This document shows positions 1 to 64,000 of a stretch of 64,000 nt of DNA, in pieces. This stretch comes from Escallonia rubra (Eukaryota; Streptophyta; Magnoliopsida; Escalloniales; Escalloniaceae), in the NCBI GenBank assembly GCA_033065855.1, contig JAVXUO010000028.1, positions 1 to 64,000 of the forward strand, in the 5' to 3' direction. Numbering within the stretch: the first letter of the stretch is position 1; every line of letters starts with the position of its first letter. Made by a program: the position numbers and the translations under genes. The notes under the pieces were generated by a model. That model was not told the origin of the DNA, made no database searches, and saw only the letters and a list, made by a program, of their open reading frames with translations.

Positions 1-362
1 AGAATTAGCGACGGATTCACCGTCGCTAAAAATCCCTCGTATAAAAGCCCGTCACTAAAAGTTTAGCGACGGAATTTTTAAATCCGTCGCTAAATATGTA
101 ATTTTTACCGACGGATTTATTATTCATTAGCGACGGAATGTCCGTCGTAATTATATTTTTAAAATTTTAATTTATTTTCTTTCGTCCAATTAGCGACGGA
201 ATATTAATATTTAGCGACGGAATATTCCGTCGCTAAATAGCTTATTTAGAGACGGAATATTCCGTCGCTAAATATTAATATTCGTCGCTAAATATTAATA
301 TTCCGTCGCTAAATATTTTTATTGAAAGGATATTTTAGCGACGGAATAAATCCGTCGCCAAA
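1..362. repeat. CACTA subterminal repeats, 3' side
   Basis: About fifteen copies of a TTTAGCGACGGAAT-like word occur in both orientations, with degenerate spacers rich in AT. Pairs of opposite copies can fold back on each other (for example near 195-310). In CACTA elements such words bind the element's own TNPA-type protein. The stretch 363-545 is AT-rich spacer with nothing else recognisable. Confidence 0.85.
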
Positions 363-622
363 AGTCAATTTTTTTTTTAAATTTTTTTTTTTAATTTTTC
401 AATTACCTAAACCTGTACAGAAATACAATTCTCAACAACAACGCGCAATAAGCGAAATACAGAAAAAAATATATAATCAATTAGAAAAAATATTTATTAT
501 AAAGGAAAGTAATACATGTACAAGCCGGTAACCGGAGATAGCCGGTTAGGAGAGGGGAGAAGAGTACAACCCGGGCGCGGGGGGGGGGGGGGAAGCTAGG
601 AACGGGCACGGGAAGGGGCTCA

Positions 623-2260
623 TCAGGGGTTCCCGAGTCCCGGATCTGGATCCTGCTGAACCGGGGCCGGGGCGGCTGGTCCAGCAGTGCCCTGCTCCCT
701 CATCATCCGGCACACCACTGTAGCAATGCGCTCGATATCCTCCTCGTGCAAATGAGGCCGAGGCGCCGGTGTCTGGAGGGGCAGCAGGGGGTGAGGACGC
801 TCCTATCACGGCACGAGGAGTCGTGCTAGGCAGGCCGCGTATGCGGCCTTTCGGCCGATTCACGACCTCCGGCGTATCCAGCCATCGCTTCAACCCCCCA
901 GTACGCGCAGCCGTACTAGTGGACGCTGACGGCTCTCCGGACTGCTGCTCTTGGACCTTAGCTGTTCATACGAGGCCTGCAAAAATAGTGGTTTAACGAT
1001 ATGTTATGGCATTAATTAACGAAACAGACATCGAGGATAGAAAGAAACAGATTAACTTAAATAAATTGACTCACATCGATCCGCCGGGCAATATCTGAAA
1101 TATAGTCGCCCGCCTGGTGCGTCTCGTCCTTGTCCTTCTTCCGCACGTGCGTCTGAGTATAGGTCAGAGCTATGACCTCATCCTCCAGATCCGGGTGCTC
1201 GACCGCGTTCATATGTCGGACGATGTCGTGTGGCACCGACCCCCCCTGTGTGCGTCGGATCTCTGTTCTGTCTGTTCTTGAGCCCCGCTCTTACTCTTGG
1301 CGTCCCAACCTGGATCCGCAGCCCACCGATCTATCATCTCCCCCCATACACGGTGAGATATCCAATGTGGGGGATATTTCGTCATGTCCGTCATCGGGGC
1401 ACCCGCGGGCAGCGCCCTCTTCGCCCGGTCCCGTGCATCGTGGAGCCATCGGCGGTAATTCTTGCCGATGTAATTAAAGAAAGCCTGCTGCCCCAGTCCC
1501 TGCTGCTCAGGCGTATCAAACGTGAACCCCTCCTGTAATGCATTCAATAACACAAATTAACAACATAAAACAAACTGTAATTTAACATTTACTAACGCTG
1601 AAAAAAATACTTCACCGTACCAGCCACTCCTCCCATAGGGCCTCCCTCGCAGCGGCATCCCATTCCTTCCAGTACAGGCGTGGCTCGAAGAATCGGCCCT
1701 TCACAAGAACGCCGATCTTCGTCCTCGCCATATTCTCCAGGATCCTGCCAAAGAAGTAATTAAATTAATTAATACAGTTCAAATATAAATTAACACCCAA
1801 AATTTTTAAACATAAGGCATGAGGTGATATTTTTAGTACTTACAGGCCCTCCTGCGTGAGCGTAACTCTCTGTTTACGATGGGGGTCGATGCGTACCCCG
1901 CGTGTCGGACCACGGCCTCGTCGAGATCCTACAAAACACAGACATTAATACAGTTCAATATAAGGCATGCGAAAATGTACGAAACACCGTTATCAATTAT
2001 ACCTGAGGTAGAACCCACGGAAGATGGACACGGCTGGGGCGACGGCGATGCTGGGGCGACGGCGATGGCTGGGGCGACGGTGACGGCGATGGCTGGGCCC
2101 CCGATGGCTGTCCGCGATTACTCTGTGCCTCGTCATCAGTAGGCAATGACGAGGTGGGACTAACCGGGGAGGAAGCAGCTCGGCGTCCAGCCCGGCCACG
2201 AATAGCCCGTAGCCTATCCATATCTGACTTCATATAGATTATATACAAAGACATTAACAC
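623..2260 (-). pseudogene. TNPA-like CACTA protein (Ptta/En/Spm, Transposase_24-type), frameshifted
   Basis: This is a minus-strand gene with five inferred exons: 2260-2003, 1928-1844, 1744-1621, 1532-1075 and 976-623, all with GT/AG borders. The product would be the accessory protein that binds the subterminal repeats. Exon 1 encodes a Ser/Pro-rich tail repeat, exon 2 contains RGPTRGVRID (a motif typical of the family), exon 4 the region with WGEMIDRW and a His-Gly-Gly-Ser-like stretch, and exon 5 an EVVNRPKGRIRGL segment followed by a short helical C-terminus ending at a double TGA. The reading frame is broken by one-base slips in C/G runs near 2048, 1240-1246 and 894-899, and once more near 797-801. 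These could be decay or consensus errors in homopolymers. Family assignment is moderately firm; exon borders are inferred by eye. Confidence 0.72.
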
Positions 2261-2401
2261 GTGAAAAACAATAATTTAGGCATAAATCATCATCGGCACT
2301 ATATATATATATATATATGAACGGATGTGCAAAAACACATCAATAAACACCAAGTTCTAAAATGTTACTACATTTTTCCCGTGATGTTACAACATTACAA
2401 G

Positions 2402-5400
2402 TCAATCATTTTCAGTTTGCGAATCATCTTCATCACTATCCTCGTCGCCCTCTTCTTCGTGGGACTCGTCGTCCTCTTCATCTTCTAATTCATCCTCTTC
2501 ATCAGTAGACTCGGTCACATCATCTCCAACACTTTCAACATCTTCCGCGTCATCATCTACGACTTCTTCTCCCACAAGAAGTGTTGTTGGAAGAGGAAGA
2601 TCGTCCTCCTCGTTGTTGACCTCAACAGGGAACAAGACACGTGGTTGGTCGGCTTGAAAGGAGTCTAGCTCACTGTCATATGTCACGGGCAATTTCTTGG
2701 ACTTGATAGTTGTATACCAATGAGATTTGGGATTGGCGACGTCCTCCGCGTAAAAGACTTGTACAGCTTGACTAGCAAACACAAAGGGCTCGTCTGATGC
2801 AAGTCTTGACTTGACATTGACATCTACAATCCCTTGAGAGCTAACACGGATTCCTCTGCTGCATGTGACATCGAACCACGTACACTTGAACATTACCAGG
2901 CGGTTTTGGGAACCCAGATATGTTAGCTCAACAATCTCATCTAACTCTCCGTAAAAATCCATGCAATTCTCGGCATAACAGTCGCCGTTGACCAAGACTC
3001 CACTGTTTTGGGTTTGTTTTGTTCGGTCATCATCTTTTACGTTAAACCTAAACCCGTTGATGATATAACCTCCGTAACAGGATGTTTGTTTGTTAGGGCC
3101 TTCGGCTAGTAATTTCAAGCAGGAGGCCACTGGTCTATCCATTGACTGAACCTATTGTAGATGACGGTAAACATTAAGGATAAATCAGTATACTAATTGG
3201 CCACAGAACTGTATATAACACATAATATAATTTCGTTAAATAATCTTACACGGATTTTGAACCACTGTACAAATTGTGATTTCCGATGAGATTCAAGTCC
3301 AGCGGGATCAGTGATTAAAGATTCCGCATCGAACTCACTGCAAACCAATATGCATCTAACTCGCTTAACACACTTTCAATTATGTACAGCAATGTAAGTG
3401 AATTAAGACTTTAACTTACTCAACGAATGCCGAAACTTCATCGCAATTTAGAAGGGCATATATTGTTGCAGCACTGTACTCTTCATCTGTTAGCCATCGA
3501 GTATACGTTCGGCCGAACGGACTACCTGACTGCTTGAATATTGACAATTGCCCTTCCAAATTTGTGCTTGCTCCGGGATCATTTCGGCCTAGTTGATTTA
3601 ACCTTGTACCAACATCCGAACCGAAATATTGACTACAAAAGTTTACAAGTTCTTCCATTACGTAAGCCTCCGCAATTGAGCCCTCAACCCGAGCCTTATT
3701 ACGGACTTTTTTCTTTAAATGGAACATGAACCTAGAAGTTTAGGGAATCGAGTTAGGTGGAATATCAATGATAACAGATGTCGCATTAAGTGTAAACGAA
3801 CAACTGTAACAATTTAAGGATTACCTCTCGAAGGGATACATCCACCGATATTGCACGGGTCCACCCATCTTAGCTTCATATGCCAAGTGAACAGGCAGAT
3901 GCTCCATTGAATCAAAGAACGAAGGTGGGAAGATTTTCTCCAGCTTGCAAATCGTCACCACAATGTTCTTCTCAAGCACTTCCATGTTACTCACCCGGAT
4001 CGTAGAAGAGCATATATCTCGAAAGAAATGAGATAATTCAGTCAAAGTCTCGCAAACAACCCGTGGCAACAGTCCCCGGAAGGCAATAGGAATGAATCTC
4101 TCCATGAATACGTGGCAGTCGTGACTCTTCATCCCTTGGAACTTGCATTCCGAAACATTGCAACAACGAGATATGTTGGACGCAAACCCATCCGGAAGCT
4201 TCAAATTCTTAACCCACTGACAGACCTTCTCCACTTGTTTCTTGTCTAGACAGTAAGGTGCTTTCGGAAGTATGGTCCTCCCACTGACTGTCCGAGGATG
4301 CAATTCACGGCGTACACCCAACTGTTGTAGATCCCTTCTCGCTTTAAGGTGATCTTTCGATTTGCCCTTGACATTCATCACTGTGTTGAACACATTATCA
4401 AAAACGTTCTTCTCAATATGCATCACATCCATGTTGTTTCGGATAACGAGCGTCCTCCAGTAGGCTAACTCCCAGAAGATACAAAATTTTCTCCAGTTGT
4501 GCTCTTTCCCGAACCCTGCAATCTTCTGATCCGGCACACCCTTACCGTGTGGTATGTCAGTATCAAGTGCCTCCAGGTGTGAGAGTACTTCTTCACCAGA
4601 TGGGTAGTCCAGCGTGACAACCTCACGCTCGATTGTCCCGTCAAATTTATCCTTCTGCCTACGAAACTGATGGCCCGGTGGCAAAAGCTTACGGTGACAT
4701 CCGAACCACGAGGCCTTTCCGCCGTGCTTTAACGTATGACCGGGGTTCACGCCCATACAAGCAGGGCATGCTAGCTTCCCATGTGTGCTCCAGCCACACG
4801 TCATTCCCAATGCGGGGAAATCATGTATAGTCCACATCAAAGCAGCCCTCATCTGAAAATTTTGTTTAAGGGATGCATCATATGTTTCGACTCCATGATT
4901 CCATAATTGTTTTAACTCATCAATCAACGGCCTTAAATACACATCTATGTCCTTACCGGGACTCTTCGGCCCCGGAATAAGCAACGACAAGAACATATAC
5001 GGCTTCTTCATGCACATGCCTGGTGGAAGGTTGTAAGGGACAATAATAACAGGCCAACAGGAGTAAGGCGTGGTAGACTGACCGAAAGGGTTGAACCCAT
5101 CGGTTGCCAGACCAAGTCTAACATTCCGAACTTCCTGAGCAAAAACTGGATGCCTGCGGTCAAACTCCTTCCACGCCTCTCCATCAGCTGGGTGTGTCAG
5201 CACATCGGCATCGTTGCTGCGAGTCTCACGGTGAGCCCTCATATGTTCAGCCGTACTGGAGGAGTAGTACATTCTCTGAAGCCGTGGTGTGACCGGGAAA
5301 TATCGCAATATCTTCCATGCAATGTTTTTCTTCTTCCCTTTGTCCGGTTTGTACCTCGAATGATCACACACTGGACATAATGACAAATCCTTATTCTCTT

Positions 5401-6058
5401 TCCAGAATAATACACAATCGTTATTGCACGCATCTATCCGGTCGTAGCTCAACCCAAGTTTCCTCATCATCTTCTTCGCGTCATAGTACGACGGCGGTAG
5501 CTTTTCACTTTCGGGCAGTATTTCTTTGATGAAGGTAACAAACTCGTTAAAACCTTTCTCGCTCAGCCCGTGGTCTGATTTCAACTGTAATAACCTACTA
5601 ACCGCAGACAGCCGTGTGTGTTTCGGAGCTCCATCCCACAGCGGCTCTTCCGCAGCTCTCAACAACTCATAAAACTGATGAGCCCCCTCGTTCGGCGGTT
5701 GTGGCCTGTCGTTACCCCAGTCAACATTAGCATGCCCAACATCCATAATCATATCTCGAAAATCATATCGTGCCTCCTCCCTAACTTCAGTTTGACTAGC
5801 CAGGTTGGACGACAATACTATCGTTTCCCCGTGCTGCGTCCACCTTGTGTATCCACCCATAAAACCGTACCGACGAAGATGCCATTTTACTTCAATTCTT
5901 TTTCTCCAGTGCAACAACTCACATCTACCGCACGGGCACCTTATCTTATCAAGGTCAACATGTGCAGGATGCGCATAAGCGAAGTCGAGAAATTCGTCAA
6001 CGCGACACTCAAAATCTTCAGCATTCTTCCTTTTCATCCAACTTCGATCGACTGACAT
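2402..6058 (-). CDS. TNP2-type CACTA transposase (Transposase_21), four exons
   Basis: This is the catalytic protein of the element, acting in the nucleus on the CACTA termini. Exons read on the minus strand are 6058-3825, 3731-3420, 3337-3250 and 3151-2402, with GT/AG introns. Their summed length, 3384 bases, is exactly 1128 codons without an internal stop, which supports the splice model. In order the protein shows a transposase-associated N-terminal domain with a CPCGRC cysteine cluster (about residues 3-78), the long Transposase_21 core, a DUF4218 region ending FVQWFKIR, and a DUF4216 region (around NGFRF and TQNSGV). It ends in a strongly acidic Asp/Glu tail. The length fits full-size TNP2 proteins. 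The start at 6058 is the first Met before the conserved N-terminal domain. It is followed downstream by the TNPA-like gene on the same strand. Confidence 0.93.
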
Positions 6059-6800
6059 GACGACTGAATTATCGTACTGTATACCACCTTCAATAATGAC
6101 CAGTGATTAAGCATTGCCGATGTAAATATCAATGCATGAATGTTACAACACGTCTACATATTTCCCCTCCACTCTTGAACAGGTAGTGGTCCTATCCCAT
6201 TCAGAAAAGCACATGTTTATAAAACAGTGAATAACTCATGCTTAGTCCGATGTCTGTGGAAAATTCGGCAGCACCTCCCCGCATTTCTCCAAGTACACCA
6301 CATCGATTAGGTGTTCTAACATTCATCTAACCTTGCTCAGGAAGGTTTGACGGATGTTAGAACACCAGATCTGTATGCACCCGGAGAAACACACGAGAAC
6401 GTGTACCAAATATCCACGACATAGAACATAAAGCATGAGTCAAAATACTGTTTTATAAACAATTAGCTTTTCCAAACTGTCCAAACTGGACATCCAAAGG
6501 CTCATTACAAGGCATTACTTTGTAATGAGTACCTTTGAACGGGAACTAAGGGTTTTTATGCATGCATGTGTTCAGAAATTGATAAGATATGCAAGAATCT
6601 TTCCGAAATATCAAAACTGCAGAATGATCGTTGCATATGTTATCAATTCCACATTAAATAGAACTCGTTGGCAACGAGTTGAACCATCTCGTTGCCAATG
6701 GACTTCTCAAAACAACAATTAATATAAAGAAGGCAGGGTTTGTAAAGAACGAGTAATTGAACCATCTCTGGGCAACATGGAGTAATTATGGGATGTACAA
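6059..6800 (-). promoter_or_regulatory. Region upstream of TNP2, contains a long fold-back
   Basis: There is no convincing coding sequence. The main structure is an imperfect inverted repeat at 6204-6472 (separate entry), 146 bases upstream of the TNP2 start. A small perfect palindrome, AACTCGTTGGCAACGAGTT, lies at about 6661-6679. Leader exons of TNP2 could lie here but are not recognisable. Confidence 0.5.
6204..6472. repeat. Imperfect long inverted repeat (fold-back) upstream of TNP2
   Basis: The left arm (6204 to about 6335) and right arm (about 6341-6472) are reverse complements with scattered mismatches. Matching blocks include GTTTATAAAACAGT, CTCATGCTT and GGTGTTCTAACAT. The loop is only a few bases near 6337. 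It could be a MITE-like insertion, an inverted duplication that makes small RNAs, or a regulatory hairpin in the leader. Confidence 0.75.
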
Positions 6801-7480
6801 GGGCTAATTAGGGCTAATTAGGCTTAATTGGGTTATGTTAGGGCTAATTAATGTTAATGAGGGATAGTTTCGGATGATTATAGCTGACTAGGGTTGATTA
6901 GGACTAATTAGAGTTATGTAGTCCTAATTAGGGTTTAATTGTGCCGAGTAGTGATGATTAGTCCTAATTAGGGCTAATTAGGCTTAATTGGGTTATGTTA
7001 GGGCTAATTAATGTTAATGAGGGCTAGTTTCGGATAATTATAGCTAATTAGGGTTGATTATGACTAATTAGGGTTTAATTGTGCCGAGTAGTGATGATTA
7101 GTCCTAATTAGGGCTAATTAGGCTTAATTGGGTTATGTTAGGGCTAATTAATGTTAATGAGGGATAGTTTCGGATGATTATAGCTGACTAGGGTTGATTA
7201 GGACTAATTAGAGTTATGTAGTCCTAATTAGGGTTTAATTGTGCCGAGTAGTGATGATTAGTCCTAATTAGGGCTAATTAGGCTTAATTGGGTTATGTTA
7301 GGGCTAATTAATGTTAATGAGGGCTAGTTTCGGATGATTATAGCTGACTAGGGTTGATTAGGACTAATTAGAGTTATGTAGTCGTAATTAGGGTTTAATT
7401 GTGCCGAGTAGTGTTGATTAGTCCTAACTAGCGCTAATTAGGCGTAATTGGGTTATGTTAGTGCAAATTATGACTAATTA
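6801..7480. repeat. 160-bp tandem repeat rich in CTAATTAG
   Basis: Repeat starts align at 6801, 6961, 7101 and 7261, giving units of 160, 140 and 160 bases (the second carries a 20-bp deletion), followed by a decaying partial copy to about 7480. Each unit is built from shorter GGGCTAATTAGG-like words. 7480-7790 holds diverged continuations of the same words and no gene. Confidence 0.85.
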
Positions 7481-7796
7481 GGCTAACAACAATCAATATG
7501 CGCATAATTGGGTTCATTTGGGCTAATTTGAGGTAATTACAGCTAATTTGAATTTTATCAGGTTCTTAGGGTTAATTAAAACTAATTAGGCTCGTTAGAG
7601 CTAATTAGGGTTAATTGATTTACTAAAATATTGTTAATCAGGACTAATTAGGGCTAATTATAGCCAGCGCTGGAGCCACGATTAGATTCCAGGGGGTGCA
7701 TGCTAAAAATGTCGCATTAACCTAACTAACCTAAATTTAATGCACATTCAACAACCTCAATTCCGACACCTCATATAGGGTGTCGATATGGTGTCC

Positions 7797-7932
7797 GATA
7801 CGTTTCTGACACCTCCGGACACGTGTCAGACACATACCGACACGTGTCTGACACATACCGACACGTGTCCGACGCCTTTGGACACGTGTCCGACACCTCC
7901 GGACACGTGTCCGATGCCCAGCGACACGCACC
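7797..7932. promoter_or_regulatory. 21-bp-phased array of palindromic G-boxes
   Basis: The perfect palindrome GACACGTGTC starts at 7818, 7839, 7860, 7881 and 7902, that is five copies with an exact 21-base period. Degenerate copies sit in phase at 7797 and 7923. The core CACGTG is the G-box and ACGTGTC is an ABRE-type site; in plants such sites bind bZIP and bHLH factors. The array is 1.7-1.9 kb upstream of the TNP2 start, between other repeat blocks of the element. A regulatory role is inferred. Confidence 0.8.
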
Positions 7933-8026
7933 TCCGGACACATCGGCATACGTTAATTTGTTTTCTAAATGTCGGACACCGTCGATCAGACGTGGTGTCC
8001 GTGTCTGCGCTAACTAACAGGTATCT

Positions 8027-8410
8027 CAATCCAATTGGGTCCCATCCTCCGTCAACAATCTCAATTCTCAATTCTCAATTCTCAAATGCTCAATGCAATA
8101 AAAATTAACAAAAATCACACATTCAATCCAATTGGGTCCCATCCTCCGTCAACAATCTCAATTCTCAATTCTCAAATGCTCAATGCAATAAAAATTAACA
8201 AAAATCACACATTCAATCCAATTGGGTCCCATCCTCCGTCAATAATCTCAATATCTCAAATGCTCAATGCACAATCTAAAATCATCAATTAACAACCTAA
8301 AATCATCAATTCATAATCGCAATTACTTCAAATGCACAGCTAATAACCTAAAATCATCGATCAATAATCACAATTCTAAAACGCACAATTAACAACCTAA
8401 AATTATCAAA
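8027..8410. repeat. 90-97-bp tandem repeat and related AT-rich words
   Basis: Units beginning CAATCCAATTGGGTCCC start at 8027, 8124 and 8214 and continue with CTCAATTCTCAAATGCTCAATGC-type words that decay into scattered copies to about 8410. Open frames through this block are by-products of the repeat. Confidence 0.8.
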
Positions 8411-8459
8411 CAAATGATCAATGTTCAAATGGGAAAAAAATGTTCAAAATTCACATATC

Positions 8460-9424
8460 CGATGCGCTTGAATTATTTCAATTTAGGGTTCGATTGTATT
8501 AGGGCATTCAATTTAGGGTTCAATTAGTTTCATTTAGGGTTCGGTTCGATTAGGGCATTCAATTTAGGGTTCAATTACTTCAATTTAGGGTTCAATTAGG
8601 GGGTTCTATTGATTCAATTTAGGGTTCAGTTGATTTGAGGCATTAAATTTAGGGTTCAATTAGTTCAATTTAGGGTTCGGTTGGATTAGGGCATTCAATT
8701 TGGGGTTCAATTAGGGTTCGGTTAGATTGGGGCAATCAATTTAGGGTTTAATTAGGGGTTCAATTAGTTTAATTTAGGATTCGATTCAATTAGGGCATTC
8801 AATTTAGGGTTCAATTATGGGGTTCTATTGATTCAATTTAGGGTTCGGTTGATTTGAGGCATTCAATTTAGGGTTCAATTAGTTCAATTTAGGGTTCAAT
8901 TAGTTCAATTTAGGGTTCGGTTGGATAAAGCATTCAATTTAGGGTTCAATTTGGGTTCGGTTAGATTGGGGCAATCAATTTAGGATTTAATTAGGGGTTC
9001 AATTAGTTTAATTTAGGGTTCGATTCAATTAGGGCATTCAATTTAGGGTTCAATTACTTCAATTTAGGGTTCAATAAGGGAGTTCTATTGATTCAATTTA
9101 GGGTTCGGTTGATTTGAGGCATTCAATTTAGGGTTCAATTAGATTGGGGCAATCAATTTAGGGTTTAATTAGGGGTTCAATTAGTTTAATTTAGGGTTCG
9201 ATTCAATTAGGTCATTCAATTTAGGATTCAATTACTTCAATTTAGGGTTCAATTAGGGGGCTCTATTGATTCAATTTAGGGTTCGGTTGATTTGAGGCAT
9301 TCAATTTAGGGTTCAATTAGTTCAATTTAGGGTTCGGTTGGATTAGGGCATTCAATTTAGGGTTCAATTAGGGTTCAGTTAGATTGGGGCAATCAATTTA
9401 GGGTTTAATTAGGGGTTCAATTAG
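8460..9424. repeat. Telobox-like array (AATTTAGGGTTC) with 240-bp higher-order unit
   Basis: Dozens of AATTTAGGGTTC-type words follow one another. They contain TTTAGGG, the common plant telomere heptamer, and its complement AACCCTAA, the telobox core. A marker word (GATTGGGGCAATC) recurs at 8725, 8964, 9142 and 9382, spacings 239, 178 and 240, so the array has a higher-order unit of about 240 bases with one shortened copy. The heptamers are separated by other sequence, so this is not a telomere tract. Confidence 0.85.
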
Positions 9425-10049
9425 ACCCGTCGCTAAAAATCTATTCCGTCGCTAAAAATCTTCATCAAACTATGGCTTAATTAGTAGCTCAGCCACGAGG
9501 AGCACACAAAACTCAATGTTTGCCATAACCATGTCACATAACGTAACTTCCAACTAGGGCAAAAACAACAAACAAAAGTCAATGTTTGCACGCTCGAATT
9601 TAATTCTATTCTAAGGAACTTCGCCAAAAAATGAAATGACTTACGATATCACACAGAGGTCAAGGTTCACTTGCTATGAAATCATATCAGCACAATGCAA
9701 AGTCAAGAACGTACATATTGAAGACAGAAGACAAAGAGACATACATTCGATCCAAAGCTGCCGGAGGTGAGAAGGGTCGTAGGGTGGTCGTCGATGCTCG
9801 CCGGAACCGTGGGTGGTCGCGAGTCGCGACTGTCAAGCACTGTAGTGGGTTGAAATGGCTGTTCACAGGAGCTCGCCGGTGTCGCGTGGCTGTTCACAGG
9901 AGCTCGCCGGTGTCGCGGGAGCTCGCCGGTGTCGCGGGAGCTCGCCGGTGTCGGGGGAAGTCGCCGGTGTCGCGGGAAACGATGTCGATGCTCGGGAGAA
10001 AGCTGGTGCCCTAATTGAATTGCCTCAATTTGAAATACATCTAATCTTT
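9425..10049. other. Spacer with two subterminal words and a 19-bp GC-rich repeat
   Basis: Two GTCGCTAAAAATC words occur at 9427-9461. At 9866-9975 a GGAGCTCGCCGGTGTCGCG unit (19 bases) is repeated about five times, once interleaved with a longer unit that includes TGGCTGTTCACA. Frames that stay open across it are repeat artefacts. This region may hold the 5' leader of the CACTA transcript. Confidence 0.55.
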
Positions 10050-10368
10050 TTAAAGCCTTTACCGACGGAAAATACCGTCGGTAAAAGTCCGTCGGCAAAA
10101 CCGAACTTTCACCGACGGGTATTTTTACCGACGGGATTATTCCGTTGTTAAATAGTTTTACCGACGGGTGTGTTCTGTCGGTAAAAGTCCGTCGGCAAAA
10201 CCCTACTTTCACCGACGGTTATTTTTACGGACGGAATTATTCCGTCGTTAAATAGTTTTACCGACGGACGTTAAGCGACGGGTATGTTCCGTCGCTGAAA
10301 CGACTTTTAGAGACGGAATTTCGTCCGTCGCTAAAAGTCCGTCGCAAATTGAGTCTTTTCTTGTAGTG
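10050..10368 (-). repeat. CACTA subterminal repeats and 5' terminal inverted repeat
   Basis: CCGACGGA/TCCGTCGG words in both orientations fill 10057-10266. The outermost copies (10272-10345) switch to GCGACGG, the form seen at the left end. The terminal repeat, CACTACAAGAAAAG on the minus strand, occupies 10355-10368. Confidence 0.92.
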
Positions 10369-10371
10369 GTG

Positions 10372-10562
10372 GTGCCCGTGGGCATGTAACATGATTGTGG
10401 CGCATGGGCGCGATGAAGTGCGTAAGGTGCCGGGGGCACGTTTGTATCAATGGTGGTGCATGGGCGCGATAGAGTGTGTATGGTGCCGGGGGCACGGTAG
10501 TGTCAATGGTGGCGCATGGGCACGACATAGTGCGTATGGTGCCGGGGGCACGGTAGTGTGAC
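10372..10562. repeat. 56-bp tandem repeat flanking the CACTA end
   Basis: The word GGTGCCGGGGGCACG occurs at 10426, 10482 and 10538, exactly 56 bases apart, with a degenerate earlier copy. It is GC-rich and contrasts sharply with the AT-rich transposon beside it. The word is itself a near palindrome. No gene is supported. Confidence 0.8.
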
Positions 10563-10642
10563 AGAGAGCCTGGGGGCATGGCTGTGTCAGCGGCGCGACG
10601 CGGTGAAGTGTTGAAGTGCGACGCCCGGACACCAGTGACGGG

Positions 10643-10861
10643 GTCGCGGAGTTGTGTCCTGGCGACGGGGGTCACGGAGTTGTGTCCGGGCGACGGGGTC
10701 GCGGAGTTGTGTCCGGGCGACGTGGTCGCGGAGTTGTGTCCGGGCGACGTGGTCGCGGAGTTGTGTCCGGGCGACGTGGTCGCGGAGTTGTGTCCGGGCG
10801 ACGGGGGTCGCGGAGTTGTGTCCGAGCGACGGGGGTCGCGGAGTTATGTATGGTCCCTTGA
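10643..10861. repeat. 27-bp GC-rich tandem repeat, eight copies
   Basis: Copies of GTCGCGGAGTTGTGTCCGGG start at 10643, 10671, 10698, 10725, 10752, 10779, 10807 and 10835. The 27-base unit is a multiple of three, so several frames stay open on both strands; I regard these as artefacts. The unit is rich in CpG. Confidence 0.88.
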
Positions 10862-10879
10862 AGAGAAGTGAATGTGCTA

Positions 10880-11040
10880 AGGATGGAGGCCAAAGGCCAA
10901 CCCTTCGGGGAAGGCCAAGGCCAACCTCAAGGGGAGGTCGAGGCCGACCCCAACGGGGAGGCCGAGGCCGACCCCAAGGGGAAGGCCAAGGCCGAGGCCG
11001 ACCCCAAGGGGGAGGCCAAGGCCAACCTCTTTGGGCAAGT
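10880..11040. repeat. Short GC-rich repeats (AAGGCCAAGGCC / GAGGCCGACCCC)
   Basis: Imperfect units of 12-27 bases alternate AAGGCCAAGGCC and GAGGCCGACCCCAA. The open frames read through them are low-complexity and not supported as genes. 11041-11240 is unremarkable unique-looking sequence. Confidence 0.7.
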
Positions 11041-11284
11041 GCCATGGCGCATCGACGGGCGACGGGCGAAATGCGATGGTCGAAGCGTGATAAGGCTTCG
11101 TGCGAAAATAAGTTTCTTAGTGACGAAGTAACGTGACGAAAGTGAGAAGTGCACGTGACTTGAGCGTGCATGCTTTGACCGGTTGTGAGCGTTGAAAATG
11201 ACTGTTACTTGTGCGGACGTGTCATGCAAAATGGGACCACAGTGGTACGACCAGAATAGGTTGGGAACAATATGTAAGTTTTTT

Positions 11285-11665
11285 GGTCACATTTTTTTTG
11301 CTCATTGCACCTTAGGCACGCTATATAGCCCATTTCTATGAATTTCGGCGAAAAACGAGACAAATTATTTTTTTGGTTTTCCTATGAAGGGCCTATTCGC
11401 GCACACTTTAGCGCCAAATTTATAACTTGCGAAAAATGTTGTAATTGATTTGGTCACTTTTTTTTTGCTCATTGCTCCTTAGGCACGCTATATAGTCCAT
11501 TTCTATGAATTTCGGCCAAAAATGAGACAAATTATTTTTTTGGTTTTCCTATGAAGGGCCTATTCGCGCACACTTTAGCGCCAAATTCATAGCTTGCAAA
11601 AAATGTTGTAATTTTTTATGTCACTTTTTTTTTCTCATTGCACCTTAGGCATGCTAGTTACCCCA
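11285..11665. repeat. 166/167-bp satellite-like tandem repeat, about 2.3 copies
   Basis: The marker CTTAGGCACGCTATATAG starts at 11311 and 11478, and a diverged copy at 11644: spacings of 167 and 166 bases. The unit carries a T-run, CGGCGAAAAACGAG, and CCTATTCGCGCACAC. Copies are highly similar. The unit length is close to nucleosomal satellites, but only two full copies are present. 11666-11814 shows no feature beyond a short TA repeat. Confidence 0.82.
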
Positions 11666-11814
11666 TTATAGTATGACGGATGTAGTTAGAAACATATATT
11701 CCCAACATTTTACATGCTTCAAAAGACGGGATTCGCTAATTAGAATGACATGTGGATAAGTGCCGGTTGGAATGAAATCCTAACATGCAGTAGGAAGAGA
11801 TATATATATATATA

Positions 11815-12249
11815 TCACTCTTCATTTGACATATACTCATCAGATAAGTACTGATCATTGGTTAAAATATTGTTTCTCTCGTTTGATTTGAGCTGCCTCC
11901 CACTAACCTCGGCCATTTCTTCCGCAAGTTGAAGCATATAAAATCGTTTTCTACGCAGCAACATCCGGTTATTCTCCATACGAATTTGGCGCACAGCTTT
12001 CTTACACTGCTTAACATTACGCCGCGACATAGTAAGTGAACGACGTTGCGGCACAGGTGCTCTCAGCGTGGTGAGATCTTGGTGTAGCGCTTCTGATTCC
12101 TTAACTCGATATGCCCATTCTCTCCGTAAACCGCAATAATACTCTCTGGGATCCGTGTACTTCACTTCTTTGTAGTCGTCGTTCCTTTCACACAACAACC
12201 ACACAGTCTCACGTCCCCGCAGACTAGAACTCCCAGGAATTCCTGCCAT
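11815..12249 (-). CDS. Small unknown protein (144 aa), paralogue of the gene at 12639-13070
   Basis: I do not recognise a family. The protein has a tryptophan/tyrosine segment LRREWAYRVKESEAL, a proline-containing linker (APVPQRR), a basic and probably helical segment with IRMENNRMLLRR, and an acidic C-terminus (LSDEYMSNEE). The same layout and many of the same residues appear in the divergent neighbour: LRxEWxYRxxExExL, PxP, a Met-x-Arg, then IRxENNRM. Similarity at protein level, with different codons, is good evidence that both are real coding sequences. A basic helix plus acidic tail would suit a DNA- or protein-binding accessory factor, but that is inference. A TATA-like TTTATATATG lies about 40 bases upstream and a short upstream frame starts at 12281. 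Whether it belongs to the FAR1-type transposon to the right is unknown. Confidence 0.62.
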   Translation of the reverse strand: MAGIPGSSSLRGRETVWLLCERNDDYKEVKYTDPREYYCGLRREWAYRVKESEALHQDLTTLRAPVPQRRSLTMSRRNVKQCKKAVRQIRMENNRMLLRRKRFYMLQLAEEMAEVSGRQLKSNERNNILTNDQYLSDEYMSNEE

Positions 12250-12638
12250 TTAACTTTGTTTTGGTTCTAAAGCGATGAGCATGGCTAACATATATAAATA
12301 AGCCCACACACACATACACAATATATTGGTGTGATAGCTACACAATAGTCTGTCCATCTCTGGTGACAAGACAAGTCTCTGGACATTGAAGATGACAATA
12401 GTTGGAGACAATAGCATGCCCGTGTCATAAAGTTGACAAGTCTTTGGTGACAAGACAATTCTCTTTGGTCACAAGACAAGTCTCTAGTCTATTTCCAAAG
12501 GCTTGTCATATCTCATAAAGTTGAACCTGTAGCTCTTTCATAAAGTGGTCCCGTTTCAAAGTATATATAAGTACATGCATTGCACGAAGGGCAAAGGGCA
12601 TAGAGTGATATACTCCCAATTTCATAACAACTCTGGAA
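12250..12638. promoter_or_regulatory. Shared divergent promoter region of the two small genes
   Basis: This 389-bp gap between two head-to-head genes has a TATA-like sequence facing each: TTTATATATG on the minus strand near 12290 and GTATATATAAG on the plus strand at about 12560-12570. The latter is about 70 bases from the plus-strand start codon. The word GACAAGACAAGTCTCT and variants recur three or four times (about 12364, 12405-12440, 12450, 12470) in the middle, a possible shared binding site. Confidence 0.5.
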
Positions 12639-13070
12639 ATGTCATATACTCCACGAGATATTTTTGAAGCAATGGGTCGTTACTGGGCGGGCGAAGATGA
12701 ATTTCACTATTCTTTGCGTCCAAGTTTGCGTTACTCATCAAGCTATGTTAATACATTACGTGCAGAATGGTCTTATCGGATGAATGAACATGAGGTCTTA
12801 GTAGCTGATTCACGGAGCATGAATATACCCATACCTCGACAAAAGGCAATCAACATGCCTCGAATTACGCACATGGAGCTTGAAAGGGCACTGCATCGAA
12901 TACGTGAGGAAAATAATAGAATGAGAGTTCGTCAAAGTAGGCATAACTTACGTCGTATGGCACGTGATGCACATGAAGATGGCAACAACAATGAAGCACA
13001 AGTATACTGGAACATGAGCTTCGAAGAAGGAAATGTTTCCGATGCTCCAGTTTCAGATGAAGATGACTGA
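12639..13070 (+). CDS. Small unknown protein (143 aa), paralogue of the gene at 11815-12249
   Basis: No family is recognised. The N-terminal third has aromatic residues (IFEAMGRYWAGEDEF), followed by LRAEWSYRMNEHEVL, a linker with NIPIPRQ, a basic, probably helical stretch containing IREENNRMRVRQ, and an acidic tail ending PVSDEDD. It aligns over most of its length with the oppositely oriented gene on the other side of a 389-bp spacer. The start is the first Met after the TATA-like box at about 12562. A long hairpin begins 28 bases after the stop codon. The conserved EWxY, PxP and ENNRM signatures in two diverged copies suggest a maintained function. Candidates are an accessory gene of a MULE-type transposon or a host gene pair trapped between repeats. 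Confidence 0.65.
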   Translation: MSYTPRDIFEAMGRYWAGEDEFHYSLRPSLRYSSSYVNTLRAEWSYRMNEHEVLVADSRSMNIPIPRQKAINMPRITHMELERALHRIREENNRMRVRQSRHNLRRMARDAHEDGNNNEAQVYWNMSFEEGNVSDAPVSDEDD

Positions 13071-13097
13071 AGATCGAGTTCTTCTAAGGCTATAAGG

Positions 13098-13431
13098 CCT
13101 CCGCTTAGGCCAGAGTTCGGGAAGGTCGGAACTAAGTGTCTGGTCCGTGCCAACCATTTTTTGGTCCAAGTTGCAGACAATGATCTGCTGCACCACTATG
13201 ACGTAAGCTTGGTCATGTATTCTGCGGGGCTGTCCGCTATACTATATAGCGGACATATATAGGAGAAAAAAAACTAAGGCGTGTTTGAGACTTTGCCTCT
13301 GCGGGGCTATCCGCTATACTATATAGCGGACCTAGGATAGAAAAATGGTTGTTTGCAACTTGGACCAGAAAATGGTTGGCACAGACTAGGCACTTAGTTC
13401 CGACCTNCCNGANCCCCGGCCNAAGNGGAGG
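13098..13431. repeat. Inverted repeat with ~88-bp arms, contains five N
   Basis: The left arm (13098-13185) and right arm (13344-13431) are close reverse complements; shared blocks include AGGTCGGAACTAAGTG and TGCCAACCATTTT. The loop of about 158 bases carries two direct copies of the CCGCTATACTATATAGCGG palindrome. Ambiguous bases at 13407, 13410, 13413, 13422 and 13426 all fall in the right arm. This could be a MITE, a pair of inverted element ends, or a hairpin RNA source. Confidence 0.8.
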
Positions 13432-13543
13432 CAGTATGTCCGCGATGTAGTAGAGCTAGACGTTGTACCGGACTGCAGTTTTAATAAATTGGCGCCCAAA
13501 GACTTGTTTTAGTCGCATTGTAGCATAATGCTGTTTTAATAAA

Positions 13544-13760
13544 TTGGCGCCCCGAAGACTTGTTTTGGCGTCAGAATCAACAATCTCAATATCGATAAAC
13601 AATAAAGAACGTACGATTCACAATCAACGATCTCAATATACCGACAGAATCTCAAACGACACAATTAACGTACGATTCACAATCAACGATCTCAATATAT
13701 CGAGGGAATCTCAAACGACACAATTAAGCACAATTAAGCGAGGAAAAATTTCGAAACACA
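13544..13760. repeat. 59-bp tandem repeat, two copies plus partials
   Basis: The word GTACGATTCACAATCAACG starts at about 13611 and 13670 and is followed by ATCTCAATATA and AATCTCAAACGACACAATTAA in each copy. 13432-13543 holds two copies of TTTTAATAAATTGGCGCCC about 50 bases apart. No gene. Confidence 0.65.
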
Positions 13761-13796
13761 ATGAACAAGAACATAAATTATTTTATTAATAATAAA

Positions 13797-14265
13797 TTAG
13801 GGTTCACATTGGGGGAAAGAATTTTTTTCACAAGTGCTCCGATCAAAGATTACAACTTGAAAATCCCACCACCCAAGGTGTTCAAACACTACAAAGTCCC
13901 CGAGTTCGAGGCCATGCTGGCGCACGAAGACGTTCCAACCCTCTGCGAATTGCTTTTTTTGGGGTCGGCCGGGCTTCAGCTTGATTTCAACCTGCCATGC
14001 CCCCTTGCGGCTATATAATCTTGCACTGTCATGAATTGTTGTAAATTGATTGGTCAAGGCTTCCGGTATGTCCTAACAAACACAATACAAAAAATAGGTT
14101 AGTTTTTAACCAAAAGATCAAACCTTTAACACACGAAAATACAGAGAAAGAGGGATGGCCTACAAGTTCATTCTCAAACCCCGGCATCATGACTTTGAAA
14201 AAGTGTTTGCCTGCCAGGTGCAAGTTGCCAATAAAATCGTAGGTGGTCTCCGATCCAGAAGCCAT
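13797..14265 (-). CDS. Small B3-domain protein (REM-like), two exons
   Basis: Exon 1 is 14265-14164 (34 codons) and exon 2 is 14072-13797 (91 codons plus stop), joined by a GT/AG intron of 91 bases; the frame joins in phase. The 125-residue product is essentially a single B3 DNA-binding domain: KHFFKVMMPGF at the start, then DIPEALTNQF, W-Q-V-E-I, FAEGWNVFV, LELGDFVVFEH and FQVVIFD in the usual order. B3 proteins of this kind bind DNA in the nucleus. The gene is unusually short, a lone B3 domain with almost no flanking sequence. It sits between a hairpin and a palindrome array that also flanks the FAR1-type transposase, so capture of a host gene by the transposon is plausible. A domesticated or native gene surrounded by repeats is the alternative. 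Confidence 0.78.
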
Positions 14266-14445
14266 CGAGGTCGGCGTTGAGGGGATGACGGTTTATCGCC
14301 GGAGTTGTGGGTCACCGGAGATGTGGGTCGCCGGAGATGGAGTAGCGGCCTGGGCTAGATGTTCGAGACAGAGAGAGTGCCCTCAGATAGGACTGATAAT
14401 AGCTAATTGCCCGATATGATTAATATATATAATAGGATAGAGTTA

Positions 14446-14917
14446 TCCGCTACATTGTATAGCGGACATAAAAGAATACCAAAAGTTTTTCTTCGATGAC
14501 GTCCGCTATATTGTATAGCGGACATAAAAGAAGACCAAAAGTTTTACTGCGATGACGTCCGCTATATTGTATAGCGGACGTAAAAGAAGACCAAAAGTTT
14601 TACTGCGATGACGTCCGCTATATTGTATAGCGGACATAAAAGAAGACCAAAACTTTTACTGCTCATGACGTCCGCTATATTGTATAGCGGACATAAAAGA
14701 AGACCAAAAGTTTGCCTGCGATGACGTCCGCTACATTGTATAGCGGATATAAAAGAAGACCAAAAGTTTTACTGTGATGACGTCCGCTATATTGTATAGC
14801 GGACATAAAAGAAGACCAAAACTTTTACTGCTCATGACGTCCACTATATTGTATAGCGGACATAAAAGAAGACCAAAAGTTTGTCTGCGATGACATCCGC
14901 TACATTGTATAGCGGAC
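14446..14917. repeat. Array of nine hairpin palindromes (TCCGCTATATTGTATAGCGGA)
   Basis: Nine units about 57-59 bases long each begin with a 9-base inverted repeat around TTG (TCCGCTATA / TATAGCGGA), followed by a spacer with AAAAGAAGACCAAAAG and TGATGACG. Copies start near 14446, 14502, 14561, 14616, 14671, 14729, 14787, 14842 and 14896. The array is between the 3' end of the FAR1-type gene and the promoter of the B3 gene. Related palindromes occur at 13228-13333 and 17945-18242. The 14918-15060 stretch has nothing else. Confidence 0.9.
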
Positions 14918-15063
14918 GGGGCTTACAAAAAAATAAAAATAAATAAAGACTTTAGATTTGATTCGATGGCCTCACATAGGTCCATTTTTTAAAAATTCCA
15001 GTATTCGGTCGAAAAATTATCCCTCCGAAAATTATTACAAATGTCATAACGTTGTACAAAAAA

Positions 15064-17359
15064 TTAAAGGTCCACTGCAGCTTGTTCGTCCTCATCTTCG
15101 GCGTCACCTTCTTCCCCGTCTTGCAAACCCCCTGAACTTATCCCCAGTGCCTTGTAATGGTTCCGCTTGTCGTGGTCGGTCATTTTGTTGCACAATGCAC
15201 ACCTTCGCAGCTTTTTAGGTTGAGTTGCCGTTTCAATAGAGCTTTTCATCCGCGTAGATCTCTTGCGGCCTTTCGTTTGCGATATAATTGGATCCAACAA
15301 ACGGATATCATTGTCGTCTTCCTCCCCCGGCTCGTCATCTTCTGATACCCCCGTCGTAGGCTCGGTGTCAATCGCATTGGTGACTGAAGCTGCTTCCAAC
15401 TGGTCGACGATGGGCTCTTGCTGCTGAGCTACCTCGAGGAGATGTTTATAACCGACCATTGAAGCAGCATCCTTGACGGACAAACGGGTGAAACTCGTCA
15501 CCAGATGATTATACCGCAACGTCTCTGATTCTTCAAAGTCAGTATACGGGTGCTCCGGAAAGGCAATGGTACCGTGCAACCTGTTAGCACCTTTCGTCCA
15601 CCGTGGCAAGACGTATTTATCGGGGATTGTCCTGATATTCTTCTGGGTGAAAAAGCGCAGAATGTGTCTACACAGGATGCCATGGAACTCAAACTTCTTG
15701 CAAACACATGTCACCGAGTCCGTCAATGTGTCGTGGCTCACCGTATACATTCTGCGCAGCTTCTCAGGAACGAGGTCATTCACGAGCGAATAAACCTTGT
15801 ACTCACGCGTAGACTTCTCTGCCACCTTGTTTATACAGTACCGTCCCGATTTCTGCAGCTCTACTTGGTATAGCAAGAAGATCTCCTTCGTATAGACTTT
15901 GGCACCGTTCAGCTCCAGCAGGGTCTCAAGCAACCTTCTCCTCTGTTTGTACGTGGTTGCAAAGTCTCAGCCCTTTCTTTCACGAACAACGTCGCAACCG
16001 CTTTCTGTGCGGATGTGACGAAACTCTTCAAATTGGTAGTTGTACCCACGTAACTATCGAACGTGGCATTCATAGATTCACTCCTGCCCGTCGTTTTCAT
16101 GCCCGCAGAAAAATGCCTCCTCGTGTAAACGCCAATCCATTGCTCTTTGAGCTCGTACAAGTGCTGGAGCCACCCGTTGTCTTGCAATGAGTAATCCTGA
16201 ACAAGCTTTTCCCACCTCTCCTCAAATTCCTCAATCGTTAACGACTTGCTAACGCACGTGTCAAAATCCTCTTTAAAGTCTAGAAACTTTGCGTACATGT
16301 GATGCAAACGTTCGGGGTATTTGTTGCTTATGTGCCAAGTGCACAAGTTGTGTCGAGTATCTGGGAAGACGGTGGCAATAGCCTTCTTCATTGCCAAATC
16401 TTGATCGGTGATGATAACGTTGGGTGCTTTGAAGTTCATGGCTTCCAGCCACACACTAAACAACCATTCAAAAGAACTCTCGCTCTCGTCCCTTAACAAG
16501 GCGAACCCGAACAGGATGGAGTGATAATGATGATTGACCCCCGTGAAAGGGGCAAACGGCATCGAGTACTTGTTGGTACGGTATGTGGTGTCGAAAGTCA
16601 CGACATCCCCAAAATGCTTATAAGCAAGCCTCGAACGACCGTCGACCCAAAAAATTGTGCTAACTCGATGCTCGTCGTCAAGTTTATAATCGAAGGTAAA
16701 CTGCAGGTCCTCCATCTGCATCCGCTTCAATAGGCTCATTGTGGCTTGAGCATCATTGAGGTCATACGCGGCTCGTCTATGGGTTCGGACCGCGTTGCGA
16801 ACGTCTGTCGTGTTAAAGTTTAAATTTTGAATTCCCCCGGCTTGTTCAGCAAGAACATTAATCATGTCGGTAGGTCCTAGCCGCGCATCGCTCATTGTGT
16901 GAATGAGGCTCCTCGCGACCTTTCCCATCTTCTTGTGTTGATGCATCTGACTCACCTTAGAAGGGGTTACTAACGGGTGATTGTGTGCCAGTTCAAGGCT
17001 GGTAATAAGCCAATGATCTTGCTTGGCTTTATAGCTTACGAACATCTTGACCTGACAATTCGTTCGCGCAAAGAAGTCCCGTCTTCTGCGCGAATATCCT
17101 ATTTCGCCATCACTGTCATCGTTGCCTACGCGTGTCTCATTTTGCACTGGGTTTCTGCCCCTATGGCACTCGTATAAGCGAGAGCATATCTTTCTCGTTA
17201 TGTTGCTCGTTCTTGAAGTCTTTATTCTAATCCCAACCTAACCTTCAATGAATACGCTCGGAAACATTCTCCAGCTTCTTCCAATGTTTGAAAGGTTCGT
17301 CCTAGATACAGATCACTAGCATCTACAGGAGTGTTGGAGCTCGACACGAAATCAGACAT
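15064..17359 (-). pseudogene. FAR1/MULE-type transposase, two frameshifts
   Basis: The gene starts at 17359 and ends at 15064. It encodes, in order, a FAR1-type DNA-binding region (from RTFQTLEEA to the LAHNHPLV end), a MULE transposase core with Asp in VVTFDTTYR and IITDQDLAMKK and Glu in the FEWLF segment, and a SWIM zinc finger (CVCKKFEFHGILCRHIL). A Glu/Asp-rich C-terminus with a further CALCNKMTDHDKRNH cysteine/histidine group follows. This is the layout of FAR1-related Mutator-like transposases such as Jittery. The frame shifts near 17232 (a GGG run, giving a premature TAA) and near 15966. Each can be explained by one missing G on the coding strand, so decay and consensus error are both possible. 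The palindrome arrays on both sides suggest subterminal repeats of this element, but clear terminal inverted repeats were not found. Confidence 0.88.
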
Positions 17360-17944
17360 TGTGAAACAGCTCCCTATATGTAGAAATATAGACTACGCTT
17401 AACAATCAAATGACATTTTCAACTGAAAATATTACCTTAAAATTATCTTGACGAATAGACAAATTTAAGATGACAAATATACCATATACATAATCTCAAA
17501 AGTCTCCCATTTTGCTAATTATAGATTTATTGAACATAACAAATTAAAATTACTAAGAGCGTTAGACAAATTCATCATGCCAAAATACAACAAACGTATC
17601 TCAAAAAATTCGAAAGGCAATAGGATAGATGTGCCGAAGTTAGCGCCCCTCAAAAAAATCAAAATTAACTACAATAAACTTCTTTAAAGTTAACAAATTA
17701 ATTTCTAGAACATCAACAAAAATCTATATTTTTTTGCCCAAAAAAAAAATATATGCTTTATCAGTCAATCCACCCAGAAAATATTTGAGATCAGAAACTT
17801 ACCTTGCTTGAGTGAAGAAGATTGAAGCAAGTTTTACTCGAAGCTTGAGGGGAGCCGAAAATGGAAGCAAGTGAATCCGAACGAGAAGAAAATTTTGTGG
17901 AAAGAGTTGAGAATCAGGAACTTTGGGGTATACGGGAAGCGCCT
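17360..17944 (-). promoter_or_regulatory. Upstream region of the FAR1-type gene
   Basis: AT-rich DNA with no supported coding region. A purine-rich stretch with repeated GAAGCAAG words (17800-17880) may be leader sequence. The first hairpin palindrome follows at 17945. Confidence 0.4.
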
Positions 17945-18242
17945 GTCCGCGATACTGTATAGCGGAAATTATTCCCGACACTCTGACACGTGCAGAAATA
18001 AAGTCCCTGAAAGTCAGGCTGACAGCTGTCAGGTCCGCTACATTGTATAGCGGATACCTTTTTTGCTGTCTTGTGTCAGGCAGGGGTCAGGTGTCAGCCT
18101 AGGGACGTCCGCTACACAGTATCGCGGACGTCTTTTGGCTGTCTCCCATCAAGACTTTAATGTCCTCCGCCATACAGTGTAGCGGACAGTGGCGGAGGGC
18201 AAAAAGGTAAAAAAAACCCGTCCGCCATACATTATGGCGGAC
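17945..18242. repeat. Five diverged hairpin palindromes, 5' side of FAR1-type gene
   Basis: Palindromes of the TCCGCTA...TAGCGGA type start at 17945, 18034, 18108, 18166 and 18221. They differ in the centre (ACTG, CATT, CACAG and so on) while both arms change together, for example TCCGCCAT...ATGGCGGA in the last one. An unrelated 12-base inverted repeat (GACCGTCCATC / GATGGACGGTC) follows at 18276-18303. Confidence 0.82.
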
Positions 18243-18414
18243 GACTGACAGCTTTTGAAAAAGGCACGGATCTGGACCGTCCATCATTCGGGATGGACGG
18301 TCAGATCGCGTTTGCAACTTCTCCTATTTTGCCCACGCTCTCAACGGATCAACTCATATATATATATATAGGTTTCTGAACATTGGATATAACTGATAAT
18401 CCTTACCCCCCCCC

Positions 18415-19460
18415 CCCAAACTACCAAAACCAAAAATTGATTTCCTTAAGTTCTTCGGTGATGATTTGAAGGAGTGTGTGCGTAGGGCAAAAAAATACTT
18501 TGAGTTTAGCCCTTTGGAGGAAAATCTCAAGGTAAGTTTCGCCTTAGTACACTTTTAGGCCCAAGCTGAGTACTGGTTCAGTACACATTGCAAAGCCAGG
18601 GGCAGAGTGGTTTGGCATCATTTTGTGGGGGATTTACACTCTAGGTTTGCTAAATTGTTTAAAGAGAGTATGATAGGTGAGTTTCACAAGCAGAAGCAAC
18701 ACAATACTATGGAGCAACATTGTAATGAATTTGAGACTCTGAGATATATTATGGTAAAAAAAAAAGCATGCTTGATGAGGGTCACTACACATAGAATTTC
18801 GTAAATGGGTCAAAGAAGGAGATAAGGCTTGGAGTAAAGAAATTCGACATTTATGATATATCTAGAGCTACATTTCTTTCTAGGAAGCAAGAGGCTAGTA
18901 TAAAGAATTCATGGCAAGCAACAAGATCAACCAAAAACCTAACTTGATTGACCAACTAGATACCTAATTAGTAGCCTCACAAAATCCTTTTTAAGCCTAA
19001 ACATATCATTGCCATACATATATTTGCTTATAGCGCTACATCACACATGCAACCACAAAAAGCACCATTATCAAATCTTGACAACCCTCCCTACCAAAGG
19101 CTTTCTAGAGCTTATTTTGATGATAGAAGGAAGAGGGGGGACTATGTTATTGGTGTGATGAAGTATTTTCACCTGCCCACAACTACAAGCACAAACAAGT
19201 ATCTATGTTGATTGTGGATGAGGAAGAAGGGGATGATCCACCTCCTGTCTATGGTAAGAGGAGGTCTGTCAACAAGAGGTTACCAAGGAAGAAGCCAAGG
19301 AAAAATAAAGAGTATTGATCATATTAAATGCTATTGCTGGTGATCCTAACACAGCACCTATAAGTTGCGGGGAAGACAAGGCAAGAAAGCCTTTACAATA
19401 CTCATAGATACTGAATCAACCCATAATTTCATGGACCTTGGTATAATAGGTGTATCCTTA
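18415..19460 (+). pseudogene. Ty3-gypsy gag and protease remnant, cassette A
   Basis: Three recognisable parts occur in order. The first is a gag segment (about 18430-18790) with KFFGDD, KYFEFSPLEENLK and LHSRFAKLFKES, as in Retrotrans_gag proteins. The second is a zinc-knuckle-like stretch (about 19130-19195) readable as LCYWCDE...HNYKHK. The third is an aspartic-protease start (about 19370-19445) where the expected Asp-Thr-Gly reads IDTEST. Stops and frameshifts break it throughout (an in-frame TAG near 18558, for example). A second copy is at 29040-29940. It lies antisense to the Tat/Ogre elements around it, so it was probably captured or inserted long ago. Confidence 0.72.
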
Positions 19461-20095
19461 GAAGCCGGAATCAAAAGTAACAATAGTTGGTTGTCTAAAG
19501 ATACAAAGTCTGGAACTGGAATTGGAGCCAAAAACACTCACTGCCCAAGAGTGGGAGCCATAGTAACGATGATGCGTCGCTTAAGCAAATGAGAACATTA
19601 TATCTAGAAGCCAGAGCCAATAGTAACAACGATTGATCATCTAGATGTACTGAGGGTTTATGACTAAGAACCGGAGCCAATAGTAATAACGATTGTTCGC
19701 TTAGCCATAAGTGTGTATCCTTGGAAATCAGAGCCAACAATAAGAACAGTTAGTCATCTAAGGATATTGAAAGACTGGAGCCAGAACTAGAACTGCCATT
19801 GCCAGAGCCCCCAAGACAAGTTGAAAGGGTCGACAAGCAGGGAAACAACTTTGGATGTTGCCGAAGCTCCCAAGATAGGTTGAAAGGGTTGGCAGACAAA
19901 GTGGAGTCTCGACTAAGAGCTGGAGCCAACAGCGCATCATAATGGTTGGTCGCTTAACCAAAACGGGATTTATACCTAAGAGCCAGAGCAAAGAAATCGT
20001 CAAAGCAGTTGGTCACTTAGATAAGAGAATTTTGGAATTATCACTCAAAGCCAGAGCCAACAGTGTCGCACAAACAGTTGGTCATTGAGTGCCGA
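19456..20095. repeat. ~60-bp degenerate tandem repeats, cassette A
   Basis: Units of about 57-62 bases are marked by AGAGCCAATAGTAACAACGATTG-type words and TGGTCGCTTAG endings, following directly after the protease remnant. The block recurs at 29960-30535 in cassette B. Function unknown; the marker word may have been part of a coding repeat once. Confidence 0.65.
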
Positions 20096-20766
20096 ACATA
20101 TCAATATAGTTGATATGAAGAAAATATCGCTTCAAGCAACACGCGTGGGATCCTGTACTGGCTTTACACCGTACAAAAATCACTGAACTGAGCAATAAAT
20201 TCAGATACTCGGATCGCAGAACAATCTGGAAATGGGATAAGATAGTGGACATGCACAACCAAACAAACAAGCACATGAATGCTGGATAACAATGCACTTG
20301 GGCGAATGAATATGTGACATGCAAACTGCACAAACAAGCAAGCACACAAATTTAAAATAATATACTGATAATGCAAATACGCGAACATACAAGCATGTAT
20401 TTCATACATGGATGCACATTTTCTTTTGGTTCGAAAATCGGCCGGTTGATCAAAGTCTGGGAAAATTTTGAAATTTTGTAACTTTGGGTCGAGAACTGCT
20501 TTAAATTTTTTTTTAAACTGAAGAGTCAAAAACCGACCGATTGGTCAGTCCTGTTTACCAACTTAAATGAAAAAATTGGCCAAATAAACCGCCCAATTTT
20601 TTGCGCGATTTTAAGGTTTTCTCAAACACTTTTAATCCAATCCAACCTCATTCTCTCTCAAATTTCTTCCTCATAAGGACTCTAAACAGCGTGATCTTTC
20701 CCTAATCAGACCTTTAGCCTATAAATTCCCTCAATTCTCTTCAAGTTTCTCTTAATTCGTGGAAGA
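20096..20766. other. Spacer before the PMD gene, cassette A
   Basis: There is no coding sequence. Several copies of the GGCCGGTTGATCA / GACCGATTGGTCAG word occur at 20440-20600. The last 100 bases before the PMD frame, 20650-20766, are pyrimidine-rich and similar to the same position in cassette B (31160-31276). Confidence 0.5.
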
Positions 20767-23190
20767 ATGGTCGACATCATTCGTATAAGAAGTGGGCATG
20801 AAGGAGGGCCACAGATTGGCAAAATATCTCGTTTTTGGTCAAAGAATCGACCAGAGGACCACTCCTTGCTGACTCTGAACCAAGGAGTGCACCTTAGCAA
20901 GCACTTTTTTGCTGAGGAGGTAAGTTTCCCAAGAATTTTCAACGATTACGCACATTATTTCACCTTGCTTCACACACGTTCACCTTGCCTATGAAAGTAG
21001 GACCCACATGTTTAATTTTCATGAATTCATATGCGAAGAAAAAGGTTGCTTAGGATTTCTCCCCCGTTTTTTAATTTTGTAGCCCCTCCCACTGAACTTG
21101 TGCTATAGGGGCTCCCTCAATCTCGTTAGAGAGTGGTGGGAAAAAATCCCTTTACTTGCTAAGAATAGGGTTACCGTAATTGGTTTTGATCTCTTCCTCG
21201 ATGGGTTGCATATCTCAACCATAGCAAAATACATCTCTTATATCTAGTCGAGCATTGGTGGGATTCCACCAACACTTTTCACATGTCGTTGGGGGAAGGA
21301 CGATCACCCTATTCGGATTCACGAACATCACTGGTGTTGTTCGCGAGGGAGGCCTATTGCATAGGCCCATGATCTCGACTAAGATTGAAACCTCGTGGTC
21401 TGGTTGCTCGGTTACGAGCCATCTTACAAGAAGGTCAGTTCGATCATTTTGGGTATCCTTCACGTGCATTGTAAGAATATAAATTTGGAAGGGGTGGAGG
21501 ACTCGGCGATTGACTAGTTTATCTGGGGATCTTTGCTTTATGCTTTGGGGGAGACCCTTTTCAGCAATGGAGATTCTGTCCAGATTTGGTGCGTACGGGC
21601 TTTGGAAAATCTAGATGAGGTTGGAGAGTACGACTGGGGAGCTCCTGCTTTGGCATATCTATTCCGGTCTATGGGTGCAATCATTCTTCTTTATGGGTTA
21701 CTGTGATATTTGGGAGGTAAGCCTCCACTTCTAGACTTATTTTCCAAGTATACCCATGCAATGCTCTAGACATCTTCTCACATGTGGTGTATGTTCACAG
21801 CTTTGGGCCTTCGAATTCCTGGTTCTCGTGTTCCTCGACTGGGGGAGGGGCATACTGGCGAGACTTCACGAGCTATGTACCGGTGGAATTTCAGAGACGG
21901 AGAGCGTTGGCACCTCCGAGATGTTGTACCGAGATAGCTTCAATATGGTGACCGAGCGTCCGATAAGTAATTCAAAAGAATTTATTCTATGCATGCTTTT
22001 TGAATTCTTATCATTTTTCTCTTTTGTTTAAAGTTACTTTGTCATAGCGATGGAAAACAGTTGAGGAGTATCTTAAGGAGCTAGCATGTACCCGATGCCA
22101 GATACTGCTACTGGGACCCTTGCATGAGGAATTTTACTTGCAAGATTGGGTGCTCTCCTAGCACCATTAGGACGTCGAGGTCCGGGTTCCAGCTGCCCTT
22201 TCTGAGGAGATGTATCAGACATCTGAGTTCAATAGAAGTCTCAGACAGAGTATGCTTAGGGGGATTGCAGTTTCCTCCCTTAGGTGGCTAAACGATCCTA
22301 GTATTTACGAGGCGTTCGTGAAGGAAGACTTGGCCTCTCCTCTGACCTCAGGGTGGTTAAAAAAGGTGCAGAAAGACAGGGCAGCCCGAGAGACAAAAAG
22401 GAGGCAGAGTCAGCTGAGCGCATCCCATTCCCTCCATAAATAGTGCCGGTCTTCGTGAGGGGGAATTTCTAGGAGCAGGAGCCGATCCCTTGGCAGAAGA
22501 AGGACTCCAAGGTGTACGAGTTCAAGGAGTTAGCTAGGATCCACATGGTAAAACATAGGCCTGAATTAATTGTTTCATATTATTATCTTTCCTGCTAGAT
22601 TTCAGTTGTGTGTCTTTTCTCAATGTAGGCCCCTATTTAGTGCTCAGGGATGCTATTGGATGATCCATAACCTCAAAGGCGTGTTGTTTGGCTATCAAGA
22701 TCTACTATCAATGTATGGACCCTCGGAGGAGGCGACAGAGACACCTATTCCCTTTCTCTCGGTGCCACATTTGAGAAGTGAATCAAGTGGTCGACCGAGC
22801 TACACAGAGCCCTTGACCCCTGTTACTACTACTATTGTGACCTTTATGGTGACTCATGTGCTAAGGAAGGGAACACGAATGAAGACTAAGATTGTGACTC
22901 GTACTTGGAAGAAAGAGGTCAAACTCGAGCCGACACTTTCTGAGGGTAAGAAAGTCGCCACTCGGAGCAAGAAGAAAGCTCTAGGTCCTCTATTGAAGTA
23001 GAAGCGTCAGTCTTCTTGAGTTGCCTCATAAGAAGAGCATCTGGAGGGTGATGATGAAAAGATAGAGACTGGAGAAACGATGGAAGAGGCTGCAGAGCCA
23101 AGTGAGGAAGCCGAGGAAGTTTCGGACTCTAGCGAGAAGGAGCTCAGCCCAGGAGGACCCGGAGGAAGTTTTGTAGATGATTGTGTTTAG
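20767..23190 (+). pseudogene. Plant mobile domain (PMD) protein, decayed, cassette A
   Basis: The first segment begins MVDIIRIRSGHEGGPQIGK. Later pieces in shifting frames read HWWDSTNTFHM (near 21255), TITLFGFTNITGV, VGEYDWGAPALAYLFRSMGA (about 21612-21690), and a basic and then acidic C-terminal region with VLRKGTRMKTK (about 22860) and a Glu-rich end near 23190. The W-x-NTFH, G-E-x-TITL and YxWGxxxLAxLxR signatures are those of the plant mobile domain shared by MAIN/MAIL-type host proteins and some retrotransposons and MULEs. Stops and frameshifts are frequent, with likely introns between segments. It runs antisense to the retrotransposon LTR to the right, matching reports of antisense extra genes in Tat-lineage elements. 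Cassette B carries a homologous copy. Confidence 0.68.
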
Positions 23191-24060
23191 CTTAGGTCTT
23201 AGAGTAGGCCATAGAGTCCTATAGGGACTTATATTTAAAACTCTTTTGATGTGCCCCAAACAATTTATTTTTTCATGTTTTGAGTTATAAATTACTAGTT
23301 AATGTCTATGTTAATGTGTAACCTACTTATATGCTCACACATATGCATAGAAAAGGAAAGAGGATGGGATAAAATTGGTTGAAAAATAAATTGGACATTG
23401 AGTTGTTGACATCTACAGGGTTTGGCCCAAAAGAGGCAAGCCCTGTCAATCTTCACAGAAGATGACTAACTGACTGGTTAGCCAATGGACAAATTTCGAG
23501 GAAAATCGTCCAGTTGGTCAGAACCCAGCTCCACTTTCATAGTACAACTAGACGGTTGATCAGAGTCAAAAAGGTTTTTTTTTGTTTGTAAAATCGACCA
23601 GTTAGTCAGAATAAACTTGAAAATTTTCCAAATAAAATGGGCGGTTGATCAGAGAGATGAACAGTTGAATACTCAAATCAACTAGGAAAACCGGCTGGTA
23701 TATTCAAAAACCATTTTTTCCATTAATTTATTTTTCTTTTAAAATTTTGACTCCTAACTCTATACAATTAGGGCTTTCCCACTATATATTCAGGATTCAT
23801 CCCTTCAGGATGACATTTGACTCCTATTCCCTTCAAAGAACTCCCAATGGCTCTCGAGGATGATCCCACAATCTTCGAGCTCTAATTTCGTGCCTTTGTT
23901 GATTCTTTTAACAAGATCGACGGAGATGAGAGGAAATCCAAGAAGTTCAAATTGGTTGATACTAAGGTGGAGATTAGCCTTATCTTGTCTTCTGAAAATC
24001 TATCAAGTACCAAGGCCGAAAGCGATAACTCCAGGAACGAAAAGTAGCAAACCTTGACCA
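23191..24060 (+). pseudogene. Spacer with GGTTGGTCAG words and start of a second antisense gene
   Basis: Repeated (G/C)CGGTTGGTCAGA-like words fill 23470-23720. At about 23847 a frame starts MALEDDPTIFEL and, past one stop, continues FRAFVDSFNKIDGDERKSKK to about 24045. Cassette B has the matching start at about 34405. Homology between the cassettes ends near 23935/34485. I cannot name the protein; its position next to the PMD gene suggests another retrotransposon accessory gene. Confidence 0.4.
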
Positions 24061-25394
24061 TCCCGGCCTTCTCTCATTCTCTGATAAGTACGTATCAATC
24101 AATCCATACGGGCATCACTTCAAGTAATCCTTAATTTATATAAGAAATGAAATACACTACTATCACCCCATAAAGGCATTGACTAATCACAATACAAAAG
24201 AACCCAATTGCACGTACACACACAAATATGTCTCTATGCATAATGAGATACAGATAAAAGGGGGACCTTGAGATTCTGGAAGGGAGGAGATGGTAGGGAC
24301 AGACGTGGAGAAGGAAGAGTAAGGACTGTAGCGACCCACTTCAACGTGACTGAGGGGATGAAGATGGGCCCACCACGATGGATCTTTACACCAAGGGTTT
24401 TGGAATTGGAAGCTGGTGCTGGTGCCATGATGTTGATGACGATGATGCTGAATCGAGCATTCGTGGGTGATGGCACAAGCACACCAGTGTCGAACCACAG
24501 TAGAAGACGAAAGGAAGGCCTTGGGCTTTAGTTTGGTCCAATGGGGGTTTAAGCTTTTGTCAAAGCACTGAATTTGAAATTTGGACAGACAAAAATGCCC
24601 TCTTTTACTCATTCAACACGTGTCTCTCACCCACCTTTGGACATCTCTTTCACTTTGGTGATTACACCATCCTTTGTTCTCTCTGATAGCCTAACTACAG
24701 GCTTTTTTTTAGGAGATTAAAGAAAGGAAAGTATTTGTTTTTTTCTTTAGTTTGTAAGTTTTTTAAGGAGAAAAAAGAAGTGAAAAGAGATAAAGAAAAC
24801 AGAGATAAAGAAAACTCTCATAAGTATCATTTTAATAATGTGCATATTGCCCTTGAGAAAATGAAGACTAAATTTTTGTTGACTTTTAGGTTTTATGGTT
24901 CCTTACAATAACTTATCATTTTACTTACAAGCTGACGATTGCTTTAAATGTTAGAGTTGACTCATGACTAATTGTTTTACTTTTGGTGTGATATTAATTA
25001 GATTTGGATTTTGAGATGTTTGTAGTCACTTCATGGCTAATTTTTATTTTTTCTACAGTGACGTAAGGCTTATAACATTATTATGGTATGAACTATATAT
25101 GATGTTATTGATGACTAACTTGTTTTCCTGTCAAAACTATGCTCTTTTTTAGGATTAGATATCATAATCTTTGTTAGAATTATCACAAAATAGTATAGGG
25201 ATATATATGTAATCGGGTACCTTTTCTTTTCTTCCGAACTCACAAACAAGAGAAAACAATGATACTTTCTTTTCTCTCTTAAACTCACAAATAAGAGGAA
25301 GGAAAATTGTTTTATCTTCTATTTCTTTCTCTTCCTTTTCTCTCATCTCAAAACTCATAAACAGGTTATAAAGTCATGTCACTTTTTCTTTCTT
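24061..25394. other. No supported gene
   Basis: 24187-24612 has an open frame on the minus strand, and another frame reading MAPAPASNSKTLGVKIHRGG, but no family is recognised and no splice structure is evident. It may be a fragment of a host gene or leader. The rest (24613-25394) is AT-rich with GAAAAGAGATAAAG-type purine runs. Confidence 0.35.
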
Positions 25395-26770
25395 GAGTTA
25401 ATTACGCCATTGACCATTGAACTATTAGGAAAATTTCATTTTGACCACTGGACATCAATTTGTGTCAAAGTGACCATTGAACTCTTCAATTGCGGTCAAT
25501 TAAGTCACTCTGTTAGATTCCGTCAAATCTAAGTCCGTTAAGTCGTTTAATTTAGGGGCAAATCCGTCCCTCAATAAATCTCTCTCTCTCTGCAAATTCC
25601 GATGGTCTCGGAGGCGAAGACTGGGGCTCTGTTACCTCGGAGACAAGCTTTTCCGGCAACCCAAGCGGCGGCGAAAACCTGTACAATGACTCTGCTGGAT
25701 AAAAGAAGCGCAACACCTCCCATTCGAAAGAGACAGTTGGTTAGCAACATGGAGCGATCCTTGCCATCGTCCCAGTCTCCGCTCAGGATCTCACTGCCCA
25801 CAATTCGGGCCAAGGAGTTTGGAACAAGTCTGCAACCATGGAGAGCATCACTGTTGCGGCTTCTTCTCTGCTTAGCGAGAGCGATCTTGTTCTGGGCAGT
25901 CGCCAGAGGGGGGGATGAACGCATGTCTCCTCACTGAAACCTGATTTCTCAAGGATCTGGGTTTGGAAATCGATGTTTGTGTCGTCAAAATGTTTCTCAA
26001 GTAGTACATGCTTTACGTACATGTACATGGGTATCCGATTGGAATTGGGTGGCCTGTAGCAAGCGTAAATGAAGATCCAAGAAAAGGGACTCCTGGGAGA
26101 TTCCAGAGGATCAAGCGATCCTCCGTTCACGACGACGGAGGTGAAGATAAAGATCACAAAAAAGCAATTGGGGGAGCTTCTAGGCAAGATTGACGTATAG
26201 GGGCTGCCGGTGCAGCAGGTGCTAGCCCAGCTGATGAGCGCTGGTGATGGGTACGAGGCACATCAAAGGTCCTGGAGGCCGGCGTTACAGAGTAACAGAT
26301 TCCACCACCACCTCCACCTCCGCCGTCCACCGGAAACAGCTGTCGCGTCACAGAAGGTGGTCGTGGGTATGGCGGTGGTTATGCTTGGTGGTGGTGTTGG
26401 GTTGGTGTCGGGGTTGCGCTGGTGGTGGTGCTGGGTTGGTGTCGCAGTTGCGCGTGGTGCACGGTGGTGGAGCGGTGGCTGTGCTCGGTGGTGTTGATGC
26501 TTGGTTGAGGTTGAAGACATCAAATGAGAAAGAAGAACGAAGAAGAAGAAGAGGAGGAGGAGGAGGAAGAAGAGGAAGAAAAATATGAATAGAAACCGAC
26601 GGATTTGCCCCTAAATTAAATGATTTAACTGACATTTTGTTAATTGAACCTAACAGAATGACTTAATTGAACAAATTAAAGAGTCCAATGGTCACTTTGA
26701 CACAAATCAAAGTTCAGTGGTCAAAGTAAAATTTGCCTAATAGTACAGTGGTCAACCGCGTAATTAACTT
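25395..26770. mobile_element. MULE-type element with ~180-bp TIRs and 9-bp duplication
   Basis: The ends are long inverted repeats: left about 25395-25580, right about 26590-26770. Both read inward GAGTTAATTACGC or similar, then GTGTCAAAGTGACCATTG, then AATTTAGGGGCAAATCCGTC. Flanking 9-base duplications TTCTTTCTT lie at 25386-25394 and 26771-26779. TIRs of this length with a 9-bp duplication are typical of Mutator-like elements. The inside has no transposase, so it is non-autonomous. It contains GC-richer, gene-like sequence that may be captured (a Pack-MULE). The family of the captured sequence is not recognised. Confidence 0.85.
25595..26215 (+). other. Gene-like sequence inside the MULE-type element
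   Basis: GC-richer than its surroundings, with stretches open on both strands. On the plus strand one frame reads VPVSAQDLTAHNSGQG and later segments read SESDLVLGSRQRGGMNACLL and WPVASVNEDPRKGTPGRFQ. On the minus strand the matching segment also stays open. I cannot assign a family or the coding strand. 26216-26590 is GGT/GAA low-complexity sequence. Confidence 0.4.
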
Positions 26771-26779
26771 TTCTTTCTT

Positions 26780-27511
26780 TTATTACCTAATGAGAAACTT
26801 TTGGTGGTATTTACAATTGGGATTGGTTATACTCGGTAATTTTGAAATTTATCTACACTTGGCTCTCTTTATCTATTAAAATTATACTAAGATAAATTAT
26901 TTTTTTTCAGTTAACAAAATTAGTGGAAGGATTGTAATATCCCTCATTGTAAAATAAATTTATCCAACCAACCATAGTCGAGATCTAACCATATCACGAC
27001 CATACACTAGCCAGATCACACATAGCTCCCTCTCTCTGTGGGTCAACGGCGCTACATACAACAACCATTACCCCGTGACCAACATTGAAAACAAATCCAC
27101 CACCGCGGATTACACTGCAACCACCACCACAAAAGACGAACTCACCATTTTCGATCTACACCATTGCCTTGCCATCATCCATAATAAACCCAACACCGTC
27201 GATATTCACCACAACAACCATTGCCCCACCATCATCGTTGGATTTTCACCACCCACCACCACTACTACTTTTCACAGCACCACCAAGCCCACTGTACAAA
27301 TTGTTTGTCCATGAAAAATCGAATAGAAACAAGAATCCCGTTGGAAGGATCCTACATGACTTCAACTATTCTTGCTTCAATCTACTTTGATTCTTGACAA
27401 TTGGCATTGAAGCTTTGGTTCTTTGAAAAGACAGGAGCAACTTCTCAAGCAAGGGGGGTTTGGCGAACCACCTTCAGAAATTTTCTGAACACACAAAGGT
27501 CTGAAAACATT
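26780..27511. other. No supported gene; CCA/CAC-rich stretch
   Basis: 27075-27300 is rich in CACCACC and gives open frames full of Thr, His and Pro on the plus strand; this is low complexity, not a gene. The remainder is AT-rich. Confidence 0.5.
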
Positions 27512-27520
27512 GAGTCGCCA

Positions 27521-28950
27521 TGTCATTATAACATTAACATTGATAAATGAAAACTAAGAAAAACCTGCTTATGACCCTATAGTCGACAACTTAGCATCAA
27601 TTCAGACAAAATTAGAAGTTATGGGTCCAGGGACTAAATATACAGCGGGAAGGTGTTAGGCACCCCGTTGTACCCTAATGGTCCCCACTATACTCTTTGT
27701 GATTTTTTTTATTTATATCCCAAACATAAAAAATGATGAAACGTGTTTAACAAAATGTAAACTACTCCTAAGTTTGGTTGGAACACATTGTGGGTCAAGT
27801 GGCGCGGTCGGACTAACCGGGATTAAAACCACATAGTTCTGACTTACTCTACTGGAGGCGATCTAAATCTCGGTCTTACTTCGTAGAAACCTAAATAAGC
27901 GCAACTCCTTCTAGCCGAGTGTCTGGAATTTTATTCGACTAAAACTTCTAGTTGACTTAGAATTCTAATAAAACAAAGTTCTGATTTTAATATAATTCTT
28001 ATGCTATGAAGTGGAAAATGAGTCTAAGACACCTAACTTAAACCGCAAAGCTTAAGGAATGAAAAGCGAGAAACTAAAGTCCAGCTGAAATATACCTCGA
28101 GACTTGGCTCGCTTGGACTATTTGTTAGAAAACTAGGATGGATCCACGATGCGCTGGGGCCAGTTAAGGATGAAATATTCACCAGAAGGGCATCTGGAAA
28201 TGGACTAAGACGGGCTGAAGATGAATGGAAATGGTGCTCCCTCTCTAAAATTCTTCGAAGTTGTTTCTCCCAGAGAAAGTCCTTTTTTCTATTGTATAAG
28301 CGGCCTACTTATAGAGGTATAAATGAATTGAAATGGTGCTCCCTCTCTCTAAAATTCTTTGAAGTTTTTTCTCCCAGAGAAATTCCTTTTTTTCTATTGT
28401 GTAAGTGGCCTACTTATAGAGGTTTGGAATTGTTAAAATGATAAAATAGACCTTTTGTTCGTTTAATTGTTCGCAAAAAGATAATATCCCTATTAAAGTA
28501 AAAAGGCTAATATGCCCCACCAACCGGTTAACCAACCCAAATTCTTTACCTGTCGATTTAGGAAAAAATCGGCCAGTTTTGTCCCCTTATCAGATACGAT
28601 TTTATCCAAAATCTAGGGGGATAAACACCCCAAACTCAGATAAAATACTTCAAAAATACATGGGATGAAACAGATTTTGGGAGTTCACCCTAAATCATTT
28701 CAAAATCAACCAAAATCTATACATCCTATCTAGGCCTTAACTTGGGTAAAACCCAACCAACTGGACTAGACTTTGAACTCTAACTAGACTGAACTTTGGA
28801 CAGTAACTGGAATAGACTACTATTGGATTGGAATTAATTAAATAAATAAAGTTATTATTACGCCTAAACTAATAATAACAATAAAATCCTAATTAAAATC
28901 CCATTGACTAATGAATAGATATAAAATAAACATACAAAGCAGTGTCTATA
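27521..28950 (-). repeat. Tat/Ogre-type LTR followed by primer-binding site
   Basis: Read on the minus strand the LTR starts TATAGACACTG (a degraded form of the TGTAGACACCCC start seen at 51138) at 28950. It ends ATGACA at 27521, directly followed by TGGCGACTC (27520-27512), the primer site used by Ogre-type elements. It shares design with the LTR at 49892-51138 (AT-rich start, CCAGT-type repeats, a GGTTAACCGG word near 28505) but is clearly diverged. It may be the 3' LTR of the element to its right, the 5' LTR of a deleted element to its left, or both. Confidence 0.7.
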
Positions 28951-30600
28951 GAGCCCCTTGGTGAGGGAGCTCGCTCGGGAGCGAACATCACCACCAATTA
29001 GTAATATATGGGTTTATGAACATTGGATATAACTAATAATCCTTACCCAAACTACCAAAACCAAAAAATGATTTTCCTAAGTTATTTGGTTATGATCTGA
29101 ATGGGTGTGTGCGCAGAGTAGAAAAATACTTTGAGTTTAGCCCTTTGGAGGAAAATCTCAAGTTAAGCTTCGCCTTAGTACAATTTGAGGGCCAAGCTGA
29201 GTATTAGTAGACATTGCAATGCTAGGGAAAAAAGTTGTTTGGGATTGTTTTGTGAGGGATTTACACTCTAGGTTTGCTAAATTGTTTAAAGAGAGTGAGA
29301 TAGGTGAGTTTCAGAAGCTGAGGCAACACAATACTGTGAAGCAACATTGTAATGAATTTGAGACTGAGATATATTTTGGTAAAAGTAGCATGCTTGGTGA
29401 GAGTCCCTACACATAGAGTTTCATAAATGGGTTAAAGGATGAGATAAGGCTTGGAGTAAAGAAATTTGACATTTATGATATACCTAGAGCTATATGTCTT
29501 GCTAGGAAGCAAAAGGCTAGTATAAAGAATTCATGGATGCACCAAGATCAACCAAAAACCTAACTTGTTTGACCAACCAAATACCTAAATAGCAGCCTCG
29601 CAAAATCCTTTTTAAGCCTAAACCTATCACTACCATACACATCTCTGCCTATAGCGCTACATCACACATGCAACCATGAAAATCACCATTATCAACACTT
29701 GAAAGCCCTCCCTACCAAAGGCTTTCTAAATCTTATTCTGATGGTATAAGGAAGATGAGGGACTATGTTATTGGTGCGATGAAGTATTTTCACATGCCCA
29801 CAACTACAAGCACAAACATGTATATATGTTGATTGTGGATGAGGAAAAAAGGGATGATCCACCTCCTGTCTATTGTAAGAGGAGGTCTGTCAACAAGAGG
29901 TTACAAAGGAAGAGGCCAAGGAGAAAGAGAGAGTATTAATCGTGGTAAATGCCATTGCTGGTGATTCTAACACTCATTGCCTAAGATCCGGGGCCCATCG
30001 TAATGATGGGTCACTTAAGCAAATGAGAACAGTATATCTAGAAGTCAGAGCCAATAGTAACGACGATTGGACGTCTAGATGTACTAAGGGTTTATGGCTA
30101 AGAGTCGGAGCTAATAATAACAATGATTGGTCGCTTAGCCATAACGGTGTATCCATAGAAATTGGAGCCAATAGTAAGAAATGTTGGTCTTCTAAGGATA
30201 TTAAAGACTGGAGCAGGAACTGGAAAGGAACAGAAACTGCCTATTGTCGGAGCCCCTAGTACAAGTTGAAAGGGTTGACAGACATGGAAACAACTTTGGC
30301 CATTGCCGAAGCCCCAAAGGTAGGTTGAAAGGGTCGACGAAAAAAGTGGAGTCTCAACTAAGAGTCGGAGTCAACAACGCGTCACAGCGGTTGGTCGCTT
30401 AGTTAAAATGAGAATCATATCTAAGAGCCGGAGCGAACAAAGCATCAAAATGGTTAGTCACTTAGATAAGCAAATTTTGGAATTATCACTCAAAGTTGAA
30501 GCCAATAATGCCGCACAAGCAGTTGGTCATTGAGTGCCGAACATATCAATATAATTGATATGAAGAAAATATCGCTTCAAACAACACGCGCGGGATCCTG
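28951..30600 (+). pseudogene. Ty3-gypsy gag-protease remnant and ~60-bp repeats, cassette B
   Basis: This is the homologue of 18370-20100. The gag part (about 29040-29420) contains KYFEFSPLEENLK and LHSRFAKLFKESEIGEF. The zinc-knuckle-like part lies near 29755-29815 and AIAGDS at 29950 marks the protease start, but here the protease is replaced almost at once by the ~60-bp AGAGCCAATAGTAACGACG units (29990-30535). Multiple stops. The left end of homology with cassette A is near 29010, next to the LTR. Confidence 0.68.
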
Positions 30601-31276
30601 TACGGACGTTACATCATACAAAAATCACTGAACTGCACAATAGATTTATAAAGTCGGATTGCGGAACAATCCGAAAATGGGATAAGATAGTGGATGTGCA
30701 CAGGCAAACAAACAAGCACAAGAATGCTGGATAACAACACACTTGGGTGAATGAATATGTCATGCGAACTACACAAACAAGCAAGCACACAAATTTAAAA
30801 TAATTTACTGATGATGCAAACATATGAACATACAAGCATGCATTTTATAGATGGATGCACAATTTTTTTTTTTTGGTTAGAAAATCGACCGGTTGATCAG
30901 AGTGGGAAAATTTTGAAAATTTGAAACCTTGGGTCAAGGACCGGCCGGTTATCAGAAGGTTATCGGATATTTGAAACTTTGGGACGAAAACAAGCCAGTT
31001 ATTCAATCGCTTTAAAATTTTTAAAGATTGAAGGGTCAAAAACTGGCCAGTTGGTCAGCCGTGTTGACTAACTTCAATGACAAAATCGGCGGGTTAAACT
31101 GCCCAGTTTTGTGCCAGATTTTAGGGCTTCTTCAAACCTTTTTAACCCAATCCAACCTTAATCTCTCTGAAATTTCTTCCTCCTAAGGACTCTAAACAAC
31201 GTGATCTTGCCCTAATCAGACCCTTAACTCAGAAATTCTCTCAATCCTCCTCAAATTTCTCTCAATTCGTGGAAGA
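30601..31276. other. Spacer before the PMD gene, cassette B
   Basis: It contains four or five GGCCGGTT / GGCCAGTTGGTCAG words (30884, 30940, 30990, 31045) and a T-run. No coding sequence; it mirrors 20096-20766. Confidence 0.5.
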
Positions 31277-33735
31277 ATGGCTGAATTCATTCGCACAAGA
31301 AGAGGGCATGAAGGAGACCCACAGATTAGAAAAATCTCTCGTTTTCGACCAAAGAATAGGCCGTAGGACCACTCCTTGCTTACTTCAGACCAAGGAGTGC
31401 ACCTTAGCAAGCACTTTTTTGCTGAGGAGGTAAGTTTCCCAAGAATTTTCTACTGTTACACACACTCTTTCACCTTCCTTCTTACACACACCATGCTCAT
31501 GCAAAGTAGGACCCCACATGTTTATTTTTCGTGCAATTCATGTGTGAACAGGACTGTTGCTTAAGATTTCTCCCCCGTTTTTTGATTTTTCAGCCCCTCC
31601 CCACGAACTTACGTTGTAGGGGCTCTCCTAATCTCGTTAGAAAATGGTGGGAAAAAATCATTGTACCTGTTAAAAATAGGGTTATGGTAACTGGTTTTGA
31701 TCTCTTCCTCAGTGGGTTACACGTGTTAACCTGTAGCAAAAGATATCTCCTATGTCCTGCCGAGTGTTGGTAGGATTCCACCAACACTTTTCACATGCAG
31801 TTAGGGGAAGTGACAATCACCCTATTTGGCTTCACCAACATCATCGATGTTCGTGCTCGAGGGGGGCTTATTTCATGGGATAATGATCTCGACAAAGATT
31901 GAGACCACGTGGTCTGATTGTTCGGTTACAAGCCATCCTACAAAAAGGGCGGTTCGATCTTGTTGGGTATCCTCCGCGCTCATTATGAGAATATAAATTT
32001 GGAGTAGGTGGAGGACACTGTGATTCACCAGTTTATATGGGGATTTTTGCTTTATGCTCTGGGGGAGACCCTTTTCAGCAATGGAGATTCTCTCCAGCTT
32101 TAGTGTGCACAGGCTTTGGAGAGCATAGAGGAGATTGGCGAGTACGACTGGGGTACTCCCGCTTTGGCATATTTGTTTCAGTTTATTGGTGCAGTGTCCC
32201 AGGGGCAGTCCCTCTGCTTTATGGGATACTGTGATATTTAGGAGGTATGTCTTTGCTTCTAGACTTATTTTCCAATTATTCTCATGCATGCTCTTGACAT
32301 TTTTCTCACATGTGGTGATGCTTAAAGATTTGGGCCTTCGAGGTCCTTGGTTCTCGTGCTCTTCGAATGGTTGAGGGGCACACTGGCAAGACTTCATCGG
32401 TTATGTATTTGTGGAATTTCAGAGATCAAGCATTGGCGCCTCCGAGATGATTTACCGGGATCGCTTTAATGCACTGACCGAACGTTTGATAAATAATTCT
32501 AAATTTTTTTATTATATGCATGCTTATTGAATTCTTACCACTCATTACTTATGTTTTAGGTTACTTTGTCTCGGTGGTGGAGAGCAGTTGAGGAGCATCC
32601 TGAGGAGCTGGCCCGTACCCGAAGCTAGATCATGCTACTGGGGCCCTCGTAGGAGGAATTTTACTTGAAAGACCTGGTGCTTTTCCAGCACCATCAGGAC
32701 GTCGAGGTCCGGGTTCCAGTTGCCCCTCCCAAGAAGATGTATCAGACATTTGAGCTCAATAGAAGTCTCAGACAGAGTATGCTTAAGGGGATTACAGTTT
32801 CCTCCCTCAGGTGGCCGAACAATCCTAGTATTTGTGAGGCGTTTGTGAGAAAAGAATTAGCCTCTCCACTGACCTCGGAATGGCTGAAAAAGGTGTAGAA
32901 AGTGAGGGCAGCCCGAGAGACAAAGAGGAAGGGAAAAAAGGAGGCAGAGTCAGCAGAAGGCATCCCATTACCTCTATGGATAGTGCATGTCTTCTTAAGG
33001 GGGAACACCAAGGAGCAGGAGCCGGTCCCTCGGCCAGAGAAAGACTTTGAGGTGTGCAGGCTTAAGGAGTTAGCTAGGACCTACATGGTAAAACATAGGA
33101 CTGAATAATTGTTTTATATTATTATCTTTCCTGCTAGATTTCAATTGTGTGCCCTTTCTCAATGTAGGCCCATGTTTAGTGCTCAGGGATGCTTAATGGA
33201 TGATCCATAGACTCAAAAGCATGCCATCTGTCTATCAAGATCTACTATCGGTGTACGGACCCTTGGAGGAGGCCACAGAGGCACTTACTCCCACTCCCTC
33301 GATGCCACCTTCGGAAGGTGAATCAAGTGGCCAATCGAGCTACGCGGAGCCCCCCACCCCTGCAACTGCTACTGTGACCTCTATGGTGACTCATGTGCTA
33401 AGGAAGGGAACAAGGGTAAAGACTAGGACTGTGACTCGTACTTGGAAGAAAGAGGTCAAACTCGAGCTCGCACCCTCTAAGGGTAAGAAAGTCACCACTG
33501 GGAGCAAGAGGACAGCTCCAGCTCCTCCACCGAAGTAGAGGCGCCAGTCTTCTCAGGTTGTTTTAGAGGAAGAGCATCCAGAAGGCGATGATAAAGAGAC
33601 GGAGACTAAGGAAGCTGTGGAAGAGGTTACAGAGCCAAGTGAAGAGGCCGAAGAGGAAGCCGAGGAAGTTTCAGACTCTAGCGAGAAGGAGCTTAGCACT
33701 AGGAGGACCCAGAGGAAGTTTTGAAGATGATCGTG
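31277..33735 (+). pseudogene. Plant mobile domain (PMD) protein, decayed, cassette B
   Basis: It starts MAEFIRTRRGHEGD and has the same segments as cassette A. Near 31770-31860, past one stop, it reads DSTNTFHMQLGEVTITLFGF, a better preserved PMD signature than in A. Further segments include IGEYDWGTPALAYLF (about 32135), YRDRFNALTER (about 32450), a basic region with VLRKGTRVKTRTVTRTWKKE (about 33390-33450) and an acidic end near 33720. Frames change several times, partly at probable introns. The two copies share most of their length but are diverged, so they come from separate insertions or an old duplication. It is antisense to the pol genes to the right. Confidence 0.7.
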
Positions 33736-34690
33736 TTTAGCTTAGGTCTTAGAGTAGGCCATGGATCCTCTAGGGACTTATATTTAAAACTCTTTGATGT
33801 ACCCCAAATAATTTATTTTTTCATGTTTTGAGTTAGAAACTACTAGTTAATGTGTATGTTGATTTATAACCTACTTATATGCTCACACACATGCACAGAA
33901 AATGAAGGAGGGTGGGATAAAATTGGTTAAAAAATAAATTGAAGATTGAGTTGTTGACGAGTACATGGTTTAGTCCAAAAGAGGCAAGCCTGTCAATCTT
34001 CACAAAAGTTGACTAACAGGCCGGTTAGCCAGTTGACAAATTTCGAGGAAAATCGGTCGGTTGGTCAGAACCCAGCTCCACTTTCATGTTACAACCGAAT
34101 GGTTGATCAGAGACAAAATGGTTTCTTTGGTAAAACTGGCCAGTTAGTCAGAATAAACTTGAAATTTTTCCCAAAAAAAAACAAAAACGGGCAGTTGCTT
34201 AGAGAGATGAACATGCAGATACTCAAATCAACCAGGAAAACCAGCTGGTATATAAAAAACTGGATTTTTTCGTTAAAATTTTCTGATTGTTTTAAATTTT
34301 TTACTTCTAACCCTACACAAATTAGGGCTATCCCACTATATATTTAGGACTCATCCCCATACAATGATATTCGACTCTTATTCCCTTCAAAGAACGCCCA
34401 ACGACTCTCGAGGAGGATCCCACGATCTTCGAGCTCCAATTCCGTACGTGCCTTTGCTGAATCTTTCAACAAGATCAAACTAATCATCTTGACTAATGAT
34501 TCAACCTGAAATCTGTTATGAGTTTGAGGAATGTGGTGGTTCATGAGGATGTTCTCCGTTCTGTATGCAAATTCTGGGATGTTGACGATCACGTCTTTTG
34601 TTTCGGATTAGATGAACCCTGCCCCACTTACAAAGAATTTTTTGATCTGGTAGACATCCCGGTTAATCTTTCAATCATTGTTCCTGTCAT
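33736..34690 (+). pseudogene. GGTTGGTCAG spacer and fragment of a second antisense gene
   Basis: 33990-34250 holds five GGCCGGTTAGCCAG / GGTTGGTCAG words. A gene start matching the one at 23847 is found at about 34405. From 34518 the plus strand reads VVVHEDVLRSVCKFWD and CPTYKEFFDLVDIP, resembling the N-terminal (DUF7745-like) region of PMD-type retrotransposon proteins. After about 34680 this frame is only the complement of the integrase end, so it is truncated there. Confidence 0.4.
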
Positions 34691-36079
34691 ACCAGATGGT
34701 TATTCTATTCCATATAAATTGACTAATAACGTTGCACCCCCAGTCATGATTTGCTTGATCATATAGAGACCTGACCAGTTGGGTTCGAATTTTCCTCGCG
34801 GTTTCCAAATTTATCCAATGTTTTCCTCTAACACCAAATCTCCTTCCTTCAAACCTTGCCCCTTCACTCGCTTGCTAAAGGCTCGGGTAATTCGCTTTTA
34901 GTAACCCTGGATGTGATATAATGCTTTCAACCTTTTCTCACCTACTAGAGCCACTCTTTAAATATGTGTCTCACCCAATCTTCCTGGACTATCTGGTCCT
35001 CTAACATTACTCTCAGAGAGTCAATTTCCAATTCTAATGGGAGAATGACCTTCGGGAGAACGACCTTCATGCTGTAGACTAGTGAATATGGGGTGGCTCC
35101 GATTGATGTTCTTGCTGATGTCCTATAGCCCCAGAGGATGTACGGGAGTTTATGTGACCAACTCCTACTGAAATCCTTCATTTTTCTTAGCATGCTCTTG
35201 ATATTCTTATTGGCCGCTTCAACAGCCCCATTGGTCTGTGGTCGGTATGGTGACGAGCGATGTCGAATGGTGCCATACTCCTCGGCTAGGTCTGCCACTT
35301 CTCATTCGAAATGTAAGCCGCTATCTAAAATTAACTCATACGGTACTCTGTATTGGCAAAACGATATTTGCTTGGATAAACTGGGCCACCTTTCTAGCAT
35401 TGAGTACAACATATGAAGCGGCTTCCACCTATTTCGTGAAGTAGTATATAGCTACCTATATGAATTCATGTCCATTAGAGGCCTTAAGACTATACTTCCT
35501 TATCACGTCTATTCCCCAAACTGAGAATGGCTAGGGAGATGTCATGTTATATAACTCTCAGAGAGGGAGATATTATAGGTTGGCATACACTTGACACTTG
35601 TGACACCTTCTCACGTACTCGACACAATTGCTCCATCGTACGCTAATAATATCCCTGTCGGAGGATCTTCTTTGCTAATAATCAGCCATTCATGTGCAGT
35701 CCACATTCTTCTGCATGTATATCATCCATGATCTTATTGCTTTCTCTCTCTCTCACACAAATAATTGGTATTCTCCATTGTAATGTCTCTTTTACAGTCG
35801 CTAGTCGCACATGATGAGCTGAGCCACCCATCTTGTCAAAGCTATTCGGTCTTTTGCAAAACATCCTTCAGGATACTTACCATCTCAAATAAAATTTTTA
35901 ACATAAGTATACCAATGTTCGTCTACTCTATCCTCCTCTATAAGAGGTATCATGAAATAATAATCCGGTCTATCTCTTTTTTGTATCATAAATGGTTTGA
36001 CCTCCTGTCCTTCAGACATTTCAACCATCGATGCAAGGGCGACTAAAGCATCGACAACTTTTTTCTTGAGCCGGGGCAA
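34685..36079 (-). pseudogene. Integrase of the Tat/Ogre-type element, decayed
   Basis: On the minus strand, C-terminal sequence with FEPNWSG lies near 34780. A better kept block at 35298-34945 reads YGTIRHRSSPYRPQTNGAVE and continues with the conserved tryptophan-rich YILWGYRTS. The zinc-binding N-terminal part near 35720-35500 is broken by stops. A segment at 36079-35885 corresponds to the linker between RNase H and integrase (DRPDYYFMIPL). This is Ty3-gypsy order (RT, RNase H, integrase). The gene cannot make a working protein. Confidence 0.8.
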
Positions 36080-36084
36080 GTAAT

Positions 36085-37080
36085 GGAACTTTATATCTTC
36101 AAATTGGTCTATAATTTTTTTTCCAAATGGGCATGGTATGATTGTAGACGTTCATCTATGATCCTCTATGTAGCTTGGATATGGTATATAATCAACGGTG
36201 AGTCTCCATATACTGTAATCTCTCAAACTATTAAAATTAGGGCCATCTCTAAACCAATGATACAAGCATCATATTCTATGCTATTGTTAGCACCGTCAGA
36301 AGTCAACTTGATGGCTACTGGTAAATGGGCTCCATCTAATGAGATTGACAATATCCCTACTCTGAATCCATTGTTGTTCGTTGCTCCGTCAAAGTACAAC
36401 TGCCACCTTTCAAGTATTTTCTCAATACTGTGTAACGATCCTCCGATTTCCTCGATTTGATGATCATATCATCTGCATACACTTCCACATCCTTATGAAT
36501 CATGTCATGGAACAGGGTGGTAGCGGCGCGTTGGTGTATAGCCCTGGCATTCTTCAAAGCGAAAGGCATCATTGTGTAACAAAATGTACCCCAAGGAGTT
36601 GTGAAGGCTGTCTTTTCCTGGTCCTCAGGAACCATCTTTATCTTGTTATACCCCACAAAGCAATCTACAAAGGATACCAACTCATGCTCGGCTATATTGT
36701 CTATGATCAAGTCTATGATGGGTAAAGGAAAGTCATCTTTCGGAGAAGGTTGGTTTAGGTCCTGGTAGTCCACACACATCCTAACTTGATCGAAAGGCTT
36801 GGGAACGGATACGATGTTGGCTAGCTAAGTAGGGTACTCGATTACTCAGATGAATTCGATGTGGAGTAACTTCATTACCTCTTCCTTAACCTTGAGGGAC
36901 CACTCTAATCTCAAATTGCATAGTTTTTGTTTGACAGGTTTGCCTTCAGGCAGGTAGGCATGTAGTGTTCCATAATTGATTGGTCTATATCGGGCATGTC
37001 AGTATATGACCAATCAAATACATTGATAAATTTCCTAAGGAGTGCAATGATTTCTTTTATTTCGTTCTCATCTAGACTAG
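36085..37080 (-). pseudogene. Reverse transcriptase and RNase H of the Tat/Ogre-type element
   Basis: The RT part reads from VFDWSYTDMPDID (about 37010) through MCVDYQDLNQPSPKDDFPLP (36779) and the catalytic YADD in VYADDMIIK (about 36460). A stop and frameshift lie between 36911 and 36780. RNase H follows at about 36400-36085 with a YFDGA start and an EYDACIIGLEMA segment in a shifted frame. A solo LTR is inserted just upstream at 37081. Confidence 0.82.
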
Positions 37081-37969
37081 TGTAATATCCTGAATTTTGG
37101 GAGCGGGTTAAAATAATCATCGGTGCTAAAAAAAATAGACGGGCATTAAATTTGAGTAATGCTCGGGCATTAGTAGTGCATAGGAGCTTAAAAAGATTTC
37201 GGGGCAAAAATGTAATTTTCAAACTTTTGGGGGCATTTTTGTAATTTTGGAAAACTTTGGGGGCATACATGTAATTAATGTTTTAGCGATGAAAAACAAT
37301 GAAATGAGTGATAGTGTATGTTTTAGTAATATTGAATTAGATTAATAGAGATTAGAAAAGTTTTGGGACAAAAATACAAATTTTGAAACTTTCGGGGCCA
37401 TTTTGTGAATATGGAAAATTTGGAGGGCTATTGTGCAATTTTGGAAAATTGTGTGTCTAGGTGTCAAGTTTTAGAGAAACTTCTCTAAATTTCTGCCACC
37501 TCGGTGTTGGTGAATAATCAAAAGTTAATATAAAGAATAAAATATGAAACTTTAGAGAATTTTAAAAAAAAGCAAGAGAAGAACTTTTCCATTTCGGGAA
37601 AGGATGAAAAGAAACAAGAGGCACATAAACAGAGAAGAAGAACAATAGTAAATCGCAACAAAAAACAGAGAGAAGAGAGAAACAGGGGCTTCGGGGGGCA
37701 GGGAATTGAAAGGGATCAAGCATAACTTTCAAGGGTATTTCTCTACTTTTTTTTTAGTATGATTTAGTGAATGTTGGTGGGTTTTTGTGTGTGTGTTGTG
37801 AGTGGTTACAGGGGTGCGTGCGTGCATGTGTTCTTCGTGTGCGGGAGAGGTATTGTGAGTGATTGAGTGTGTGTTTTCTGAGTAGGTGTGTGTGTTGAAG
37901 GTTGTAGGGTGTATTAGGATGCGTTAATGAGTGAAATAGTGAGCTTCAGTGAATTTCCGGGGCGTTACA
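37081..37969 (+). mobile_element. Solo LTR, 889 bp, with ACTAG duplication
   Basis: It starts TGTAATATCCTGAATTTTGG and ends GGGGCGTTACA. The same five bases, ACTAG, flank it at 37076-37080 and 37970-37974. There is no internal region, so it is a solo LTR. It interrupts the pol gene of the Tat/Ogre-type element just before the RT domain. Its sequence is related to LTR pieces at about 42060-42800 and 47149-47424. Confidence 0.93.
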
Positions 37970-37974
37970 ACTAG

Positions 37975-39049
37975 CCCATATTTTGATTTCTTTTACATTT
38001 TTAGGGTGCCTCTGTTGACATTTACTTTTTCTTTGGCCACTCGCTTGACATGACTAGATTCCTGATTTTATATTTCTTTCATCATTTTTTAAAAATATTT
38101 TTTTCTCTTTTGGGTCCATTATGTGTGACTCATCATTAACCGAATAGATTAATTCATCATAACCTATATCAGCAACTAGGGGATAATCAAAATCAAGCAT
38201 TATATTATTGATCAAATAGTTCGGAAAAACATAGTAGGTAAGCATATTCAAATTTGCAAGGTGACATAAGCATCCCACTCTTCCGGGTCTGAAGCATATT
38301 TGGCAGCTGGACTCCCTTACGTAATCTCTCCCAATGTCAGACGTCCGTACTCAAGCATCCAATTTCGTGCATTGCCGTGAGCTTGAGTGATTAGGCTTTT
38401 TGGGTTTATGATCTGGTCGTCTACTTCACAGATAAAGCACCAAGATAAGAATACCAGTAAACCATGCTGACATAGCTTTTGGTTCTATCAAATCCATCCA
38501 ATCAGAATTTCCTTCCGTACCTGGCTTAGTCTGAATCGACAGTTCCTCATCTTTAACCCATTCACATTCGTAGAATATCTCTCATCCATTGATTTTTTTT
38601 CCATTTTAACACTATAAACTGGCTCTAGAAATCCATAAAAGGCCTACTTTCTCATTATTTGACAAAGCATCCATTCATGGTGAGGACCTTGGTCATGCCT
38701 TTGACGTCTGTGCGCTGCCTACTTTCCTTGCCTTTCTTGGTCTGTGTAGTCCTTCTCACGGCCTCCTTTTTCTCCTTTTTGGTCGACTTGAATCCGAAGC
38801 TAGATTGGTCCTTTTTGTTCTCGACATTTAGGAAGCTGGGAATTCCTTGACAATTTCGGCCTAAGCCTTTTCAGGTGAAGTAATAAAATTTCCTTAACAT
38901 AGGTAGCACATTTGTGTTGCTGTAAGGGGTAAAAGTGAGGAAGTTTTCACCGTAACAAACTTTCTCATATTCGAGACACTAAATGAGGCTATCCATTCTA
39001 AATCTGCTGATCAGAACATCTAACAAGTCATGCGATACTTGAACACTGT
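37975..39049 (-). pseudogene. Protease-RT linker of the Tat/Ogre-type element
   Basis: The minus strand carries scattered short recognisable pieces but no long frame. In Ogre elements this region includes an intron between protease and RT. 38400-38600 contains a segment readable in short runs with many stops. No other feature was seen. Confidence 0.45.
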
Positions 39050-39378
39050 CCTTTTCTTTATCTACCAGTTCGATCTGAGGCAACTACGAATCTCCCATTA
39101 TGGTGAAGATTTCCTTATCCAAGACAAATTTAACTTTTTGGTGCAAAGTAGAGGAGATTGCACCTACAAAGTGTATCCATGGTCTTCATAACAGGAGATT
39201 AAATGCGACACGTATATCCAACACTTGAAATTCAACATCAAAACTGGCAGTCCCTACAGCCATTGGGAGCTTGATCGTACCAATCAATTCTCTTCGGGTA
39301 TTGTCGTAGGCTCAGATGGCTTAATTGGAAGGGGTGAACTCTGAGGGGTCAATGTCAATGGCTTGAACTGTGCGTGGG
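39050..39378 (-). pseudogene. Protease of the Tat/Ogre-type element, downstream part
   Basis: The minus strand reads RRELIGTIKLPMAVGTASFD and then RPWIHFVGAISSTLHQKVKF, a retropepsin region typical of the Tat/Ogre lineage. The upstream part containing the active-site region is at 47425-47510, on the other side of an 8-kb insertion. Two in-frame stops are present near 39320-39300. Confidence 0.8.
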
Positions 39379-41459
39379 TGTAACATCCCGGAAATGCGGA
39401 GCTCCATCGCCCCTAAATCCAAGAACGTTAACCTACCATATCACATCAAACATGTCATCCTGTGTATTGACACATACTTCCGAGCATCTAACTCGACATC
39501 AAATCAAAATCTTCAAAATACAATAATACAAAACTGCTTAAACTTAAACTACTAAAACTTTGGTCCTTTAAAACTCAAGTTCAAACAGTACCAACCCACG
39601 TAGGGGTCTCACTACATAGTAGTAATGGGCTCATCAGAATCTCACATAGACTCTAAACCCATTCTGAGCACTTTACAGCTGATCACCTGCAGAAAGGAGA
39701 TAAATGAAGGGTGAGTTTTTGAGAGCTCAGTAAGATCTTACAAGGACAACCGAAGGAATTACAAAATGATTCAAAGAATCCATCCGACAATAATTTTCAA
39801 AAATATCTCAAATGATCTAAATAGTTTGATGGTTTCCAAAATAATCAAAACCAATCATAAATAGATACCAAAATAAACATTAAAAATCATGATATGTTCC
39901 AAAACAATTATTAAAAGATCATTTTCAAAGCCATCACTCCAAAATACAATGATGGTTTTCAAAGGGATTTTAAAATAAGTTCAAAGGCAATTTGGGGAGG
40001 GATCACAAACAAGCACAAACCGTTTTAGACAATCCTTTCCAATCATTTCCGAAATGATCATTGTAAGATACAATGTAAACAAATTCAAAGATGTGATCAT
40101 GGGCAGACGCGATGCCATTCAGGCAAAGCACAATATGCAATGCCATTCAGGCGATGCATAATATAGTGTAACATGCATGATGTACAATACTAGTCCATTT
40201 AGGTACTAGCCTGTGATCCACGCAGGAACAAACCAGCCTTATAATGCCTCCCCATTGAACTGACCCCCAGGTCAACACAAAAACAACAATAACCAAAATC
40301 AATTCGGGTTTCAATGACAATTAAGCATGCTCATATAATTCATCCATTAGAATAACCACAACAAATAGCAGAAATGAATATGAAAAGTTATCGAATTTAG
40401 GCACAACAATTTAGAAAAATGAATACAAATAATTATCGAATTTGCTCAGCATGTGATACAATGTGAGCATCGATAAGATTTCCAAACGACCGATTCAGGT
40501 TCAATATTAGGGTTCGTTTGGCAATAACATTTTGATTGCATATCTCCGTGTTTGAGAATAGCTATAAGAAAATCGAAATAATATTTATGAACACCAGTTA
40601 TTGAAATTATGATTCGGACAGAAATCCTTACTCAGGGTTCCGATAGAAACCCTTATCTAGATCCGAAGCTAAGCTAGTTTAACCGGAAAGTCTGTTACTT
40701 TAACCTACATTGAACAATCCCATCATTAGTATACAATATATACCACGATACTATGAATTCAATACTGACCCACACATACTCTAGAACGCCCCCCCTCACC
40801 GGGTATGTAAAATTACCAAAATACTCCTTATGTGTAAAATTACAAAAATACTCCTCTCACACTTAAATCACCAAAACCGCCTTTCTGTAAGCAGAATCGC
40901 TAAAATAACCTTACGGTATGTGACTTTACTAAAAAATATATTTTATTGGTAAAATTATCAAAATACCCCCTTTGGGTGGGAAATTACCAAAATATCCCCT
41001 GAGATTCCCGGCTCTGGAAAAATCTTAAAAACACATTAAAAACACTATTTTAAGTATCCTGAATTCATTTTTGGATTAAAAAGTACTTTTAAAAATTTCT
41101 CCCGAAATCCTGAACTGATGTCCGGACCGAGCCCTCAGAAGCTGGTTTCGCTAAAAATAGCTATCAGCCTCAGTATGGCATGAAATTTTATATAGTGAAA
41201 CATATCAGTAAAATAAGTTTTCTCTAAAATATTCAGATTAAAATAGCTTGGTTTTCTATGCTAAATAGTTTGATAATCCTTCCTACTCGATACCCTAATT
41301 TAGCATCTTTTGCGAACACCGAAAATTCCCAAAAAATTCTAGAGCGTACGTCTCATAAAAATGATGGGGTTAGTGTTTTGGAATTTGTCAAAGCCTGATT
41401 CGAACCATTTGTAGAAATTGTACAAAACTGCCTAACCTACCCCCTTTTAGTGACAAAAA

Positions 41460-42075
41460 CATTCACTATTCAAATCTAACACACGCGCGCGCGCACACAC
41501 GCACGCACGCATACACACATACACACTCATCTTCCACCTCACTACCACATGCACAAACAAACAATTCACCCCCCCCCCCACACCCCAACTTCTACTCACA
41601 ACCACATATGCTAACACATCTAACACCCTCTCCAACACATAATTACACACATTAAAACACATATACACCTAATTACACACACATTCATACCCCCACACAC
41701 ACACGCGCGCGCGCGCCGCTTACACATACCCTCGGCTACCCTAAAAAACACATACAAACTCACAAATTTCCATCCTACACACACTTATACACCACCCATA
41801 CACAGTTTGCACACACAATTACACATGAACACACACACACACACCCGAACACATGAACACACAGTAACAGACACACAACACACCTGCACATTTATGCACA
41901 CACACATGTCACATACACGCACACAATCCATTCACACTCACACTGATACCCTCTCTCACACTGCACCTGCCCCTAATCACCCACCATACACTGAAATTCA
42001 CGCACTCACTTGAAGAAAACACACTGTAAACACCATGCGCAGAACCAGAAAACACACACTCACACACATTGAATT
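41460..42075. repeat. CA-rich microsatellite tract
   Basis: Long imperfect ACACAC and GCGCGC runs (for example 41481-41520, 41690-41716, 41830-41850). The solo LTR has the complementary GTGTGTG tract near 37780-37900, so this is probably an expanded part of a reverse-oriented LTR. The frames rich in His and Thr here are not genes. Confidence 0.8.
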
Positions 42076-43229
42076 TAATGCATTGAAAGGGGTAAAAGAT
42101 TACCCTTAAAGAATTCATCCAACCTCTCTAGTTCTTTCTGATGTTTCCCCGAGATCCCCCTTTTTTCTCCGTGTTTTTCGTCCCCCTGCGAGTCCCCTGT
42201 TTCCTCTGTTTTCTATCTATTGTTTCTTCTTTCTTTTGTTTTTTTGATTTTGTTTAGTTTTTCTTTGTTTACTTTATGCAATTTCCTAAACAATAAAAGA
42301 ACACTAGTTTATATTATAATCTGATTAGTCACCAAAACTTTAAGTAAGAGGTGTCACCATCTTAACACAAATTTCAAAAAGTTTGACACATAATGCCTAA
42401 CTTTAAAAAATTACAGTTTAGCCCCCAAAGTTTTTCAAAATTACAAAATGACCCCAAAGTTTTCAAAATTATATTTTTGCTTAATAGAGTGATAATATTG
42501 CGCACTACTCGAGAATTATTGGGCTATGAAATATTAAAGGGACTTTAGGGTTAAATTGTAATTTTTAAAATTTATGGGGGCCATTTTGTAAATATGTAAT
42601 GTCTAGGGCCTACTTTGTAATTTGGGAAAGTCGGTTAGAGAGGTGTAAAAATTTTAGAAACCATGTTTTAAATTGTGCCACCTCCTACTTAAATTATCAT
42701 GACTAAGCTAGTTAATAATTAAATAATGTTAATTGTGATAAGAGTAAATTCGGGTGGGGGAAAAACCAAGGAAAAAAAAGAGAAAACAGAGAGAAGGAAG
42801 AAAAAGAGAGCAGTTCGGTCTTGTGGTATTAAGAGCTTATGTATATGATTTTGTGGACATGAAACCATACAGTATACGTAAGATGACTCTATAGAATCGT
42901 ATTTCGGTTAATGAGAGTTGGGTAGGATTATAGTAGAGTTAAGAACTCTACCTTTAACTTGTAATTACGTTAATCTTTAAACACGTGCCAGAATAACACT
43001 GATAACTGTTAATTGCATCAGTATGGCTCGCATTTGTAGCACTGGCAGTGGAGATAGTATGGAGGCCCTAGAGATCCTCGATAGATGAGATTCCAAGAGG
43101 TTTGTATAAGATGAGTAGGGGTTTTTACTCGTTATTGAAAAGACCTGACAAACAATCCTTAGATTGGGAAATGTGCTATATGGTAGTTTTGTGATTGTAG
43201 AGGGTCACCTCTACTTAATAGAGAAGAAT

Positions 43230-44800
43230 AGAAGAATCAAGAATCGATGGTTGCGGTTCTGAACATTATGAACCAGATTTTGACATTGATGACACGGAAT
43301 ATGGCTAGAAGCAGCAAGGAATACGGAATCCGGTCCAACCACAGCCACAACCTCCAGAAGGGAGTACCTTTAGTGAATTTAACAAACAAAATGTGACTAG
43401 CTTTAGGGGGGTCATTAGACCCTATGGAGGCAGATAAGTGGATTAACGAAATAGAGAAATGTTTTTGAGAGCCATTCACTATAGTGGAGACAAAAGGTTG
43501 AATTTGTTATCTATGAGCTGAGAGGTGAGGCTGATCAGTAGCAGAAAATGGTAGAAAAGAGTCTGACTCATCAGCAGTTGATTGATCTCACTTGTGAACT
43601 GTTTAGGGAATTATTTTTTTACCGATATTTTTTTACGAGATTTCTTGAATAGATTTTAAGGGAGTTTACAAATGTGACACAAGCAGAATGAAAGTCGGTA
43701 GACGAGTTTGAGATGAGGTTTTTTCGTCTCGCTAGTTTTGCAGTCAGGATGTTATCGGCGGATGCAGATAGATGCCGAAAGTTCGAGTATGGGGCATAAA
43801 CCTGGACTGATAGATGGAATTATCTTAGCTCGATTGACGAGCTATATGGAATGTCTTTACTTGGCATGTGCTTTGGAGCAGTCCAAGTATGACAATAGAA
43901 AAATGTATGAGCAAAGTCAGGGTGGACAGAGAGAGATAGGCAAGATTTTTCCTAGGATAGATTGGTAGAAGCTGACAGGCATCATAAATTTTTATAGTTG
44001 GCACAACAGGGTGCCTAAGGCCCAGGGTAGGGCAGAATCAGGGGTTTAGGCCTACATAGACTCAAGGATTTAGACTTAGGCAGGGTATCAGATTTAGATG
44101 AGCGTAGGGTATAGGCGCTCGACCGGTTTAAAGTACTATATTTGTAACATCACCGAGTTTTAGAGTTCGAGCTACACCGAGCACTATTCAAGATGGTGGG
44201 GCAACTTTTCCTGCCATCCATCATGTCATGTGTTGGGGAGTTCATGGTGGTAAGCCATGTTATAGATTTACTAGAGGATGTTTTAAGCGTGGGAGTATGG
44301 AGCATCAGAAGACTGTCCAGTTGTTAGGAGTAATCAGTCAACTTTCTGTCCTACACCTACAGGTAGTGCATCAACAAACATAAGTCCTCGTCGGGAAAGA
44401 GGACAAAGTCAGCATAGGCGGATTCAACAGTCTCAAGTCCAGCAGGGGCAGAGGCTCGGGACATCAGCTGGACTTTACTCAATGTCTGCTCAGGATGCTA
44501 TTACATCCGATGACTAGGTGTTCGTATATTGTTGATTCTTGAGCGTTATATCCTTTTATATCCCTTACTTTTGCATAGCGATTGAGGGTGAAAACCCATC
44601 TTTAGGAACGGATCTTGTGATAGGCACTCTGTTGGGAGAGTCTTTGAAATTGTACTGTCCTTGTTGGGAATAAAGATCTTCTTGTGGATCTCATCCCACT
44701 TGCTATTTGAAACTTTGATATCATACTGAGCGGGGATTGGTTATCCTCTAATCACGCATCCATAGAATGTGAGGGGAAATCCTAATAGTGTTTGAAAGTT
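43230..44800 (+). pseudogene. Gag and protease remnant of the inserted gypsy element
   Basis: Segments readable on the plus strand include PQPPEGSTFSEF (about 43340), a VDEFEMRFFRLASF-type gag segment near 43700, a continuous frame at 43738-43968 containing YMECLYLACALEQSKYDNRK, a zinc-knuckle-like stretch near 44215-44310, and a protease end near 44720. The type resembles Tekay/Del-like gypsy elements. Stops and frameshifts are frequent and no RT or integrase was found, so the element is internally deleted. Confidence 0.62.
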
Positions 44801-46329
44801 CGTAAGGTATGAGTAGTAGTTAAGTTAGTAATTTGAATTATGAGTGAGAATGGTACTTTTGGGAAATGATTAGTGCTAAATTTGAAAGTTTGGTTTGAGA
44901 GTATGATAAGAAATTTAGAACTCTACTATGTCATCTCATTTATTCCCTTGTATATTGAACTCAATTGCAACTTAATTGAATGCCAACTTACTCTAAGACG
45001 TCGGAGAAAGATGTCATTCATATTGAGTCATTTTATCCCTTTTCCATGATATTTATCTGCTTCTTTCGAATCTATATGGACTATAAGGGATTGTATCTGA
45101 CCCACTAGTCATGGAAAAGCTACGAATCCTGTTAAGGACTAATAACCTTTATTGGCAATTGCTTCAAGTCATTGGGTTGACTTTGCTTCGTCCTCCTTAT
45201 ACCATTGTTTATGTACCCGTCATTTTCTGAAATGTTATAAAAATTATATTGTGAATCTCGAGAGCTAATAGGTATGATTTTGTTAAAGATTTCCATGTTT
45301 TGATCACCCGATTATGATTATTGTTATCATTTGACCCCTAAATGCTTAGCTGAGATATTCGTTTGTTGTGATTAACATTAGATGTTTTGTTGTATAACCA
45401 TCACGATTTCTTCGGGATTGGTGTTTGTTTAATGTGTTCCAAAATGGTAACATGTTATAATTGATATTCATGCCTAGTCAGATTATCAAATTGTTTTTTA
45501 TACTTTGCTCTCAACTGATTTGGAAATTGATAACATGTTATGTATGGGTATGTGTACCTAATATTAGGATGTGCATAGTCTCACTTACCCTAACATGAGA
45601 ATATGTAGATTCCTAAGTCTCAGATAATTAGTGAGTGAGAGTAGACTTCGAGAATGTGGATTAGATTTGTACAATCTATTTGATGATTCGGTACAACATT
45701 GAGATTTTGGTTGAGCACGCAATAATAGATCGTGTATTATTTGCTTTATGAAATAAAAGACTTTAAACGTTTAACTTAAATAGATGATTGAAGGATATGA
45801 CTAATGATTTTTGGTAAATAATATGATAGTGAATCAGAAGCGATGTGATAACTTAGAGCCTTAAATTCTAGTGAAAGTACAATGCATACGTATGCAGAAT
45901 CATATTTTGCGCTATGTTAAGATAACACATCTCTAGGTGACGAATTTGGTAACAGTTTGAATTTCCTATTGATGTAGGACATCAGATAGCGCAACAAAAC
46001 CGTAGTGGTTACCGTTTTCCGTCGTTCTGTGAGGTGTAAGTGCTTATAGGAATTGGTTATCCTATCCATGTTAGCTCTGGTAGAGTGTAAGTCATGTGTG
46101 ACACATCACTTACTATTTTAGTATGCCTTAAGCTTAAAGCTAAGCTTACCATTGTTAAGTAAATTGTGCAAATGATTGAGCCTCTGGTATATCATCAGTA
46201 TAATGCAGTGGAAACATGTTGTATTGGAGTTTGATTTAATTCATTTTAAACACATTGAATTTAGAACGACGTGGATTTAGTTAGGTGAGTTTCATAATAG
46301 CCAAGTCATAGTTCCTGAAGTTCTGGAAT

Positions 46330-46901
46330 TAGGGGTGAGCATTTAAACCATTGAAACCGATCCAACCGTGAAAATCGAACCGACCAATCCGTCTATTTCT
46401 AAACCGATTTAAAAATCACTCAGTTTGGTTTTTTTTTCCCAAACCGTATATTCGGCTCGGTTGATTCGGTTAAGATTTTTTTGAAACCGCATAAATCAAA
46501 CCAACCGTATATAATATAACATATCTATATTTTTATCTAATCCTAGTTATCTAACCACTTTTATAAAATGGAATAAACCCTAAATGTCTTGATGTAACAC
46601 ACATTTTTTACTTGCCGCCTACATCTTACTAAGTGTTATCAATTATGACAAAAAATTTAGTTTTTTTGGAGCTTATTAGCATGCATAAGTTATTAATTTT
46701 TGAGTTTAAATTTGTAAAAAATTGAGTTTGGCCCAAGCCGATTAAACCGTCCAAATCGAACCATTCAACCCACAGAAACCAAACCGTTGAAACCGAACCG
46801 TTCAACCACGATTCGAAATTTTTTTTTCCAAACCGAGGTTGGTCGGTTCGGTTTGATATTCAGCCTCCAAACCGAACCAACCGAACCGTGCTCACCCCTA
46901 C
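46330..46901. mobile_element. hAT-type MITE, 572 bp, 8-bp duplication
   Basis: The ends read TAGGGGTGAGCA and TGCTCACCCCTA(C). The 8-base duplication TCTGGAAT flanks it at 46322-46329 and 46902-46909. The inside is filled with AACCGAACCAACCG / CGGTTCGGTT words in both orientations, so large parts can fold back. No coding sequence. The duplication length and CAGGGGTG-type ends point to the hAT superfamily. Confidence 0.9.
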
Positions 46902-47148
46902 TCTGGAATAGTTAGAGTGAAGTGATTGCTTGTCAGGGTTCCAGTTTAGCATTACGATTTGAAATTTAATCGTTGCATTCGAGTGTTCATGGGACAAGAA
47001 TTTGGAGTGCGAAAATTCAAGATAGCTCAGCTACCATGTGGTAGTTATCAGATTTATGCATCGAGAGCGTAGTGTCTAGATATTATAAGTGATAGGATAT
47101 TCAAGATTAAATTCCGAGGACAAAATTTTTATAAGGTGGGGATAATGT

Positions 47149-47424
47149 AATATCATATGCTTTTTAGAGCGGTTTAAAATAACCATCGGTGACCCGAAAA
47201 ATAAGTGGACGTTAGTTTTGAGCAGTGCTCAGGGCTTCGTAGGGTATGGGAGCTTAAAACAATTTTGGGGCAAAAATGTTTTAAGCTCCCATACTCTACA
47301 AACCCAAAAATTTTCTAAGCTCCCATACTCTACGAATACCCGAGCATTGCTCAAAATTAACGCCAGTTTATCTTTCGGGCCACAATAGTTATTTTAAACT
47401 GCTCCAAAAATACCGGATATTACA
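47149..47424. repeat. Fold-back of two LTR starts
   Basis: The first half (47149-47281) is a forward LTR start, TGTAATATCATATGC through GGGGCAAAAATGTT. The second half (47282-47424) is the same LTR start in reverse, ending GATATTACA, with a short extra duplication of AAGCTCCCATACTCTAC. Together they form an inverted repeat with TGTAATAT...ATATTACA ends. Confidence 0.85.
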
Positions 47425-48699
47425 GTAGGGGACAAAGATTCATGGTAGAATTATTGTCTACGAGGATTAGAGGAACCCTCTTATCAAGCTCTCTCATGGT
47501 GATATGAAGCGGGTCATTGGGACAGATCTTTAGGCTGGGTCTGGATCGATATCTGGTCCTTGCTAAGTAATTTGATAAGGGCTAGTTGGTGAGAGTATGT
47601 GACAGAAAACAAACCTCATATGGAAATGTTGGCTTGGCTTTTCTTCAACTATCTAAGGACTTCATCATTAGGAGGGTGTCTTGAGAAAACAACATGTCAT
47701 AGATGGTTGGCTGGGGTGCTGCCTAGTATACTTTAGGCAGTGGCACATTCAATGGCATGAACTTCCTCTTAGGCTTTGTGATGGCCTTCCATGATACTAT
47801 CTGGGTGCTTGCACATTGTTGACAATGTTGGTTGTGATTGGCTTGGGCTGTATACCTGAACTTTTCAGACCGGGTCGGTGTATCCCTGACATTGACTCAC
47901 GAGAGATGGATCCCTTATCGATGACATCTTTTATTTGTATGAGGGATCCAATAAGAGCTGTCAATGATGTGTGGTAATGCCAAAGATATAGTCTTGGTAG
48001 ACTGGATGCAGATTGTTCCTGACTATATTCTCTTCGGATGGCTCATCATCTGAGCTGCCTTATTTCTCCACCTCATAAAAAAGGCGGCACCGACTCTTTC
48101 GACTCTAGCTTCGTGGTTTCCAAATCTCTTTGGGTAATACCTAAGTCGACATTGTACTGATACCGCTTCACAAACTCCCTCGCAACATCTTCCCAAGTCC
48201 GGACTCAGGCTTCATCCAAAGTGATGAACCAACGGGAGGCTGCTCCTGTGAGAGTACAGTAGAACAACTGTATCAACTAGTTCTGATTCACTCCGTAGGG
48301 AGCTAACGCTCGTATCTACATCTTAACATGGATTTTGGGATCTGTGGTCTTATCAAACTTATCCATCATTGGCATCTTAAACTTGGGGGACAGTGTATCT
48401 TTAGGGTTCATGGTCAAGGCACTAAGGTCTAGAGGGTCATCAAATCTCCTCATCCTGGCGATTTGGGACTAAGGTGCCGCCAGTATGTCTTTCCATTCTG
48501 ACACTACAGAGTTTTCACTTCTTCATCCTCGGACTCATATTGCCAATCGAATTCTGAACCTTTCTTTTTTATGATCCTTCTTCTCTCCTCTTGCTTCATC
48601 CTTCGGTTCTTTCCTACCTCTCCTCTTGAGGTTTTCTAACTTCTGAAGTTCACTGATAATTTGGACTAAATTGAAGATATGTGGGAATTCTTCAGCCAT
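47425..48699 (-). pseudogene. Gag and start of protease of the Tat/Ogre-type element
   Basis: The minus strand begins MAEEFPHIFNLVQIISELQK at 48699, followed by a basic region, KFKMPMMDKFD (about 48375), the gag core with RWFITLDEA and VRTWEDVAREFVKRYQ (about 48230-48130), and sparse later pieces. The protease start is at 47510-47430, where the active-site region reads LVDNNSTMN, so the usual Asp-Thr/Ser-Gly is not kept. There are several stops. Expression would run leftward from the LTR at 51138. Confidence 0.75.
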
Positions 48700-49890
48700 T
48701 GGGGTTCGTGAGAGCTTTTCAGACGAGTCCCGATACCAACCACGCTTAGCCTTAATTATATAGAGAAATTTGTCAAAAAATTAATTACATATACCACAAA
48801 GATTGAGCTGGCTGGTTCATAACTTAATGGGGTGGTGGGGGGGAATTTTCTTGTTTTTTGGGTGTTTTTCTGGATTTTTTAAAGTTGGAGGGTAAGACTG
48901 GCTAACCCTCAAGTTATCCAGTAAGGCTGGTTGGTCAGTGTAATTAGGGTTTGTTTATGGGGATTTTCTGGGAGTTTATCTGGAGGATAAGGTTTTGACT
49001 AACCGTCTGATCATCGTGATGGATAAACCGGCCGGTTGGTCAGTAGGGTTAGGTTTGTATTTGGGGATTTTTTGGAAATGTTTTTGAAGGAAAAGGTTCT
49101 TACTAACCATCCGGTCATCCTCTTGGATAAACCAGTTAGTTGGTCAGTGGGAATAGGGTTTATTTCTGCTGATTTTTCTTTATTTTTCTAGAGGATAAGG
49201 TTCTAACTAAACGCTCAGTCATCCTATGGATAAACCAGCCGGTTGGTTAGTGGGGTTAAAATTTAGGCATAAACCAGCCAGTTTCAAAATTTTCAAGTAA
49301 TGCACATACTAACTAACCGTCTGATTGGGAGTACGGTTAACCGGCCAGTTAGTCAGAGTCTCCCCCTTTTGCGAAATTACCAGTTTAGCTTATGGGATGT
49401 GGATGGCTTTCCCTGCCAACATGCCATAGGCCAATACAGGAATTCTCCCAAGAAAGGCAGAACACTGAATGGTCTAGGTGTATGGTTTTTCTCTCAACAC
49501 GGATGAAAAGGTCACTCCATCGACTTGGTTGTACAATATACCTCCCGCCCGTAACTCTGGTAGTTAATAATGGGCGATCATTAGTATGCGTACAAGTCAC
49601 TTAATATACCAAGAAGACCAGGAGGTCCCTTTAGTACGAGGCAATGGAGTTGAGAACACACTCAAAAGATCACCTTGTGACCAGGATGACCAAGGGCTTC
49701 AACTATTGCTCTCGAGTGAGTGGTTAGGGTGAAACGTGCACGTGTGTGATGTATGAAAATAAAAGCACAAATATTACAATTATATCACATTTCACATACG
49801 ACAACATACAAAGAAATACAACAAGGCCAAAAGTTGATTTAAAATTTTCAAGTCTAGTCCTTTTAGTTTTTTAGTCCCTCAGAGTCGCCA
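48700..49890 (-). other. 5' leader of the Tat/Ogre-type element with primer site
   Basis: The primer-binding site TGGCGACTC (minus strand 49890-49882) follows the LTR. The leader 48830-49360 contains at least six copies of an AAACCGGCCGGTTGGTCAGT-like word, spaced about 100 bases and often paired with AGGATAAGGTT and GGTCATCC segments. No long coding frame is supported; a short frame at 49300-49506 is probably fortuitous. Confidence 0.65.
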
Positions 49891-49891
49891 C

Positions 49892-51138
49892 TATAGAGAA
49901 CTGCCTTGAAAAAATCCCTTAATAAGAAAAGACTCTAAAGTTGCCCTCTTAATTTATGCAAAATAGGAAAAAACTCTAAACATGACTCTAAAATTTCCAA
50001 AAGGATGACTAGTTTATCAAAAATCGGGAGATGGTTTTGGGGACTAAGTTATGCAAAAAAATGTGTTAGGCACTCGCCACGTCCTTTTCGTATGTACTTA
50101 ATTTGTATTGATTTTCGGCCTTGGAAATATAACATATAAAATACAATAAAATTTACCCTAAGATTATTTTATGTTTATGACTTGAACTCGACATCGGGGG
50201 TCGAATTGCACGTATCTCGTCGAACTAACCGGAATCAAAATTGTCGTAGTTCGATTCTGATCCTACCAAATGTAATCTACATTTCGAGTCTAGACATAGA
50301 CTAAGAAATGGAAAATATTTTTTTTTTGTGTTTTTTTAATAGAAATGTGATTATGGGATTAGGACATAATCTATATGATTTCCTAAACTAGAAAACTATT
50401 AAAGATTACCTCTTGAAGTGGTTTGCCTTGAAGACTCGGGGATGCTCTCCAAATGATCCACGACAAAGATGAAAGAAAAACTTTTTAAAAGTGGGTTTGA
50501 AGGGCTAAAATCCTCGAGAGAGCAAGAACCACTTTACAGATAAATGATACGCAAGCTCTAAAAAGAATAAGCTTTTGGACCAAGAAATGAAGGCCAATAC
50601 CTCTATGCCAATCTGCAAGGCTGAGATAAGTCAGAATATGTGATAAATTGTAGATTGGCAAAAGCCAATTAACCGGCTGGTTAGTCGAAAACCGGCCAGT
50701 TCATCCCATAATTTAAAAAAATGATTTTTTGAATTTCGAGGCATTATCTGACCCTAATTTTCGGTAATTATCTCTGATCTTGTCAATTGGATGTACCAGA
50801 ATCAGGATAATTCACTTCCTAACCATAAAATAGATTGATTTAATCTTTGCATCAGTGATCATTCACATATTATTCCCCCTAATTATCTATACAAACTAAA
50901 TCAAATAATAAAAACCTAGACATTGGATTGGACTTAACTATTGAATTGGACTGACATGCAATTGGACTAGACATACAATTGGACTGGACTGCAACTGGAA
51001 TGGACTGGAACTGGAATGGACTAAAATAATTAACTAAGTCACATTACTAGGCCTAGACTCAATAATGCAACCAAATTAATGATAAAGCCCACTAATGTTT
51101 ATTTAAATAATAATGACTATAAAAATGGGGTGTCTACA
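49892..51138 (-). repeat. 5' LTR of the Tat/Ogre-type element
   Basis: On the minus strand it starts TGTAGACACCCCATTTTT, a start typical of Ogre-like LTRs, and ends just before TGGCGACTC with a degraded TCTATA. Length is about 1.25 kb. It contains repeated CCAGT/GGACTGGA words (50930-51030) and two GGCTGGTTAGTC / GGCCAGTTCATC words near 50675. It is the upstream promoter-bearing LTR for the gag-pol genes to its left. Confidence 0.82.
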
Positions 51139-51179
51139 CCTGCGAACTACGGGACGGATAATGAAACTTGAATTTACGA

Positions 51180-52660
51180 AGGGCAAGTTCGATCAAGCTT
51201 CAGATTTTTGTTGCATCTTTTGTAGTAGCTTTATTCAACCACTATAAGATGGCATCATGCCAACTCATTCCCAATGGTTAGAGAAAACTGGTTGGTTCTT
51301 AGTACAAACATCCGGATTTAAGCTAAAAATTGAAGACCACATGAAGATCTGTTTTGAGATATGCTATGTCAAGAATGTTGCGAGGAACGCGGGGTGGTAC
51401 TGTATTTATAATAAGTATAGAGTCTTTAAAGGTATGCCCAAATCTAATTAGGAAATTCCTTGGACGTGGAATGGCTACTGCAAGGAATTGGAAAAGAAGG
51501 ACATCCCTGCTCTAGATATGCTAAAAAAAAAAGGCTCCTTGAGCTTATAAAGTTTAGGGGTGGTTTGTCCATAGCCTATCCCCTCAAATGAAGATGAACT
51601 GCAATATGGAGAAATTATTCCTCGTATGCCTATTCTGAGGAGTCTTGAGAGTTCAGGGGATAAAATATCAGCTTCAGTGATGAGTGCCTCACCCTTAGAG
51701 TTGCCAATTTAGGTGGGATTAAGTGATTTCCTTGTCTTATCATCTCTATTAAATTCTAACCTTTTATTGTAATGTCTTTTTCTGACTTGTGCAGAAAGCG
51801 CTAGTAGAAGCAAAGGGGGAAAATGTGGATTTCCTTGAAGGCATCAAAAGGGAAAAGGAAGGAGAGACCAGGGGGAGAGTTGCCCCCAGTCTCTAAGAGG
51901 CTTAGAGTCTCCGGGCTTTGGTAACCACCTCCTAGTGCTAAGGGCGTGCATATTGACAAGGATTCAATCTTTTGCCCTCGATGGATGACTAGGAGGGGTG
52001 ACCTGGGATGCCCAATACCCACATATCGCAGTAGCACTAGGCATATGGAGTTCTTCCAAGTGACATGGAGGTTTTTGAGAACCAGACACACGACCCCTTC
52101 TCGCTTGCTCATGTTCAGGCCGCATATAATGTAAGTAATTTCACCCTTAATAAAGTCTCTTCTTATATTCATAATTTGTCTAATAGCTTCATTTTTTCAG
52201 GCATAAACTTACGGTTAGCTAGATGCATGAGTGGTTTGAGATGGCCTGGGAAGTGGCTAGCAATGCTAAGCACGAGAAGGGAGAAGTATTCGCCAGAGTA
52301 CAGAAGTAAGAGCAACACTGCAAGGATCTGACTGTCGAGAAGACCGAGCTGTACTCTAAGGCCAATAATTTGAAGATCAATACAAGAAGGAAAAAAAGAT
52401 TGAAAAGGTGGCGAATAAGGCTATCCAAGTCTTTGATGGCACGCTGGTGATGAATGGCTGCAGAGACGTACAGATGATGGTCTGGAGATTTTCGAATAGG
52501 GTTTTCAGAAAGCCAAAGACTTAGTCCTAAGAGATTACCAGACCTTTCCCTTGAGGGTATAATCATGCCTACCTTTGGCTCACCCTTTGGAGAAACAATA
52601 ATGCCAATTGAAACTGGGGAGACTGCGTCTTAGGGAGAACATGAAGATCAGCCGAGGAAT
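51180..52660 (+). pseudogene. Transposase_28-like retrotransposon accessory gene, remnant
   Basis: Plus-strand pieces read GWFLVQTSGFKL (about 51290) and, in the next exon-like block, IPWTWNGYCKELEKKDIPAL (about 51455-51515). Much later, a helical segment with HEWFEMAWEVASNAKHEKGE lies near 52230-52285, followed by a coiled-coil-like region. The layout (Trp-rich N-terminal half, charged linker, long helix) resembles the antisense gene at 59195-61158 in the neighbouring retrotransposon. Assignment is tentative; frames are broken and introns likely. Confidence 0.42.
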
Positions 52661-52979
52661 GCCCCAAGTCTTAGTAGCTTCTCTGTCTCTTTTGTAAGCT
52701 TGGCCTTTTGCAATGTATGAATTGTGTATGAAATTTTCCTAAGTATTTGTATGCCCCCTTGAGGGGTTTCATTTGACATTGTTATTTTCACCTTTCCATC
52801 AGAGGGTTTTTTTTAAATGCAATTGCGTATTTGTTAACTTGGGTCATCCATATCTTGCGTACATTTTTTTTTACTCTTACTCTTATCACCAGCTACGAGT
52901 AAATAAAATGGCCTCGCAATCTCGCTTGGTAGGTTTCAAATTAACAAAGAGTGGTTAGGTGATGAAGTCCCACATGATG
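52661..52979. other. No supported gene
   Basis: T-rich sequence up to the CTTGC duplication at 52980-52984; continues on the other side of the retrotransposon at 63568. Confidence 0.5.
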
Positions 52980-52984
52980 CTTGC

Positions 52985-53387
52985 TGATATGGGCAAAATT
53001 ATCATAGCCAAGATGACGACATGTGTCATCATCCGGAAGAACCATAACTTATGCATTGAATCCACTTCTCCATAAATGATGGTAACAACCCATTAAAAGG
53101 AGATTAACGGATCATTAATCCGGAATAAGTCTCTATTTATTAAGGTAACCCCCTAATAAGGAGACATAACTACCCTCTGATGGGGAGCTCTATATAAAGG
53201 AAATGGAGACAAAGAAAGATGTAAGTTTTCTGGTTCAACAGTAATAGTCAAATTCAGACAGATTGACTGACTTAAGCATCGGAGTGTCTCCGCCGGAAAC
53301 ACTTCCGGCGAAGTAACCGGTGTCGTTTTTGCTGCGTAGGCTTACTTACGAATCATCGGAAGCGTGTTCCAGATTTCATCCACAACA
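52985..53387 (+). repeat. 5' LTR (403 bp)
   Basis: TG...CA ends. A TATA-like CTCTATATAAAGG lies at about 53188-53200, so the transcript should start shortly after. A CCGGCG / CGCCGG inverted pair (53292-53312) is present here but partly lost from the 3' LTR through a 6-base difference. Confidence 0.94.
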
Positions 53388-53390
53388 TTT

Positions 53391-53408
53391 TGGCGCCATC
53401 CGTGGGAC
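53391..53408 (+). promoter_or_regulatory. Primer-binding site candidate
   Basis: TGGCGCCATCCGTGGGAC begins three bases after the 5' LTR. TGGCGCC-type sites are usual in Tat-lineage elements. I did not identify the matching tRNA. Confidence 0.75.
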
Positions 53409-53428
53409 ACGAAATTCGTAAGTAAATC

Positions 53429-55939
53429 ATGTCGCAGAATCCTAATCCGCAAGCTCAGTTAGGAGGAGCCCCTCCACCAGGGTCATCTTCAGCTCTGATA
53501 CACGACCCAGTTCGGGGGGTCTCCACATCTCAACCGCCCAATCGCGGCAAAAAGATTATGGGTGCGCCATCCATCACTACTATGGCGCGAACCACTGCGG
53601 TACCTGTAATCCCTGCAGTAATACCAACTGTCGTAACGGCACCGACATCTATTGCAGTGGTACCGCCGGCGGTGACATTCACTCCTCCATCCGTAAACAC
53701 AGTCTTGCGTCCACTCCAAACTATTGGCGTATCTGAACCTCCCTTTTCTAGTGTCACCACAATGGGAGTAAACATCACTCAATCTACGGATAACCAAACC
53801 GACCTGATGGCCATTATCCGAGCAATGCAACAATCTATTGAAAAATTGCAAGCTGCTATAGAACATCCGCCTCCACAGTCGGAACCTCTCAGGACTCCGG
53901 GCACTTCAAAGACCCCGGAACAAACAAGTCACAACCAACACGAGACCCAGGAGGCAAATGAAGAATTTGACGACGAAAGGCGGAACCCAAGATCTAGAAA
54001 GCGTCGAGAAAATTATAATGAGGCTCACTCTTACCCCAATACTGGGGGTAATCGGGCGGAACAATACTCCAACGCTCCAATTATAACTGGACAGCCATTC
54101 TCCAAAGAGATCGATCTCTTCCCAACTCCTCCGAACTTCAAAATGCCTCCGTGCGAATCATATGATGGCAAGGGAGACCCAATGGAACACTTAGCCCGCT
54201 TTACCTCAGGGATGAATCTGCATCTGGTGCCTGATCAAATAATGTGCCGAGCTTTCCCTGTGACGTTAAAAGGAGCCGCGCACGTATGGTTCCAGCACTT
54301 AGCTCCTCGTCCCATTTCTTCCTGGGCCCAGTTGGCCGAATCATTCCGAAGCACTTTCCTCCCAACTCGCATTTAGAGGAAGCATTCTTCGGCCCTTTCT
54401 CCTATAATTCAGGGACCAAGGGAATCCCTAAAATCATACTACGCTCGCTTTAACACTGAAAAGCTCCTTATCGATCATTTGGATCCAGGAGTAACCTTTG
54501 CGGCGATGGCTAGGGGAGTCAGGCTGGGAACGCCTCTACATTTCTCTTTGAACAAACGCCCACCAGAAAATATGTCAGATCTCATTAGCAGAGTGGAGAA
54601 GTATCTTCGGGCAGAGGAGGATTCGACATCGTCACAACAAGAAGAGATTCACTCTGGGCAGAAGAGGCGCGATCGTCCGGAAGGGAACAATCAGGATGAA
54701 CCCAAGCGTCCGCGAGCGCCCCTCTCAAAGTCATTTACTCCTCTTAATACTACACGCGGACATATTCTTCACCAAATCAAAGGCCAAAACATCCTCAAAT
54801 GGCCCAAGCCTATGAGAGGTCCAGCGGAGAGAAGGGATACTCAAGTATACTGCCATTTCCACAAGGACCACGGTCACACGACAGAAGAATGCAAGGTGCT
54901 TCAGCGAGAAATAAAGAATCTCATCGCTAGGGGACACTTTAAGCAATTCGTCAAAAACAACCATCGAAAGCAGACTGGGGGAAGAGGTAACCCTCGAAGA
55001 ACAGACGAAGCACCCCAAAAAGATCCGCATGTTAGACATACCATCTCTGGAGGACCCAGCGCCGGCGGCCTATCTAGCTCTTCACGAAAAGCCTATGCTA
55101 GACAGGTAAATCTTGCACAAGGACCGGCAAAGCGAGCAAAAGAACTCACCTCGCTGGAATTTGACGACGCAGATCTTGAGGGAGTGAGCCTTCCACATGA
55201 TGATGCCCTCGTCATCACTTTGAGGATAGATGCTTTCCAAGTCAAACGCATCTTGGTCGATACAGGAAGCTCGGCCGACATCCTTTTCGACGATGCATTC
55301 AATCAAATGGGGATCTCTGAGGATAGGGTAAAGCCAATATCTTTTCCTTTGTACGGCTTCACAAGTGCTTCTGCACCGGTAAAAGGGATTGCCTCCCTTA
55401 CGGTCGTCGCAGGAGAAACGCCTCGTCAGGCGGTGCATACACTCGATTTCCTTATTGTCAAAGTTAAATCGTCGTACAATGGGATTTTGGGACGAACAGG
55501 CCTCAACAAACTGCAGGCAGTGGCATCAACCTACCATCTCATCATGAAGTTCCCTACGCCAACGGGAGTTGGTTATGTGAAAGGAGATCAGATTCTAGCC
55601 CGAAGGTGTTACGTGGCATCGTGCAGGGTCGAAGAGACTCTCTCTATTGACGATCAGCGAGACGAAAATACTTTGAGGCGCGCGGAGCCTGTAGAAGCTC
55701 TTGTTTCTGTCCCAATCAGAGAGGGGGATGAAGAGCGACAAGTGAGGATTGGTTCAATGCTGGAGCCAAGAGTTAGAGATCAGCTAGTCTCCTTCCTTCG
55801 ATCCAATATGGACGTCTTCGCATGGAGTGCGGCGGACATGCCGGGCATTGATCCGTCAGTAATCACTCACCAGCTTTCAATCGATCCCAAGTTCAAACCC
55901 GTCAAGCAAAAGAAGCGACCTTGCGCCCAAGCAAGATAG
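53429..55939 (+). pseudogene. Gag-protease, one internal stop
   Basis: Start at the ATG 41 bases after the LTR. Residues 1-210 are a Pro/Thr/Ser-rich head with a short coiled coil. The gag core follows (FKMPPCESYDGKGDP, then HVWFQHLAP). An in-frame TAG at 54374 interrupts the end of the gag core; the same frame continues with SYYARFNTE and the rest. Further on are a zinc knuckle (CHFHKDHGHTTEEC, about 54850-54892) and a retropepsin with ILVDTGSSADILF (about 55250). The frame ends with TAG at 55937, where related elements usually read on into RT. Gag packages RNA; the protease matures the polyprotein. Both stops can be explained by single C-to-T changes (the first less certainly). Confidence 0.9.
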
Positions 55940-56660
55940 TCGGTAATCAAAACCGAAATCGATAAGCTCCTAGATGCTGATTTCATCAAAGCAATTGACT
56001 ATCCCGAGTGGATAGCCAATGTTGTTATGGTACCGAAGGCGGGAACAAATAAGTGGAGAATCTGCATTGATTACACGGATCTGAACAGGGCATGTCCTAA
56101 GGATAGTTACCCACTGCCTCGCATCGATACGTTGATCGACGCTACGTCGGGTCACCAACTGCTTAGCTTCATGGATGCGTTTTTCTGGATATAACCAGAT
56201 CCGCATGCATGCAGACGACGTAGCCAAGACGTCCTTCATCATTAATCAAGGCTTATTTTGCTACAACGTCATGCCCTTCGGGTTAAAAAATGCTGGTGCC
56301 ACGTACCAACGGTTAGTCGATAAAATATTCAAACCCCTCATTGGAAAGGGCATGGAGGTCTATGTCGACGACGTGCTCTTCAAAAGCCTTCAAGCGGAGA
56401 AGCACATTGATGATCTACGACAGTGTTTTGCACTCCTCCGCGAGTATCGCACGCTCCTCAACCCTACTAAGTGCGCTTTTGGTGTATCGTCCAGGAAATT
56501 CCTTGGGTTTATGATCTCCGAAAGGGGGATTGAAGCTAACCCCGAAAAGATCCAAGCAATTCAAGAAATGGTTGCTCCAAGACGCGTCAAGGAAATACAA
56601 GTCCTGACGGGAAGAATAGCTGCCCTCAACAGGTTTCTCTCTAAGTGAGTTGAGCGTTGC
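55940..56660 (+). pseudogene. Reverse transcriptase, frameshift and stop
   Basis: It continues in the gag-protease frame after TAG 55937 (VIKTEIDKLL, CIDYTDLNRACPKDSYPLP). At about 56180-56184 one extra T in a T-run shifts the frame. RT then continues to 56648 with NQIRMHADD, MPFGLKNAGATYQ and the catalytic YVDD in MEVYVDDVLF (about 56360), and ends at an in-frame TGA (56646). All conserved RT blocks are otherwise present. Confidence 0.92.
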
Positions 56661-58916
56661 TTGCCATGCTTTAAGCCCTTAAAGAACATCAAAAATTTCG
56701 AGTGGACGGACGAGTGTCAAACCTCCTTCGACAAACTGAAGGAGTATCTTACGTCACCGCCTCTGCTCTCTAAGCCCCTCCCTGGAGAAGATCTTTTCCT
56801 TTATTTGGCCGTTTCAGAATCCGCCGTCAGTGCGGTTTTAATTCGAGAGCACGATGGTCGCCCGCTCCCCATCTATTATGTGAGCAAGATTCTGCAGGGA
56901 GCTCAACGCAGATACCCGAATACGGAAAAGTTGATGTTTGCTCTTTTGATCGTCGCAAGGAAGCTTCGTCCGTACTTTCAATCCCACACAATGGTCGTGC
57001 TCACCGACAAACCTCTTAGGCGAATACTGCACAAGCCTGATCTCTCGGGTTGTCTCGTTCCGTGGTTGATAGAATTAGGCGAGTTTGACATCCATTATCG
57101 ACCATGGCCTTCAATTAAGGGACAAGTCTTGGCTGACTTCGTTGTTGAGTGTAGGTTTCCCATTGAAGACGAAGAACCGCTCCTCGTTCAACCCGAATTG
57201 TTCGCTTGGACACTCTTCGTGGATGGATCCTCAAACACACATGGGAGTGGTGCGGGATTAATTCTTAATGGACCAGAGGGCCTGATCATTGAGTACGCTC
57301 TTCGTTTTGATTTCCAAGCTTCGAACAATGAAGCTGAGTACGAAGCTTTGATAGCAGGGATGCACCTCGCTCACGCCATGCGGGCAGCATCCCTTCATGC
57401 TTTCAGCGATTCAACGCTCGTTGTAAAACAGATGTCAGGAGAGTACGAAGCAAAGGATCCTAAGATGGCCACTTACCTGTCTAAAGCCAAAGAAGTAGCT
57501 CGCATATTTACTCTCTTCAAAATCACACAAATCCGCCGCGAGGATAATACTTCCGCAGATGCACTTTCAAGGTTAGCCTCTCTGGATCCATCTGGTTTTG
57601 GCCGCACCATTCATCTCGAACTTCTGCATGAGCCGAGTATTGCAACGAGGGAAGTCATACAAACCGAGCATGAACCGTCGTGGATTGATCCTATCAAGGC
57701 CTACCTTCAGGACGACACGTTACCTGCCGACCGGAAGCAAGCCAGGAGTATCATTCTTCGCTCGGCTCGGTATGCTGTTATGGACGATGTATTATACAAG
57801 CGTTCCTTCACACTTCCTTACCTCCGTTGCCTCACACCGACAGAGGCGAATTATGCTCTGCGGGAAGTTCATGAAGGCATTTGCGGACAACACTTGGGAG
57901 GACGCGCCTTAGCGCACAAAGTTCTTCGACATGGGTATTATTGGCCGACAATGCATCGTGACGCTTTGGACTTCACTAAAAAATGTGATGCTTGCCAACG
58001 TTTTTCTTCAATCCTCAGGCAATCACCAAGCCCCTTGTCATCGTTGAGTTGTTGCATACCTTTTGCTATGTGGGGTATGGACATCATGGGTCCTTTCCCC
58101 ACAGCAACGACTCAGCGTCGATTCATAATCGTGGCAATTGATTATTTCACTAAGTGGGCAGAAGCAGAAGCCTTGGCCACGATTACTGAAAAGAAATGTG
58201 AAGACTTTTTCTGGCGTGCCATTGTTTGCCGTTTTGGAATTCCACGGGTGCTCGTCACAGATAATGGCAAACAATTTGACAACTCAACTTTTCGGAGTTT
58301 TTGCACTAATCTATCGATCGAGCAACGCTTCACTTCCGTGGCACACCCACAGACGAATGGAAAAACTGAAGTTACGAACCGCACACTTCTTCAAGGGATA
58401 AATAAGAGACTGGATGGAGCGAAAGGTTTGTGGGTCGAGGAGTTACCCAAAATTCTTTGGGCCTACAATACCACCACCAGAACTCCTACTGGCGAAACCC
58501 CCTTCAGTCTGTCTTTCGGAACGGAAGCTCTCATACCTGTGGAAGTAGGGTTACCCTCTCTTCGGCTCACATCGTATGACCCGATACAAAATGAGGAGGC
58601 TCGCCGGGCCCATCTTGGCCTCCTTGATGAACGCCGTGAGCACGCAGCCATGCGCTTCGCAGCTTACCAGCATCGTGTAGCCAGGTTTTATGACCAGAGA
58701 GTTCGTCCACGGGCTTTCCGAGTGGACGACTTAGTCCTACGCCGCATAGAAGCTTCAGCCCCGCACAAAGCCATTGGCAAGTTAGCACCCAACTGGGAGG
58801 GCCCTTACAGGGTTGTGAGATTAGGAGGCCCAGGGGCCTATCACTTTGAACAATTGGATGGCAAGGCAATTCCTCGAACATGGAATGCGATACATTTAAG
58901 GCGATATTATCCATAA
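56661..58916 (+). CDS. RNase H and integrase part of the polyprotein (open frame)
   Basis: An uninterrupted frame of 751 residues in the RT frame after TGA 56646. It contains the RT connection (FEWTDECQTSFDKL), a first RNase H-like region (PIYYVSKILQGAQRRYPNTE), then a second RNase H with LFVDGSSNTHGSGAGL, NNEAEYEALIAGM and DALSRLA (about 57210-57580). The integrase follows: an HHCC zinc site (H-x4-H...CDAC, about 57870-57998), a core with WGMDIMGPFP, VTDNG and the Glu of GKTEVTN, and a C-terminal region with KLAPNWEGPYRV. Dual RNase H is a hallmark of Tat/Athila-type elements. As a separate product it would lack a proper start. Confidence 0.9.
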   Translation: MPCFKPLKNIKNFEWTDECQTSFDKLKEYLTSPPLLSKPLPGEDLFLYLAVSESAVSAVLIREHDGRPLPIYYVSKILQGAQRRYPNTEKLMFALLIVARKLRPYFQSHTMVVLTDKPLRRILHKPDLSGCLVPWLIELGEFDIHYRPWPSIKGQVLADFVVECRFPIEDEEPLLVQPELFAWTLFVDGSSNTHGSGAGLILNGPEGLIIEYALRFDFQASNNEAEYEALIAGMHLAHAMRAASLHAFSDSTLVVKQMSGEYEAKDPKMATYLSKAKEVARIFTLFKITQIRREDNTSADALSRLASLDPSGFGRTIHLELLHEPSIATREVIQTEHEPSWIDPIKAYLQDDTLPADRKQARSIILRSARYAVMDDVLYKRSFTLPYLRCLTPTEANYALREVHEGICGQHLGGRALAHKVLRHGYYWPTMHRDALDFTKKCDACQRFSSILRQSPSPLSSLSCCIPFAMWGMDIMGPFPTATTQRRFIIVAIDYFTKWAEAEALATITEKKCEDFFWRAIVCRFGIPRVLVTDNGKQFDNSTFRSFCTNLSIEQRFTSVAHPQTNGKTEVTNRTLLQGINKRLDGAKGLWVEELPKILWAYNTTTRTPTGETPFSLSFGTEALIPVEVGLPSLRLTSYDPIQNEEARRAHLGLLDERREHAAMRFAAYQHRVARFYDQRVRPRAFRVDDLVLRRIEASAPHKAIGKLAPNWEGPYRVVRLGGPGAYHFEQLDGKAIPRTWNAIHLRRYYP

Positions 58917-59194
58917 ACAGACCGAAGGTGGGGCAATCCTTTCTCAGTCTCAGCCTGTTTATGTTTTAAGTTGATCTCTCAGCCTCAGTCTGTTTATGTT
59001 TTAAGTTGATCGCCTTAATTTTTAGTTGACTCCAGAGACATATTTTGATATGAATAAAAATCAAAATACATGAAATTTGATTGCGGCAATAAAAACCTGA
59101 TTGCATTAAAAGTCAAAAGTTACGAAGATCCAAGGCAATACAACAGCAAATCTTAAAATCAAGCCTACTCTGCTAGACAAATAAATCCTATCTA
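58917..59194. other. Spacer between integrase and antisense gene
   Basis: It holds two copies of a CAGCCT(C)AGTCTGTTTATGTTTTAAGTTGAT word (58955-59010) and AT-rich sequence. The 3' ends of the sense and antisense genes converge here. Confidence 0.5.
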
Positions 59195-61158
59195 CTCATC
59201 CTGATCATCAGCATCTCCCGGCACCACCAGCTCATGAGAAGAACCTTCGGGCATAGGCACCGATTGCCTTGGGATCGTTCCTGATCCTGACCCCGAAGCA
59301 CCCAGACTGCGACTAACTGAAGAACTAGGCACCCGCAGACCATCAGTTCTACGTTAGGCTTCTTCAGCCCGAAGAGCATCCTCTGCAGCAGCTTCACGAG
59401 CAAATTTATGGTCGTAGATACTCAAGTCGTACTCAGGATGATCCTTCAAAATGTCCGCCTTGCACTCCTTGTAACCATGAACAAGTGCCCTTTTTGAGTC
59501 GCGGTAACGCAGGTCCATGAAAAACTGAGACTTCTTGAACTGCTGCACGGCCTGAGCAGCAATCGATGACTTCTCAGCCTTGAAGCAGTTGACTCGAGTC
59601 GTTAGATGCTCCACCTTCTTGCCCAAGTCCTCCACCTTCTTCTCTGCCTCTCGACGAAAGTTGTTCTCTATCATAACATTTTTCTTCTCCTCGTCCAATA
59701 CTTTGTCAGCGGCAATAAGCTTCTCAGCCTCGATTTGCACCTGTGCCATGGCCTGAGACATCAGCTGGACCATGCCATTGGCCATTTCATTGACACCGTA
59801 GCCCGACAATGTCTTGCGGTCCATGGGAATGATTGCATGACTAGACCAGTCCCATGCCGTACGAGGAGATTTGAAGACAGACTCATCAACCGATACTCCC
59901 CAGGCCGGACGATGCGGAGTGTCGGGACGAGCGGAAGGGGAAGTAGCTCTGCTCCCACCTCTACTAGAGATTCTTCGTTTCTTTGTACCTTCTTGTGACT
60001 TGTCTACCCTAGACAAAGCCAAAAGAAAGTTTTCGGATGGTGCCACCTTCGGCTGTGACCTAGAAACCAAAGCTCCAAAATCCAGGTCCTGCACTTCCTC
60101 CTCAATACCGTGAGCGGTAGCCAACTCGTCAGGAATGATCTCCCCCAAAACGCCTTGGGCATTGAACAATGGAGGATCCCCTTGTGCGCGCGACGACATG
60201 TTTTCTGCACACGAAACAGAGTTAGGTACACCATTCAATATTAGGTAAATATAAGCTTTGATAAGAGCTTTACCAGGATCATTCCGCCCTCATCTTCCTC
60301 CTCATCAAAATCTTGAGGCTCAAGGGGAAGAATGATGCCGCACTCACGGAGTTGGGCAATGCTCAAGGGATATCTGGATTCTAAAGGCTCAGCATCCTTA
60401 AGCTTCGCAATATGCTCAAGGTCAGTTTCCGACAAGTCCTTTTCTTTCAATCTATTACAAGCCCTCGTCTCACATTCTGGGAGCCATACATTACAGACCT
60501 CGCCCCTTTGGGACTTGGGCAGCTTAACAAACAAAAACCTCTCCTTCCAATTATGGTTGGATGATGGGGGGTGTGGAAACAAGTTGGCTTCGGCCTTTGG
60601 ACGACGACTTAAAAAATACCAACCTACTTGTTTAGTGATTGCACAGATAGTAAAGAACCATGTGAATACTCTAACTCTAGGGTTTAATCCTAGCTTATGG
60701 CATCAGTAGATGAAGAAACTCATAAAACGCCACGCGTGGGGGGAAAGTTGGCCGGGTGCAAGCCCGTAAGTATTTAGAAGCCTAACAAAGAAAGGGTGGA
60801 GGGGAATTCTAAAACCATTGATAAACATGTCCCAATAAACGCCTATTTCGTCAATTGTAGTCATGTTTGCCGCTTCATCCTCGTCTGGAAGCCTTAATTT
60901 TACAATCGGCGGAATTTCACAACGATCGCGTAGAAGCTTCAGATCATAACTACTTAGCTTGCTCCTTAGCGTGTGTGCGGCGAAAGGCTTGGGAGATTGG
61001 GCGTTCTCCGTTAAAACTTCCTTAGCAGGCACACCTCTAGATTCTTGAAAAGGAACCAAGGGAACTCCAATTTCTAAGAATAAGGGATCAAAGGTAGGCT
61101 CTATCCTAAAACCTAGAGGGTCATGTCCAGAAACATGTTCCTCACCTTCATTAGACAT
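59195..61158 (-). pseudogene. Antisense gene, Transposase_28 (putative gypsy type) family
   Basis: Transcribed opposite to gag-pol, between integrase and the 3' LTR. From Met at 61158 the minus strand reads a head with Pro/Glu, then GFRIPLHPFFVRLLNTYGLA and PGQLSPHAW, which fit PF04195. A TGA at 60703-60705 stands where a Trp codon is expected, and the frame then continues to about 60283 (VGWYFLSRRPK, NWKERFLFV). A GT/AG intron (about 60282-60204) leads to a second exon starting near 60203, with a Ser/Arg linker (KKRRISSRGGSRATSPSARP) and a long coiled coil (59730-59560) ending in AEDALRAEEA. A TAA at 59355 is followed in frame by a short acidic tail to TAG near 59195. Its role is unknown; such genes are thought to be captured host or element genes kept by Tat retrotransposons. 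Confidence 0.78.
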
Positions 61159-61459
61159 AATTTCATATCAAAACAGAAGATTTCAAAAGAAAAAGTTTGA
61201 AACTTACTTGAAAAAAAGAGAGTAGATCTTCAAACTCAAAGCTTAAAAATCTTCAAAAGCCCCAAGACGCTCTCTCCCTCACTCTCTGTGAAAATGAAGC
61301 AAATAGTGAAGTGGGTAAAAGTTTTCACTCCTTATATAGAAGACAATAGACCCATCCAATGGATGAGATCTCATGACCTATCAAGTCACTTGACACGTGG
61401 CATACATCTAAAGAATTTAACAGGAGCAAAATTACCTATTTACCCCATGACGGTAACTA

Positions 61460-62399
61460 CAATAGAGCCGAGTAGACGAGCTACTTTGGTCCTAAGCCTC
61501 TGCCGAGCAGACGAGCGCAATGGACCGCACGCCTCTGCTCTTGACGAGTAGACGAGCTACTTTGGTCCTAGCCTCTGCCGAGCAGACGAGCGCAATGGAC
61601 CCCACGCCTCTGCTCTTGACGAGTAGACGAGCTACTTTGGTCCTAAGCCTCTGCCGAGCAGACGAGCGCAATGGACCGCACGCCTCTGCTCTTGACGAGT
61701 AGACGAGCTACTTTGGTCCTAAGCCTCTGCCGAGCAGACGAGCGTAATGGACCCCACGCCTCTGCTCTTGACGAGTAGATGAGTTACTTTGGTTCTAGCC
61801 TCTGCCGAGCAGACGAGCGCAATGGACCACACGCCTCTGCTCTTGACGAGTAGACGAGCTACTTTGGTCCTAGTCACTGCCGAGCAGACGAGCGCAATGG
61901 ACCACGCATCTGCTCTTGACGAGTAGACGTGCTACTTTGGTCCTAAGCCTCTGCCGAGCAGACGAGCACAATGGACCACGCCTCTACTCTTGACGAGTAG
62001 ACGAGCTACTTTGGTCCTAGCCTCTACCGAGCAGACGAGCACAATGGACCACACGCCTCTGCTCCTGACGCGTAGACGAGCTACTTTGGTCCTAAACCTC
62101 TGCCGACCAGACGAGCACAGTGGACCACACGCCTCTGCTCTTGACGAGTAGACGAGCTACTTTGGTCCTAAGCCTCTGCCAAGCAGACGAGCACAGTGGA
62201 CCACACGCCTCTGCTTTTGACGAGTAGACGAGCTACTTTGGTCCTAGCCTCTGTCGCCCAGTCGAGCGCAATGGACCACACGCCTATACTCTTGACGAGT
62301 AGACGAGCTACTTTAGTCCTGGCCTCTGGGGAGCAGACGCGCGCTATGGACCACACGCCTCTGCTCTTGACGAGTAGACGAGGGCAATAGGCCACACCT
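61460..62399. repeat. ~77-bp tandem repeat, about 12 copies
   Basis: Each unit contains GTAGACGAGCTACTTTGGTC, then CTCTGCCGAGCAGACGAGCG, then GGACC and CGCCTCTGCTCTTGACGA. Copies begin about every 75-78 bases from 61470 to 62320. The open frames on both strands through this array are repeat artefacts. The array separates the start of the antisense gene (61158) from the hairpin array; 61159-61459 is the antisense promoter side with no other feature. Confidence 0.9.
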
Positions 62400-63035
62400 C
62401 TCATCGGCCAAACCGAGTAGAAGTCCCCAAGTCGCTGCTCGGCCAAGCCGAGTAGACGACTTCCAAAGGCATCTCTACTCGGCCAAGCCGAGTATAAGGC
62501 CCCAAGTCACTGCTCGACCAAGCCGAGTAGATGACTTCCAAAGGCATCTCTACTCGGCCAAGCCGAGTAAAAGGCCCCAAGTCACTGCTCGGCCAAGTCG
62601 AGTAGACGACTTCCAAAGGCATCTCTACTCGGCCAAGCCGAGCAGAAGAGCCCCTAAGTCTCTGCTCGGCCAAGCCGAGTAGACGACTTCCAAAGGCATT
62701 TCTGCTCGGCCAAGCCGAGCAGAAGAGCCCCTAAGTCTCTACTCGGCCAAGCCTGATAGACTTCCAAAGGCATCTATGCTCGGCCAAGCCGAGCAGAAGA
62801 GCCCCTAAGTCTCTGCTCGGCCAAGCCGAATAGACTTCCAAGGGCACCTCTGCTCGGCCAGGCCCAGTAGAAGATCCCCTGGGTGTCTGCTCGGCCAAAC
62901 AGAGAAGACGACTTCCAAGTTCCCCTCTACTCCGCAAAGCAGAGTAGACAAGTTCATCTCTACTTAGCCAAGCTGAGTAGACAAAGTTCCTACAGCATCT
63001 CTACTCGGCCAAGCCGAGTAACGAGTCCCCATTGT
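62400..63035. repeat. Hairpin-word array (CTCGGCCAAGCCGAG)
   Basis: The perfect inverted repeat CTCGGC-CAA-GCCGAG and close variants occur about every 36-42 bases, at least eight of them perfect. They alternate with GACTTCCAAAGGCATCTCTA and AGGCCCCAAGTCACTG spacers, so the full unit is about 77 bases, like the array before it. Where one arm has changed, the other arm is sometimes changed to match. Confidence 0.88.
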
Positions 63036-63148
63036 GATCTGTTCGGCCCCTAAGGTATTTCTCTTTAGCTCATATTGGCCAAATGGTTTTTTTTCAGATA
63101 GAAGGAAAGGCATTCCAACATTCCATAATCCTCTTCAGAGAAGGGAAC

Positions 63149-63165
63149 ATGGAATGGGGGGCAAA
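63149..63165 (+). promoter_or_regulatory. Polypurine tract
   Basis: ATGGAATGGGGGGCAAA immediately precedes the 3' LTR; such a purine-rich run primes plus-strand synthesis in LTR retrotransposons. Confidence 0.85.
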
Positions 63166-63562
63166 TGATATGGGCAAAATTATCATAGCCAAGATGACGA
63201 CACGTGTCATCATCCGGAAGAACCATAACTTATGCATTGAATCCACTTCTCCATAAATGATGGTAACAGCCCATTAAAAGGAGATTAACGGATCATTAAT
63301 CCGGAATAAGTCTCTATTTATTAAGGTAACTCCATAATAAGGAGACATAACTACCCTCTGATTGGGAACTCTATATAAAGGAAATGGAAACAAAGAAAGA
63401 GATAAATTTTCTAGTTGAACAGTAATAGTAAAATTCAGACAGATTAACTAACTTAATCATCGGAGTGTCTCCGCCGGAAACACTGAAGTAACCGGTGTCG
63501 TTTTTGCTGCGCATGCTTACTTACGAATCATCGGAAGCGTATTCTAGATTTCATCCACAACA
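63166..63562 (+). repeat. 3' LTR (397 bp)
   Basis: Matches the 5' LTR with about 20 substitutions and a 6-base deletion near 63484. The CTTGC duplication follows at 63563-63567. Confidence 0.94.
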
Positions 63563-63567
63563 CTTGC

Positions 63568-64000
63568 CGTTTCACTGGTCAGAACCTTGCTGAAACGTTT
63601 GGATAGTACTTGAATTCTATGTAATCACCTCAGGCACTTAGTTTGGAGAAGAGTGCACGTCTGACATGTTTTTTTAGCCCTGGGCTCTTGGAACTTGGCG
63701 AATTCTATGTGAGGAGCTGCTTGGGCTCTCTGCTTGGACGGGAGCATGCTTGGCAGATGTTTTGTTACCCAATCTCTTGGGAGTTTGGTAATTCTACAAG
63801 GGATTCTGCTTGGGGGAGAGTGTTCCTGATTACCTAGTAAAAAAGATTTAAAACAAGCCTTTCATTTTCTATTTTAATTTATATCAGTTGCCTTGTTGTC
63901 TTTGGTGATTGTGTATTACATTGCATAGATCTTGTTCAGAAAAGCAACTTCTTATTGCTTGGGCAAAGATACAGAATAGATTACCATCAATTTGTTTATT
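63568..64000. other. Sequence to the right of the retrotransposon, no supported gene
   Basis: A plus-strand frame at 63643-63837 covers two loosely similar halves (GGAACTTGGCGAATTCTA and GGAGTTTGGTAATTCTAC), suggesting a short internal duplication. The protein is not recognised. It should be continuous with 52661-52979 before insertion. Confidence 0.35.

Follow-up and report, generated by a model that had tools for sequence, protein, structure and literature searches.

The genome of Escallonia rubra carries a pair of small, anciently duplicated and divergently arranged genes, A and B, that are part of a FAR1-type Mutator-like element (MULE) and are almost certainly accessory genes of that element. 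We put a probability of roughly one half on the explanation that best fits the evidence as a whole, in which A and B are element-encoded regulatory or anti-silencing partners of the MULE; they probably help the element to stay active. The pair was found in a 64,000-nucleotide stretch (hereafter the window; positions 1–64,000 of contig JAVXUO010000028.1, assembly GCA_033065855.1), which comes from a 566-Mb assembly of 3222 contigs. The features of the window copy are as follows.

11273–11667, array of 167-bp tandem repeats that lies downstream of A and belongs to the repeated element
11815–12249, minus strand, ORF A: 144 codons, pI 9.5; predicted at low confidence to form a helix at ~34–61, a P-x-P linker, a basic helix at ~76–115 and an acidic tail
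12250–12638, A–B spacer: 389 bp, presumed bidirectional promoter, TATA-like boxes on both sides (by eye)
12364–12380, 12448–12464 and 12469–12485, plus strand, three copies of the word TGACAAGACAAGTCTCT (GACAAG word): 3 found, 0.19 expected
12639–13070, plus strand, ORF B: 143 codons, pI 5.9, paralogous to A, whose layout it shares
13097–13432, internal foldback: arms 13097–13180 and 13349–13432, palindromes at 13233 and 13310, length variable between copies
13797–14265, minus strand, B3-domain gene: probably two exons, approximate ends by eye; B3 (PF02362) detected on its counterpart in the copy on contig C1428
14446–14916, palindrome array: nine TCCGCTATAnnnTATAGCGGA palindromes (palindrome search)
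15064–17045, minus strand, FAR1-type MULE transposase: broken here into overlapping frames 15064–15921 and 15909–17045
17946–18355, subterminal palindromes of the right end, with the right TIR at about 18088–18355
18356–18370, (TA)n run that adjoins the right end and is presumably the target microsatellite

A and B as a paralogous pair

An earlier note, made from the letters of the window alone, had described two frames of 144 and 143 codons facing away from a 389-bp spacer and had called their products related. Both frames are present and intact in the window copy, and the relatedness is borne out by a gapless alignment in which 27 of 78 residues are identical (E=1e-15). In tblastn searches of the window A and B find each other at 3e-12 in either direction, and the remaining matches have E values of at least 0.26, revealing no third copy there. 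The 27 in-register identities compare with at most 15 in 2000 codon shuffles. Over the 78-residue stretch, codon positions 1, 2 and 3 are 51%, 55% and 37% identical, with pN at 0.447 and pS at 0.765; because synonymous sites are saturated, the dN/dS between A and B that the note had asked for can be given only as well below 1. Chance ORFs are ruled out by the A–B homology, the shuffle test and the dN/dS of B between families given below.

The shared motifs that had been read from the translations, LR-x-EW-x-YR-xx-E-x-E-x-L, a P-x-P linker, IR-x-ENNRM and an acidic tail, all occur in A and B. AlphaFold models built on 5-row alignments predict two long helices in each protein (34–60 and 75–113 in B, 34–61 and 76–115 in A) at low confidence (pLDDT 65 and 60, pTM 0.38 and 0.37, for B and A, respectively). 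The second helix carries a charge of +9 in A and +4 in B, and the tail one of –4 and –9; DNA binding by these proteins would be a guess from composition.

Neither protein falls into a recognised family, as the note had also said: Pfam, NCBIfam and PHROGs returned no match over their cut-offs. Against Pfam, A gave nothing at E up to 1 and B gave FAM167 alone, at E 0.028 and under its cut-off; the DUF1985 and DUF287 domains of VANC are absent from both. For B, the single weak match in PHROGs (E 0.42) and the weak matches to HEXIM1 chains among PDB sequences (E 0.33–0.34) are not significant. A scan of viral contigs with B and one of a genome-contig collection with A found no relatives. The possibility that A and B are mere fragments of a larger known family is unsupported in the three libraries. 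An N-x7-R spacing after ENN looked suggestive of bZIP proteins; kinship with that family was dropped, as Pfam was empty and no leucine zipper was seen.

The spacer between the genes has a TATA-like box on either side (by eye) and, as noted earlier, a repeated word, TGACAAGACAAGTCTCT. With up to three mismatches this GACAAG word occurs three times in the window, always within the spacer; 100 shuffles give an expectation of 0.19. In six full-length copies of the element it is confined, at up to two mismatches, to the A–B spacer, with 2–3 sites per copy. The sequence TGACAAGACAAGTCNCTGG occurs 672 times genome-wide and its reversed control 0 times.

A multi-gene MULE flanked by TA microsatellites

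Searches of the genome returned many further copies. For protein B, the best 150 of 1357 candidates are 97–100% identical and 145 of them lack an internal stop; for protein A, the best 150 of 1355 are 95–100% identical and 142 lack a stop; for the spacer DNA, the best 40 of 580 candidates were taken. All three sets were collected best-first and are biased to good copies. Twenty-eight loci were fetched, counting the window copy itself. They align with the window across A, B and the flanking sequence, and the longer ones do so, in pieces, from ~11270 through the transposase and towards or up to 18370; A, the spacer and B occur together in 29 loci. The repeat common to the copies comprises the A region, B, the foldback, the B3 gene, the hairpin array, the transposase and the right TIR, with interruptions at variable arrays. 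Thus, the block in which the earlier note had placed the pair, with a FAR1-type transposase, a B3 gene and hairpin arrays, is one repeated element, and its suggestion that A and B are accessory genes of that element is supported by the shared repeat and by selection on B, more firmly for B than for A. Copy number and shared element boundaries rule out an independent host gene pair. The foldback at 13097–13432 was also considered as a separate MITE and dropped, as it is internal to the repeated element and differs from copy to copy; its right arm contains a few N (13407–13425) in a stretch that is otherwise readable.

Six copies have both ends and measure 11,470, 11,619, 12,287, 11,614, 11,864 and 11,697 bp (one end placed by eye in two of them). 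Each has TIRs of ~285 bp at both ends, the outer right end recurring inverted at the left end; such an inverted copy lies at the left end of 8 contigs, 88–95% identical to the TIR of the window and partial in one. Apart from small variants the ends have the sequence GGGAGCTGATCCGTTGAGAGCGTGGGC, and all 15 ends read, from 9 loci, abut a dinucleotide run, which is (TA)n in 14 and (TC)n followed by (TA)n in one. A target site duplication of 8–11 bp is not readable because the ends sit in these runs. In two contigs, C1995 and C825, MULE ends lie next to each other, their TIRs separated by no more than a short TA run, as in the non-nested arrays of SaTar. Several contigs, such as C1334, C1457, C582 and C463, stop a few kb past a B copy, as if the assembly broke inside the element.

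Gene content was established with Pfam on one copy, C1428. From the left it comprises the left TIR, a plant-mobile-domain (PMD) gene (PF10536, 5e-70), pieces of a C48 protease (5.7e-6 and, under the cut-off, 0.017), a 78-bp tandem array, A on the minus and B on the plus strand, the foldback, a B3 gene on the minus strand (PF02362, 4.4e-11), a palindrome array, the transposase on the minus strand and the right TIR. The transposase is a single 769-aa frame with MULE (PF10551, 2.7e-32), FAR1 (3.8e-13) and SWIM (3.6e-5) domains. The window copy lacks what other copies have to the left of ~11256, and the left part of another copy, L009, has no match in window positions 1–11300. By its FAR1, MULE and SWIM domains in C1428 and its TIRs, the element is a FAR1-type MULE, whose transposase would presumably fall in the Jittery group, and by its (TA)n flanks it is a TA-microsatellite-targeting MULE.

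The non-coding DNA of the element is densely set with a 21-bp palindrome, TCCGCTATAnnnTATAGCGGA, of which every one of the six full copies carries 23–34 sites at up to three mismatches, against 0–0.05 in mononucleotide shuffles. In C1428 all sites lie between the frames, in both subterminal regions, the 78-bp array, the stretch after B and the gap between B3 gene and transposase, with none in the A–B spacer; the clusters of the other five full copies are at corresponding positions.

Elements that insert into TA microsatellites (MuTAnT, SaTar, Micron, TAFT) and MULEs bearing PMD or Ulp1 genes are both on record in the literature cited here. MuTAnT/AutoMuTAnT of Medicago and the SaTar/AgS-MULE elements of guayule and rice are likewise MULEs with TIRs that end in (TA)n or other microsatellites, and the AutoMuTAnT transposase is Jittery-like (PMC4486113, PMC5907723). 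AutoMuTAnT, however, is given as 4.9 kb with one ORF and a guayule AgS-MULE1 copy as 5.3 kb in those accounts, whereas the present element spans 11.5–12.3 kb and adds PMD, C48, A, B and B3. Its TIR starts with GGGAGCTGATCC, which does not, by eye, agree with the search mask for MuTAnT, GGGGTTTGCTAGAACA (PMC4486113); with another TIR (by eye) and several genes, it is not a member of the MuTAnT family proper. A PMD gene antisense to the transposase is shared with MUDR-type MULEs (PMC6446971), and C48 pieces recall the Ulp1 (C48) domain of Kaonashi/KIU of Arabidopsis (PMC13317346). By contrast, the dicot/monocot Jittery group in the table of PMC6446971 has an ORF number of 1, FAR1 and no PMD, and the available text of that source makes no mention of A/B or B3 for MUDR-type or Jittery MULEs. 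The literature searched, with subscription journals mostly outside its scope, contained no MULE with this gene set. The combination of PMD, C48 and B3 in a FAR1-type element, together with a divergent paralogous pair outside the searched libraries, had thus not been seen before in that literature, and it extends TA-targeting FAR1-type MULEs from a one-gene to a multi-gene element.

Selection, and the occurrence of B in other families

Variation was compared across 26 copies mapped on the window, leaving out the window copy (L001), L004, L007 and the separate pieces of stitched copies. With several values resting on few pairs, pi was 0.0109 in A, 0.0101 in B, 0.0049 in the main B3 exon (13817–14050) and 0.0145–0.0199 in the transposase, compared with 0.02–0.17 in most non-coding parts, among them the stretch after A (0.026), the spacer (0.0325), the stretch before the transposase (0.036), and the palindrome array and TIR (about 0.1). 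Values from few pairs depart from this pattern in two places, with 0.011 in the non-coding foldback and 0.0248 in the presumed first B3 exon, which is no lower than in the presumed intron. At pi ~0.01, A and B are no more variable than the transposase.

Across 29 copies, B shows 9 synonymous variants and 14 others, split 7:2 among shared variants and 2:12 among those found in a single copy, as expected under selection during the spread of the family and drift after landing. A shows 19 synonymous variants and 39 others, with shared ones at 0:5. The one-sided binomial p is about 0.03 for each gene, on counts that omit the second partial copies of L004 and matches not spanning the query. In A, one locus (L007) has a 40-column gap, L026 and L028 have one-base gaps and one copy has a stop; B has no gap in any of the 29 loci, which were chosen for B. 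As copies of this family (family 1) were picked by their match to protein B, B is whole by choice, and A, B3 and the transposase were not so picked but are linked to it.

B also occurs outside family 1. The IRxENNRM pattern written with another choice of codons is found at 101 places, and the three fetched carry B orthologues (family 2) with DNA 87–91% identical; a further codon-choice pattern gave 6 places, 5 A-like and 1 B-like by the 35 bases matched. In a comparison with two of the family-2 orthologues and one more sequence, the second residue of the LR motif varies (LH) and the other motif residues are kept. Between family 1 and the three family-2 orthologues, dS is 0.27–0.37 and dN 0.055–0.097, giving ratios of 0.21–0.26, and none of 2000 simulations yielded so few replacements in any of the three comparisons. 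For B, then, neither an absence of homologues from the genome nor a dN/dS near 1, the outcomes that the earlier note had named as counting against it, was found. Its claim of selection on both genes is upheld for B by the ratios of 0.21–0.26; A, with its 19:39 variants, shared ones at 0:5 and damaged copies, is less well shown. In our judgement B is very probably under selection for a function in the element, and A probably so.

MULEs capture genes. A and B might be host genes captured in the manner of Pack-MULEs and have no function for the element, a reading that gains from the damage to A in some copies and from a published phylogeny by which PMD genes were captured twice (PMC5418596). The low dN/dS of B between families weighs against it, as do coding stretches that vary less than most of the non-coding DNA of the same copies and the recurrence of B close to PMD or transposase genes in three groups whose gene orders differ, and we hold it to be very unlikely.

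The surroundings of B differ between families. Only ~100 bp upstream of family-2 B resemble family 1, including the TATA box and a GAAGGGCAAAGGGCAT leader, so that the box before B is kept in the second family. Farther upstream, at one locus, lie repeats of ~565–590 bp, each with the GACAAG word, which occurs three times within the 1.6 kb upstream of one family-2 B; kept near B in families 1 and 2, this word is the better candidate for B's own control. We saw no A in the 2.4 kb upstream of one family-2 B, nor within ~0.8 kb of two others, which suggests that A may not be needed everywhere. Downstream, although family-2 B is 85–90% identical, a different palindrome, CGTGGTTnnAAACCACG, recurs in the 1.5 kb read after one copy; the locus C940:757240–758740, downstream of one family-2 B, has a 17-bp repeat of the B end and a degenerate series of CGTGGTTnnAAACCACG palindromes. 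Selection has thus kept B between two families while its surroundings and repeats changed.

With family-2 B as query, the first 92 of the best 150 of 1352 candidates are 89–100% identical, most of their frames being 160 or 166 aa long, and the later ones belong to a third group at 86–88%, mixed with family 1; this group is known from coordinates rather than letters and was distinguished by ranking higher and by its layout. Family-2 B lies 6.8–12.0 kb from 12 of 24 PMD matches of one type, a type picked after viewing the list of 112 scored, against 0.15 expected within 12 kb; six of these matches lie downstream and in opposite orientation, the other six upstream and in the same orientation. In the third group, four B genes have an upstream MULE transposase on their own strand, 3509–3713 bp away, where 0.4 would be expected within 5 kb. 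A listed MULE transposase lies near family-2 B only once, about 8.5 kb away on C983, which is within chance. From these coordinates alone, we infer that B and the PMD or transposase genes near it form one element in groups 2 and 3.

The other neighbours and orders around B in the second and third groups, and homology between families that ends ~100 bp upstream of B, would also suit an independent small mobile module, or a pair traded between elements, that was not original to the MULE. Repeat searches of the window found no inverted repeats bounding the pair, and no fetched family-1 copy is without A and B, a weak point since the copies were sampled by B; we regard such an origin as quite unlikely.

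PMD-bearing MULEs seem common in this genome: other MULE transposase matches, on C2034, C1738, C95, C2131, C1974, C84 and C85, have a convergent PMD match ~3–6 kb away. Four whole-profile PMD matches in a row on C922 (1278226–1296817; E 1e-112 to 2e-109) may represent host PMD genes clustered in tandem.

Possible roles of A and B

VANC is, to our knowledge, the best-worked example of how plant transposons outrun silencing. The present element, recently amplified and with several candidate helpers and dense palindromic arrays in its non-coding DNA, offers named genes and motifs open to direct test. VANC of the Arabidopsis VANDAL MULEs binds short motifs in tandem non-coding repeats and strips methylation, and VANDAL21/Hiun with VANC resembles our element in its extra genes and in short motifs in tandem in non-coding DNA (PMC5735166). 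The intergenic motif clusters and several extra genes found here fit a VANC-like kind of system. VANC has the domains DUF1985/DUF287, whereas A and B are proteins of 144 and 143 aa with no Pfam match over cut-off, and the motif here is a 21-bp palindrome. For MULE-captured PMDs, a role in anti-silencing has been put forward as speculation by the authors of PMC5418596.

We suggest that A and B are small nuclear partners, each with two predicted helices, a P-x-P linker and an acidic tail, that would be expressed jointly from a single putative bidirectional promoter. They would act in trans on the DNA or chromatin of their own element, keeping it expressed and mobile, as a module working beside the PMD/C48 and B3 proteins in element-encoded regulation or anti-silencing. 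The GACAAG word would be a putative regulatory site of the A/B promoter, and the 21-bp palindrome probably serves as the site that one element-encoded DNA binder recognises, putatively the transposase, B3, PMD/C48 or A/B. As the palindrome differs between families while B is conserved, B itself may not read it; a role as its reader would need a change of specificity by few residues, which makes the transposase or another protein the likelier binder. A regulatory or chromatin role rather than some other one has, in our estimate, a chance just short of even. Anti-silencing in particular, argued from analogy with VANC, would be a tentative and rather unlikely choice. A still more specific scheme, also by analogy and rather doubtful, is that A and B together with the PMD/C48 protein read the element's own motifs, be it the palindromic arrays, the GACAAG word or both, and lift or prevent silencing, B being the portable core. 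If so, partner genes and target arrays would have been swapped between MULE families, and the function of VANC would have been invented independently in unrelated sequence.

A and B might instead be transposition cofactors that bind the transposase and TIR or subterminal DNA and serve cutting, integration or the choice of TA microsatellites, an alternative that we consider unlikely. A precedent is mudrB of maize MuDR, an additional gene next to the transposase whose function is uncertain (PMC6446971, PMC4486113); A and B differ from it in being a paralogous divergent pair. Among other MULEs with such extra ORFs, mudrB is apparently required for integration and mutB binds DNA, according to PMC6446971, and the (TA)n at the element's ends and an A and B as little variable as the transposase would suit the same role. 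However, AutoMuTAnT targets TA with a single ORF (PMC4486113), which indicates that such targeting is possible without A and B, and the stretches read near three family-2 B genes contain no A.

Other elements also occur in the window. A CACTA element has Transposase_21, DUF4218 and Transpos_assoc domains (Pfam) at 3821–6103 on the minus strand, and its right end reads CTTGTAGTG near 10371, preceded by hairpins of the CCGTCGGTAAA type. Assignment of A and B to this element was rejected, as that end lies, by eye, before the A/B block. Farther along, at 53429–58916, long frames resemble, by eye, the gag, reverse transcriptase and integrase of a Ty3-type retrotransposon.
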